Assembly (NCBI GenBank): GCA_013697735.1
Contig: JACCWH010000010.1
Coordinates: 1-47,696, forward strand
Direction: 5' to 3'
Length of the DNA: 47,696 nt
Source: Trueperaceae bacterium
GTDB lineage: Bacteria; Deinococcota; Deinococci; Deinococcales; Trueperaceae
This document shows, piece by piece, positions 1-47,696 of the stretch. Both the position numbers and the translations under genes were made by a program. Positions within the stretch are counted from its first letter, which is position 1, and each line of letters opens with the position of its first letter. A model generated the notes under the pieces. The model had not been told where the DNA came from and searched no databases. It was given only the letters and a program-made list of their open reading frames with translations.

Positions 1-781
1 GAGGCACCCTTCGAAGCGTTTCGACCTTCCACCAACCGTAACGGAAGTACTGCCTCCACAGGTCCCCTACGGTCCCACGAGGCGTGTACTGAAGGCGAAT
101 CGAAGGATTGAAGTGAATGCGGTAGCCGGCGGCGCGGATGCGCACGTTGACCTCGTAATCCTCGTTGACGACCATGCTCTCGTCGAACAGGCCAACGTCC
201 TGGAAAACTTCGCGGCGAAACGCGCCGTATGCGACGGTATCGACATCACCGGCCGAGCCGCCGACCCGATACCGGGCGTCCCCTGCACCGAGCGGGTGCT
301 TCGTGGCAAGTGCTACCGCAGCGCCGAAGGGCGTCCGCCCAACTGGCTCCACAACGCCGCCGACGTTCGCAGCGCCGGTTCGCTGCAGCGCGTCGACGCA
401 CCGCGACACGTAGTCGGTGGCTGGGATGGCATGACCGTCCATCCGCACGAGGACATCGCCCCGTGCTGCACGGATACCAATGTTGAGAGCTGCGGAGGTG
501 ATGCGCAGGGGGTTATCGAGAAGCCGGATCCCTGCAAGGGGATGCCGATGCTGGAATTGCGACGTCGCGTCGCGTGTACCGTCTTCGGAGCGGCCATCCA
601 CAACGAGGATCTCGATCACCAGATGCCGCGGATAGTCTTGAGCGAGCAACCGGGAAAGAACCTGTTCGATGTGAGCGGCCTCGTTGAGGACTGGCAACAC
701 CACCGAAACGGTCGGAAGGCCGTCGCTCGCACCTGCTTCCTGGGCCATCGCGTCAGCAGGATCGTCGACGTGCGTCGTCAT
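1..781 (-). CDS. Glycosyltransferase family 2, ExoA-like (C-terminus cut by window edge)
   Basis: A reading frame on the minus strand starts with ATG at 781 and runs off the left edge without a stop, giving 260 visible residues. The N-terminal GT-A fold shows the VSVVLPVLNEA first strand at about residues 25-35, the nucleotide-sugar region VVDGRSEDGT at about 61-69, and LVRMDGHA at about 111-118 where the metal-binding DXD usually lies. VNEDYEVNVRIRAAG and the later RYGWWKVETLRR stretch are typical of succinoglycan ExoA-like transferases, which add sugars from nucleotide donors at the inner membrane during exopolysaccharide or glycolipid assembly. The missing C-terminus probably carries membrane helices. 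In-frame codons upstream of the ATG reach a TAG within 30 nt, so the start is well bounded, but no Shine-Dalgarno is seen. The exact acceptor cannot be told. Confidence 0.88.
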   Translation of the reverse strand, partial: MTTHVDDPADAMAQEAGASDGLPTVSVVLPVLNEAAHIEQVLSRLLAQDYPRHLVIEILVVDGRSEDGTRDATSQFQHRHPLAGIRLLDNPLRITSAALNIGIRAARGDVLVRMDGHAIPATDYVSRCVDALQRTGAANVGGVVEPVGRTPFGAAVALATKHPLGAGDARYRVGGSAGDVDTVAYGAFRREVFQDVGLFDESMVVNEDYEVNVRIRAAGYRIHFNPSIRLQYTPRGTVGDLWRQYFRYGWWKVETLRRVP

Positions 782-1070
782 CGAAGACCGACGATCGCCG
801 GAGGCGGTCTACGACACCCATCCAGTGAGTGTGCGCGGTGTGCCTGCGAGCGATTTCTATCAAGTCGATTCGGATTCCCGCGAATGGCGTTCGAGTATTT
901 GGCGTTCACGTGGAAGCATGCGTGGCGAGGCCGCTCGGCTCCCGCGACACCGCTTGTCATCGTCGCGGCAACGTAATATCGAAGCATCATTGGTGGTCTT
1001 GCTTTGGCATGATGTGGCGAACATACCATGGCTGTCGATTCGTCGTCGACACTGGCCCGCTTGTGCGATA

Positions 1071-1084
1071 TGGCCAATTGGCCA
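1071..1084. promoter_or_regulatory. Perfect 14-bp palindrome, possible operator
   Basis: TGGCCAATTGGCCA reads identically on both strands and lies in untranslated DNA. It looks like a dimeric transcription-factor site. No cognate regulator is adjacent, so its use is inferred only from symmetry and position. Confidence 0.35.
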
Positions 1085-1155
1085 CTGGGAGCTCACCTCG
1101 AATGGATCGCTGCGACTTCGAGACGACGCCGCGTATCCTAGACCGGCTGCCGGAC

Positions 1156-1421
1156 TCACCGGAGGACCGGTGAATTCGACGAGGACACATCTCGGCTCGA
1201 GCACGCACCTTGAGTCGGTGGCGCATTGAGGCCATTCGTCACGACGGCGTGCACCCACACGGGTGCCAATTAGGCCCGCCAGTCATGTCGCTCGTCCTCG
1301 AGCGACGTAGACTTGAGTGTCGTTCGCAGGGGAGCCGCGTGTCGCCCAGTGCGTTCGTGCCAATCGTGCAGGAGGATCGAGTGCTCGCAGACCGAACGGA
1401 TCGTCCCGGACCGCTGGTCCG
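1156..1421 (+). repeat. Cluster of four perfect short inverted repeats upstream of the GGDEF gene
   Basis: Four stem-loops are readable. 1156-1173 has 7-bp arms TCACCGG/CCGGTGA with a 4-nt loop. 1251-1266 has arms GCACCC/GGGTGC with a 4-nt loop. 1287-1306 has arms GTCGCTCG/CGAGCGAC with a 4-nt loop, extendable to 1285-1308 with one G-U pair. 1407-1421 has arms CGGACC/GGTCCG with a 3-nt loop and lies 18 nt before the GTG start. A TAGACT hexamer at 1308-1313 could be a -10 box, which would put the last hairpin in the 5' leader. The function is unknown. Confidence 0.4.
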
Positions 1422-1439
1422 CCGTATGCGTGAGCAATC

Positions 1440-3212
1440 GTGAGCGAGCGCGACGTCCAGAACAAGGCGGCAGCGGACGCACTCGAAGGCTTGGAAGAGG
1501 GCCAGGAGGCGCAAACGACGGATTACTACCGGGCCGTCTTCGATGCGCTCACCGAGGGTTTGTGCGTCCTCGAGGTGATCTCGAGCGACGACGAGCCCGC
1601 TGACTACCGCTTCATAGAGGTCAACGATGCGTTCGAAACAGCGACCGGACTCCGTGACGTGACGGGTGCCACGTATCGTGAGCGCATGCCGGCGATGAGC
1701 ATCCTGGCGCCGGAGTCGTACGTTCGGATCGCTCGGTCCGGGACTCCCGAACGTTTCATCGCCGACTCGGAGGCCGGCGGTGGTGCCCGGCGTTTCGACG
1801 TCTACGCCTTCCGCCTCGGTGACGACGACAGCCGGCGAGTTGCCGTGCACTTCACCGACGTTACACAGCGCACGCTCACGGAGCAGGAGCTCCTCGATCG
1901 AACCGAGCAGTTCAGCTCCCTCATCGCCCAGGCGCCGATCGGGGTCTTCCTCGTCGACGCGGCGTTCCGCCTCGTGCACGTCAATCCCGTGGCGGAGGCG
2001 GTGTTCGGTGCGATACCCGACCTGATCGACAGGGACTTCGAGGAGGTCATGCGCCTCGTGTGGGGCGAGGAGTTGGCCGAAGACGTCGTTCGAGCGTTTC
2101 GTTACACGCTCGAGACCGGCGCGCCACAACACGAGGAAGATCTCGAGGCGAATGTGGCCGGGCAAGGCGTGAGCGCCTACTACGATTGGCGCATCGATCG
2201 TCTCCTGCTGCCCGACGGCGGGTACGGGGTGGTGTGCTACTTCAGCGACGTCTCTCCTCTCGTCGAGGCGCGACGGGCGCTCGCCGCCTCGGGCGAGTAC
2301 TATCGGACGGTGTTCGAAAAGATGGAACAGGGGTTCTGCGTCGTGCACGTACTCTTCGACGATACGAACACGCCGGTCGACTGTCGATACGTAGAGATGA
2401 ACAGCGTGTTCGAGCACCAGAGCGGTATGAGAGACGCCCTCGGCAAGACGATGCGCGAACTCGAGCCAAACGTCGAGGGATTCTGGTGGGAGATGTACGG
2501 CGCGGTCGCCCTCACGGGCGTCTCGAAACGCTTCATGGACTACGACGATGCGGTCGACCGCTGGTTCGACGTGAGCGCCGTGCGAATCGGCGAACCGGAA
2601 GACAACAAGGTCGCCATCATGTTCCACGACGTCACCGAGCGCAAGCGCGCGGAGGAGACGCTCCAACACAGCGTCATGCAGCTCCGACACCGAGCGCATC
2701 ACGACCACCTCACCGGACTTCCGAACCGCATCCTGTTCGAGGACCGACTGCAGTTGGGCCTCGCCGCGGCGGCGAGGTATAGCCGCAGCCTCGCGATCCT
2801 CTTCATCGATCTCGACGGATTCAAGGAGATCAACGACACGCAGGGCCACTCCTGCGGCGACGAGGTCCTCAAAGTAACTGCCCGTCGACTGCAGGACGCG
2901 CTCCGAACGAGCGACACGCTCGCTCGGATGCACGGCGACGAGTTCGTCGTGCTCCTCCCCGACTTCGAAACCCTCGCGGACGTCCGCAGCCTTGCGAAGA
3001 AGCTGCTCTCGGAAGTGGCGCAGCCGGTCAGCGTGGGCGACGATTCGGTCACCGTGAGCGCGTCGATCGGCGTGAGCCTCTACCCGAAGAACGCCGGCAA
3101 TTCGCATGGGCTCCTTCATGCTGCCGATGCGGCGATGTATCAGGCAAAAGCCAGTGGAAAGAACACCGTGCGGTTCTTCAAATCGTCGCCGCATGAACGG
3201 GCGGACGGGTGA
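1440..3212 (+). CDS. PAS-PAS-PAS-GGDEF diguanylate cyclase-type signalling protein
   Basis: The 590-residue soluble protein has three PAS-like modules (about 28-142, 155-272 and 286-400) and a C-terminal GGDEF domain (about 418-582). GGDEF domains make cyclic di-GMP from two GTP. The substrate helix region FIDLDGFKEINDTQGH lies at 455-470. The signature reads HGDEF at 498-502, so the first glycine is histidine. An inhibitory-site-like RTSD (489-492) sits the canonical five residues upstream. No transmembrane segment or EAL domain is present, so it is probably a cytoplasmic sensor whose PAS domains perceive a ligand, redox or light cue. The GTG start at 1440 overlaps the TGA of a short upstream frame. 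No Shine-Dalgarno is visible, so the start is moderately certain. Activity of the HGDEF variant is unproven. Confidence 0.9.
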   Translation: MSERDVQNKAAADALEGLEEGQEAQTTDYYRAVFDALTEGLCVLEVISSDDEPADYRFIEVNDAFETATGLRDVTGATYRERMPAMSILAPESYVRIARSGTPERFIADSEAGGGARRFDVYAFRLGDDDSRRVAVHFTDVTQRTLTEQELLDRTEQFSSLIAQAPIGVFLVDAAFRLVHVNPVAEAVFGAIPDLIDRDFEEVMRLVWGEELAEDVVRAFRYTLETGAPQHEEDLEANVAGQGVSAYYDWRIDRLLLPDGGYGVVCYFSDVSPLVEARRALAASGEYYRTVFEKMEQGFCVVHVLFDDTNTPVDCRYVEMNSVFEHQSGMRDALGKTMRELEPNVEGFWWEMYGAVALTGVSKRFMDYDDAVDRWFDVSAVRIGEPEDNKVAIMFHDVTERKRAEETLQHSVMQLRHRAHHDHLTGLPNRILFEDRLQLGLAAAARYSRSLAILFIDLDGFKEINDTQGHSCGDEVLKVTARRLQDALRTSDTLARMHGDEFVVLLPDFETLADVRSLAKKLLSEVAQPVSVGDDSVTVSASIGVSLYPKNAGNSHGLLHAADAAMYQAKASGKNTVRFFKSSPHERADG

Positions 3213-3294
3213 TGGCGCCCGCAGTGCCCGTTTGGCCGCCGGCCGGTTGGGTACCCTGCGAGCGCGAAACGGACGTAGCAGTGGGAGGCATTGC

Positions 3295-4149
3295 ATGCGG
3301 GTGATCGTGACGGGTGGGAGTGGCCGTGCCGGGCGCTTCACGGTGCGGGAGTTGGCTGCGGCAGGGCACGAGGTGATCAACCTCGACCGCGTTCGTCCGT
3401 GCGAGGAACTACCGGGGGAGTTCGTGCAGCTCGACCTGACGAACGCCGGTGAGGTCTATGACGTCCTCTCGCAGTTCCGGCCCACGGGCCTCTGCCACCT
3501 TGCGGCGAATCCGTCGCCGACCGGCTTCCCGCGCCATCAGACCTTCGAGAACAACGTGGTGAGCACCAACGTCGTGATGCAGGCAGCCGGCGACGTCGGC
3601 GTGACGCGATTCGTGTACGCGAGCAGCGAGATGGCGACCGGCTGGCTCACGACGGACGAGTTGCCGCCTCGGCTCCCGTTCGACGAGACCGACAGAACCG
3701 CATCACCGAGCGCCTACGCCCTGAGCAAGTACCTCGGTGAGGTGATCGCCGACTCGATGGTGCGCCAGTACCCGACGATGTCGGTCTGCAGTTTGCGCAT
3801 CAACAACGTGATCATGCCCGACGGCTACGACGTGCTGCAGTTCCGGCGGGACAACTTTCCCGAGGGCGGCGGCAACTTCTGGAGCTACATCGACGTCAGG
3901 GACGTTGCGACCGCCTTCAGGGCGGCGCTCGAAGGCGAGATCTCCGGTCACGAGGTCTTCCTGATCGCCGCCGCCGACACCTGCCTCGATACGCCGGTGC
4001 AGGAGGCCGTCGAGCGCCTCTACGGCCCCGGCGCCCGCTTCGCTCCGGACCACGATCCGTATGCATCGGTCTTCAGTTGCCGCGCGATCGAGGAGCGACT
4101 CGGGTGGCGAGCACGGCACTCCTGGCGAGATGAGGATGCGAACGACTGA
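3295..4149 (+). CDS. NAD-dependent epimerase/dehydratase (extended SDR)
   Basis: The 284-residue protein begins with the Rossmann motif TGGSGRAG (residues 5-12) after the first beta strand MRVIV. Further motifs are LAANPSP and the catalytic YALSK tyrosine-lysine pair, with SSE serving as the serine motif. The family converts nucleotide sugars or related substrates using bound NAD(P). The ATG at 3295 follows a good ribosome-binding site, GGGAGG, about 8 nt upstream. A longer in-frame extension back to 3106 would overlap the preceding gene and is rejected. The gene is 82 nt downstream of the GGDEF gene and may be cotranscribed. The substrate cannot be told; a role in cell-surface sugar metabolism would fit the nearby glycosyltransferase, but that is inference. 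Confidence 0.88.
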   Translation: MRVIVTGGSGRAGRFTVRELAAAGHEVINLDRVRPCEELPGEFVQLDLTNAGEVYDVLSQFRPTGLCHLAANPSPTGFPRHQTFENNVVSTNVVMQAAGDVGVTRFVYASSEMATGWLTTDELPPRLPFDETDRTASPSAYALSKYLGEVIADSMVRQYPTMSVCSLRINNVIMPDGYDVLQFRRDNFPEGGGNFWSYIDVRDVATAFRAALEGEISGHEVFLIAAADTCLDTPVQEAVERLYGPGARFAPDHDPYASVFSCRAIEERLGWRARHSWRDEDAND

Positions 4150-4176
4150 GCAGCCGAGCCGCGTCGCCACGGCCGG

Positions 4177-4845
4177 TCAGCCCTGGAGGAAGCCATTCTC
4201 CAGAACCTCTCGAGCGATCGTGGTGGCGGGGCCGTGACCCGGCCACACGACCGTGTCGCTCGCAAGGGAGAGGAGCTCGCGTCGTATGCCGGCGATGAGG
4301 AGGTCGTGATCACCGTTGGGGAAGTCCGTGCGGCCGATGCCCCCGCGGAAGAGCGTGTCGCCTGCCATCACCGCACGGGCGCCGTGAAGTACGAACACCA
4401 CGTGCCCAGGCGCGTGGCCCGGCACGTGCCGGACCGCGGCTCCGATACTACCCGCGTGGAGTTCGTCACCGTGGGCGATGTCGAGCGTGGGCGTGCGGGG
4501 TTGGGCTACGGCGATGCCTGAGAACGCCCATGCGATCTCCTTTGCTGCGCCGTACATGTCTCGGTCATCGACGTGGAGGCGCACGGGGACGTCGCCGAGC
4601 GCCTCGACTACATCGTCGACGGCGCCGATGTGGTCGAAGTGGGCGTGGGTGAGCCAGATTTCGCGTAGGTTCCAGTCGCCCGCCCGCAGCCGCCCCAGGA
4701 GGCGTTCCGCCTCCGCGCCGGGATCGATCAGGACCGCGTCGCGGGTGGTCGGGTCACCCACGAGATATGCGTTGGTCGCGATCGGTCCGACCGTCAGCGC
4801 CTCGAGGGAGCGGGTTGTCGCAGGGGTGCCGTCGAGGAGCGTCAT
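4177..4845 (-). CDS. Metallo-beta-lactamase-fold hydrolase, glyoxalase II-like
   Basis: The 222-residue protein carries the metal-binding motif THAHFDH at 66-72, then VPGHAPGH at 141-148, an Asp in AGDTLF at 163 and WPGHGPATT near the C-terminus (His 204). This is the complete ligand set for a binuclear metal site. The length and the absence of the extra C-terminal domain of classical GloB match the short YcbL-type hydrolases, which act on thioesters or similar substrates. It converges with the epimerase gene (27-nt gap). The start has no Shine-Dalgarno; a TACCTT box lies 6 nt before the ATG, suggesting a leaderless transcript. The precise substrate is unknown. Confidence 0.9.
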   Translation of the reverse strand: MTLLDGTPATTRSLEALTVGPIATNAYLVGDPTTRDAVLIDPGAEAERLLGRLRAGDWNLREIWLTHAHFDHIGAVDDVVEALGDVPVRLHVDDRDMYGAAKEIAWAFSGIAVAQPRTPTLDIAHGDELHAGSIGAAVRHVPGHAPGHVVFVLHGARAVMAGDTLFRGGIGRTDFPNGDHDLLIAGIRRELLSLASDTVVWPGHGPATTIAREVLENGFLQG

Positions 4846-4851
4846 TTCGAG

Positions 4852-4857
4852 AAGGTA
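4852..4857 (-). promoter_or_regulatory. Leaderless-type -10 box (TACCTT) for the MBL-fold hydrolase
   Basis: On the minus strand TACCTT is followed by 6 nt (CTCGAA) and the ATG at 4845. A -10 hexamer at that spacing places the transcription start at the start codon. No clear -35 is visible. Confidence 0.45.
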
Positions 4858-4991
4858 GCATGGTCGGCCGAGCGTGACTCGCCGCCGATGCCGGCAGCCA
4901 GTGCAGCTACGCTCAGCGAGGACGTGACGTCGGCGCCGTGGTGCGGCGAATCATCATTGACGATCCGCGCGGTTCCGGTCGACGGTTGCCA

Positions 4992-4997
4992 TATACT
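4992..4997 (+). promoter_or_regulatory. Putative -10 box TATACT upstream of the transporter fusion gene
   Basis: TATACT is a 5/6 match to the consensus and lies 61 nt before the preferred GTG start. A convincing -35 at 16-18 nt is missing; a TTGACG at 4957-4962 is too far away. If this is the promoter, in-frame starts before about 5004 are excluded. Confidence 0.4.
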
Positions 4998-5058
4998 TGG
5001 CGCCGACGATCCTCGATTGCGACCTCCGGGCGTGCCGGCGGGAGTCTGGGAGCTGAGC

Positions 5059-8000
5059 GTGTCGGGCGCGGTACGGCTGTTGTCGATGGTGGGGGTGCGT
5101 CCGAGCGAGGGGCGGCTCGTCGGCCGCCTCTTCGCGCTCTACTTCGTGCTCATCTCGGCGCTGGTACTCATCCAGTCGATGGCCTTTGGGCTGTTCATCG
5201 CGAACTACGGCGCGGGACGGCTACCGTTCGCCTACCTCACCATCGCGGTCGTCGGATCCCTCGTCACGTTCGCCTATCTGTGGATCGGCGCGCGCGTCAC
5301 CTTCGGGCGCCTGCTCGGCGTCAACCTCGGCTTCCTCGCGCTGGGCAGCTTCACCCTATGGGTCCTCCTGGGCACGCGCGGTGCCCCCTGGGTCGTCTTC
5401 CTCCTGCCGGTCTGGTTCCAGATCTTCGTCACGCTCGCGAACCTCGTGGTCTGGCCCCTCGCCCTGCGGCTCTTCGACGTCCGCCAGAGCAAACGCGTCT
5501 TCGGAATCATCGGGGCGGGCACGTGGGTCGCAAACGTACTCGGCGGTCTCGTCGTCGCACCGCTCGTGGCGTTCACGGGTCCGGCCAACCTGCTACTGCT
5601 CGCTGCGCTCATCGTGGTGCCCGCGTGGTTCCTGCTCCGCGCGATCCTGCGCGAGTACGTCGTCGAAGGAGCGACTTCGAGCGCTGACGGCCCGGGGAGA
5701 GCGAGGGCGGCGCGCGCACCGCTCGGCTCGTACGCCTGGCGGATCTTCGCGTTCGTGGCCGCGTGGTGGCTGGCGTTCTACTTCGTCGACGCCATCTTCT
5801 TCGCCCACGCGGCTCGAGCGTTCGCGGACGCGACCACGCTCACGGCCTTCATCGGTCGCTTCCTGTCGGTCACCGGCGCCGTGGCCCTCGTCACTACCGT
5901 CTTCCTCACGGGCCGCATCCTCGGCCGCTTCGGCCTCGCCGCTGGCTTGCTCACGATGCCGGTGCTCGTCACCACGCTCATTGCGAGCGTCGCCGTATTG
6001 GGAGTCGGTGGCGCCTCGGCGGCCGTCCTGTTCTGGCTCGCCGCCGCGAGCAAGTCGGGCAACGTCGCCCTCGGTTTCTCGCTGTCGCAGACCGCGAACA
6101 CGGTCATGTACCAGGCCCTGCCGGGTGCGCAACGCGAGCGCGTGCAGACCCTGACCGAGGGGATCGTCCAGCCGCTCGCGATCGGCGCGGCGGGCGCGAT
6201 CCTGCTGGTGCTGACCACACTCGGTGGCCTCGACGGAGACGCGCTCGCCTGGGTGTTCCTCCCGCTCGCCGCGCTCTGGCTCGTCGGCGGGGTTCGCGTC
6301 GCCCGCGCCTTCCCGTCGACGCTCGCGCAGCTCCTGGCGCGACGGCGGTGGGGTCGCGACGGCGGGGTGTTCGTCGATGCCACCAGCCGAGAACTGCTCC
6401 GCGCCCATCTGCGCGGCTCGCACCCCGGGGCCGTCATCTACGCTTTCGAGCGGCTCGCCGAGGATCCCGGCGCGGTCGGTTCGCCAGACGTCGCGGCGCT
6501 CCTCGGTCACGAGGCGCCGGAGGTGCGTGCCGCCGCGTTGAGCTGGATCGAGGCGAACGCGGCACCGGCGTGGGCCGAGATCGTCCGCGCCGCCCTGGAG
6601 CGCGAGCGGGATCCCGCGCTTCGCGCGAGCGCGCTCCGTGCGCTCGGAGCGTCGGGTGTACCCGGAGCGGTGAGCGTTCTCACGGCCGCCCTCACCGACC
6701 CGGCGCCCATCGTGCGTGCCGGAGCGGTCGTGGGTCTCATCCGTTCCCGCGACACTGCGGCTGCGCCTCTGGCGCGCCGCACCTTCGACGCGCTGGTGGC
6801 GGCGTCGGACCCGAGCGCTCGTGCTGCGGCGGCGCGCGCCCTTGCGGCGCTGGGGAACGCCATCGACGCCGGATCGCACCTCGAGCTGCTGGGTGATCCG
6901 GACCGGAGCGTGCGCGTGGAAGCGCTCTCGGCGCTCACGCCGACCTCCGAACGGCGCCTGTGGTTCGCCGTCGTGCAAGGGCTCGGTGGGCGCCGCGGAT
7001 CCGCGGGGATGGCGCGTGTGCTGGCGCGAGGGGGCGAGGCGGCACTCGACGCGATCGAGGAGGAGCTTTCTCGTGCCGAACCCGCGGGAGACCGCCTCGT
7101 CGTGCTCGCAGCGGCGTGCGCCGGCATCGGTGGCCCGCGTGCCGCGAGCCTGCTCGTGCGGCTCGCCGAGGTGCCCATCGCCGACGTGCAGGTCGCTGCG
7201 CTCACCGCGCTCGCGCGCGCGGGAGCGAGCCTCGACACTCGCGACGTGCGGGCGCGCTTGCCCGTCTGTCGACTTCGGATGCTCGCGCTCCAGACCCTAC
7301 GCGCCATGGTGCTTCCGACGCAGCGCACACCGTTGCTCGTATCCGCGCTCGAGCGGGCGTGGCGGCGGGAGGGGGAGATCTTGCTCCTGCTCCTCGCCCA
7401 CGCCGTCATTGCACGAGGTGGAGACGCCACCGGCGTGCTCGACGCCCGCGCGCCGCTGCTGGGCGGCGACGGCCACCGTACCGCTCAGGCACTCGAGGTG
7501 ATCGACAGCCTGATCCCGGCCGACCTGCGGCGGACCGTACTGCCATGGCTCGAGACGGCGCCGTGGACTGAAGCGTCGCCGACGATCGATGCACCGGACG
7601 AAATCGGCATCGGCGCGCGCCTCGCCGCCCTCGTGCAGGGCGAGGACGCTCGCTGGCATGGGCCGTGGATGCGGGCGTGCGCGATTCACGCCATGGGCGC
7701 CTTGGAGCTGGTGACGCACGCCCGCATCGTGGTCGCGGCCGAGGGGGACGACGACCCGATCGTCGCCGAGGCGGCGCGGTGGTCGGCCGACCGGCTCCTC
7801 GATCGCCCCACCGCAGACGTGCACCAGGAGAGGACACCCGCCATGCTCTCGACGCTCGAACGCGTGCTCGTGCTCAAGACGGCCGACATCTTCGCGGGGA
7901 CGCCCGACGACGTCCTGGCCGACGTCGCCTCGGTGGTCGAGGAGGTCGACCTCAACGAAGGGGCGGTCGTCTTCCGGCGCGGCGACGTCGGCGACTCGCT

Positions 8001-8304
8001 CTACGTGGTCGTCGACGGGTGCGTCGAGGTCGTGGACGGCGAGCGGGTCATCGACGTCGTGGGGGAGCGCGAAGTGTTCGGCGAGATGGCGCTCCTCGAT
8101 CCGGAACCGCGCGCGGCGAGCGTGCGTGCGGTCGAGCCGACGCGGCTGTTGCGGCTCGATCGCGGGCCGTTCATCGAGATCCTCCACGATCGCCCCGAAG
8201 TTGCCATCGCCATCTTGCGGGTGCTCACGCGGCGCCTGCGATCTCGAGTTCGTGACCTGGCCGCGCTGAGCGACCGGCTCACCGGTGAGACCGAGCACCC
8301 CTGA
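5059..8304 (+). CDS. Nucleotide-transporter-like MFS membrane domain fused to HEAT repeats and a cyclic-nucleotide-binding domain
   Basis: The roughly 1081-residue protein has three parts. Residues about 15-415 form a polytopic membrane domain with some 12 helices resembling ATP:ADP antiporter (NTT/TLC) proteins. Residues about 440-900 are Ala/Arg/Leu-rich HEAT-like helical repeats. Residues about 938-1070 form a cNMP-binding domain with an intact phosphate-binding cassette ([15 protein letters not shown], keeping the Gly-Glu and Arg-Ala positions). The domain order is known in free-living bacteria, where the transported solute is usually undetermined. The protein probably sits in the inner membrane with the HEAT and cNMP parts in the cytoplasm. 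The GTG at 5059 is chosen because GGGAG lies 6 nt upstream and a -10-like box lies at 4992. A GTG at 5032 and an ATG at 5086 are alternatives. Confidence 0.82.
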
Positions 8305-8316
8305 CCGTCGGTCGTC

Positions 8317-8332
8317 TCCGGGTACGCCCGGA
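8317..8332 (+). terminator. Short hairpin after the transporter fusion gene
   Basis: TCCGGG and CCCGGA form a perfect 6-bp stem closed by TACG, a UNCG-type tetraloop, 13 nt after the stop codon. No T-tract follows, so intrinsic termination is uncertain. Confidence 0.3.
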
Positions 8333-8371
8333 CGCCTCGATGAACCCCATGCGTCGTACGGCCAAGGGACG

Positions 8372-8377
8372 TATCCT
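8372..8377 (+). promoter_or_regulatory. -10 box (TATCCT) for the glcDEF operon
   Basis: TATCCT lies 6 nt before an ATG at 8384, the spacing seen at other leaderless starts in this window. It is 85 nt upstream of the probable glcD start. No -35 is recognised. Confidence 0.4.
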
Positions 8378-8383
8378 CGCGGC

Positions 8384-8473
8384 ATGCGCGCGTCACCACC
8401 TGGTCGTCACCCTCCCGATCGCCTCGCCGGAGGTTGCACGGACCGACCCTCCATTGGGCGCCATGACCGTTGA
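8384..8473 (+). CDS. Possible leaderless leader peptide (29 codons) overlapping the glcD start
   Basis: An ATG 6 nt after TATCCT opens a 29-codon frame, beginning [11 protein letters not shown], whose TGA (8471-8473) falls just after the glcD ATG at 8463 in another frame. glcD itself has no Shine-Dalgarno, so translation of this small frame could couple initiation of glcD. The peptide has two Pro-Pro pairs. No homology is recognised. The evidence is positional only, and the frame could be accidental. Confidence 0.3.
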
Positions 8474-9872
8474 GCGCCTCATCCGCGAGCTGGACCGACT
8501 CCTGGCGCCGGAGCGGCTCCTCACGAACGCAGCGGCGCTCGCGACGTTCGAGAGCGATGGCCTCACGGCGTTCAAGGCGCGCCCTTCGGCGGTGGTGCTG
8601 GCGCAGACCCAGGACGACGTCGTCCGGACCGTCCAGCTCTGCTACGAGCACGACGTACCGTTCGTCGCGCGCGGCAGTGGCACGAGCCTTTCAGGGGGTT
8701 CGCTGCCGATACCGGGCGGGATCGTCATCGCGTTGAACCGACTCGATCGCGTCGTCAGCCTCGACCCGCCCGCTCGCCTCTGCGTGGTGGAACCCGGCGT
8801 GCTCAATGCCCAGGTGTCGCGCATTGCGGCGCCGCACGGGCTCTACTACGCGCCCGACCCCTCTTCGGGGGCCGTGTGCACGATCGGCGGCAACGTCGCA
8901 TTCAATTCTGGTGGTGCGCACTGTCTCAAATACGGCATGACGGCCAATCACGTGCTGGGTCTCAAGGTCGTGCTTCCAGACGGCGAGATGACGGAGCTCG
9001 GCTCCGACGGCCTCGAGAGCGTCGGTCCCGACCTGACGGGGTTCTTCGTCGGTTCCGAGGGCCTCTTCGGCATCGCGCTCGAGGTCACGCTGCGGCTCCT
9101 CCCCAAGGTGGAGACGTACGGCACGGTGATGGCGGCCTACCGGAGCTTGGCCGAGGCGGGTGATGCGGTCGCCCGCATCGTTGCCGACGGCCTGCTGCCG
9201 GGCGCCATGGAGATCATGGATCGCTTGGCGATGGACGCGGCGGAGGCCGCGGTCCACGCCGGCTACCCCGCCGACGCCGAGGGTCTGCTCATCGTCGAGC
9301 TCGAGGGGCCGCGCGAGGAGGTCGCCGCCGAGCACCCCCGCCTCATGCAGCTGATCGAAGCATCGGGGGCATACAGCGTCCGCGTCGCCGACGATGAGGT
9401 CGAGCGAGCGACCATCTGGAAGGGCCGCAAGGGTGCATTCTCGGCCGTCGGTCGCCTCAGCCCCGAGTACCTGGTGCAAGACGGCGTCGTGCCGCGCGGT
9501 CGCCTCGGCGAGGCGCTCGAGCGGATCGGGGAGCTCGGACGACACTACGGGCTCCGGATCGCGAACGTCTTCCATGCGGGCGACGGCAACCTCCACCCGC
9601 TCATCCTCTTCGACAGCACACGCGGCGAACTCGGTCGCGCCGAAGAACTCGCGGGGGAGATCCTCCGGATGTGCATCGCCATGGGCGGATCGATCACGGG
9701 CGAGCACGGCGTCGGCATGGAGAAGCGCGCCTACCTGCGCGAGCAGTTCCACGAAGCGGACATGGACGTGATGACGCGAGTCCGCGACGCCATCGACACC
9801 AAGCAGCTCGCCAACCGCGGCAAGATGCTGCAGGTCGTCGCGTCGGCAGCGCCAGGGAGCGTCGCTTCGTGA
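8463..9872 (+). CDS. glcD: Glycolate oxidase FAD-binding subunit GlcD
   Basis: The 469-residue protein belongs to the VAO/PCMH flavoprotein family. The N-terminal FAD-binding domain shows the phosphate loop [13 protein letters not shown], followed by [10 protein letters not shown] and GSEGLFGI. The C-terminal substrate domain has [12 protein letters not shown] and [14 protein letters not shown], the family hallmarks. GlcD oxidises glycolate (or D-lactate) and passes electrons through GlcE and the iron-sulfur subunit GlcF to the quinone pool at the membrane. It is the first gene of a glcDEF operon: the next start, GTG, overlaps its TGA. The ATG at 8463 gives the usual family N-terminus. Earlier in-frame ATGs at 8340/8349 lie upstream of the apparent promoter. 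Confidence 0.93.
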
Positions 9873-10981
9873 CCCCGTCCGCCGCCGTCGCCGCCGTCGC
9901 CGCCGTCGACGCCGTGCGCGACGCGGTCGTGGCTGGTCCCTTCGTCCACGTCGCTGGTGGAGCGACCAAGGGAGCCCTAGCGGACAGCGCCACGCTCACG
10001 ACCTCGAGCCTCGTGGGCGTGCTGGAGTACGACCCGCTGGAGTTCACGTTCACGGCCCTCGCGGGCACGCCCGTACGTGAGGTCGACGCGCTGCTCGCAC
10101 GGCACGGGCAGTATCTCCCGTTCGATCCGCCCTGGGCGGAGGCGGGCGCCACGCTCGGCGGCACCGTCGCGAGCGGACTCTCGGGCCCCGGGCGCTTCCG
10201 CTACGGCGGCGTCCGCGACTTCCTGCTCGGCGTCCGCTTCGTGAGCGGCGACGGCGCCGTGGTGACGGGAGGTGGCAAGGTCGTCAAGAACGCTGCCGGC
10301 TTCGACTTCCCGAAGCTGATGGTCGGGAGTCTCGGACGATTCGGTGTGCTCGTGGAGGTGACGTTCAAGGTCTTCCCGCGGCCGCGGGCGCACGCTACGC
10401 TCGAGTTCACGGTCGATGGCCTCCGCGCGGGTGTGGAGGCGCTGCACGCGCTCGCGACCGCGTCGCTCGAGCTCGCTTGCCTCGAGTACGATCCCCCCGG
10501 GCGGCTCCTGGTCCGCGTAGCCGGCAGCGCCGAAGGGCTCGCCGGACGCCTCGAGCGAGTGCGCGCGAAGCAAGGCGGTGCGTGCACGGCGCACCACGAC
10601 CAAGACGACGCTGCGTTGTGGCGGAGTGAACGTGAATTCGAGTGGGTGCCGGCGGGGTACGCGCTGGCCAAGGTGGCGCTCAGCCCGACGTCGGTGCTCG
10701 AATTCGATGGGGAGCTCGCTCGCCAGGGTCTGTTCGGCCCACGCCGCTACGGCGTCGGCGGCAACGTCGGCTACGTCACCTGTGCGGACGAACGCGAGCG
10801 GCGCGCCCTCGATGGTGTGCTCCGGACGCTCGGTCGCGCTGGACTGGCGCTCACGAGTTCGTGGGATGCGCCCCTCCTCGGCGTGCACCGGGGCGGAGCG
10901 TTCCAAGAGCGGATCCGGAGCGTGCTCGATCCCGGTGGCACGTTCGCGCTGAGGGCGGGGGGTGTGGTCGATGCAGCATGA
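9869..10981 (+). CDS. glcE: Glycolate oxidase FAD-binding subunit GlcE
   Basis: The 370-residue protein is a second, shorter FAD-binding protein of the same superfamily as GlcD. It keeps the FAD domain ([26 protein letters not shown] and [21 protein letters not shown] in succession) but has a reduced C-terminal domain, as usual for GlcE. It partners GlcD and GlcF in glycolate dehydrogenase. The GTG start overlaps the glcD stop in a GTGA arrangement, and its own stop lies just inside glcF, so the three are translationally coupled. An Ala/Val-rich N-terminus is encoded by a short GCC/GTC repeat. Confidence 0.92.
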
Positions 10982-12239
10982 GATCGCTGTCGCGGAGATG
11001 GGAGCGCTGGCGGAGCCGATGGCGAAGGCGGTCGAATCGTGCGTGCACTGCGGATTCTGCTTGCCGACCTGCCCGACGTACCTGGTGGTGGGCGAGGAGA
11101 TGCACAGTCCACGCGGGCGCATCGTGCTGATGAAGGAGGTACTCGAGGGGACGCTCCCGTTGGCGGAGGCGACGCCGTATCTCGATCCTTGCCTCGGCTG
11201 CCTGGCCTGCGTGACGGCGTGCCCGTCGGGCGTCGAGTACGGGCACCTGATCACGCCGTTTCGGCTCGAGATGGAGGCGACGCGACGGCGGAGCGTGGAA
11301 GACCGCGCCGTTCGGACCCTCATTCGCGAGACGCTGCCGTATCCGCGGCGCTTCCGGGTTGCGGCGCGTGCGGGTCGACTCGCGCGGGCACTCGGGAGGT
11401 TGGTGCCGCGCCGGCTGCGCGCCATGGTCGACATGCTGCCGAGCACGGTGCCACGGGCGCAGCCTCTCCCGGACATCGTGCGCGCCGTCGGGCCTCGTCG
11501 TGCTCGCGTCGCACTCCTCGCCGGCTGCGCCCAGCAGGTGCTCGCCCCCGACATCAACGGCGCGACGATTCGCGTGCTCGCGAGGAACGGCGTCGAGGTG
11601 GTGATCCCGAAGCGGCAGACGTGCTGCGGCGCCCTCGCCGCGCATTCGGGCATGAAGGAACAGGCGCAGCGGTTCGCGCGCGCTACCTTGCGTGCGTTCC
11701 CCGATGACGTCGACGCCGTGGTGACGAATGCGGCCGGATGCGGTTCGGGTATGCAGGAGTACCCGATCTGGCTGAAGGGGGAGCGCGAGGAGGAGGCCGC
11801 GGCGGCGTTCGCCCGGCGAGTGGTCGACGTGAGCGCCTTCCTCGTCGATCTCGGGCTCGGCGAACCACCGCCAGCCGCGCCGCCGCTGCGGATCGCGTAC
11901 CACGATGCGTGCCATCTCGCGCACGCGCAGGGGGTGACGTCGCAACCGCGCTCGTTGTTGCGGAGCATTCCTGGCGTCGAACTCGTCGAGCTGCACGAGC
12001 CGGAGATCTGTTGCGGCTCGGCAGGTACCTACAACCTCGAACAGCCCGTGATCGCCTCGGAGCTCGGGCGACGCAAGGCGGGGTGGGTGGTCGCGGCTGC
12101 GCCCGACATCGTGGCGAGCGGCAACATCGGGTGCATCACGCAGCTCGAACGCCACGTCGAGGTGGCAGGCGCGAACGTACGCGTGCTGCACACGATGCAG
12201 GTGCTCGATCGTGCCTACGATGGGAGCTTGCGTCGCTGA
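10971..12239 (+). CDS. glcF: Glycolate oxidase iron-sulfur subunit GlcF
   Basis: The 422-residue protein has two ferredoxin-type [4Fe-4S] motifs, C24-x2-C27-x2-C30-x3-C34 and C74-x2-C77-x2-C80-x3-C84. They are followed by two cysteine-rich CCG domains (QTCCGALAAHSG and later EICCGSAGTYN). This is the standard GlcF/LutA-like architecture and transfers electrons from the flavin subunits to quinone. The ATG at 10971 overlaps the end of glcE by 11 nt and has a G-rich Shine-Dalgarno-like stretch just upstream. The DACHLAHAQGV segment is the conserved lead-in to the second CCG domain. Confidence 0.93.
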   Translation: MQHEIAVAEMGALAEPMAKAVESCVHCGFCLPTCPTYLVVGEEMHSPRGRIVLMKEVLEGTLPLAEATPYLDPCLGCLACVTACPSGVEYGHLITPFRLEMEATRRRSVEDRAVRTLIRETLPYPRRFRVAARAGRLARALGRLVPRRLRAMVDMLPSTVPRAQPLPDIVRAVGPRRARVALLAGCAQQVLAPDINGATIRVLARNGVEVVIPKRQTCCGALAAHSGMKEQAQRFARATLRAFPDDVDAVVTNAAGCGSGMQEYPIWLKGEREEEAAAAFARRVVDVSAFLVDLGLGEPPPAAPPLRIAYHDACHLAHAQGVTSQPRSLLRSIPGVELVELHEPEICCGSAGTYNLEQPVIASELGRRKAGWVVAAAPDIVASGNIGCITQLERHVEVAGANVRVLHTMQVLDRAYDGSLRR

Positions 12240-12246
12240 GGGCGCA

Positions 12247-12310
12247 CCGGCCGTGACGGGCCGGCCCGAGATCGGTTGCATTTGCCGACACCAGGCGGCA
12301 TCGTGCCGCC
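12247..12310 (+). terminator. Two adjacent hairpins after glcF
   Basis: CCGGCC/GGCCGG with a 6-nt loop (12247-12264) and GGCGGCA/TGCCGCC with a 3-nt loop (12294-12310) follow the glcF stop. No T-tract is present. They may mark the operon end or act as a 3' stabiliser. Confidence 0.4.
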
Positions 12311-12338
12311 CGTACGTCGTGCGCGTGGTCATCCCCTC

Positions 12339-12344
12339 TATAGT
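12339..12344 (+). promoter_or_regulatory. Putative -10 box TATAGT for the four-helix membrane protein
   Basis: TATAGT lies after the glcF hairpins and 84 nt before the ATG at 12428. The -35 region at 12316-12321 is a poor match. Confidence 0.35.
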
Positions 12345-12427
12345 CACGGAATGCAGATGGCGGAGCGTGAGGCGTCGACCCGGTGCCGTGGCCCGCGAAT
12401 CGAAACGAACGAGCAAGAGGGGGAGTC

Positions 12428-13333
12428 ATGACACGATCCAACGTACCGACGACGCCAGTGACGAGTGTCCACCATGAAGATGCCGGTCTGCCACGGAGCA
12501 GAGCTTCGTGGGGCGCCGTGATCGCCGGCACGGTGATGGCGCTCGTCGTCGTCCTCGTGCTCCAAGTGGTGATGCTCTGGCTGGGTCTGACGGCGATCGA
12601 TCCGGCCTTCGAAGCGGACCCGTTCGCGGGCGTCGGTACCGGCGCCGCCATCGGTTCGCTCGTGACGGCTGCGATCGCTCTCTTCGTGGGAGGCCTGGTG
12701 ACGGGTCGCCTTGCGAATCGCGTCAACGGCGCCGACGTGTTCCTCCACGGTCTCCTCACGTGGGCGGTCGTCACGCTCGTCACGCTCGTGATGACCGTGA
12801 CCGCTGCCGGTGCGCTCATAGGAGGCGCGCTCGGCGTGGTCGGTCAGGGCCTCACCGCGCTCGGCGGCGGCGCAGCGGCGCTGGCGCCGGCCGTCGCCAC
12901 CGAACTCGAGGACGTGATCGAAGAGCAGGGCATGCTGCTCGAAGACGTGCAGGAGGAGATGGCACCGCTCTGGGCGGATCCCGCGGCGCGCAATGAGTTC
13001 AGGAGCGTGGTGACGCGAATCCTGCGTGATGGCCGAACAGCCGTCGACCCCGCCGACCGGCAAGAGTTGATCGACGTCGTCGCCACCAACACCGAGCTCT
13101 CCGAAGCTGAGGCCGAGGCGCGCGTGGACGATTGGATCGGGCGCTACGAAGCGGTACGCGAGCGGCTGGCAGGTGCCGAGGAGGAACTCCGCCAGGCGGG
13201 CCAGCGCGCTGCGGATGCGATCGCGCAGGCAGCCATGTGGGCCTTCTTCGGACTCATCGTCGGGGCGATCATCGCGGCCCTCGGCGCGCGCGCCGGGGCG
13301 CCTGCGTCGAGAGCCGAGACGCGCCGGTCGTAG
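12428..13333 (+). CDS. Conserved membrane protein with four predicted helices and a long coiled-coil loop
   Basis: The 301-residue protein has hydrophobic segments at about 27-54, 69-93, 107-135 and 270-292. Between the third and fourth lies a charged, helical 120-residue region rich in Glu and Arg. Proteins of this look are annotated in databases only as PhnA-like or hypothetical, and no catalytic motif is visible. The start at 12428 is well supported by GGGGGAG five to six nt upstream. It appears to be a single-gene unit, converging with the PHP-domain gene. A structural or stress-related membrane role is possible, but the sequence does not show it. Confidence 0.75.
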   Translation: MTRSNVPTTPVTSVHHEDAGLPRSRASWGAVIAGTVMALVVVLVLQVVMLWLGLTAIDPAFEADPFAGVGTGAAIGSLVTAAIALFVGGLVTGRLANRVNGADVFLHGLLTWAVVTLVTLVMTVTAAGALIGGALGVVGQGLTALGGGAAALAPAVATELEDVIEEQGMLLEDVQEEMAPLWADPAARNEFRSVVTRILRDGRTAVDPADRQELIDVVATNTELSEAEAEARVDDWIGRYEAVRERLAGAEEELRQAGQRAADAIAQAAMWAFFGLIVGAIIAALGARAGAPASRAETRRS

Positions 13334-13373
13334 GCGGCGCGCTAGCCGCTCAGCGCCTGCGGCCGCGGAGGCG

Positions 13374-14873
13374 TCAATCGAAGAAGATCGGACTCGCCCA
13401 CGCCGCCTGGCCGTCGGCCTGGATCACGCGTACGTAACCGAAGGTCGTCTCCGACGGGGAGACTGCGAGACGTTCGTGATGTGCCAACGAGAACTCGCGC
13501 TCCGGCACCGCTCGCGTAACCTGGACGGCGGCGGAGGAGAGCCCACCGACGTGCCGACCCATCGAGCGCCTCACGAGTTCCTCGAGCGACGCCTCGAGAT
13601 GCACGCCGTTCGCCTGCACCTCGATGCGGGCGCCGACCGAGGCGTCGACGTCGAGGAGCATGGTCTGGGGGCCGCCCGCGTGGTGGTGCGTCCCGCCGGC
13701 GCCCCCCGCCGCGTTCGCGAGTGCGCGGCTCATCCACTCGACGGCGGTGTCGCTACGCGCGAGCACCGACTCGGTCGGATCGCGTTCGGCGTTGTCGTGC
13801 CCGGAGTACCGAAAGTAGGGCGTCGACTCGATGAGTGCTCCGCCACGGACGGCGGCCCGAGCATGCCACGTCGATCTCGTGCCGTGGCGACCCCATCCGG
13901 TCTCGACCCGAAGCTTGTAGCGCCCAGCCGCGAACGTCGCCGAGGCGCCGCCTAAGGGCAGGGGGCGTACGGTCCAGCCGTAGGGACCGCCCGTGATCCA
14001 CTCCACGCGTACCAACGCGTCCGTGCCCTCCACCAGAACCCGCAGGTGCATCTCGTTGCGGCGCTCGACCTGCTGCCCGGGCCCGGCGCCGTCGACCTCG
14101 ACGTCGATCCGAATGCGAGCGCCGGTCGACGCAATCGTTCGCCGCGCGCGCAGCGCTTCCCAGATCGACGCTCGGTCGAGCCGCTCGGCGTACACGCCGA
14201 CGCGGCCGTGCCCGTAGTGGCCGGGGTAGCCGTCGTGCGTATCGCTGCCGGCCTGGAAGCCGAAGCGGTGACCGGCGACCAGGCCGTCTCGCGCCGTCGA
14301 GTGGCCGAAGCGCGGGCCCATGTTGTGGTGGTAGGGATAGGGGGCGTCGTCCGCCTCGGAGGAACCATGGTTGGAGAAGATCTCCAGGAGCGGCGACCGC
14401 GCAGCGTCGAACGACGGCCAGCTGATGCCTCTATAGCCGGCGTCGTACCCGATGTGATGGGGGAGCACGAGCGGGTCGCAGCCCGCGCCGCGGAGGGTGC
14501 GCTCGAGATCGGCTGGCGTGGCGGCGTCGAGGAGTGGGAGGTGTCCCCCGCTCACGTAGACGTTGTGGTCCCCGTGGCGCATCGAGTGCCACTCGTAGCT
14601 CGGGAACGTCACGAACGATCCCGGAGTGTTCGTTCGTTCCAGCGTCTCCTGGAGAGCGGCCCAGAAGTGGCGGAGCTTCGCGAACCCGCCATAATGCTTG
14701 ATCATCGTCTCGTCGTTCTCCTCGAGATCGTGTGGCATGTCGGGCCAGAAGGCGTGCCCCGTGATGCTGCAGAAATCGAGGTGGCCGCGCGCGTTCGCGA
14801 GCGCACGCTCGGCCGAACCGTGTCCATATGAGACGGCGCAGTGGGCATGGAGATCGCCCCAGTAGAGGTTCAC
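13374..14873 (-). CDS. PHP-like metal-dependent phosphoesterase, DUF3604-type
   Basis: The 499-residue protein opens with YWGDLHAHC (His 9 and His 11) and contains ITGHAFWPD, VLPHHIGYD and GSDTHDGYPG, the histidine/aspartate pattern of PHP-family metal hydrolases. A beta-rich C-terminal half follows. The DUF3604 family is described as phosphoesterase-like but its substrates are unknown. I chose the GTG at 14873 because AAGGAG lies 5 nt upstream on the minus strand. A longer frame to an ATG at 14960 would overlap the upstream small gene and lacks a ribosome-binding site. It probably forms a two-gene operon with the 96-codon gene whose stop is 34 nt upstream. Confidence 0.82.
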   Translation of the reverse strand: MNLYWGDLHAHCAVSYGHGSAERALANARGHLDFCSITGHAFWPDMPHDLEENDETMIKHYGGFAKLRHFWAALQETLERTNTPGSFVTFPSYEWHSMRHGDHNVYVSGGHLPLLDAATPADLERTLRGAGCDPLVLPHHIGYDAGYRGISWPSFDAARSPLLEIFSNHGSSEADDAPYPYHHNMGPRFGHSTARDGLVAGHRFGFQAGSDTHDGYPGHYGHGRVGVYAERLDRASIWEALRARRTIASTGARIRIDVEVDGAGPGQQVERRNEMHLRVLVEGTDALVRVEWITGGPYGWTVRPLPLGGASATFAAGRYKLRVETGWGRHGTRSTWHARAAVRGGALIESTPYFRYSGHDNAERDPTESVLARSDTAVEWMSRALANAAGGAGGTHHHAGGPQTMLLDVDASVGARIEVQANGVHLEASLEELVRRSMGRHVGGLSSAAVQVTRAVPEREFSLAHHERLAVSPSETTFGYVRVIQADGQAAWASPIFFD

Positions 14874-14907
14874 GTCTGCTCCTTCGTGGGAGCTGACGAA
14901 CGTCGGG

Positions 14908-15198
14908 TCATGTGGCTTCCCCTCCTCGACGCGGAAGGTGGTCCATCGCCGACCACCCATCCTCGGGCGGTGTGGTGCGGTGGTAGAAGCTCACGACGAT
15001 CCGCACCGCGTCGCCGTCCAGGGTCGCGCCGTCGAGGATCACGCGGCCTCCGGCGATGCTGTGCACTCGTGGCGATGCGACGAGTGAGGAGGAGAGCCGT
15101 GCAAGCACGTCGCCGAGCGTGGGGTGCTCCTCGACGGCGACACCGTACCGGGCGTTGTGCACCTCGAGGCGGTAGAAAGTCTCGGCGAGGACCTTCAT
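14908..15198 (-). CDS. Small hypothetical protein upstream of the DUF3604 gene
   Basis: The 96-residue protein has no recognised domain. It alternates hydrophobic and polar residues (for example LEVHNARYGVAVEEHP and DAVRIVVSFYHRTTPPEDGW), which suggests a small soluble alpha/beta or beta-barrel fold, with no signal peptide or membrane helix. Its position directly upstream of the PHP-like gene, on the same strand with a 34-nt gap, suggests they work together. The ATG at 15198 has neither a strong Shine-Dalgarno nor a clear -10 box, so the start is uncertain. Confidence 0.6.
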   Translation of the reverse strand: MKVLAETFYRLEVHNARYGVAVEEHPTLGDVLARLSSSLVASPRVHSIAGGRVILDGATLDGDAVRIVVSFYHRTTPPEDGWSAMDHLPRRGGEAT

Positions 15199-15287
15199 GC
15201 TCGGCGTGGCACGCTCGAAGGTCGGCGGTCGGCGGTGCGCGGCATCCGGCAGTGTACGTGGGGCGGCAAAGGTGCATCCGGGCGTCG

Positions 15288-15293
15288 TATACC
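15288..15293 (+). promoter_or_regulatory. Alternative -10-like box TATACC upstream of the small secreted protein gene
   Basis: TATACC lies 40 nt before the ATG at 15334. It would give a leadered transcript and competes with the closer TACGGT at 15323. Confidence 0.22.
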
Positions 15294-15322
15294 ACGCGAC
15301 GGAACCTGCGCGACGGCGTGGC

Positions 15323-15328
15323 TACGGT
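15323..15328 (+). promoter_or_regulatory. Leaderless-type -10 box (TACGGT) for the small secreted protein
   Basis: TACGGT is followed by 5 nt and the ATG at 15334, matching the spacing of the other leaderless starts here. Confidence 0.35.
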
Positions 15329-15333
15329 CTTGC

Positions 15334-15717
15334 ATGGTCCACGTGAACCTCCTCTTCGCACTCACCGTGCTCCTCGGAGTCGGGTCGGGCCTCGCGCTCG
15401 CCCACGACGACGTTCCGAAACTCCCGTTCGCCGACAACCCGGACCCAGACGCGTGCGGCATACCACAGCCGCTCGGTGCCGGTTTCACGGGCGTGCTGCA
15501 CGCAAACTTCGAAGGTGCGTTGCCGGAGCCGATCGTGCATCTCGTCGATTCGCACCTACGCCGCTCGGTAACGGGTCACGTCCCCGCCGGCTCCGTCGTC
15601 GAGGTAAGCCTCTTCCAGAACAATCCCACGCTCGACTTCTACTTCGTGCGGTGGCACGGCCCGGACGGCTGGCACGAGGGCTGGGTCCCAGCGCCGTACC
15701 TCACCCTGGTGCGCTGA
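15334..15717 (+). CDS. Small secreted protein, SH3-like C-terminal region possible
   Basis: The 127-residue protein begins with a classical signal peptide (MVHVNLLFALTVLLGVGSGL then ALA-H), so it is probably exported. The mature part contains a segment with GHVPAGSVVEVSLFQNNP, WHGPDGWHEGWV and APYLTLV. The spacing of small, aromatic and Gly residues resembles bacterial SH3-like domains (the GWV...YL pattern), but I would not assign it firmly. Two cysteine-poor stretches and no catalytic motif are seen. The ATG has no Shine-Dalgarno; TACGGT lies 5 nt upstream. Confidence 0.65.
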   Translation: MVHVNLLFALTVLLGVGSGLALAHDDVPKLPFADNPDPDACGIPQPLGAGFTGVLHANFEGALPEPIVHLVDSHLRRSVTGHVPAGSVVEVSLFQNNPTLDFYFVRWHGPDGWHEGWVPAPYLTLVR

Positions 15718-15761
15718 GGAGACGATTGCTCCCGCGGGCGGCAGGGCTGCGTGTTGCCCAA

Positions 15762-15788
15762 GCGGCGCTCCTACGCCGATCGCGCCGC
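15762..15788. terminator. Hairpin between convergent genes
   Basis: GCGGCGC (15762-15768) and GCGCCGC (15782-15788) can pair around a 13-nt loop. They lie between the convergent secreted-protein and subtilase genes. No T-tract is present, so this is a tentative bidirectional terminator. Confidence 0.35.
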
Positions 15789-15790
15789 AC

Positions 15791-17293
15791 CTAGCGTTCG
15801 CACGTCGTTCCCGTGCCGAGCACCGCGTCGGGACAGACGATGCCGTGCCCGTACTCGGAGGCGCTGCCGGCCGGGCGGGCCGTCGCGGCGAGGCGATCGA
15901 AGATCGCCTGCGGATCCCCACGGAGCTCGGGCTCGGCGGCGATGAGGAGCGCGGCGGTACCCGCGACGAACGGAGACGCCATCGAGGTTCCCGTGAGGCA
16001 CTCGACCGCTCCCGGGCCACTCGCGCCGGCACCGGCCATCGTATGGATCGAGCCGAAGCGGCAGACCGCGTCGCTCGTCGCCAGCAGCGGTGCGGCGCCC
16101 CCGGGCGCCATGAGGTCGAGCCCGTCGCCGTACGTCGAGAACGATGAGCGTGTGAAGTCCCAGTCGACGGAACCGACCGCGATGACGCGGTCGAGGCGAG
16201 CCGGATACGTGACGCCCGAGCTCGAGCCGGTATTGCCGGCCGCGGCCACCATGACGATCCCGAGCGCCGCGATCTCGTCGACGGTCTCCTGGAGGAGCCC
16301 GGTCGCACTCGTCGAAAGCGCCGAGCCGAAGCCGACACTGAGATTGATGACGTCGGCGCGGTAGGGACCCGGCGTCGTGCCGTCGATCGGGAGCTGCGCC
16401 GCCCAGCGCATGCCTCGAATCACTGCGTCGAGGCTCCCGGCCATGCTCGTGTCGTCCGGAAACACCTTCACCGCGAGCACGAGGGCGCGACGTCCCTTCG
16501 CGACCCCCACGACGCGTCCGTCGGCCGAGCTCCCCGCCGCCGCGATGCCGGCGACGTGGGTACCGTGATCGCTCGACGTCCGGACGTCGTCGTCGCCGCA
16601 GTAGACGTCGCGCCCGGGAAGCACCTTGGCGCGGATGTCGACGTGATCGACGTTCAAGCCGTCGTCGACGATCGCGACGATCACGGGGTCACCGCTGCCG
16701 TCGGCGTCCTCCAGGGCCCACGCCTCCTCGGCGCCGAAATCGCGGAGATACCACTGGGCGAGGTAATGCGCGTCGCTCGGAGTCGCGAGTCGGACGGCCA
16801 CGTAGTTGCGGCTGACGTGCGCCACGCGCGGGTCGCGGCCCAGCCGCTCCATCGCCCGAGCGATGTCGCGCTCCGGGACGACGGCGAGATCGTGCTCGGC
16901 GCCGTGTCCCTGGCGACGAATCTCTGCACCTGCGGATCGCGCCACGTCGAGACCGAGTTGCGCACGTGCAGGGATACCCCTCGGCGGCACGTGATAGCTG
17001 ATCAGCAGCTCCCCTGGGACGTGACCTCCCTCGGTTGCCGTCGTCGTCGGCTGCTGGCCGGACGCTATCGGCGCGCCAGGAACGATGGAGCACCCCTCCA
17101 CCATGATCGGGACCTCGGGTGGCGTCGTACTGCAGGCTTGCACGATCAATACGGTGAGCGCAGCCAGGCACCACGCGACGACCCTGAGGCGCATGCGGCG
17201 GCGCTCGCCGGGGGTCGGTGCCCGCCCGATCCTGGTCCCGACGCTGGGTTGCTGCTCGGGTTGCTGCTCGGGTTGCTGCGTGGCTCGTGACAT
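15791..17293 (-). CDS. Subtilisin-like serine peptidase (S8), putative lipoprotein
   Basis: The 500-residue protein has a lipoprotein-type signal: RRRMRLR, a hydrophobic core and a VQAC lipobox (Cys 54). An inhibitor-I9-like propeptide follows (about 92-168), then the catalytic domain. The triad is Asp 210 (VAIVDDG), His 243 (SDHGTHVAG) and Ser 437 (GTSMASP), with oxyanion Asn 354 (AAGNTG). It is expected to be exported, tethered to the outer face of a membrane and self-processed. The start codon at 17293 is supported by a TAGTTT box 6 nt upstream, so the unusual QQPE-repeat N-terminus before the signal core is probably translated. An ATG at 17194 is an alternative. It is divergent from the response-regulator gene. 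Confidence 0.92.
   Translation of the reverse strand: MSRATQQPEQQPEQQPSVGTRIGRAPTPGERRRMRLRVVAWCLAALTVLIVQACSTTPPEVPIMVEGCSIVPGAPIASGQQPTTTATEGGHVPGELLISYHVPPRGIPARAQLGLDVARSAGAEIRRQGHGAEHDLAVVPERDIARAMERLGRDPRVAHVSRNYVAVRLATPSDAHYLAQWYLRDFGAEEAWALEDADGSGDPVIVAIVDDGLNVDHVDIRAKVLPGRDVYCGDDDVRTSSDHGTHVAGIAAAGSSADGRVVGVAKGRRALVLAVKVFPDDTSMAGSLDAVIRGMRWAAQLPIDGTTPGPYRADVINLSVGFGSALSTSATGLLQETVDEIAALGIVMVAAAGNTGSSSGVTYPARLDRVIAVGSVDWDFTRSSFSTYGDGLDLMAPGGAAPLLATSDAVCRFGSIHTMAGAGASGPGAVECLTGTSMASPFVAGTAALLIAAEPELRGDPQAIFDRLAATARPAGSASEYGHGIVCPDAVLGTGTTCER
17246..17279 (-). repeat. Tandem 12-bp repeat (2.8 copies) at the 5' end of the subtilase gene
   Basis: The unit GGGTTGCTGCTC (plus strand) occurs twice exactly and once truncated, encoding QQPEQQPEQQP near the start of the peptidase. 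It keeps the reading frame (12 bp per unit). Repeat number could vary by slippage. Confidence 0.8.
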
Positions 17294-17299
17294 CTCGTG

Positions 17300-17305
17300 A
17301 AACTA
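17300..17305 (-). promoter_or_regulatory. Leaderless-type -10 box (TAGTTT) for the subtilase gene
   Basis: On the minus strand TAGTTT is followed by CACGAG and the ATG at 17293, placing the transcript start at the start codon. Confidence 0.45.
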
Positions 17306-17310
17306 CCCGT

Positions 17311-17326
17311 TCGGCGACTCCGCCGA
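17311..17326. promoter_or_regulatory. Inverted repeat between the divergent subtilase and response-regulator genes
   Basis: TCGGCG-ACTC-CGCCGA has perfect 6-bp arms. It lies between the -10 box of the subtilase (17300-17305) and the -10-like TACGGT (17329-17334) of the response regulator, a good place for a regulator that controls both. Function is inferred from position only. Confidence 0.3.
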
Positions 17327-17341
17327 CGTACGGTGTCTCGC

Positions 17342-18070
17342 ATGCCGCATCCCGATGTGTGCAATCCGCGGGGGCAGCGCGCGTACTCGTTTCACAGTGG
17401 AGTGGTGGAACGACAACGTATCCTCGTGGTTGAAGATGACCGCGCGCTGGCGCAGGTCATCGCAGCCGAGCTCGATCGGGCGCACGTCACGCGCGTGGTG
17501 CACACGGGAGAGGAGGCGCTCGTGCTGGCCGAAATGGAGCGCTTCGATCTCATCGTGCTCGACCTGAACCTGCCCGATATCGACGGCCTAGCGGTGGCCG
17601 AACGGCTAGCGGGGTCGAGCGCGTCCATCCTCATGCTGACGGCCCGTGCCGACGTCCGCAGCAGGGTCGGCGGACTCTATGCGGGCGCCGACGACTACCT
17701 CGCGAAGCCCTTCGAGATGGAGGAGCTGCTCGCGCGCGTCCATGCCCAGCTCCGACGACGTGTGCGGGAAGAGGCCTATCACTGTGGACCCTTGACCCTT
17801 TGGCCATCGCGCGGGGTGTGCACCATCGACGGCGAGACCCTCCTCCTCACCGCACTCGAGTTCCGACTCCTGGAGCTGCTGATGACGGAGCAGGGGAGAG
17901 TGCACTCGAAGGACGCCATCCACGATCGACTCTACGAGGAGACGGCACCGACCTCGAACGCCGTCGAGGCGCTCGTTTCGCGGCTCCGCACGAAGCTCGA
18001 TGCCGCCGGGGCGCGACATGTGATCGAGAACCTCCGTGGTCTCGGATACGTCGTTCGGACGCCGCGGTGA
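17342..18070 (+). CDS. OmpR/PhoB-family response regulator
   Basis: The protein (242 residues from this start) has a receiver domain beginning at RILVVEDD. Acidic-pocket residues are Glu31-Asp32-Asp33, the phospho-acceptor Asp 74 is in VLDLNLPD, Thr 100 is in LMLTA and Lys 122 in AKPF. A winged-helix DNA-binding domain follows (ALEFRLLELLMTEQGRVHSK, and RLRTKLD ending in GLGYVVR). It is the partner of the kinase gene that overlaps it. The ATG at 17342 lies 7 nt after a TACGGT box, which suggests a leaderless start but gives an unusual 25-residue leader before the receiver domain. The GTG at 17405, just before ERQRILVVED, is the main alternative. Its natural target may be the downstream secreted-protein gene or the divergent peptidase. 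Confidence 0.9.
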   Translation: MPHPDVCNPRGQRAYSFHSGVVERQRILVVEDDRALAQVIAAELDRAHVTRVVHTGEEALVLAEMERFDLIVLDLNLPDIDGLAVAERLAGSSASILMLTARADVRSRVGGLYAGADDYLAKPFEMEELLARVHAQLRRRVREEAYHCGPLTLWPSRGVCTIDGETLLLTALEFRLLELLMTEQGRVHSKDAIHDRLYEETAPTSNAVEALVSRLRTKLDAAGARHVIENLRGLGYVVRTPR

Positions 18071-19356
18071 CACTGCGCGTAAGGTTCAGTCTCGCGGCGG
18101 CCCTCCTCGCCGTGCTCGTGGCGGTCGGCTTCGGCACCTCGGCGTTCTTCGCCTTCGCTCGGCAGATCGACAGCCAGCTCGAGACGGTGTTGCGTTCCGA
18201 CCTCGAACGCGTCGCCACGCTGCTCGACCGACCCAGTCTCGGTGCGTCCTTCAGGCCCTCTGGAAACCTCGACGTCATCCTCCAGTTCGTGACCGCAAAC
18301 GGCGACGTGGTGCTGTCGTGGGGCGCCGAAACGCTCCTCCCGCCGGACGACGGACCGATCCTCCACGACCGCGACGGCCGAACGTACCTCGTCGCCACCG
18401 CGCCCTGGCAGTCGACGGCCGGCACCATTCGCCTCGCGCACGATGTGAGCGGCGCGATGCAGGCGCGTCGAGAGCTCGCCGGCGTGCTCGCCGTGAGCGG
18501 CATCGTGGTGGTGTTGGTGGCCAGCTTCGCAGCGTTGCTCGGCGTCCAGGGGATTCTCCGACCACTCGCGCTCCTCGCTCGACAGACGCGCGATATGGGC
18601 CCGTCGCTCCCGACCGCCGTCGACTACGACGGCCCCGCGGACGAGGTCGGCGACGTCGCGGATGGGCTCAACACGGCGTTCGCCGCCATCCGTCAGCGTC
18701 AGGATGAGGAACGAGCCTTCCTCCTGGAGGTCGCCCACGAACTCGCGGCTCCGCTCACGCTCGTGCACTACCACCTCGACGGGCTCCGGCGCGAGCGACC
18801 CGACGACGTGACGCTGCGCGCCGCAGCCGACGCCGCACGTGAGCTCCTGCGGACGTCGCAGGACCTGCTCGTGGTCGCGCGAGGAGAGCTCGAGAGCGAC
18901 GTGACGTACGAAGTCCTCGAACTTCGCGACCTCGTGCGACGCGTCGCGAACGAATACCCGGGCGTGGAGGTCGACACCCCCACCGCTGGCGACGTCGTCG
19001 GCGATCCGGAGCGCCTGGTGCAGGTGATCCGAAACGTCGTACGTAACGGCGTACAGGCATGCGGATCGACGAACGGCGTTCGCATCGACCTCGTTCCCGA
19101 AGGGAGCGACCAGGTACTTCGTGTGTCGGACAGCGGCTCGGGCATGAGCGACGAGGTGCGCGAGCGAGCGTTCGAACGCGGCTACACCCGCGGCGCAGGC
19201 GTGGGCGTCGGCTTGAGTGTCGCGCAGAGTCTCGTCGAACGGCACGGCGGTCGTATCCTCGTTGCTTCCACCTCGCCGGGCGGCACCACGATCGAGGTGC
19301 GGATCCCGAGCCTCCACGCGCGCGTCGAGGGCGCGCCCACCGTCAGCGTCCCGTAA
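18067..19356 (+). CDS. Sensor histidine kinase
   Basis: The 429-residue protein has a first membrane helix at about 8-30, a roughly 100-residue extracytoplasmic sensor region, a second helix at about 139-160, a HAMP-like linker, and a HisKA domain with phospho-acceptor His 224 (EVAHELAAPLT). The HATPase_c domain has the N-box (RNVVRNGVQA), G1 (SDSGSGM) and G2 (GVGVGLSVAQ) motifs. The kinase phosphorylates the response regulator just upstream; its GTG start overlaps that stop codon (GTGA). The sensor loop has no recognised ligand domain. It lies 64 nt upstream of a secreted Asp-rich protein, which could be its signal partner or target. Confidence 0.92.
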   Translation: MTLRVRFSLAAALLAVLVAVGFGTSAFFAFARQIDSQLETVLRSDLERVATLLDRPSLGASFRPSGNLDVILQFVTANGDVVLSWGAETLLPPDDGPILHDRDGRTYLVATAPWQSTAGTIRLAHDVSGAMQARRELAGVLAVSGIVVVLVASFAALLGVQGILRPLALLARQTRDMGPSLPTAVDYDGPADEVGDVADGLNTAFAAIRQRQDEERAFLLEVAHELAAPLTLVHYHLDGLRRERPDDVTLRAAADAARELLRTSQDLLVVARGELESDVTYEVLELRDLVRRVANEYPGVEVDTPTAGDVVGDPERLVQVIRNVVRNGVQACGSTNGVRIDLVPEGSDQVLRVSDSGSGMSDEVRERAFERGYTRGAGVGVGLSVAQSLVERHGGRILVASTSPGGTTIEVRIPSLHARVEGAPTVSVP

Positions 19357-19367
19357 GCGTCTCCTGC

Positions 19368-19373
19368 TATCTT
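19368..19373 (+). promoter_or_regulatory. Putative -10-like box TATCTT before the Asp-rich secreted protein gene
   Basis: TATCTT lies 12 nt after the kinase stop and 47 nt before the ATG at 19421. No -35 is recognised. The gene may instead be cotranscribed with the two-component system. Confidence 0.22.
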
Positions 19374-19420
19374 TCCACCACGTGCCGTGTCGTTTCGCGG
19401 CGCACTCCGAAGGAGCCATC

Positions 19421-20224
19421 ATGCGTACGCCCGCCGTCCTCGTCGTCGTCCTCGTGCTCTCGCTCGCGTTCGCGGCAGCGTGGAGCTTCCCGGCCGACGC
19501 CGAAGTCGTGCTCACGGCCAGCGACGGCACCATCGTCGGCGTGGGCACGTTGGGAGCGGGCGAACGGGTCCTGGTCGACCTACTCGAAGGTTTCGAGGGC
19601 GCTGCGCGGCTCATGATCGTCGCACCTGGCGCCGACGTGCTCGTCTTCGACGTGATCGTCGCGGCGGGCGTGATCTACCTCGATGAGGTAGATCTCGTCA
19701 CGCTGCTCGGCGAGGCAGGGTTCGTAAACGTGTCGATCTCCGTGCCCGAGCTTCGACCGGAATCGAGCGCGGGGGGCGACGATCGCGGCCGGGCCGACGA
19801 CCGTGACCCCGCCGCTGACCGTGACCCCGCCGCTGACCGTGGTCCCGCCGACGGCGACCAGGGCGGTGGAGGCCCCCCGGGTGACCAGCCAGCTGACGAC
19901 CCCTCAGCCGGTGGCCCCCCCGCTGAAGACCGCCCCGCGGGTGGTCCTCCCGCTGACGACCGCCCTGCTGGTGGTCCGCCCGCTGACGATCCCGCCGCCG
20001 GTGACCCTCCGAGTGACGACCGCCCCGCCGGTGGTCCCCCCACCGATGCAGATGACGGCCGCGGCAACGCCGACGACCGTGCGCGCGAACGAGACGGTGA
20101 CCGCCCGAACGATGACGCGCGCGAGCGTGCGCCCGACGCCGATGCCCCGGGGGGCGGAAATGCCCAAGATGATGGTGACGACGATGACGACGATGACGAT
20201 GACGACGATGACGAGCAGCGATGA
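19421..20224 (+). CDS. Secreted low-complexity protein with Pro/Asp/Gly repeats and an Asp12 tail
   Basis: The 267-residue protein has a signal peptide (about 1-27, cleavage likely after ADA), a globular beta-rich domain of about 85 residues (VVLTASDGTIVGVGTLGAGE onward), a disordered Asp/Arg/Pro/Gly region and a C-terminus with twelve consecutive Asp residues (253-264) before EQR. Five decapeptide repeats of the form PADDRPAGGP occupy 157-206. The start at 19421 has AAGGAG 5-6 nt upstream. It lies directly downstream of the two-component system, so it is a candidate target or accessory. The acidic tail suggests binding of divalent cations or basic polymers. No family is recognised for the globular part. 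Confidence 0.78.
   Translation: MRTPAVLVVVLVLSLAFAAAWSFPADAEVVLTASDGTIVGVGTLGAGERVLVDLLEGFEGAARLMIVAPGADVLVFDVIVAAGVIYLDEVDLVTLLGEAGFVNVSISVPELRPESSAGGDDRGRADDRDPAADRDPAADRGPADGDQGGGGPPGDQPADDPSAGGPPAEDRPAGGPPADDRPAGGPPADDPAAGDPPSDDRPAGGPPTDADDGRGNADDRARERDGDRPNDDARERAPDADAPGGGNAQDDGDDDDDDDDDDDDEQR
19889..20038 (+). repeat. Five in-frame 30-bp repeats in the secreted protein gene
   Basis: Five consecutive units of exactly 30 bp encode decapeptides based on P-A-D-D-R-P-A-G-G-P, with substitutions mainly in units 1, 4 and 5. A smaller 18-bp duplication encoding DPAADR occurs just upstream at about 19802-19837. Confidence 0.8.
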
Positions 20225-20337
20225 TGCACGACGATGACGACGTGGTGTCGCCGGTCACCACTGACGCTCGTCTCCTTCCCGTGGACGGCGGTTGTGGCGC
20301 CGGGCGAAGCTGATCCGCTGATGGCGTGACGGTCCAC

Positions 20338-20371
20338 TCTCGGCGCCGGTCGCACGTGACCGGCGCCGAGA
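20338..20371. terminator. Strong perfect hairpin (14-bp stem, 6-nt loop)
   Basis: The arms 20338-20351 and 20358-20371 are perfect complements with high G+C and loop GCACGT. It lies between the Asp-rich secreted gene and the next gene. There is no T-tract after it, so it could be a Rho-independent-like terminator, a 3' stabiliser or a regulatory element. Confidence 0.5.
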
Positions 20372-20396
20372 CGTGGAACCGAGCGTCGTTGGCCAG

Positions 20397-20402
20397 TATC
20401 AT
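20397..20402 (+). promoter_or_regulatory. Putative -10 box TATCAT
   Basis: TATCAT lies 49 nt before the ATG at 20452 and just after the strong hairpin. The -35 region at the expected distance is weak. Confidence 0.35.
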
Positions 20403-20451
20403 CGAGTCGGGCCCGAACGGGCAGCGCTCCAGGGCACCATCGGAGGCGACG

Positions 20452-20823
20452 ATGGCCGATCTCGAGCACGTGGACTCGGAACTGCGAGCGATCATGCGGC
20501 CCTTCGCGGATCGCCTCGAGATCGTGGACGATCGAGCCGGCTACCTGTCGATCGAAACTCGTCACCTCCAGAAGAACGACAAGCGGCTCTGGTTCGGTGG
20601 CGTGGAGATCAAGAAGCGATACGTCAGCTATCACCTCATGCCCGTCTATCTGAACCCGGGGCTATTGGCGGAGCTCTCACCGGCGCTGCGTGCGCGGATG
20701 CAGGGAAAGTCGTGCTTCAACTTCACGACCGTCGACCCGGCGCTGTTCGGCGAGCTCGAGGAGCTCACGCGTCGCGGCTACGAGGACTATCGACGATCGG
20801 GGTACGTCGGTACCGAAGAGTGA
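20452..20823 (+). CDS. Conserved hypothetical protein (DUF1801-like appearance)
   Basis: The 123-residue soluble protein contains YLSIETRHLQKNDKRLWFGG, YVSYHLMPVYLN and a GKSCFNFTTVDPALFGEL segment. The last resembles the GKG-C-NFK element seen in DUF1801/YdhG-like small proteins. No catalytic motif is recognised, and the resemblance is from memory only. The ATG at 20452 has a clear GGAGG 5 nt upstream. It seems to be a single gene between a strong hairpin and a convergent gene. Confidence 0.7.
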   Translation: MADLEHVDSELRAIMRPFADRLEIVDDRAGYLSIETRHLQKNDKRLWFGGVEIKKRYVSYHLMPVYLNPGLLAELSPALRARMQGKSCFNFTTVDPALFGELEELTRRGYEDYRRSGYVGTEE

Positions 20824-20859
20824 GCGGCTCTGTCTACTGACGCCTCGGAGGCATATTGG

Positions 20860-21999
20860 TCACGAGAGTTCCAGTTCGTACTCGAAGAACTCGTCGACCC
20901 GGCGCCAGCCGAGCGATTCGTAGAGCGCCTGCGCAGGCGCATTCGTGACGGCGGTCTTGAGCTGGAGTTTCGTTGCGTGCAACGCGCGCGCCGCATCGGT
21001 CGCGTACGCCATCAAGGCTCGCCCGACGCCCCGCCCGCGGGCGACGGGGTCGACGAACAGGTCGTTGAGGATGACGGTCGGGGCGGCCCGGACGGTGGAG
21101 AACGTACGGAAGAGCTGCACGAACCCGAGGGGGGTGCCCGCGTCGCTCTCCGCTACGAGCACCGTCGACTCGCCGCGAGCGATCCTTTCCGCTAGGAAGG
21201 TGTGCGCGAGCTCCGGGTCCGCCCCTCGTCCGTAGAAGCGCCGATAGGCGTCGAGGAGCGGAGCGATCGCGTCTGCGTCGGCGCTCGACGCCACCCGCAC
21301 GGCGACACCTTCCGCCGCCGCCGCCGGACGCCGGCGCTCAAGGGCCGTCGCCACACTCGCCACTTCGACACGGATCACGGCCGCCGCCAGCATTCCGGCG
21401 AGCGCCTCGCCGGCGATGCCGGCGTCCACGGCCGCCGCCACCTCTCGGTAGTACCAGAGGCTCTCGTCGCGCCCGACCTTGAACCGCTGCCACACGGCGG
21501 TGCCGAAGCGCTCGTCGAGGAGATCGCGCTCGAGCGAGGAGAGGTTGGCGTGCGCGTCTGCTGCCTTGAGTCTCAATACGTCGGGATCGACGTCGGGCCC
21601 ACGAATGTGTCCGAGCATGAACTCGCGGCGATGGCGCCATAGGATGCGCGCAGCTTCGGACTCATCGTGGCCGGCGACGAGGTCCTCCACGGTCGTGGTG
21701 AGCTGCGCCTCCATGGCGTCGTCATCCTTCGAGACCGCACGCACGAGGCGTTCGACGCGCCCGCCGAATCGGTCGCGCACCATGGCGAAGGACGCGTCGG
21801 TGTCTTCGACCACGTCGTGCAGGAGGCCGGCCACGATCAGGTCCTCGCGCTCGGGGTACTGGTAGGCGAGCGTCTCGGCGACCGCCATCACGTGCGCCAC
21901 GTACGGTGAGCGGGTCCCCTTGCGAAGATCGTCGCCGTGGTGTTGGCCGATGAAGTCGAACGCGTCATGCCAGCCGCGGATGGGAGCGAATAGCGCCAT
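20860..21999 (-). CDS. HD hydrolase (small-alarmone-hydrolase-like) fused to a GNAT acetyltransferase
   Basis: The 379-residue protein has two enzymes in one chain. Residues about 8-195 resemble the RelA/SpoT and MESH1 HD hydrolase domain: His 36 in SPYVAHVMAV, HDVVED at 61-66 carrying the family ED pair, and KAADAHANLSS with Asp 148 and Asn 152. Residues about 232-379 form a GNAT domain with acetyl-CoA loop RGRGVG (321-326) after LNDLFVDPVA, and a final QALYESLGW strand-helix. The HD part is expected to remove pyrophosphate from (p)ppGpp; the GNAT part acetylates an unknown amine. Start: GGAGG is followed by two adjacent ATGs, and the second (21999) has the better spacing. There is no synthetase domain in the protein. 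Confidence 0.85.
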   Translation of the reverse strand: MALFAPIRGWHDAFDFIGQHHGDDLRKGTRSPYVAHVMAVAETLAYQYPEREDLIVAGLLHDVVEDTDASFAMVRDRFGGRVERLVRAVSKDDDAMEAQLTTTVEDLVAGHDESEAARILWRHRREFMLGHIRGPDVDPDVLRLKAADAHANLSSLERDLLDERFGTAVWQRFKVGRDESLWYYREVAAAVDAGIAGEALAGMLAAAVIRVEVASVATALERRRPAAAAEGVAVRVASSADADAIAPLLDAYRRFYGRGADPELAHTFLAERIARGESTVLVAESDAGTPLGFVQLFRTFSTVRAAPTVILNDLFVDPVARGRGVGRALMAYATDAARALHATKLQLKTAVTNAPAQALYESLGWRRVDEFFEYELELS

Positions 22000-22146
22000 C
22001 ATGAGCCTCCAAGTGCCGGCACGCCTCACACGTGCACGATTGCGGCATCATGACGCGTCGAGTTCGGGCGCGCGTCGAGGTGTACCTGAGATTGCGTCGA
22101 TGTTCCCCGAACGCATCGCGGCCGGGCGTGGACGATCGAGGGCACG

Positions 22147-22152
22147 TAGCAT
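22147..22152 (+). promoter_or_regulatory. Leaderless-type -10 box (TAGCAT) for the flavin reductase-like gene
   Basis: TAGCAT is followed by 6 nt and the ATG at 22159. There is no Shine-Dalgarno, so a leaderless mRNA is likely. Confidence 0.45.
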
Positions 22153-22158
22153 GACGCC

Positions 22159-22833
22159 ATGAACTCCACCCAATCGCACGCCGAGGAGGCCGGGCGGCCG
22201 TGGGACGCCGACCTCCGCGACCTCGACCCCCGCCAGCGCTACAAGCTCCTCGCCGGCCTCGTCGTGCCCCGACCGATCGCGCTCGTGAGCACTCTCGGGT
22301 CGAACGGGGTGCGCAACGCCGCGCCCTACAGCTTCTTCAACGTCTTCTCGGAGGACCCGCCCATCGTCGCGATCGGCATCGGTGGGGAGGGGACGAGCGC
22401 CTCGCCCTACAAGGACACCCTCCGGAACGTGCTCGACACGGGCGAGTTCGTCGTCAATCTCGTCGACGAGCCCCTGCTCCACGCCATGAACGTGAGCGCG
22501 ATCGCGTTCCCGTCAGGGACCGACGAGTTCGACGAGGCCGGTTTCGTGGCAGCGCCGTCGGTTCAGGTTGCGGCGCCGCGCATCGCCGCGGCACCGGTGG
22601 CGTTCGAGTGTCGCCGCTACGCCGTAGTACCCCTCGGGGATCGCGGGCGCCAACTCCTGTTGGGCGAGATCGTGCACGTGCACGTCCGCGCAGGGCTCAT
22701 CGATCCGGAGACGCTCGAGGTGGAGGGCCTCCCGCTCATCGGCCGCCTCCACGGACGGGGATGGTACGCGCGGACGACGGATCGCCTCGAGAAGCCGCGG
22801 ATCACGCTGCAGGAGTGGGAGGCTACCGACTGA
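22159..22833 (+). CDS. Flavin reductase-like, FMN-binding split-barrel protein
   Basis: The 224-residue protein matches the DIM6/NTAB flavin reductase-like family: VVPRPIALVSTLGSNGVRNAAPYSFFNVFSEDPPIVAIG is the conserved FMN-contact region (about 34-72), followed by KDTLRNVLDTGEFVVNLV. It binds FMN, probably as a dimer. Members reduce free flavin or act as oxidoreductases on small molecules. It is divergent from the HD-GNAT gene, and its last 11 nt overlap the end of the convergent D-amino-acid deacylase gene. The physiological substrate is unknown. Confidence 0.88.
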   Translation: MNSTQSHAEEAGRPWDADLRDLDPRQRYKLLAGLVVPRPIALVSTLGSNGVRNAAPYSFFNVFSEDPPIVAIGIGGEGTSASPYKDTLRNVLDTGEFVVNLVDEPLLHAMNVSAIAFPSGTDEFDEAGFVAAPSVQVAAPRIAAAPVAFECRRYAVVPLGDRGRQLLLGEIVHVHVRAGLIDPETLEVEGLPLIGRLHGRGWYARTTDRLEKPRITLQEWEATD

Positions 22834-24469
22834 GGCCGCCCCCGGGACCTCGGACGAACCGACCCGGGGTCGCACCCGTGTGGGCGCCCGCCGCCAGCAC
22901 GCGGCGGCCGTTCACCCACACGTCACGGACGCCCTCCGAGAGTCGGTGCGAGTCGTCGAACGTGGCGTGATCGGTGATCGTCTCGGGATCGAACACGACC
23001 ACGTCGGCGTAGAGCCCCTCGTGTAGTCGACCACGCTCGCGCAGCGACAGGCGATCTGCGACGGCCGACGTCATCTTCCGAATCGCCTCCTCGAGACTCA
23101 GCAGCCGCTCTTCGCGGACGTACTTCCGGAGCACCCGTGGGAAGGTGCCGTAGGAGCGCGGATGGACGGGCCCACGCTCCTTCGCCCAGGCGGGATCGAA
23201 GCCGCCGGCGTCGCTGGAGAACTTGATCCACGGCTGCGTCACCTGGAGCCGCAGGTTCGACTCGTCCATCGAGAAGTAGATCGTGCCGATGCGCTGCCCC
23301 TCGGCCACGAGCAGGTCGAGGGTGGCCTCGATCCAGTCCTGACCTCGCATCTCGGCGATCTCGTCGAGGCGCAGGCCGACGTACGCCTGGTGCTCGGGTC
23401 GGGCGAAGCCGACCGGCATGATGCCGTGCGGACCCCCGCGCGTCTCGAGCCCGAGTCCGTCGCTCTCGTCGCGCCCCTCGAGTGCCGCGCGCACACGCGC
23501 TCGGACCTCTGAATCGGCGAGGTTCTCGTAGAGCCGCCCGCCTGCAGCAGTCCAGGTGGGGAGGATGGCGGTGAGGCCGGTGCCCGAGGCGGCGTAGGGG
23601 TACATGTCGGCGGTGACGTCGAGCCCGTCCGCGCGTGCCCGCGTGATCCGCTCGATCACCGCGGGCATTCGGAACCATGCGCTCGGCCGCGACGCCTTGA
23701 GGTGGTAGATCTCCACCGGCACGCCCGCCTCGCGACCGATCATGAGCGCCTCCTCGAGCGCTTCGAGGATGCCGTCTGCTTCGGAGCGGAGGTGCGTGAT
23801 GTAGACGCCTCCGACGGGTGCCATCGCCCGGCAGACTTCGATCAGTTCGTTGGTGTCGGTGTAGGCGTCGGGTGGGTAGATGAGGGCGTACGACGCTCCG
23901 AAGGCGCCGTCGGCCATGGCCTCGGCGAGAACGCGCTGCATGGTGGCGAGTTCGTCGTCGTTCGACGTGCCCATGTCCATTCCGCGCGCGTACTTCCGGA
24001 GGGTTCCACCACCGAGGAACGAGCCGACGTTCGGCGAGACGCCGTGCTCCTCCATCGCGCGAAGCCAGTCGCCGAAGCGCGTCCAGGTCGCAGCGCGCTC
24101 GCGCCAGGTCGGATCGACCCGGCCCTCGAAGAGCGTACCGGCGAGCGGTTCGGTGTTGCGGCCGCCGATCGGGGACGGCGTCCACGCCTCGCCCATGATC
24201 TCGGTCGTCACGCCCTGTGTGATCTTCGACAGGCAACGACCGTCGATCATCAGCGGCAGGATGGCGTGGCTCTGGATGTCGATGAACCCGGGGCAGACGA
24301 CGTGCCCTGTCGCGTCGACGACGTCGCGCGCCGACTCGAGCGGAATGGTGCCGGGCGGTTCGATCGCAGCGATCCGGTCGCCGGTCATCGCCACGTCGCC
24401 GTGCTTCCAGGGGTTGCCGGTGCCGTCGACGACGCGGGCGTGGCGGATGAGGGTGTCGAACGTGGGCAT
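22823..24469 (-). CDS. N-acyl-D-amino-acid deacylase-type amidohydrolase
   Basis: The 548-residue protein has the D-aminoacylase layout: N-terminal beta domain (DTLIRHARVVDGTGNPW), GFIDIQSHA at 61-69, QGVTTEIMGEAW at 85-96, ITHLRSE, EIYHLKAS, SSDAGGFD, and a C-terminal beta domain with ADVVVFDPETI and DVWVNGRRVL. It should hydrolyse N-acyl-D-amino acids or related amides. Two positions differ from classical enzymes: the first His of the usual HxH pair is Gln 66, and the Cys of the usual NCG motif is absent (GEAW). This marks a subfamily with possibly different metal use. GGAGG 5 nt upstream supports the ATG at 24469. It is divergent from the dehalogenase-DppA pair, and the two units share a 73-bp promoter region. 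Confidence 0.88.
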   Translation of the reverse strand: MPTFDTLIRHARVVDGTGNPWKHGDVAMTGDRIAAIEPPGTIPLESARDVVDATGHVVCPGFIDIQSHAILPLMIDGRCLSKITQGVTTEIMGEAWTPSPIGGRNTEPLAGTLFEGRVDPTWRERAATWTRFGDWLRAMEEHGVSPNVGSFLGGGTLRKYARGMDMGTSNDDELATMQRVLAEAMADGAFGASYALIYPPDAYTDTNELIEVCRAMAPVGGVYITHLRSEADGILEALEEALMIGREAGVPVEIYHLKASRPSAWFRMPAVIERITRARADGLDVTADMYPYAASGTGLTAILPTWTAAGGRLYENLADSEVRARVRAALEGRDESDGLGLETRGGPHGIMPVGFARPEHQAYVGLRLDEIAEMRGQDWIEATLDLLVAEGQRIGTIYFSMDESNLRLQVTQPWIKFSSDAGGFDPAWAKERGPVHPRSYGTFPRVLRKYVREERLLSLEEAIRKMTSAVADRLSLRERGRLHEGLYADVVVFDPETITDHATFDDSHRLSEGVRDVWVNGRRVLAAGAHTGATPGRFVRGPGGGLSR

Positions 24470-24506
24470 TGGGCCTCCGGGGAGAGCATCGCACGGACCC
24501 GCGGGC

Positions 24507-24512
24507 TATGGT
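24507..24512 (+). promoter_or_regulatory. Putative -10 box TATGGT upstream of the dehalogenase-dppA operon
   Basis: TATGGT lies in the 73-bp gap between divergent genes, 31 nt before the GTG at 24543. The gap ends at each side in the mirrored ribosome-binding sites CCTCCGGGG and CCCCGGAGG. Confidence 0.3.
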
Positions 24513-24542
24513 GATCGGGTCTCATCGCCCCGGAGGACACGT

Positions 24543-25454
24543 GTGTTCGAGCGTTTCGAGCGACTCTCCATCCGCACCGGATCGGTCACCATCGAAGCCG
24601 TCGTCGGCGGTCAGGGGCCTCCGGTCCTCCTGCTCCACGGCTATCCGCAGTCGCACGTGATGTGGCACCTCGTCGCGCCGGCGCTCGCCGAGCAGTTCAC
24701 GGTCGTCGCGACCGACCTCCGCGGGTACGGCGACTCGAGCAAGCCGACGGGGGACGCCGAGCACCGCACGTATTCGAAGCGGAGCATGGCTCGCGACCAG
24801 GTCGAGGTAATGACGGCCCTCGGGTTCGAGCGCTTCGCCGTCGTCGGCCACGACCGCGGCGGCCGCGTCGGACACCGCCTGGCGCTCGACCACCCGGAAC
24901 GCCTCACCGGCCTCGCGGTGCTCGACATCGTGCCGACGTTCCACGTCTTCGACGCGGTCGACCGCTTCATGGCGATCGCCTACTACCACTGGTTCTTCCT
25001 GGCGCAGCCTCACGATCTGCCGGAGCGGCTCATCGGCGGCGATCCCCGCCTCTACCTCCATCGCAAGATCGGTGGCTGGGGGACGGGACTCGACGTCTTC
25101 GCCCCCGAGGCACTCGCCGAGTACGAGCGCTGTTTCGACGCCGCCACGATCCACGCCTCCTGCGAGGACTATCGCGCGGCCGCGAGTTGCGACCTCGAGC
25201 ACGACGAAGCCGACCGCGGCCGCCGTCTGTCGCTCCCCCTGCTCGTGCTCTGGGGCGCGAAGGGCGTGGTGCACCAGGCGTACGACGTGCTCGAGGTCTG
25301 GCGCGACTACGCGACGGACGTCCGCGGCGGATCGATCCCTTCCGGGCACTACCTCGCCGAGGAGTGCCCGGAGGAGACGACGGCGGCGCTGCGATCCTTC
25401 CTCGCAGCCTTGCCGAGTGAACCCGACGCACCCCCCGCCGGAGCGCCGAAATGA
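24543..25454 (+). CDS. Alpha/beta hydrolase, haloacetate (fluoroacetate) dehalogenase-like
   Basis: The 303-residue protein closely follows the fluoroacetate dehalogenase fold. The nucleophile is Asp 104 in GHDRGGR, with carboxylate-binding Arg 105 and Arg 108. The catalytic acid is Asp 128 (VLDIVPT) and the base His 269 (SGHYLAEECPE). The halide pocket is represented by His 149-Trp 150 (YYHWFFLAQP) and Tyr 210 (SCEDYRAAA). All residues known to matter in the Rhodopseudomonas RPA1163 enzyme are present. It should displace halide, possibly fluoride, from 2-haloacetates. Many homologues of unknown true substrate share the signature. The GTG at 24543 has GGAGG 6 nt upstream. Its stop overlaps dppA (ATGA), so they form an operon. 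Confidence 0.88.
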   Translation: MFERFERLSIRTGSVTIEAVVGGQGPPVLLLHGYPQSHVMWHLVAPALAEQFTVVATDLRGYGDSSKPTGDAEHRTYSKRSMARDQVEVMTALGFERFAVVGHDRGGRVGHRLALDHPERLTGLAVLDIVPTFHVFDAVDRFMAIAYYHWFFLAQPHDLPERLIGGDPRLYLHRKIGGWGTGLDVFAPEALAEYERCFDAATIHASCEDYRAAASCDLEHDEADRGRRLSLPLLVLWGAKGVVHQAYDVLEVWRDYATDVRGGSIPSGHYLAEECPEETTAALRSFLAALPSEPDAPPAGAPK

Positions 25455-26305
25455 AGGTGCTGATCTCGGCCGACATGGAAGGCGTTTGCGGTGTGACCGC
25501 CTGGGTGCAGGTCATGCCCCCGGAGTACGGGAGCGCGTCGGCCTCCACCGTCGAATACGAGCGCGCTCGCGCGCGGCTCACGCGTGAGGTGAATGCTGCC
25601 GTGGAGGGGGCCCTCGCCGCCGGCGCCGAGGAGGTCATCGTCAACGAGGCCCACAACGGCATGCGCAACCTCGTGCCCGAAGACCTGCACCCCGACGTAC
25701 GCTTCATCACCGGCTCCGACAAGGCCCTCGGGATGATGCAGGGGGTCGACGAGCCGGGCGTCGCCGCCGTCTTCTTCGTGGGCTACCACGCGAAGGCGGG
25801 CACACCGCATGCACCGCTCGCGCACACGTGGACTGGCACCGTGAACGACGTGCGTCTGAATGGCCGCTCCACGGGCGAGTTCGGGATCAACGCCGCGATC
25901 GCCGGGCACTTCGGGATACCGGTGACGCTGGTGACCGGCGACGACAAGGCAGTGGCGCAGGTGCAGGAGTTGCTGGGCGAGCGCGTCGTGGGCGTGGTGG
26001 TGAAGGTGGGCTACACCACCTTCAGCGCCATCCACCTCCACCCCGTGCGTGCCCAGGCGGCGATTCGCTCCGGCGCCGAGGAGGCGGTGCGACGTGCCAC
26101 CGAGGCGAAGGTCTGGACGCTCCCGAGCGCGTGTCGTGTCGAGATCGACTTCGACCACCAGGCGCGCGCCGAGGCGTGCCTGAGAATCCCCGGTGTGACG
26201 CGAGCCGGTGACCGAACCGTTGCATACACTGCCGACGATGCGCTCGTCTTCAACGCCCTGTTCCGAGCGGTGATCGGGGCCAGCGACGTCTCCTTCGGGC
26301 CGTAG
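25451..26305 (+). CDS. dppA: D-aminopeptidase DppA-like (M55)
   Basis: The 284-residue protein shows the M55 zinc-site pattern: SADMEG (Asp 8, Glu 10), NEAHNGMRN (His 68), GYHAKAGT (His 113) and STGEFGIN (Glu 143). Family members form decamers that cleave N-terminal D-amino acids from peptides such as D-Ala-D-Ala, releasing D-amino acids for use. It overlaps the dehalogenase gene by 4 nt and lies divergent from a D-amino-acid deacylase, so the locus looks devoted to D-amino-acid or modified-amino-acid salvage. Length and motifs are complete. The exact peptide specificity is not known. Confidence 0.9.
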   Translation: MKVLISADMEGVCGVTAWVQVMPPEYGSASASTVEYERARARLTREVNAAVEGALAAGAEEVIVNEAHNGMRNLVPEDLHPDVRFITGSDKALGMMQGVDEPGVAAVFFVGYHAKAGTPHAPLAHTWTGTVNDVRLNGRSTGEFGINAAIAGHFGIPVTLVTGDDKAVAQVQELLGERVVGVVVKVGYTTFSAIHLHPVRAQAAIRSGAEEAVRRATEAKVWTLPSACRVEIDFDHQARAEACLRIPGVTRAGDRTVAYTADDALVFNALFRAVIGASDVSFGP

Positions 26306-26450
26306 TACCGCGCCGAGTCGCGGGCGGTCCATGGATTCCGAAGTGTTCGCTCGGTCGTCGGTCATTGCCGAACGTGGCCTCCGGGCGGATGATGAGAAGA
26401 TGATCGTCCGGGCGCCGCGAGAGCGGATGCGCCGCACCCTGGAGGCCCGT

Positions 26451-27614
26451 ATGTCCACGTCCATGACGCCGTTGAAGTATCTCGATCGTGCCATGAACTC
26501 CTTGCGCGACCTAGGACTGCTTCGCGGCGACGACCGTTCGGCCGAAGCCCCCATCGTGGCGCTTCTCCAGCGCATCAGCGATCTCGACGAGGAGCGCGTG
26601 GTCGCGATCACCCGGACCCTCGCTCAGGCGTCGGTCTTCAACGAGGTGGTTCGCTCGCAGGTCGAGGCGATGGACATCGGCACTCGCTACGAGCGTGTCT
26701 CGCGCGATTTCGATAGCATCCGCGATGACGCGCGCGCGCTGGTCTCCCAGATGGAGGACGGTCGCATCGACACACGCGAGCGCTTGGCCAACCTCTGGAT
26801 GAAGGTCACCCGCGGCGACATCTCCGCTCGCTTCGCGCGCATCAAGTCGACCTATCTCGAGGTGAACGCCGCCGCGCAGGATCAGCTCCAGCGCGAGAAC
26901 CTGATCCTGGAGGCGTACCAAGACTTTCGAGGCGCGCTGAAGCAGGCCGAAGTGCTGGCCCACGAGGTGATGACGAAGGCCCAGGCCGAACTCGACGCCG
27001 CCACGGCCGACGTGCAAGCGTCGATGGTGGCGGTCGACGCCTACGAAGGCGACGACGGAGCGGATCGCGCTCGCCTCGAGCTCGCGCGTGACGAGCGCGT
27101 TCGAGCGCTGCAGACGAGCGAACGGCGCTATCAGATCGCCAAGGATCTCGCCGACAACCTCACCATCGGCTACAACACGTCCGAGGTGGTGATGGCGCGT
27201 CTCATGCAGTCCCACACGGCCAAGGAGCGCGTGAATGCCCAGGCGGTCAGCTTCTTCGGCACCAACGAGACGGTGCTCACCGCGCTCACGGCGTCGTTCA
27301 CGGGACTGAGCGGGCTGCACGAGAGCACGCGTACGCTCGACACGATGAAAGAGGGCGTGAGCCGCTCCCTCGAGACCCTCGCCGAGATCGGTGGGAAGGT
27401 ACAGGAGGATGCCCTGCGAGCCGGCTACGGCCCGACGGTGCGCGCCGACGCGGTGCAGCGACTCGTCGACTCGGTCGTGGAGTATCAGGAGCGGTCCCGA
27501 GAGATCATCGCGGAGATGCGCGAGCTCGGAACGAAGAACGCCGAGGAGATCCGCGAGGCCGTCGAGGACGGGAAGCGGCGACTTGCGAAGCTCGCGCGTC
27601 AGGCCGAGGCCTGA
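26451..27614 (+). CDS. Coiled-coil protein, TelA-like (toxic-anion-resistance type)
   Basis: The 387-residue soluble protein is almost entirely helical, with long heptad stretches (about 60-270) and a conserved-looking middle (DLADNLTIGYNTSEVVMARLMQS). The C-terminal part, with TMKEGVSRSLETLAEIGG, resembles TelA-family proteins, which occur in tellurite-resistance and envelope-stress loci; I rate that link as plausible, not firm. The ATG at 26451 has GGAGG 5 nt upstream, and in-frame starts back to 26331 lack one. It is the first of three closely spaced genes with a membrane protein and a Gly-tailed coiled coil. No ATPase or metal motif is visible. Confidence 0.7.
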   Translation: MSTSMTPLKYLDRAMNSLRDLGLLRGDDRSAEAPIVALLQRISDLDEERVVAITRTLAQASVFNEVVRSQVEAMDIGTRYERVSRDFDSIRDDARALVSQMEDGRIDTRERLANLWMKVTRGDISARFARIKSTYLEVNAAAQDQLQRENLILEAYQDFRGALKQAEVLAHEVMTKAQAELDAATADVQASMVAVDAYEGDDGADRARLELARDERVRALQTSERRYQIAKDLADNLTIGYNTSEVVMARLMQSHTAKERVNAQAVSFFGTNETVLTALTASFTGLSGLHESTRTLDTMKEGVSRSLETLAEIGGKVQEDALRAGYGPTVRADAVQRLVDSVVEYQERSREIIAEMRELGTKNAEEIREAVEDGKRRLAKLARQAEA

Positions 27615-27623
27615 TCCGCGGCC

Positions 27624-28526
27624 ATGGCCGACACCGCAGCCGTACGCTCGCGACCCCTCGACGAGGTGATGCTCGCGATGGACGTCGTCGACACGCTTCG
27701 GCATCGCCAGACCGTAGTCGCGCAGGAGCTCGAGGGTCCCGAACGCGACGAGGCCCTCCTCGCGCGTTTGCGGCAGATCTACGCCGCGCAGGGGATCGAG
27801 GTCTCCGACCGCATCCTGCACGATGGCGTGGCTGCGTTGCGCGAAGATCGCTTCGCCTACCGTCCGCCGCCCGACGACTGGCGCATCCGCCTGGCGCGAA
27901 TCTACGTGGAACGCGGACGCTGGGGCAAGCGTCTGCTCGGCGTCGTGATCGCCCTCGCGATCGGCGTGGGGGCCTACCAATTCGCCATCGTGGCGCCTCG
28001 CGACGCGATCTCGGCGGAGATCGAGCGGACGCACGCAGCGATCGGGGCCGTCGCCGTGGACGAGGGGGCACGCCTCGGCGCCGATACCCTCCACGCCCGT
28101 GGCCGCGCCGCGATCGCGGCGGGCGACACGCGCACGGCACAGGCGACGCTGGCTGAACTCGGGGAGCTCCAGGCGAGTCTCGAGCGCTCCTACTCGCTGC
28201 TCGTGGTCATCGGGCCTGACGTCGTGAGTGGCGTCTGGCGCGTGCCCGACATGAACGTCGAGGCGCGCAACCACTACCTCATCGTCGAGGCCGTGGACGA
28301 GCGTGGCGGACCCGTCGCGCTGCCCGTCCGCAGCGAAGAGACGGGACGGATCGAGCAGGTGACCACGTTCGGGCTCAGGGTCGATGAAGCGACGTGGAAT
28401 CGCGTCGCCGCCGACCTCGAGGACGACGGCATCATCCAGGAGCGGCTCGTGGCGGTGAAGCGGCCGGGCGTCCTCGAGCCCGAATACCTCGTCGAGACCA
28501 CGGGCGGGACGATCACGCGATGGTAG
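27624..28526 (+). CDS. Single-pass membrane protein, DUF6384-type
   Basis: The 300-residue protein begins with a conserved helical region, PLDEVMLAMDVVDTLRHRQ (11-29), then LLARLRQIYAAQGIEVSDRILHDGVAALREDRF. One membrane helix (about 103-123) follows, then a C-terminal domain that starts helical and becomes beta-rich (SGVWRVPDMNVEARNHYLIVEAVD and on). This N-terminal signature is what I recall as DUF6384; the number is from memory. The C-terminal domain is likely extracytoplasmic. It starts 10 nt after the TelA-like gene with no Shine-Dalgarno of its own and ends 23 nt before the next gene, so it is translated within the same operon. Function is unknown. Confidence 0.75.
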   Translation: MADTAAVRSRPLDEVMLAMDVVDTLRHRQTVVAQELEGPERDEALLARLRQIYAAQGIEVSDRILHDGVAALREDRFAYRPPPDDWRIRLARIYVERGRWGKRLLGVVIALAIGVGAYQFAIVAPRDAISAEIERTHAAIGAVAVDEGARLGADTLHARGRAAIAAGDTRTAQATLAELGELQASLERSYSLLVVIGPDVVSGVWRVPDMNVEARNHYLIVEAVDERGGPVALPVRSEETGRIEQVTTFGLRVDEATWNRVAADLEDDGIIQERLVAVKRPGVLEPEYLVETTGGTITRW

Positions 28527-28548
28527 CGATTCATCTCGGGTGTGCACC

Positions 28549-30057
28549 GTGATCACGGGCCGCCAGACCCTCGCCGACATCACCGGTGCTCTGCGCGACG
28601 AGCGTGCCCGCCTCGAGGAGGTCGATCGTCGCCTCAAGTCCGCGAACGAGCGCTTGGTGGGCATCGATGCGGCGCGCACGAAGGAGATCGCTGCGCTGGC
28701 GCGACTGCACGTGGGTGAGCTCGCTACCGGCGCAGAGGAGCGCCTCGAGGGGAGCGACGCGCGCGTCGCCGCCATGCTCCAACGGCGCGAGTCCGAGCGC
28801 GCGTCACTCGAGGCTCGGCTGCGCGACCTCGTCGCAGCGGCCGAGCGGCTGGAGCGGGAGCGGATCCCACTCGTCGATGCGCTGGAGGTCGCGACCATGG
28901 CGGTCGATGACGCCGAGGCAGCGACGCAAGCGCGCCTCGAGCGCGACGACGCCTACCGCGCGCAGCGCGAGCGAGCGGTCGCCACGGAACGCACCGCTCG
29001 ACACGCAGACGAGAAAGCGCTCGCGAGTCAGGAGGAGCGCCTCGAGAAGGGTCGTGCCTTCGAGGCCGACCCGATCTTCATGTACCTGTGGCGACGCGGG
29101 TACGGCACGCCCGCATACCGTGCCTGGCCGCTCGTGCGGCGGCTCGATCGGGCGGTCGCGAGGTTGATTCCCTTCGAGTCAGCGAGGGTGAACTACGCCC
29201 GACTCGTGGAGCTGCCCGAGCGCTTGCGCGAGCACGCCGACGCCGTGGCGAGCGCTGCGGACGCCGAGCTCGAGTCGTTGCACGGGCGCGACATGGAAGC
29301 GCGTGTAGCCGACGGCGTCGACGCGCTCGAAGCGGAGCGCGACGTGGCCGAAGCTGCGCTCGCACGTCACGACGCCGTCATCGCCGATGTCGACGAGGAG
29401 CGGCAGGAGACGTTCGACGGGATCGAACGAATGGACCGTGGCGAAGACGACGCCTTCGCCGAGGCGGTCGCCTTCCTCGCTTCCGAACTCGCGCGCGACG
29501 ACGTGCAGGCGTTACGGCGCGCCGCGCTCGCCACGCCCTACCCCGAGGACGACGTGATCGTGGGGCGCCTTCTCGACCTCGAGGCGGAGCGCGACCGGCT
29601 CGCCACCACCGTCGGCGATCTCGAGGGCGTCGCCCAGCAGGTTCGTGAACGGTCGCTCGAGCTCGATGCGGTGCGACGCGAGTACACCGCTCGTCGCTTC
29701 GACGAGCCGGGCTCCGCCTACGCCGACGGTGACCTCGTCACCAACATGTTGTCGCAGTTCCTCCGGGGAGCCGCAACGCGAGATGTGCTGTGGCGCGTGC
29801 TCGAAGGGCAACGGAGCACGGCCTCGCGTCGTTCCAACCCGACCTTCGGATCGGGCGGCTTCGGACGGGGGAGTCCCTGGACTGGCGGCGGCGCTTCGAG
29901 GGGCTCGAGCGCTGCGGGCCGCATGGGGTCCGGAGGTGCGCGCGGCGGACGCGTGGGCGGCGGCGGCGGTCGATCGTCGGGTGGTCTGACCGGCGGCGGC
30001 TTCAAGACGGGGGGCCGCATGGGTGGGCGCGGCTTCAAGACCGGCGGGAAGCGTTGA
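28549..30057 (+). CDS. Coiled-coil protein with WRRGYGT core motif and Gly-rich GFKTGG tail
   Basis: The 502-residue protein has a long N-terminal coiled coil (about 10-170), a short aromatic core (FMYLWRRGYGTPAYRAWPLV, about 177-196), more coiled coil (to about 400), and a disordered Gly/Arg/Ser tail of about 80 residues that ends with two FKTGG units. No membrane helix is evident beyond the aromatic core, which could be membrane-adjacent. I know of no assigned function, although proteins with the same core and tail sit beside DUF6384 genes. The GTG at 28549 is preferred over 28540 on spacing from an upstream GGG, but the start is uncertain. It closes the three-gene operon and converges with the SDR gene. 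Confidence 0.7.
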   Translation: MITGRQTLADITGALRDERARLEEVDRRLKSANERLVGIDAARTKEIAALARLHVGELATGAEERLEGSDARVAAMLQRRESERASLEARLRDLVAAAERLERERIPLVDALEVATMAVDDAEAATQARLERDDAYRAQRERAVATERTARHADEKALASQEERLEKGRAFEADPIFMYLWRRGYGTPAYRAWPLVRRLDRAVARLIPFESARVNYARLVELPERLREHADAVASAADAELESLHGRDMEARVADGVDALEAERDVAEAALARHDAVIADVDEERQETFDGIERMDRGEDDAFAEAVAFLASELARDDVQALRRAALATPYPEDDVIVGRLLDLEAERDRLATTVGDLEGVAQQVRERSLELDAVRREYTARRFDEPGSAYADGDLVTNMLSQFLRGAATRDVLWRVLEGQRSTASRRSNPTFGSGGFGRGSPWTGGGASRGSSAAGRMGSGGARGGRVGGGGGRSSGGLTGGGFKTGGRMGGRGFKTGGKR

Positions 30058-30070
30058 TGACCGGAAGCGC

Positions 30071-30796
30071 TCACCAGGGTATCGAGGCCCCAGTGTGGTC
30101 GAAGAAGCCGCCGGAGTCGCCCGGCTCGAGACGCTCGAGCAGGTCGAGGAGGGCGCTCGCGGCCGCGTCCGGCGTTCGCGCCTCCTGGCCGCCGCCGCCG
30201 AATGGCGCGGAGAGTCCACTCTCGACGTGGCCGGGATGGAGCGCCACGCACAATGCTTCCTTGCGACTGCGCGCGAGTTCGTTCGCGGCGCTCCGCACGA
30301 GTTGGTTGAGCGCGGCCTTCGAGGCTCTGTAGCCGTACCAGCCGCCGACCGTGTTCTCGCCGATGCTCGCGACCCGCGCCGAGAGGGTGGCGAAGACCGC
30401 CGTGCCGTCGCGCGGGAGGAGCGGCAGGAAGTGCTTCATCAGCAGCGCGGGACCGATCGCGTTGATCGCGAACGAGCGTGCGAGGCGCTCGCCATCGAGG
30501 TGACGCCACGTCTTCTCGGGCATGTGGTCGTCGCCGTGTAGGAACCCGGTGGCGTCGATCACGAGGCGGAGCGGACCGCCACGCTCCTCGACCGCGGCCG
30601 CGGCGGCCGCGATACTCGCTTCGTCCAGCAGATCGACCGGTGGATCGCTCGTGCGGGAGAAGCCGTGGCTCGCCTCGAAGCGGTCGTCGGCGCGGAGCCG
30701 CTCGAGCAGCGCACCGCCGATCGCTCCCGACGAGCCGATCACGACGGCCACGCCGTCGGACGGAATCGCTGCGGTCGTGCGCGATGTATCGGTCAT
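30071..30796 (-). CDS. Short-chain dehydrogenase/reductase, CsgA-like
   Basis: The 241-residue protein has the nucleotide-binding loop GSSGAIGG at 21-28 and the catalytic tyrosine-lysine pair in YGYRASKAALNQ, with a preceding FATLSAR serine. SDRs of this C-factor-like type oxidise or reduce small alcohols or ketones with NAD(P). A GGGGQEARTP loop before the C-terminus is typical for the group. The ATG at 30796 has TACCGT 5 nt upstream and no Shine-Dalgarno, so a leaderless start is likely. Its 3' end converges with the Gly-tailed gene (13-nt gap). Substrate unknown. Confidence 0.87.
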   Translation of the reverse strand: MTDTSRTTAAIPSDGVAVVIGSSGAIGGALLERLRADDRFEASHGFSRTSDPPVDLLDEASIAAAAAAVEERGGPLRLVIDATGFLHGDDHMPEKTWRHLDGERLARSFAINAIGPALLMKHFLPLLPRDGTAVFATLSARVASIGENTVGGWYGYRASKAALNQLVRSAANELARSRKEALCVALHPGHVESGLSAPFGGGGQEARTPDAAASALLDLLERLEPGDSGGFFDHTGASIPW

Positions 30797-30801
30797 GTGC
30801 C

Positions 30802-30807
30802 ACGGTA
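30802..30807 (-). promoter_or_regulatory. Leaderless-type -10 box (TACCGT) for the SDR gene
   Basis: On the minus strand TACCGT is followed by GGCAC and the ATG at 30796. Confidence 0.4.
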
Positions 30808-30837
30808 CGGCCGCTATGGCGCGCGCTTCAGTAGGCC

Positions 30838-31623
30838 CTACGGGATTGGGCGAGAGACTCGGGGACGCTCGCCGAACGACGCGTACAAGAGGGCGACGAG
30901 CACGCTCACGGTCACGAGACCGGCTGCCAGCGCATAGCCCACCCCTACCGTCCCCTGCGCATGGCTCCAGTACGCGCGCGCCGCCCACGTGGGGGGGAAG
31001 GCGACGCCGATCACCGCGCTCCAGGGTTCGGGAACGAAGTACGCCGCGATCGGCAGCAGGAAGAGCGCACCGAGGAGCTTCTGTAGACCGACACCGTGGA
31101 CCTTGTTCGCCGCGAAGATGGCGAAGAAGAGCATCACGGCCGGCGCCACGAGCGCGGCGAGGAACGAGGTCGCGAGGAGCGGTGCGACGGCGAGCGGCGC
31201 GATCCCGGTGAGATGCACGCAGATCGGAAGGAGCACGAACGAGAGCAATGCCGTGAGCGTGCCTCGGTAGGCGAGGAACCGAGCGAACGGGAGCGGTGTG
31301 ACGCGCAGTGCGTCGAGGGTGCGCTCGTCGCGCTCCTCGAGGAGCATGAAGCCACCGACGGTGCCGATGGCGAAAGGCGTCATGAGCACCACGAGATAGG
31401 CGACCAGGAGGGGAGCGTACGGCTCGAGGTCGAGCGCCCATTCCTCGAGGAGCCAGGCGGCGAGGGGTGGATACCCGAAGCGGAGGAGCAGCGCGGTGAG
31501 CACCGGGATCGCGATCGCTCCGAGCAGGTAGGCATCCCTACGGACGATCTTCGCGTCGGCGCGGAGCAGGGCGCCGATGGTGGCGGCGCGCACCTCAGGC
31601 CGCCGTACGAAGGACGTGGGCAT
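30838..31623 (-). CDS. ABC transporter permease (second of pair)
   Basis: The 261-residue protein has about six hydrophobic segments (for example LLGAIAIPVLTALLLRFGY, LVAYLVVLMTPFAIGTVGGF and GLVTVSVLVALLYASF) and the loop LLEERDERTLDALRVTPLP. That loop is the coupling-helix-like motif of ABC-2-type export permeases. It overlaps the preceding permease gene by 29 nt. Together with the ATPase it should form an exporter in the inner membrane. The cargo is unknown; a TetR gene in the operon suggests a small-molecule or drug ligand. The start could be slightly downstream of 31623. Confidence 0.85.
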   Translation of the reverse strand: MPTSFVRRPEVRAATIGALLRADAKIVRRDAYLLGAIAIPVLTALLLRFGYPPLAAWLLEEWALDLEPYAPLLVAYLVVLMTPFAIGTVGGFMLLEERDERTLDALRVTPLPFARFLAYRGTLTALLSFVLLPICVHLTGIAPLAVAPLLATSFLAALVAPAVMLFFAIFAANKVHGVGLQKLLGALFLLPIAAYFVPEPWSAVIGVAFPPTWAARAYWSHAQGTVGVGYALAAGLVTVSVLVALLYASFGERPRVSRPIP

Positions 31624-32308
31624 CGAAGGCCGCTCGCGACCAGGCGAGTCCGGCCACCACGACCGTGGCGCCGAATGCGAGGGCGTAGAGGAGTTGGCCT
31701 GGGCGAATGCCGGTGATGGCGCCCTCGAAGAGCACGAGGGCGGGCATGGTCGGCCAGAGGTAGAGCAGCGGGTGGTGCCACGGGCTCACCAGCGTAACGA
31801 TCGGGAGGAACAACGGCGCCACGAAGAGTGGCGAGGTGATGAGGAAGTTCGTCACGGAACGGTAGCGGGCCACCACGACGAGTCCCGTCACCGTCGCCAG
31901 CGCGCCTTGGATCACGATGCCCGCGAGCAGCAGTGGGAAGGCGCGCGTGACGCCGAGCGTGAGGAGCACGAAGAGCGTGCCCTCCAGCGTCGCCAGACCA
32001 GCCAGCGTGATCAGCTTCGAGAGGAGGTACTCGCGCGTGCGCAGCGGCGTGACCGCGAGCGCGTCGAGCGTCCGATCGCCGCGCTCGAAGAGCACCTGCG
32101 CCGACGCGAAGGCGAACGCCGTCGCGCCGACGAACATGAAGAGGAGCCCCGGCATCGCCGCCTGCGCGAGATCGGGCGGCAGCAGCGTGCGCACGACGGC
32201 CACGAGCAGGATCAACGCCACGGCCGTGAACACCGGCAAACCGTTGCGCCGCTGGAGACGGAGGTCGACGCCGATCGTGTGCGTGAGTCGGCGGAGGGCG
32301 GGCGTCAC
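31595..32308 (-). CDS. ABC transporter permease (first of pair)
   Basis: The 237-residue protein has about six hydrophobic segments and the loop LFERGDRTLDALAVTPLR, which parallels the motif in the following permease, so the two are paralogous halves of one exporter. It overlaps the ATPase gene by 4 nt at its start and the second permease by 29 nt at its end. Such tight overlaps indicate translation as one operon. Cargo unknown. Confidence 0.86.
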   Translation of the reverse strand: MTPALRRLTHTIGVDLRLQRRNGLPVFTAVALILLVAVVRTLLPPDLAQAAMPGLLFMFVGATAFAFASAQVLFERGDRTLDALAVTPLRTREYLLSKLITLAGLATLEGTLFVLLTLGVTRAFPLLLAGIVIQGALATVTGLVVVARYRSVTNFLITSPLFVAPLFLPIVTLVSPWHHPLLYLWPTMPALVLFEGAITGIRPGQLLYALAFGATVVVAGLAWSRAAFDAHVLRTAA

Positions 32309-33150
32309 GAGAGCGCCTTGCCGGTCACCTCGAGGAAGATCCGTTCGAGCGTCGCCTCCATCGTGTGGAGGGACCGAACTCGACCATCGCGGAGCGCCGT
32401 CGTGAACGCCGGCGCATCGGCGAGCCCCTCGAGCGGGTACTCATGCACCTCGCCATCGTGCGTCTCGACGCGCACGGCGCGCTTGCCGAAGCGCTCGCGC
32501 AGCGCGACGGGCGTGTCGAGGAGCGCGATCTCGCCGTCCGTGATGAAGGCGACGCGGTCGCACAGTTCGTCGGCGATGGTCATGGCATGCGTGGTCAGGA
32601 CCACGGTCGCGCCGGCGTCGCGGTGCTCGAGGATGAGGTCCGTCACGAGCCGGGCGTTCCCCGGATCGAGTCCCGAGGTCGGTTCGTCGAGGAAGAGGAG
32701 CTTGGGGTGGTGGATGAGCGCGCGCGCGAAGGAGAGTCGCATCTGCATCCCTTTCGAGTAGCGCGCCACCGGCACGCGTGCGGCGTCCGCCAACCCGACC
32801 TGGCGGAGCAGGTCGATGGGGTCGCGCGTCGCCCCGGAGTAGAGCGAGCGGAAGTACGCGAGGTTCTCGAGCCCGGTCATCTTGCCGTAGTGGTTCGGTG
32901 CCTCGAAGCCGACGCCCACGAACTCGAAGAGGTCGCTCCCCCAGGCGTGCACGTCGCGTCCGAGCACGCGGGCGCTGCCCTCGTACGGGTGGAGGAGGCC
33001 GGTGAGGATCTTCTGGATGGTGCTCTTGCCGGCGCCGCTCGGGCCGAGGAATCCGAATATCTCACCTTCGACGACGTCGAAGGTGGCGTGCCGCACCGCC
33101 GGCCGCGTGCCTCGCGCGTACGTGAAGCGGAGGTCGTCGACGCGGATCAT
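32305..33150 (-). CDS. ABC transporter ATP-binding protein
   Basis: The 281-residue protein has Walker A GPSGAGKST at 36-44, the signature region YSKGMQMRLSFARAL, Walker B LLFLDEPTSGLDP and the switch His in TTHAM. The YSKGMQ signature, instead of LSGGQ, is common in ABC-2 exporters. The last 60 residues form an extra C-terminal domain seen in drug and lantibiotic exporter ATPases. It powers the two permeases immediately downstream and overlaps the TetR gene upstream by 4 nt. Confidence 0.93.
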   Translation of the reverse strand: MIRVDDLRFTYARGTRPAVRHATFDVVEGEIFGFLGPSGAGKSTIQKILTGLLHPYEGSARVLGRDVHAWGSDLFEFVGVGFEAPNHYGKMTGLENLAYFRSLYSGATRDPIDLLRQVGLADAARVPVARYSKGMQMRLSFARALIHHPKLLFLDEPTSGLDPGNARLVTDLILEHRDAGATVVLTTHAMTIADELCDRVAFITDGEIALLDTPVALRERFGKRAVRVETHDGEVHEYPLEGLADAPAFTTALRDGRVRSLHTMEATLERIFLEVTGKALS

Positions 33151-33752
33151 GGCGACGCCAGCCCCCGCAGGAAGACGGCGATGGCCTCGCGCACGTAGGT
33201 CTCACGCTCCGGCATCCCTTCACCGAGGTGCGGCATGAGTTCGGTGGTGAGGACGAACGCGAACATCGAGCCGAGGAAGATGCGGGCGCCGCTCTCGACG
33301 TCGTGCGGCCGGAGTCGACCAGCCTCGACCTGATGGGCGAGGTAGCCGCTGAGGAAGGCGACCACCGCGCGCTGACCCGCTGCGTGACCGGAGGCGAGGT
33401 CGGGCGTTCGAATCGCCTCGCCGAAGAAGATCCTGAGGAGCTCGCGACCGTACGGCGCGTCGAGGGTGGCGTAGTAGGCGTGCATGAGGCGCGGCAACGC
33501 CACCTCGGGCGGGAGCGCCATCAGGGCCGCCGGATCGCGCGTCTCCTGCACGAGGGGCGAGAGTTCGGAGACGACCGCGTCGGCGAGGGCGTCCTTGTCG
33601 CGGAAGTAGTGGTAGATGAGCGACGGGGAGGCGAGGCCGGCCTCGCGTGCGATGCGCTTGATGGAGGCGCCGGCGATCCCCTCCGTCGCCATCACTCGCA
33701 GGGCGGCTTCGAGGATGGTGCGGCGGCGGTTCTCTGCGGGAGGTGGTGTCAT
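33147..33752 (-). CDS. TetR-family transcriptional regulator of the ABC exporter operon
   Basis: The 201-residue protein has an N-terminal TetR helix-turn-helix: NRRRTILEAALRVMATEGIAGAS, IKRIAREAGLASPSLIYHYF. A ligand-binding helical domain follows. It is first in an operon with an ATPase and two permeases and should repress that operon until it binds a small molecule. The ATG at 33752 is chosen because a promoter and a perfect 20-bp palindrome lie just upstream; a longer frame to 33800 would overlap them. There is no good Shine-Dalgarno, and the leader would be only about a dozen nt. Confidence 0.92.
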   Translation of the reverse strand: MTPPPAENRRRTILEAALRVMATEGIAGASIKRIAREAGLASPSLIYHYFRDKDALADAVVSELSPLVQETRDPAALMALPPEVALPRLMHAYYATLDAPYGRELLRIFFGEAIRTPDLASGHAAGQRAVVAFLSGYLAHQVEAGRLRPHDVESGARIFLGSMFAFVLTTELMPHLGEGMPERETYVREAIAVFLRGLASP

Positions 33753-33767
33753 GGGCGTCGAGTGTGG

Positions 33768-33787
33768 TTGATCGAACGTTCGATCAA
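33768..33787. promoter_or_regulatory. Perfect 20-bp palindromic operator for the TetR regulator
   Basis: TTGATCGAACGTTCGATCAA reads the same on both strands. It lies 15 bp before the tetR start and covers the -10 side of the promoter, as expected for autorepression by a TetR dimer. Confidence 0.8.
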
Positions 33788-33800
33788 TTTCCCGTGTCAA
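33771..33800 (-). promoter_or_regulatory. Promoter of the TetR-ABC operon
   Basis: On the minus strand TTGACA (33800-33795) is a perfect -35. At 18 nt spacing TTCGAT (33776-33771) is a weak -10 that lies inside the operator. Transcription would start about 12 nt before the tetR ATG. Confidence 0.6.
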
Positions 33801-33852
33801 TGCTACGCGCCGTCGGGCCGAGCGTCAACCTTCGGGCTCGTGGCGCGCTGCG

Positions 33853-34701
33853 CTACCGGCCCATGTTGAGCAGCACACCGCCGAAGCCGTTGCCGTTCTC
33901 ACCGACGATCGTCTGCGGCATCACGCCGTCCCAGCGCTCGATGAACTGGAGTTGCAGGATCTCGGGGTTGCGGCGAAGCGCCTGCCCCTGAATGTCGATC
34001 GCCTCGGCCTCGGCGATCGATTGGAGCCGGCGGGCCTGCGCTTCTCCCTCGGCCCGCGCGATGCGCTGACGCGCTTCGGCCTCGATCTGCGCGACCGTGT
34101 TCTCCGCGGCGATCGCCGCCTGCTGCGCCTGGATCTGCTCCTCGATGCGGGTGCGGATGCCCTCCGGCATCTCGAAGTCCGACGTGAGCTGGAAGTCGTT
34201 GAGCACGAATCCCTCTTCGACGAGACGCTCCTGGATGCACTCGATGGTCGAGTTCATGAAGTCGCCTCTGCCTTGGCCGATGAGCGCATCGACGCGCATG
34301 CTGCCCGCAGCGCGAAGCATGCAGCCGTTGACGCGGTCGCGGATCTCGTTGTCGATCATCTGCTCGAGCGTGCGGCGGTACTTGATGTAGAGGGCGGGCG
34401 TGGCAGCGGGGTCGACGCCGAGGCTGATGGAGACGTCGACGCCGAGGCGCACCCCCTCGGTGCTGTTGAAGCGGAGCGCGTCGGGGCCGTACCACTCGTA
34501 GCGCTGCGTGATGTAGGGATAGCGAACGATCTGCGTGCTGATCGGGTTGTAGACGACCCAACCGCTCACCACCGAGACGTCGCTGACGGTGCGGCTCTCA
34601 CCGAGGAGGTCGACCTTGAGGCCGACGTTGCCCGGTTCGACGCGCGTGCAGGCGGCGGTGAGGAGGAGCAGGATCGGCAAGAGAACGGTGAGACGATGCA
34701 T
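33853..34701 (-). CDS. SPFH/band-7 (prohibitin-like) lipoprotein
   Basis: The 282-residue protein has a lipoprotein signal, MHRLTVLLPILLLLTAAC, with TAAC as lipobox, in place of the transmembrane anchor of typical SPFH proteins. The SPFH domain follows (VEPGNVGLKVDLLG, then the beta strands of ALRFNSTEGVRLGVDVSISLGV), and then a long coiled coil rich in Ala/Glu/Gln (IEEQIQAQQAAIAAENTVAQ). Family members assemble into large ring or cage complexes on membranes and shape protease or lipid microdomains. AAAGGA precedes the ATG by about 6 nt. It is divergent from sbcD. Whether it faces the periplasm is inferred from the lipobox. Confidence 0.86.
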   Translation of the reverse strand: MHRLTVLLPILLLLTAACTRVEPGNVGLKVDLLGESRTVSDVSVVSGWVVYNPISTQIVRYPYITQRYEWYGPDALRFNSTEGVRLGVDVSISLGVDPAATPALYIKYRRTLEQMIDNEIRDRVNGCMLRAAGSMRVDALIGQGRGDFMNSTIECIQERLVEEGFVLNDFQLTSDFEMPEGIRTRIEEQIQAQQAAIAAENTVAQIEAEARQRIARAEGEAQARRLQSIAEAEAIDIQGQALRRNPEILQLQFIERWDGVMPQTIVGENGNGFGGVLLNMGR

Positions 34702-34780
34702 GGGGAGTCCTTTCGTCGGCGCTGGTCTTCCTCGAGCTGCTGAGGCTCCGAGCCGCCGGCCAAGCGATGGGTGGGTCAGA

Positions 34781-34814
34781 TTCCAATGCGAGTCTGCTTC
34801 CTCGAAGATTGGAA
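34781..34814. promoter_or_regulatory. Spaced inverted repeat between the SPFH and sbcD genes
   Basis: TTCCAAT (34781-34787) and ATTGGAA (34808-34814) are perfect inverted arms 20 nt apart, in the 217-bp region between divergent genes. It might be a regulator site. The rest of this region shows no clear promoter. Confidence 0.25.
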
Positions 34815-34918
34815 CACGGCGGGCGCTGGTGCGTACAGCCGGGTCGTGAGCTCGCCGAACGCGGCGGCGCGGTACCGTGCGTGGCGTCCGATGCACCCGA
34901 GCTCGAACGGAGACCTCC

Positions 34919-36121
34919 GTGAAGTTGATCCACACCGCAGATTGGCACCTCGGCAAACGCCTGCAGGGTTTCGCGCTCGGCGAGCAGCAGCGCGAGGCCC
35001 TCGCGGGCCTTCTCGCCGTGGTGGACGAGGAGCAGCCCGAGGCGGTGGTGGTGGCGGGCGACGTCTTCGACACCCCCGTCCCGCCGCTCACCGCGCTCGA
35101 CACGTGGGACTGGTTCGTCGGCGAACTCGTCGGCGAGCGGGGCGTACCCCTCGTCGCCATCCCAGGGAATCACGACCACGCCGAGCGTCTCGGCCTGAAC
35201 GCACGTATCGCGCGGCGCTCCGGACTGCACGTCCTCAACGTCCTCGGCCAGTCGCACGACTGCGTGCGTGTGGGCGGCGTCGAGATCTTCGGCGTGCCGT
35301 TCCACAAGCCCTCGCACGTCCGGGCCGCCTGGGGCGAAGAGATGACCGGCTTCGACGGGGATTACGACGGCGCCATGGCGCGCGTGCTCGACCGAATCCG
35401 CGGCGCACGCACCCCGGGAGCGCCGGCGGTCGTGGTCGCCCACGCCTTCGTCGAGGGCGCCGGCGCCGAGCCCGAGGGCGAGGACGCGATCCTCGTCGGT
35501 GGCACCGGCGGCGTGCGCGTCGACACCTTCGACGGCTTCGACTACGCAGCCCTCGGTCACATCCACGGCGCTCGATCGCTCGCAGGGCGTAGCGAGACGC
35601 GCACGACGATGCGATACGCCGGCAGCACCTACGCCTGTTCCTTCTCCGAAGCGGGCCAGACGAAGAGCGTCGACGTGGTGGAGATCGACTCGGACGGGGT
35701 TCGCGTGCGGCCGGTCCCGGTCGCGGTGGGCCGGCGTGTCCGCGTGATCGAGGGGAAGTCCTTCGCGCAGGTGCTCGACGAGGCGCCGCGGTTCGATGCG
35801 CGCGAGCGCGACGACTACGTACTCGTCCGTGTGACGGACACCGGACCACTCGATGGGCCGCTCGCGCGGCTCCGCGAGCACTACCCCCACGCGCTGCTGC
35901 AGCAGCCGGCCATCACCATGCCGGCGGTGAGCGCGCGCTTCGCCGGCGACGCCCGCACGGTCGGCGTGGAGGAGGCATTCCGGGCCTTCTACCGCCATGT
36001 CCACGGCGCCGACATCGATGGCCTGGAGGAGGACGCGCTCCTCGAGGTGCTCGGTGCCGACGGCGATGACGATGCCGACTCCGTCGATGGCGCCTCGACT
36101 CCGCAGCGTGCCCCGGCATGA
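34919..36121 (+). CDS. sbcD: SbcD nuclease subunit
   Basis: The 400-residue protein is the Mre11-type metallophosphoesterase: DWHLG (Asp 8, His 10), GDVFD (Asp 48), GNHDH (Asn 84, His 85) and GHIHG (His) give the two-metal site. With SbcC it forms an ATP-dependent nuclease that opens DNA hairpins and trims DNA ends during double-strand-break repair and replication restart. The GTG at 34919 has GGAG 6 nt upstream. The Asp-rich C-terminus (DGDDDADS) is unremarkable. Its stop overlaps the sbcC start by 4 nt. Confidence 0.95.
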   Translation: MKLIHTADWHLGKRLQGFALGEQQREALAGLLAVVDEEQPEAVVVAGDVFDTPVPPLTALDTWDWFVGELVGERGVPLVAIPGNHDHAERLGLNARIARRSGLHVLNVLGQSHDCVRVGGVEIFGVPFHKPSHVRAAWGEEMTGFDGDYDGAMARVLDRIRGARTPGAPAVVVAHAFVEGAGAEPEGEDAILVGGTGGVRVDTFDGFDYAALGHIHGARSLAGRSETRTTMRYAGSTYACSFSEAGQTKSVDVVEIDSDGVRVRPVPVAVGRRVRVIEGKSFAQVLDEAPRFDARERDDYVLVRVTDTGPLDGPLARLREHYPHALLQQPAITMPAVSARFAGDARTVGVEEAFRAFYRHVHGADIDGLEEDALLEVLGADGDDDADSVDGASTPQRAPA

Positions 36122-39108
36122 AGCCGATCGCGTTGAAGCTCGAGGCCTTCGGACCCTTCGTCGAGACGCAGACGATCGAGTTCGAGGCGTTCTCGGCGCA
36201 CGGCCTCTTCCTCATCCACGGCGCCACCGGAAGCGGCAAGAGCACCCTCCTCGACGCACTCACCTACGCACTATTCGACTCCAAGAGCGTGGAGCGCGGA
36301 GGCGCCGATTTCGTGTCGACCCTCGATCCCGGAGCCACCACGCGCGTCACCTTCGAGTTCGAGCACGGTGGGCGCGCCTACCGGATCATGCGGCAACCGG
36401 CGCAGTGGCGCCGGAGCAAGCGTGGTGACGCCGACGAATTGGTCCAGGTCCAGAGCGAGGCGGAGCTCCAGGACCTCACCGATCGCCGTGTCCTGGCGAC
36501 CAAGACCTCCGACACCACCCGCGAGGTCGAGCGCCTGCTCAACATGACCGTCGAGCAGTTCCGACAGACGGTCGTGCTCCCGCAGGGGGAGTTCCGGAGC
36601 GTGATCACCGACCACAAGACGCGTCGTGAGGTGCTCGCGCGCGTCTTCCGAACGAGCCGCTTCGCACGGCTCACCGACCGGATCCGACGACGTGCAGACG
36701 CGCTCGACGCCCAGGCGGGGCAGCTCCAGGAGCGACGGCGCGCCATCCTGGCCGACACGGGGGTCAACAGCACCACGGTCCTCGCCGCGACTCTCGCCAC
36801 CGCCGCGGCGGCGCGCGACGAGGCCGCCCGCGAGCGAGCACGCCGCGACGAAGTCCGTATCCTCGCCGCCGCGCGTGTGGAGGCGGCCGGGCGGCTCGCC
36901 GCATCGTTCGCCGAGCTCGACGGGCTCCGCGCCACCCTCGCCGACCTCGAGGCGCAGCGGAGCGCGATCGACCTCGAACGGACGCGCTGCGAACGTGGCA
37001 CGCGGGCCGCGCGGGTGCTCGACCTCAGGGACGCGTACGCGAGCGCGCGCGTCGAAGCGACTGCCACGCGCACCGCGACGCACGGGGCGGGCGCGGCGGT
37101 CGATTCCGCCGTCGAGGCGCTCCAAAAGGCGGCCGTGGCGCTCGATCGGGAGCAGGCGCGCGAAGGGGAGCGAGCGCTGGCGCTCGAGCGCGAGCGCTCG
37201 CTCCGCGCGCTCGCGGGGCCCCTCGCCGATCTACGCGAGGCGCGCGCCGAAGCCGACGCGAAGGCGGAGGCGCTCACGCGCGCCGAGCTCGATCTCGCTG
37301 CTGCGACGACCGCCGTCGCGGAACATCAGCAGCGTCGACACGCACTGTCGGAGGTCCGCGTCGGACTCCGGCGCGTGGTCGCGACCGACCGCGAGGTGCG
37401 CGAGGGGGCGCGCGTCCTCGAGGCGCACGTGGTCGCGCTTCGCCAAGTCGAGGAGCAAGAGCGGATCGCGTCGGCGGCTCGTCACTCGCTCGCGAACGCG
37501 AACGGCGGCGAAGACGCCGCGGCGCGCTGGCTGCTCGATCTGCGCGACCATGCGGCGGGACTGCTCGCGAGTGACCTGCGGCCGGGCGAAGCCTGCCCCG
37601 TCTGCGGCTCGACCGATCACCCGGCGCTCGGGCAGCCCGCGGACGTCGGCGCCGTCACGGCACTCCTCGACACGTATCGCGAGGAGAGTGCCCTGATCGC
37701 CACACTGCGCGCAGCGATCGACCTCGCGGAGCGGCGTCGGCGCGAAATCCTCGCTGAGCGCGGTTGGGCCAGTGACGAGGTCCCGGACGCCGCCGACGTG
37801 CGCGAGCGCGCCGCTGCGGCCGCGGCGAGCCTCGAGGAGGTGGAGGCCGCACGTCGGCAGCTCGAACGGATCGACGCCGAGTGCGACGCCCTCGACGTAC
37901 GGGGGCCCGAGCTCGAGGTGCGGCACCGCGAGCTCGTCCGCGAGCACGGCTCGCTCGACGGGGAGGTACGGGGGCTGCGAGCGCGCGCCGCGGCCCTGGA
38001 GGAGCGCGTCGATCCGGCGCTGCGCGATCCTGGCGCCTTCGAGACGGAGCTCGCCGCCGCCGAAGCGGCCACCGCGCGTCTCACCCGATCACTCGCGGAG
38101 GCGGAACGCGCGCACCTACGTGCGACCTCCGATGTCGAACGAGCGCGCGGCGAGCACATCCTGCGCAGCGAGCGCGCGCAAGCCGCCGAATCGGCGGCCG
38201 AAGCGGCCGAAGGGGCATTCTTCGAGCGGCTCCGCGAACAAGGCTTCGACACCCCCGACGCCCTGGCCGCCGCCGAGGTTCCGACGGAGGACCTCGAGCG
38301 CACGACGGCGCGACTTGCGCAGTTCGACGCCGAGCGCTCGGGTGCCATGGGGAGTCTGCGCGTGGTCGCCGCGCAGCTCGAAGGGAAGGAACGCCCAGAC
38401 CTCGACGCGCTGCACTCACGCGCGGGCGACGCCGAGGCCGCCTGGACCGAGGCAGATGAGGGGCTGACGCGCGCGAACGAGGCGCTGCATCGGCTCGTGG
38501 CGGCCGACCGCGAGCTGCGTGACGTGCAGGAGCGCTACGACGCACTCGGCGATCGTCTCGAGGCTACCGCGAGGCTCGCCGAGCTGGCGTCCGGCCGGGT
38601 GCGGGGCCGCGCGAAGATCGACTTCGAGACGTTCGTGATCGAGAGCATCGTCGCTGAGGTCCTGTCGATCGGGAACGCGCATCTGCACGGCATGACGGAC
38701 GGACGCTACACACTCCACCTGGTCGACCGCGATGAAGAAGCGGGCCGACGCGGGCTCGAGCTCGAGGTGTCGGACAACTTCTCCGGCGGCGGCCGACGCC
38801 CCGTGAAGACGCTCTCGGGCGGTGAAGGCTTCCTCGCCAGCCTCGCGCTCGCGCTGGGCTTGAGCGAGAGCGCGGAGCGCACGAGTGGTGCCTCGGAACT
38901 CGGCGCGCTCTTCATCGACGAGGGCTTCGGGAGCCTCGACGCGGCGGCCCTCGACACCGTCGTCGGAGTGCTCCGCACGCTGCCGAACGACGGTCGCGTC
39001 GTGGGCGTGATCACGCACGTCGACGAGATGAAGCGGCGGATCCCCGCGCAGTTGCTGGTGGAGCGCCACGCGGTGGGGAGTCGCGTCACGCGCTGCCTCG
39101 ACGGCTGA
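36118..39108 (+). CDS. sbcC: SbcC ATPase subunit
   Basis: The 996-residue SMC-like protein has Walker A GATGSGKST at 35-43, a QFRQTVVLPQGEFRSV Q-loop region, long antiparallel coiled coils with a zinc hook (CPVC at 493-496), the signature LSGGE at 899-903 and Walker B LFIDEGF at about 931-937. ATP binding by SbcC gates the SbcD nuclease. The zinc hook allows dimerisation of two complexes. The ATG overlaps sbcD (ATGA), and the gene is complete and of usual length. Confidence 0.96.
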   Translation: MKPIALKLEAFGPFVETQTIEFEAFSAHGLFLIHGATGSGKSTLLDALTYALFDSKSVERGGADFVSTLDPGATTRVTFEFEHGGRAYRIMRQPAQWRRSKRGDADELVQVQSEAELQDLTDRRVLATKTSDTTREVERLLNMTVEQFRQTVVLPQGEFRSVITDHKTRREVLARVFRTSRFARLTDRIRRRADALDAQAGQLQERRRAILADTGVNSTTVLAATLATAAAARDEAARERARRDEVRILAAARVEAAGRLAASFAELDGLRATLADLEAQRSAIDLERTRCERGTRAARVLDLRDAYASARVEATATRTATHGAGAAVDSAVEALQKAAVALDREQAREGERALALERERSLRALAGPLADLREARAEADAKAEALTRAELDLAAATTAVAEHQQRRHALSEVRVGLRRVVATDREVREGARVLEAHVVALRQVEEQERIASAARHSLANANGGEDAAARWLLDLRDHAAGLLASDLRPGEACPVCGSTDHPALGQPADVGAVTALLDTYREESALIATLRAAIDLAERRRREILAERGWASDEVPDAADVRERAAAAAASLEEVEAARRQLERIDAECDALDVRGPELEVRHRELVREHGSLDGEVRGLRARAAALEERVDPALRDPGAFETELAAAEAATARLTRSLAEAERAHLRATSDVERARGEHILRSERAQAAESAAEAAEGAFFERLREQGFDTPDALAAAEVPTEDLERTTARLAQFDAERSGAMGSLRVVAAQLEGKERPDLDALHSRAGDAEAAWTEADEGLTRANEALHRLVAADRELRDVQERYDALGDRLEATARLAELASGRVRGRAKIDFETFVIESIVAEVLSIGNAHLHGMTDGRYTLHLVDRDEEAGRRGLELEVSDNFSGGGRRPVKTLSGGEGFLASLALALGLSESAERTSGASELGALFIDEGFGSLDAAALDTVVGVLRTLPNDGRVVGVITHVDEMKRRIPAQLLVERHAVGSRVTRCLDG

Positions 39109-39116
39109 GCGAACGG

Positions 39117-39149
39117 GGCGACCACCCGCGGTGTGGCGGGGGGGTCGCC
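39117..39149. terminator. Hairpin between convergent sbcC and ScyD/ScyE-like genes
   Basis: GGCGACC (39117-39123) pairs with GGTCGCC (39143-39149), and three further C-G pairs can form inside. It is placed as a bidirectional terminator, but no T-tract is present. Confidence 0.4.
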
Positions 39150-39183
39150 TCTCAGTGCCGAGCTGTGTGGGTCGCGAGGTCGA

Positions 39184-40266
39184 TCAGCGGCTCGCCACGC
39201 CGTCGTAGCGCACCACGGCTCCGCCGGGCCCGCCGGCGCCGTTCATCGTCAGGAAGACGTCGCCCTCGGGGTTGAACGCGAGCGCAGTGGGGAAGGAGAG
39301 CGCCGAGAGCACCTCGCTCGATCCGCCGTCGGCGATGCGCAGCAGCGCACCGCTGTTCGGCATCGGGCCCTCCTGCGTGAACTGGCCGAGTTGCACTGCG
39401 TACAGCGCGCCGTCGGGGCCGAAGGCGATGTCGGTGACCATCGTCAGACCGAGCGCGTGGTCGGTGACGACGCCGTCGGGGGAGACGGCGACGATCTTGC
39501 CGGAACCGGGCACGAAGGGGAAGCCCGGCAGCAGCGCGACGTAGATCGTACCGTCCGCGTCCACGGCGATCCCGGTGGGGACCGGATCGGACTCCATCGC
39601 ACCGCCGCGGTTCGGATTCGGCATAGGGCCCTCGATACCCTCGAACACGGCGACGAGCTCGATGGTGCCATCGGCGGGGTTCACGCGGAGGAGGGAGTTG
39701 GCGCCCGCGTCGGCCACCCACACCCAGCCGTCGGGCCCGACCGCCAGCCCGTAGGGGTGGCTCTCGCGGATGAAGCCGTCCGGGTTCTCGGCGTCTTCGA
39801 AGGCCCAAGTGTCGGCGACGCTCGTCACGGACGCGTCATCGATCCGAACGATACTCGCCATGAGCGGCATCGGCTCAGGCCCCGCGGTCTCGATCCAGAA
39901 CCCGCTGGTGGCGTAGAGCGCGCCGTCCAAGAAGGCGAGACGCGCGCCGCCCTCGACCCCCATCGGGGTCGCGAGCGACGGCAGATGCGCGATCTCGGTG
40001 GTCTCGCCGTCCGGGGAGACACGCAAGATGCGGGACGTGGTCCCGAGGCTGAGTACCGTCGTCTCGCCGCTGGCCTCGTCACGCATCTCGATGGTCTCGT
40101 CCCCACCGGTACCCGATTCGACGACCCAGAGGTTGCCGTCGTCGTCCATGGCCAACCCCATGGGCCCGTTCAGACCGTCGACCACGGTGCTGCCCTCCTG
40201 GGCAGTCGCGAGAGAGATCGCGAAGAGGCAGGCGAGTGCGAGGAGTGTGGTCCTGATGTGCTTCAT
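39184..40266 (-). CDS. ScyD/ScyE-family secreted beta-propeller protein
   Basis: The 360-residue protein has a signal peptide (MKHIRTTLLALACLFAISLA, cleavage after TAQ or nearby) and repeated NHL/SMP-30-like blades (GLAMDDDGNLWVVESG, YGLAVGPDGWVWVADAG, TGIAVDADGTIYVALLP, TDIAFGPDGALYAV, TALAFNPEGDVFLT). ScyD/ScyE-family proteins are widespread exported beta-propellers of mostly unknown role. The name comes from the scytonemin cluster, and no scytonemin function is implied. AAGGA 6 nt upstream supports the ATG at 40266. It lies just downstream of a cytochrome c gene on the same strand, so a redox function is possible. Confidence 0.85.
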   Translation of the reverse strand: MKHIRTTLLALACLFAISLATAQEGSTVVDGLNGPMGLAMDDDGNLWVVESGTGGDETIEMRDEASGETTVLSLGTTSRILRVSPDGETTEIAHLPSLATPMGVEGGARLAFLDGALYATSGFWIETAGPEPMPLMASIVRIDDASVTSVADTWAFEDAENPDGFIRESHPYGLAVGPDGWVWVADAGANSLLRVNPADGTIELVAVFEGIEGPMPNPNRGGAMESDPVPTGIAVDADGTIYVALLPGFPFVPGSGKIVAVSPDGVVTDHALGLTMVTDIAFGPDGALYAVQLGQFTQEGPMPNSGALLRIADGGSSEVLSALSFPTALAFNPEGDVFLTMNGAGGPGGAVVRYDGVASR

Positions 40267-40358
40267 GAACGTTCCTTTCGACATGCATGCGATGTCGTGA
40301 GCGGGTTCGTCGTCGACGGGTCGTGACTACGCTGAGTGAACGATCGCTCCTCTCTCGG

Positions 40359-40850
40359 CTACGGCTGCATGAGTAGATCGATCAGGGCTGCGAGCTCCCG
40401 CTCGCTGAAGTTCGTATAGGCCGGCATCGCGTGTGGCGTGGCGGCGTACCCGGGGACGACGTAGATCGCGGGTTCGACGATGCTCTCCCGGAGGTACTCC
40501 GCGATCGTAGTGGCCCGTCCCCGGTAGTTCGGATCCGAGAGGCGCTCCTCTGCCCGCGAACGAGCGTCGTCGTGCGTGGGTCCGAACGCGCCCGTCGTCC
40601 CGGCCGACGTCAGGCTGTGGCACGCGCCGCAGTAGGATCCGAGGTAGATCTCCACGCCGTACGACACGTCCTCGGAGTCCGCAGGCGAGGGTGCGACAGC
40701 TCCGCCTGATCCGAGCGCGATGCTGGCGCCGAGCACGAGTGCGGCGACGAGGGTCGTGGCGACGAGGGTCGTGGCGCCGAGGAGACGCCATCGTGCTGGC
40801 GCAGCGATGCCCGCCCCTGCTCGAATCGCGCCACGTTCGACGTTCGGCAT
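40359..40850 (-). CDS. Membrane-anchored or exported cytochrome c
   Basis: The 163-residue protein has an Arg-rich N-terminus, a hydrophobic segment (LLGATTLVATTLVAALVLGA, about 23-42) and a class I cytochrome c domain with heme-binding CGACH and an AMPAYTNFS segment that supplies the axial Met. It probably shuttles electrons in the periplasm. A 15-bp direct duplication encodes the ATTLV repeat inside the hydrophobic segment. GAGG lies close to the ATG at 40850. The next gene downstream, 92 nt away, is the beta-propeller, so they may be one unit. Confidence 0.9.
   Translation of the reverse strand: MPNVERGAIRAGAGIAAPARWRLLGATTLVATTLVAALVLGASIALGSGGAVAPSPADSEDVSYGVEIYLGSYCGACHSLTSAGTTGAFGPTHDDARSRAEERLSDPNYRGRATTIAEYLRESIVEPAIYVVPGYAATPHAMPAYTNFSERELAALIDLLMQP
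40746..40775 (-). repeat. Tandem 15-bp duplication in the cytochrome c signal/anchor segment
   Basis: GACGAGGGTCGTGGC occurs twice in tandem, extending the hydrophobic segment in frame (ATTLV twice). Confidence 0.8.
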
Positions 40851-41045
40851 CTCGCCTCACCCTCCCCATTCACGGTCGGCGAGTGCGTTGCACGTCGCGC
40901 CGCGTCGTCGCTCACCGTGCCCCACCTGACGTCCCGCCGTCATGGGCCCAGGAACCCGGGCGATCGGGCGCCCGTGCGCTGTTGAAGCGAGCATGAGCGT
41001 AGAGCCGCGGGCCCGTCGAATGCAAGAGGGGAGCGAGGCGAGGTC

Positions 41046-42197
41046 TCACGGTCGCTCACGGACGTGGCGCGCAATGGCCCGCGCCGCCGCGGGTGCCTCG
41101 CGACGAAGCTGCTGCAACCACGTCTCCAGCGTGGGGTAGCGATACCCCACGAGGTAGAGCCCATCGGTGCCGACGGCCGCGAAGTCGTCGGTCTCGGGGC
41201 GGCCGGCGGCGTCGAAGCGGACGTGCCGAGCGACGGCGTCGAGCGCCGGTCGATACCCCGTCGCGAGCACGATCACGTCGAAGGCGTCCGACGACCCGTC
41301 GCCGAAGGTCGCCCCGTGCTCCGTGAGCGCCACCACCTCCGGCCGGATGGTGATGCGGGCATCGGCGGCGGCCGCGAGCAACGCCGCGCCGACCACCGGA
41401 AAGGCGTCCGTGAGCTGCCCCGCCGGCCAGCGGAGCCCAGCGACGCTCGGCTCGTGCCGGAGTCGCCGGAGCAGCGCGTCCGCCACGGAAGGGGGCAAGC
41501 GGCGCCAGAGCCGCCCCGCATGCTGCGTGATCGGGCCGGGGTGGGGAACGAAGACCACGCCACCGCGCACCGACACGGTCGTCGGCGAGCCGACGCTCGA
41601 GGCATCGAGCGCAACGTCGTTGCCCGTGTTGCCGAGGCCGACGACGAGCACGCGCGCGCCGCGGAGCTCCTCGCGATCGCGGTACGAGGCGGCGTGCAGG
41701 AGCCGGCCGCGGAAGACGTCCGATCCCGGGAGGGGTGGAGCGATCGGCGCGCTCCAGATCCCCGTGGCCAGTACCAGTCGGCGCGTCAGGTGCTCGCCGG
41801 CGCTCGTGGCGAGACGCCAGATCCCGCCCTCGTGCGCAGTGGCCTCCACGTGGACTCCCTCGCGAACGTCGAGGGCGAAGTACCGCGCGTACGTGCGTAG
41901 GTACTCGGTCATCTCCACGGCGCTCGGGAAGGGCGTCCGGGTACCGCGCCAAGCGAGACCGGGTAACGACGCCATCTCGGTTCGTGTGTGGAGGTGCATA
42001 CCCGCGTACTGGCGGGACCACGTCTCGCCGACGCGCCCGCGCTCCAGGAGGGGCGCCCGCACGCCTAGTCGGCCGAGTTCGCGCGCCACCGCCAGCCCCG
42101 CCGGACCGGCGCCGACGATCGTCACGTCGTCGATCGTCACGTCGTCGCACGTCACGTCGTCGATCGTCGCGTCTTCGATCTGCACGGCCTCGGTCAC
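41046..42197 (-). CDS. Flavin-containing monooxygenase-like NAD(P)-binding oxidoreductase
   Basis: The 383-residue protein has the FAD-binding VGAGPAGLAVAREL motif, the FMO fingerprint FRGRLLHAASY (FxGxxxHxxxY), the NADPH-binding VVGLGNTGND and the conserved ATGYRP. It should oxygenate a small soft-nucleophile or carbonyl substrate using NADPH and O2. The GTG start overlaps the stop of the epimerase gene (GTGA), so the two form an operon. The N-terminal 20 residues before the first beta strand are built from a repeated DDVTI pentapeptide encoded by 15-bp units. The true start may be internal. Confidence 0.87.
   Translation of the reverse strand: MTEAVQIEDATIDDVTCDDVTIDDVTIVGAGPAGLAVARELGRLGVRAPLLERGRVGETWSRQYAGMHLHTRTEMASLPGLAWRGTRTPFPSAVEMTEYLRTYARYFALDVREGVHVEATAHEGGIWRLATSAGEHLTRRLVLATGIWSAPIAPPLPGSDVFRGRLLHAASYRDREELRGARVLVVGLGNTGNDVALDASSVGSPTTVSVRGGVVFVPHPGPITQHAGRLWRRLPPSVADALLRRLRHEPSVAGLRWPAGQLTDAFPVVGAALLAAAADARITIRPEVVALTEHGATFGDGSSDAFDVIVLATGYRPALDAVARHVRFDAAGRPETDDFAAVGTDGLYLVGYRYPTLETWLQQLRREAPAAARAIARHVRERP
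42117..42176 (-). repeat. Four tandem 15-bp units at the 5' end of the flavoprotein gene
   Basis: Units based on GATCGTCACGTCGTC (plus strand) run from 42117 to 42176, with changes in the third and fourth. They encode EDATI-DDVTC-DDVTI-DDVTI. The last copy is also the first beta strand of the FAD-binding fold. Confidence 0.85.
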
Positions 42198-43162
42198 GGA
42201 CGCGAGGCGCCGAACGTCTCTGCCAGACCTCGCTCGAGAGGACGCGGTTCGAAGCCGAGCGCTCGACGGGCGAGCGCGTCGTCGCCGTAGTAGGTGGTGC
42301 CGCCACCGACGCGCATACCCTCCGACGAGAACTCGCCTGGCACCCGAACGACGCGTTCGACCACCGCCATGAGCCCCGCGAGGCCGCGCAGGACGATCGG
42401 CGGTACGAACACCCCTCGCAGCGGCGTGCCGAACACGCGCGCAGCGGTTTCGAAGCCTTCGCGAAAGGTGTGGCAGGGGCCGGTCACGATGTAGGAGCGG
42501 CCGATCTCGCCGCGCTCCATCGCCCGCACGTGGGCGTCGGCGATGTCGTCGATGTGCGCCCAACAGACGCCGGCGGAGCCCCCCGGCAACAGCACGCGCC
42601 GACCCTCGAGCGCTCGACGCATCAACGCGCCCATCTGTCCGGTGTCTCCGGGGCCGTAGACGAGACCGGGCATCAGCACCACGAGGGGGAGGCCCTTCGC
42701 GATGAGCGGGAGGGCGACCTCGTGATGGGCGCGTGCCTTGGTCTCGTCGTAGCGGCTGATGTGCCGCCCCTCGAAGCGGTAGGACTCGTCGACGACGCGG
42801 CCGTGGGTGTTCGAGTTGATGGCGACGGTGGACGTGTAGACGCCCTTCGGTATACCGAGCTCGCGCATGGTCTCGAGCACGTTGCGCGTGCCGTCGACGT
42901 TGACCGCCTCCGCAGACGTGGCGTCGGTGCCGACCTCGAACCAAGCCGCGACGTGGAAGACGCCATCGACGCCGCGCATGGGAGCGACCAGTGACGCGCG
43001 ATCCGTGACGTCACCCGCCGCAATCTCGACACCCAAGTTCGCGAGGCGAGCCGCCTTCACCGGATTCCGGACGAGCGCGACCACCTCGTGGGACCGCTTC
43101 CGCAGCAGCTCGACGAGGCGCCCGCCGATGAAGCCCGTGCCGCCCGTGACGAAGTAGCGCAT
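42194..43162 (-). CDS. NAD-dependent epimerase/dehydratase-family protein (extended SDR)
   Basis: The 322-residue protein has the glycine motif VTGGTGFIGGRLVELL at 5-20, YTSTVAI, a YDETK catalytic tyrosine-lysine pair, and C-terminal segments like those of dihydroflavonol-4-reductase/HpnA-type SDRs. It could reduce or epimerise a sugar or isoprenoid-linked substrate; HpnA-type proteins associate with hopanoid pathways, but nothing else here supports that. The ATG at 43162 lies 5 nt after a TAGAAT box, so it is probably leaderless. It shares an operon with the overlapping flavoprotein gene. Confidence 0.87.
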   Translation of the reverse strand: MRYFVTGGTGFIGGRLVELLRKRSHEVVALVRNPVKAARLANLGVEIAAGDVTDRASLVAPMRGVDGVFHVAAWFEVGTDATSAEAVNVDGTRNVLETMRELGIPKGVYTSTVAINSNTHGRVVDESYRFEGRHISRYDETKARAHHEVALPLIAKGLPLVVLMPGLVYGPGDTGQMGALMRRALEGRRVLLPGGSAGVCWAHIDDIADAHVRAMERGEIGRSYIVTGPCHTFREGFETAARVFGTPLRGVFVPPIVLRGLAGLMAVVERVVRVPGEFSSEGMRVGGGTTYYGDDALARRALGFEPRPLERGLAETFGASRP

Positions 43163-43167
43163 GAGCG

Positions 43168-43173
43168 ATTCTA
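43168..43173 (-). promoter_or_regulatory. Leaderless-type -10 box (TAGAAT) for the epimerase-flavoprotein operon
   Basis: On the minus strand TAGAAT, a 5/6 match to the consensus, is followed by CGCTC and the ATG at 43162. It is the best example of the motif in the window. Confidence 0.55.
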
Positions 43174-43260
43174 CGGTCGGGTCGCAGACTCGGACCTGAC
43201 CCACCTTGCAGGCGAGGCGCGGAGCCTCCGCGTCGGCATCTGGGAGCGCTCACGGTGCCC

Positions 43261-43301
43261 GTCAGGGTGAATGTCGTCAGGGTGAATGCCGTCAGGGACA
43301 C
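43261..43301 (+). repeat. Tandem 15-bp repeats in the upstream region of the lipoprotein gene
   Basis: GTCAGGGTGAATGTC (43261-43275) and GTCAGGGTGAATGCC (43276-43290) are followed by a partial third copy starting GTCAGGG. They lie before a TAGCAT -10-like box and may be regulatory or a slippage product. Confidence 0.7.
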
Positions 43302-43319
43302 CCCTAGGCTGCTTCGTGC

Positions 43320-43325
43320 TAGCAT
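43320..43325 (+). promoter_or_regulatory. Putative -10 box TAGCAT for the lipoprotein gene
   Basis: TAGCAT lies 60 nt before the ATG at 43386, downstream of the 15-bp repeats. Confidence 0.3.
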
Positions 43326-43385
43326 CTTCGGACGCACCACGAGCCACAGCGTTGCAACGACCATCGTGGAACGCGCGGAGGCATC

Positions 43386-44030
43386 ATGCAGCGACTTCGA
43401 TCACCCCTCTTCGGCACGTTCGCCGCGGCGATCATCCTCGTGCTAGCCGCCTGCTCCGGGCCCCTCGCGGCACTCGACGACGGCGCGCACGACGTCGTCA
43501 CGCTCGGGAGTCTCAGCACCAAAGGCGTGAGCTTCGGCCTCGGCTCGCTCATCACGAGCGGTACGGTCACCGGTATCGGCCGGACCGGCCTCACGATCGA
43601 GGTCGCTGCGGAGGGATACTACGAGCTCCTTTGCGGCAACCCCGGTCGCAACAGGTTCGTCGCGCCCGGCGTCAACCCCGTCGCCGCCGTGTTCGGTGAG
43701 GCCGAGTTTCCGTACTCGAGCACCGCCCGCGGACGCCTGGTGTTCGATGGTGACAAGGCGATCGTGGTCGACGAGCCGACGCTGGAGGGGATGAACCTCA
43801 GCGCCGCGGCGCTCTGCCCGAACGCCGGCTGGACACTCATCCCGAAGGACGACTTCTTCTACTGGACGGGCGTGACGCTCAGGTTCTACGACGAGATCGG
43901 GGACCTCGACGGACCCGTCATCGTGCAAGAGTACGCCTGCGTCTCCGAGCTTCCGACCACCGCCGCCCTCAAGGGCTCCATCTCCTGCACCATGACCAGT
44001 GGCTCGACTAAGGCCGGAGGCAAGCGCTAG
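43386..44030 (+). CDS. Hypothetical lipoprotein
   Basis: The 214-residue protein has a lipoprotein signal ending in VLAAC (Cys 23) after a hydrophobic core. The mature part is beta-rich (VSFGLGSLITSGTVTGIG and TARGRLVFDGDKAIVV) with four further cysteines (positions in LLCGNPG, LCPNAGW, YACVSEL and SCTMTSG), which could form two disulfides. No family is recognised. The ATG has GGAGG 5 nt upstream. It converges with the large cyclase gene (21-nt gap). Confidence 0.75.
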   Translation: MQRLRSPLFGTFAAAIILVLAACSGPLAALDDGAHDVVTLGSLSTKGVSFGLGSLITSGTVTGIGRTGLTIEVAAEGYYELLCGNPGRNRFVAPGVNPVAAVFGEAEFPYSSTARGRLVFDGDKAIVVDEPTLEGMNLSAAALCPNAGWTLIPKDDFFYWTGVTLRFYDEIGDLDGPVIVQEYACVSELPTTAALKGSISCTMTSGSTKAGGKR

Positions 44031-44051
44031 CCGCTCCCCGAGCCCGGGCCG

Positions 44052-47000
44052 CTACGTGAGCGCTGCTTCCCCTTCGAGCGTCAGCCTCTCGCCGCGCGCC
44101 GTCGCCGCCGCGAGGTCCTCGGGCGTCATCAGGCCGCGTAGCTCCTCGAGGAGGGTCCGGGCGCGCGGCTCCACCTCGCTGTTGAGGGCGGGATGTGCGA
44201 GCACGAGCCCGACGCGCTCCGCGGCGCGTTCAATGCGCCCGGCGCGATGGTCGAGGAGCGCGAGACCGCACACCGCCAGGAGCGCCTGCGGCATCGCGCC
44301 GATGTCGACGGCTCCGTGGAGTGCCTCGTCGTACTCGATGTAGGCCTCCAAGCTCCGGTTCGTTGCGGCCGCGACGTCACCGAGCCCCAGCATCACGCTC
44401 ACGATGAGGCCCTTCGCGTCGATCTCCTTCGCGATCTCCAGACCCTCGGCGTAGTAGCGTTCGGCGGCCACGTAGTCAGTGCGGTTCTCGGCGATGACGC
44501 CGAGGTTCGAGAGGTACATGCCTACCCCCTCGCGGTCGCCCGTCGTTCTCGCCAGGTCGAGCGCGCGCTCGAAATAGCGCATGGCGGCGGCGAAGTCCTC
44601 TCGTAGCGTGGCGACCACGCCGAGGCTGTTGACGCAACCGGCGATGCCGTCGCGGTCGTCGAGCTCCTCGTAGATCGCGAGTGCCGCGAGGAGCTGATCG
44701 GTCGCCGCATCGAAGCCGCTGCGGTAGGCCGAGAGCGTGCCGAGCTGAACCCAGGCGCGCGCCGACGCTGCTCGGTCGCCTCGAGCCTCGGCGATCGCGA
44801 GGGCGTCGAGGGAGAGGCGCTCGGCCTCGTCGTAGTTCCCCTGGCGGCGAGCGATGACGCCGAGGGCATCGAGGGCCTGCGCTTCGGAGGTCTCGACGGC
44901 GCTCGAGCGCGCCAAACCGAGGGCTCTCTCGAGGTGCTCCTTCGCGATGCCGTACGCACCGAGGTGTTCGTGCACCGTACCGAGTTGCAAGTGTAATCGC
45001 GTGCGGAGTGTCGCCCACGCCTCGGTTGTGGGTACGAGCGCGATCGCGCGTTCGTAGGCGGCGATCGCCTCGGGATACGCGCCGAGCCGGGCACCGTGGC
45101 CGCCGGCGAGCAGGAGGTAGTGACCGGCTCGCTCGATCGTCTCCGGATCGTCGTTCCCCTCTGCGGCGACGCTCCAGTGGTGCGCGAGCACGGCTGCGAG
45201 CTCTCGACCACCGGCGTCGCCCCGCTCGAACCACTCGGCGACGGCACGGTGCACCTGACGCCGTTGCGCGAAGAGAAGCGTTTGATAGACCACCTCGTGG
45301 GTGATGACGTGGCGGAAGAGGTACTTGAGCTCGTGCTCGATGCCCTCCGGCACGACGAACCCGCGACGCGTCAACTCGCGCAACAGGCTCGGCCGAACGC
45401 CGCGCTCCGCCCAGCCGAGCCGTGCGAGGGTGTCGCGCAGTGGCGCGACGGTGAAGAGACGACCGATGACCGCCGCGACCTTCAGGACGAGCTGCCCATC
45501 GGCCGGCAGGCGATCGATACGTGAGAGGATGAGACCCTGCAGAGTATCCGGTAGCGAGAACCGCCCCTGTGCGAGTTGCGGGCTCACCCGGCACGAGCGC
45601 ACGCCCTGACGTTCCTCGAGCGTCACGAGCCCTTGATCCTGTAGCGTCTGCAGGAGCTCCTCCGCGATGAACGGGTTTCCGCTCGCGCGCTCGTGCATCA
45701 GATCGGCGACCGCGGCCGGTATGCGCTCGCGAGACACGGCGAGCCGGTGCGCGACGAGGTCCACGAGCTCGTCCGGAGACAGTGGACCGAGCCGCATCAC
45801 GTGTGAGCGCGGCAGCGTCTGGAGCGCAGCGGCCCGGCGTGCCCCCACGTGATGGGCGTCGAGCGGGCGGTGCACGATCAGGAGCCACGCGCGCGCGCTG
45901 GCTCCCGCGAGCGCGCGCGCGACTCGTTCGGCGAGCTCCCAAGAGAGGCTGTCGAGCCAATGCGCGTCTTCCAGCACGAGCGCGAGCGGCGCGCGCTCGG
46001 CGGCCGACACGAGGAGGGCGACGAGCAGTTCGGCGACGGCACTCTGCCGTGCACCCGGGTCGAGCGCTGACGTGGCAGCGCTCTCCGGCGCGTCGAGCGG
46101 CAGCAGGTCGTTGAGGAGGGGGAGGCGATCCTGGAGCGAGGGCGCCCCCGCGAGGAGGGACGCAGCGACCTGATCGCGTCGCGCCTGAGCGTCCATGGTC
46201 TCCTCGAGACCGAGGAGCGTCGAGATGGCGTCGCGCCAGGCGCGATAGGGGAGCTGCTGGGCGCCGCTCTGTGCCGCACCGACGAGGACGGTCGCGCCTC
46301 GCTCGCGCCCGAGTCGGATGAGGGCGTGCACGACGCGCGACTTGCCGATGCCTGCTTCTCCCTCGAGGAACGTGACGCGCCCGCGTCGCGCGGCGGCCTC
46401 GTCGAGGATCTGCTCGAAGGCGGCGAGATCGGTGGCCCGACCCACGAGCGGACCCTCCTCCGCGCCGGCTCGCTCGCCGGGACCGAACGAGCGCCGCTCC
46501 TCGGGTGTGAAGATGGGAACGGGTTCCGATTTCCCCTTCACCTGCACCACACCGAGCGAGGCGAACCGGAAGGTGCGACCCGCTCGCTGCGCGACCTCCT
46601 CGTCGCAGAGGATTTGACCCGGTGCAGCCTTCCCCATCAATCGTGCCGAGAGGTTCGTCTTCGCACCGAGCACGCCGTAGGTGCGGCGCGTGGGACTACC
46701 GTAGGCACCCGCGTACATCTGCCCGTGGGTGACACCGATGCGGATGTCTCGGACGTACGCGAGGTCGGGCGGCGGCAACCGGATCTCGAGCGCCGTCGCC
46801 ACCGCACGCGCCGACGCGTCGTGGTGGGCCACCGGTGCGCCGAAGGCGGCGTACAGGTAGCTGCTCCCCTTGTCACCGATGGTGAGCTGGATGAGCGAGC
46901 CCTCGTGCGCCGCGATCTTCGCTTGGACCCAGCGGACGAAGCGATCGAGCTTGCCACCCGCGTCGGCGTCACGGTCGTAGTCGATGCCGCGGAACGACAG

Positions 47001-47696
47001 GAAGAGTGCCGTCGCCGGGCGGAACTCGGCGAGGAACGCGCTGAGCCCCTGCCGCAGTCGGTCGTAGACGTCGGGCATCACCCACGCGCGCACGTCGTGT
47101 TCGGCGAGGGCATCGTCGGCGAGTACGGGCCAAGGCGTGCGCTCGACGGTACGGTCGAGCCGCTCGACGACCGCGAACTTCCGCTCCGCCCCGGCGCCCG
47201 CACGCCAGGCACGGACGACGAGCGAATCGTGTGCGCCCTGCGCGATCTGCTCCGATACCACCACCTCGCCGGATTCCGTGAGCCGCTCGGCTTCGGCCAG
47301 CACATCGAGCGTCTCGCCGGCGACGGCGTCGATGAGCTGGATGTCGGGATCTCCGACGAGGAATCGGCGGATCGGACCGACCACCACGGCGGTCTTGACC
47401 TGGAGCGAAACATACTCGTCGCCGGCGAGTGGGATTCGGGCGAACTGCACCATTGCGTGCTGCATGGCGAGACTCGCGGCCGTGGCCCGCAGTCCGTCGT
47501 CGCCATCGAACCAGCAGGTGATGGCGTCGCCGCTGAAGCCGATCACGGCCCCGCGGTACTCGTCGACGTGCCGTATGAGCTCTCCGAACACGAGTCCGAG
47601 TTGGTGCGTGAGCTCCTCGGCACCGCGATGCGGGCCGTAGACGCGCGTCAGCGCTTCGGTCATGGGCGTGAAACCCGACAGGTCGGCGAAGAGCGC
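44052..47696 (-). CDS. Tandem class III nucleotide cyclase-NTPase-TPR protein, soluble adenylyl cyclase-like (N-terminus beyond window)
   Basis: About 1214 residues are visible and the frame stays open to the right edge, so the N-terminus is missing. The visible protein starts inside the first cyclase domain (ALFADLSGFTPMTEAL) with its second metal Asp in GFSGDAITCWF. The second cyclase domain (about 225-395) has TIGDKGSSYLYAAFG and GAKTNLSARLMG. A P-loop NTPase follows: Walker A EGEAGIGKSR near 445 and Walker B LALVLEDAHWLD near 570. TPR repeats (about 790-1180) end the chain. This order, C1-C2-NTPase-TPR, is that of soluble adenylyl cyclase (ADCY10) and its bacterial relatives. It probably makes cAMP and is cytoplasmic. 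Confidence 0.9.
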   Translation of the reverse strand, partial: ALFADLSGFTPMTEALTRVYGPHRGAEELTHQLGLVFGELIRHVDEYRGAVIGFSGDAITCWFDGDDGLRATAASLAMQHAMVQFARIPLAGDEYVSLQVKTAVVVGPIRRFLVGDPDIQLIDAVAGETLDVLAEAERLTESGEVVVSEQIAQGAHDSLVVRAWRAGAGAERKFAVVERLDRTVERTPWPVLADDALAEHDVRAWVMPDVYDRLRQGLSAFLAEFRPATALFLSFRGIDYDRDADAGGKLDRFVRWVQAKIAAHEGSLIQLTIGDKGSSYLYAAFGAPVAHHDASARAVATALEIRLPPPDLAYVRDIRIGVTHGQMYAGAYGSPTRRTYGVLGAKTNLSARLMGKAAPGQILCDEEVAQRAGRTFRFASLGVVQVKGKSEPVPIFTPEERRSFGPGERAGAEEGPLVGRATDLAAFEQILDEAAARRGRVTFLEGEAGIGKSRVVHALIRLGRERGATVLVGAAQSGAQQLPYRAWRDAISTLLGLEETMDAQARRDQVAASLLAGAPSLQDRLPLLNDLLPLDAPESAATSALDPGARQSAVAELLVALLVSAAERAPLALVLEDAHWLDSLSWELAERVARALAGASARAWLLIVHRPLDAHHVGARRAAALQTLPRSHVMRLGPLSPDELVDLVAHRLAVSRERIPAAVADLMHERASGNPFIAEELLQTLQDQGLVTLEERQGVRSCRVSPQLAQGRFSLPDTLQGLILSRIDRLPADGQLVLKVAAVIGRLFTVAPLRDTLARLGWAERGVRPSLLRELTRRGFVVPEGIEHELKYLFRHVITHEVVYQTLLFAQRRQVHRAVAEWFERGDAGGRELAAVLAHHWSVAAEGNDDPETIERAGHYLLLAGGHGARLGAYPEAIAAYERAIALVPTTEAWATLRTRLHLQLGTVHEHLGAYGIAKEHLERALGLARSSAVETSEAQALDALGVIARRQGNYDEAERLSLDALAIAEARGDRAASARAWVQLGTLSAYRSGFDAATDQLLAALAIYEELDDRDGIAGCVNSLGVVATLREDFAAAMRYFERALDLARTTGDREGVGMYLSNLGVIAENRTDYVAAERYYAEGLEIAKEIDAKGLIVSVMLGLGDVAAATNRSLEAYIEYDEALHGAVDIGAMPQALLAVCGLALLDHRAGRIERAAERVGLVLAHPALNSEVEPRARTLLEELRGLMTPEDLAAATARGERLTLEGEAALT

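Follow-up and report, generated by a model that had tools for sequence, protein, structure and literature searches.

A Co-Inherited Three-Gene Unit of Bacteria, Megaplasmids and a Jumbo Phage, Tentatively Interpreted as a Membrane-Anchored Scaffold

Identification of the Three-Gene Unit

Analysis of the window, i.e., the whole stretch of 47,696 nucleotides from contig JACCWH010000010.1 of a Trueperaceae bacterium, revealed three neighbouring genes, referred to as A, B, and C, which almost certainly belong to one system. Composed of two unnamed protein families and one DUF, the trio represents a conserved mobile unit for which no prior description was found in the literature and databases searched. 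Because its members are strictly co-inherited, whether on chromosomes, on megaplasmids, or in a jumbo phage, three obscure genes can now be treated as one testable system.

Gene A (26451..27614, + strand) encodes a predicted all-helical protein of 387 aa that, according to family searches, lies outside known families. It is followed by gene B (27624..28526, +), specifying a single-pass membrane protein of 300 aa assigned by Pfam to DUF6384, and by gene C (28549..30057, +), the product of which is a coiled coil of approximately 502 aa with a central YLWxRxFGTxxY region and a Gly-rich tail. The GTG codon at 28549 was taken as the start of C because its relatives start with M-I-S/T-G-R-Q. Spacings of 9 nt between A and B and of 22 nt between B and C, as well as the positions of the three consecutive genes, were exactly as given in the first-pass annotation, which had been made from the DNA letters alone. 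The trio is flanked upstream by an M55 D-aminopeptidase gene (25451-26305) and downstream by an opposite-strand ORF ending at 30071.

Conservation and Distribution

Relatives of B were collected by a scan with one genome per species, of which the best 80 of 137 places were used. These represented Trueperaceae, Desulfobulbaceae, Desulfofustis, Nitrospirota, Chromatiaceae and other Gammaproteobacteria, as well as Devosia, Microvirga, and other alphaproteobacterial members. Supplemented with 17 loci of Deinococcota relatives and with those found on plasmids and in phages, they formed the set for iterated HMM searches, in which the order A-B-C on a single strand was recovered for 91 distinct loci, far above chance, with median gaps of 24 nt (A-B) and 4 nt (B-C). 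Trio-bearing taxa comprised Trueperaceae (the family of the window), Pseudomonadota, Desulfobulbaceae, and Nitrospirota, besides megaplasmids and the jumbo phage phiR1-37, so that no fewer than four bacterial phyla are represented along with several very large plasmids and one giant phage. Exceptions to the full trio were limited to contig ends, one false weak match, and one phage (Dfl-JY45). The grouping into a three-gene system proposed in the first-pass annotation was borne out in this way, since HMM profiles and gene neighbourhoods revealed co-occurrence across phyla, plasmids, and phage.

Among 61 genomes related to that of the window, B was detected in 17, plus one sub-threshold match, and A in all of these 17 and in two more. 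Both A-only genomes feature contig breaks beside or inside A (a contig of 4248 bases in G030 and a fragment at the contig edge in G001). Pairwise correlations between the A, B, and C distances amounted to 0.95, 0.90, and 0.94 for 86 loci, the maxima obtained in 1000 permutations being 0.28-0.38. No fourth gene family was conserved across taxa within approximately 10 kb of the trio, which is therefore considered to be self-contained.

The cassette is rare and patchy. Only two of 299 Pseudomonadota genomes carried A, one of them being the centre genome of the search, and the trio is missing from many sister genera within the family of the window. In a quick, long-branched tree of the three joined proteins, the root of which was not inferred, sequences of Trueperaceae were nested within those of proteobacteria and desulfobacteria. 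The deepest positions were held by the Pseudomonas plasmid and phage copies. Transfer of the trio between phyla would be the natural reading of this topology.

Sequence and Structure Predictions for Genes A and B

With a mean identity of 65%, compared to 46% for B and 36% for C (86 loci), A is the most conserved member of the trio. Its AlphaFold prediction contains helices only, in agreement with the earlier description of an all-helical protein, although the mean confidence is as low as 63. The model features a short N-terminal helix followed by a long hairpin, with poor confidence elsewhere. The predicted helical hairpin spans residues 119-280 of a 383-aa form (26817..27302, +); its confidence is good only up to approximately residue 240, the second helix entering a low-confidence region. 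For the helix formed by residues 3-16 in this low-confidence model, a moment of 0.34 was determined, and the hydropathy maximum of A is KD 0.95. Alignment and hydropathy analyses located the top-conserved segment, QAVSFFxTNETVLTALxASFTGxxGLHES, at 27234..27332 (+) and characterized it as modestly hydrophobic. Neither Pfam nor NCBIfam families matched A, and a sequence search of solved structures gave no credible match.

Assignment of B to DUF6384 (PF19911), as had been supposed previously, was confirmed by a full-length Pfam match above the curated cut-off (E 6.6e-107; 357.6 bits vs a cut-off of 25; profile positions 4-308 of 308). Likewise, the conserved start of the protein, PLDEVMLAMDVVDTLRHRQ (27654..27710, +), was recovered in the alignment, and one strong hydrophobic segment (residues 105-123, KD 2.2; 27936..27992, +) corresponds to the single membrane passage described before. 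The 15 residues preceding this helix contain more K/R than the 15 residues following it in 88 of 99 proteins, the opposite being true for five. Based on this excess and the positive-inside rule, we infer an N-in/C-out topology, placing the N-terminal motif, a candidate docking site for A, in the cytosol. The structural model of B (overall pLDDT 85) begins with a helical N-terminus bearing the motif LDEVMLAMDVVDTLRHRQ; beyond the membrane helix, a stalk of helical structure leads to a beta-rich C-terminal domain (residues 188-300; 28185..28523, +; pLDDT ~90-97), which is predicted to be extracytoplasmic and terminates with a conserved ITxW-COOH. B proteins of the Pseudomonas plasmids and the phage are longer (440-490 aa) and harbour an insert after the membrane helix. 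Comparison of the predicted structure with PDB folds revealed no match, and the sequence search of solved structures was also devoid of credible matches. While B is a full-length DUF6384 member, the family model is silent on its constant partners A and C.

The Coiled-Coil Protein C and Its Carboxy-Terminal Motif

Members of the C family are long coiled coils in which the YLWxRxFGTxxY region is conserved and the tail is rich in Gly or Ser; neither Pfam nor NCBIfam contained a family matching C, and the sequence search of solved structures provided no credible match. Both the WRRGYGT core and the two FKTGG motifs noted in the first reading are present in the window's protein, which ends with FKTGGRMGGRGFKTGGKR-COOH. 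Its flexible Gly-rich tail, deduced from sequence and alignment, is encoded at 29821..30054 (+), the first FKTGG motif at 30001..30015 (+), and the terminal one, followed by KR, at 30034..30048 (+). This KR end makes the window's C an outlier, the usual end elsewhere being xF-COOH. The pattern [FW]x[TS][GSR][GDN]x[FVRI]-COOH was found in 79 of 83 distinct tails, Phe is the final residue in 77, and a tandem second copy of the motif is recognisable in 37.

Twenty trio-bearing genomes were searched at the DNA level for the pattern F-(R/K)-T-G-G-x-F-stop. Seventeen of them contained a single match each, which was located at the C gene wherever coordinates were compared; the reversed pattern, used as a control, gave no match in the same 20 genomes. 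The tail of C is therefore not a genome-wide sorting tag, and its receptor, if any, should reside within the trio, in C itself, or in one dedicated partner. From the earlier idea that the repeated FKTGG is a docking tag, the conserved carboxy-terminal motif, private to C, could be retained, and docking is kept as a candidate role.

Megaplasmid and Phage Copies

The trio was located on megaplasmids of Bradyrhizobium, Microvirga, Methylorubrum extorquens AM1 (a laboratory strain, with A, B, and C all residing on the megaplasmid), and Pseudomonas, the latter including pMPPla107 and pBASL58. Replicons carrying it range in size from 0.3 to 1.4 Mb, in addition to a 262-kb phage. In the Yersinia jumbo phage phiR1-37, the trio is represented by g190-g192. 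The g190 product shares 41% identity with A of the window, and g191 matched B in a tblastn search (E 2e-9). For the predicted B structure, the best viral structural match was G4KKD0 (440 aa, E 1.4e-14), which, as deduced from its size, is probably g191. The strongly diverged g192 reached no significant score against the C profile; it is like C in position, size, and tail (SSSDSFGGGGGFSSSDSF).

Phage Dfl-JY45 encodes B and C adjacent to each other, and A was not detected in its complete 209-kb record even at E 1. The profile match of its B protein begins only at position 66, the cytosolic N-terminal motif being missing, and the open frame extends 218 further residues upstream of this match. Joint absence of A and the B motif makes the latter a candidate receptor for A and suggests that B and C might be able to act without A, both ideas being drawn from this one case.

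Four IMG/VR contigs (L141-L143 and L145) were initially listed as trio phages and then rejected. Their trio lies at the contig end beside an integrase and a LysE-type gene and was consequently attributed to the flanking Pseudomonas chromosome rather than to phage cargo. Neither TelA nor the B protein of Dfl-JY45 gave a match when used to scan viral sequences, and a PHROGs search was equally negative.

Gene Neighbourhood and Proposed Function

Neighbours of the trio vary between lineages. An MscS gene is located 96 nt upstream of it in one Desulfobacterales genome, and in Desulfobulbaceae a DUF533 gene follows directly downstream, succeeded by BON-LysM; LemA, an M48 peptidase, and an AI-2E transporter were also encountered. 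StiP-PELOTA adjoins the trio on both pMPPla107 and pBASL58, accompanied by a metallophosphoesterase on one of them. These envelope- and stress-related neighbours were selected by eye, without a null model. The literature searched contained no mention of DUF6384 and no experiments on A, B, or C proteins.

Taken as one self-contained and horizontally mobile protein system, the trio may be organized as follows. B would be a bitopic inner-membrane anchor with a cytosolic N-terminus and its beta-rich domain outside, and A a helical scaffold recruited by the conserved N-terminal motif of B. The coiled-coil protein C would join the assembly and be cross-linked via its doubled F-x-T-G-G-x-F carboxy-terminal tail. 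In stressed cells, such an assembly could sense or stabilise the envelope in the manner of the TelA/XpaC or PspA modules, without being one of them. Physical association of the three proteins in a complex is probable. The earlier suggestion that the membrane protein acts as an anchor is plausible in light of the charge-derived N-in orientation and of the one natural co-loss of A and the B N-terminus.

A function in envelope integrity is proposed on account of the envelope and stress neighbours and by analogy with XpaC and TelA, and we regard it, with somewhat less than even confidence, as the role of a membrane-anchored scaffold. In the CesSR envelope-stress response of L. lactis, an XpaC-like gene was upregulated 10.3-fold and telA1 3.4-fold (PMC3139573). 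More tentative is the wider proposal of a new kind of scaffold occurring in bacteria, megaplasmids, and a jumbo phage, in which the private, multivalent tail of C would drive self-assembly or docking, and which would be layered, one phage having dropped A together with the A-docking motif of B. Several points speak against the scaffold interpretation: the neighbouring genes change from one lineage to the next, a contact between C and B is left without explanation if C is cytosolic and the large domain of B lies outside, the model of A is of low confidence, and the co-loss of A and the B N-terminus is a single case.

Comparison with Known Systems and Alternative Explanations

None of the known systems compared was found to include the trio as a member; on functional grounds, it may eventually be assigned to the envelope-stress scaffolds. 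PspA/IM30 proteins are ESCRT-III-like membrane stress scaffolds, and A may resemble them, its low-confidence model showing a long hairpin of helices preceded by a short amphipathic helix at the N-terminus; however, no PspA family appeared in the Pfam scans and no PspA structure among the fold matches listed. Ter-type stress loci with StiP-PELOTA (PF11202, PF15608) adjoin the trio on pMPPla107 and pBASL58, but StiP-PELOTA was not beside it in the other lineages inspected, and no TerB/C/D was noticed.

The TelA/XpaC pair (PF05816, PF10112) likewise combines a soluble helical protein with a membrane protein encoded beside it and has a proposed envelope role; the trio differs by its third obligatory gene and by the lack of a significant sequence relation between A and TelA or B and XpaC. 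That A is a remote relative retaining the TelA fold and acting as in TelA/XpaC pairs, with B replacing XpaC, would be compatible with its similar length and all-helical nature. Its hhalign score against TelA, although not significant, also exceeds that of column-shuffled and reversed controls (25 vs 12-16). Nevertheless, we consider such an origin unlikely, since the profile-profile probability was just 1.3% with six TelA proteins and 1.9% with ten diverse ones, less than the approximately 7% obtained when A was compared with C, a coiled coil that is unrelated to it. Moreover, the Pfam TelA model gave no match in the whole genome of the window, and TelA was absent from the Pfam matches reported for 24 members of the A family. 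The label 'TelA-like', given to A in the first-pass annotation, is thus not supported and should not be used. The candidate assignment of B to XpaC was rejected as well (0.2% profile-profile probability), B being DUF6384. Lamprocystis and Thiocapsa possess a true TelA plus A in the same genome, and several genomes encode TelA with an XpaC neighbour alongside the trio. It is highly improbable that A, C, and B build a tripartite alpha-helical pore of the Ahl/Nhe/Hbl type. Indeed, AhlB, AhlC, SmhB, and NheA were the best PDB folds for A (E 0.02-0.1, TM up to 0.46-0.52, obtained with a low-confidence query model), but nothing was found at E ≤0.001, and A lacks a strongly hydrophobic head. No secretion signal was noticed, and long helical bundles match generically, as shown by the axonemal and designed proteins that were listed too.

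Carriage by megaplasmids and phiR1-37, the scarcity of A among Pseudomonadota, and the gaps within the window's family would also suit a membrane-bound system for competition between mobile elements, which would block superinfecting phages or incoming plasmids. We give this explanation only a small chance: the PADLOC defence models provided no credible match beyond a weak ZorA coiled-coil match for A (E 0.006), no enzymatic or toxic domain was found, and no defence genes recur beside the trio across taxa. The mean identity of A across phyla is, in addition, unlike that of arms-race genes. Even less probable is a machine for positioning or anchoring large replicons, in which B tethers an A/C scaffold that keeps the DNA of a plasmid, phage, or chromosome attached to the membrane. 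The sizes of the plasmids and of the phage would fit this function, but most copies are held by ordinary chromosomes, a DNA-binding domain was found in no member, and no partition genes were noticed adjoining the trio. Regarding nomenclature, the trio proteins are unconnected in public records, where they go under 'hypothetical', 'cell surface protein', or 'merozoite surface protein 3b'.

Neighboring Genes in Bacterial Genomes

A gene for an M55 D-aminopeptidase adjoins the A-B-C trio in two distinct Trueperaceae, but lies on opposite flanks in the window (25451-26305) and in the second genome (L012, 12412-13236). The window also carries, on the minus strand at 30838-33800, ORFs resembling two ABC-2 permeases, an ABC ATP-binding protein and a TetR-like regulator, for which no tie to the trio was seen. 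In Desulfobulbaceae/Desulfofustis, a DUF533 gene is located immediately 3' of the trio, being followed in L008 by a BON-LysM gene (L007, 6745-7575; L008, 12437-13681). In Devosia, the trio is preceded on the A side by an oppositely oriented CoxG-family gene (Pfam-confirmed in L028), and similar ORFs were found upstream of A in Pelagibacterium and Maritalea (L028, L050 and L060 together).

Occurrence on Plasmids and Viral Sequences

On both Pseudomonas megaplasmids, pMPPla107 (L138, 20410-29598) and pBASL58 (L139), the trio is adjoined by one StiP-PELOTA and one PTH2-like gene, accompanied in pMPPla107 by a metallophosphoesterase, and a dCTP deaminase gene lies close by on the opposite flank. 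Type I-F-like Cas6f/Cas7f genes are encoded a little way off (pMPPla107, 37801-42012; pBASL58, 36510-40710, here including Csy2), with no Cas3 annotated near them on either megaplasmid. The NCBI name of the A protein of Pseudomonas plasmids (L102, L123), 'merozoite surface protein 3b', is a misleading transferred name.

In four IMG/VR viral contigs (L141-L143 and L145), the trio adjoins an integrase and a LysE-type gene; the trio-bearing part of these contigs probably lies past the end of the prophage, in the Pseudomonas chromosome. Dolichospermum phage Dfl-JY45 (L104) has no gene A in its entire genome and encodes B and C side by side (7050-9781), its B protein being devoid of the cytosolic N-terminal motif.
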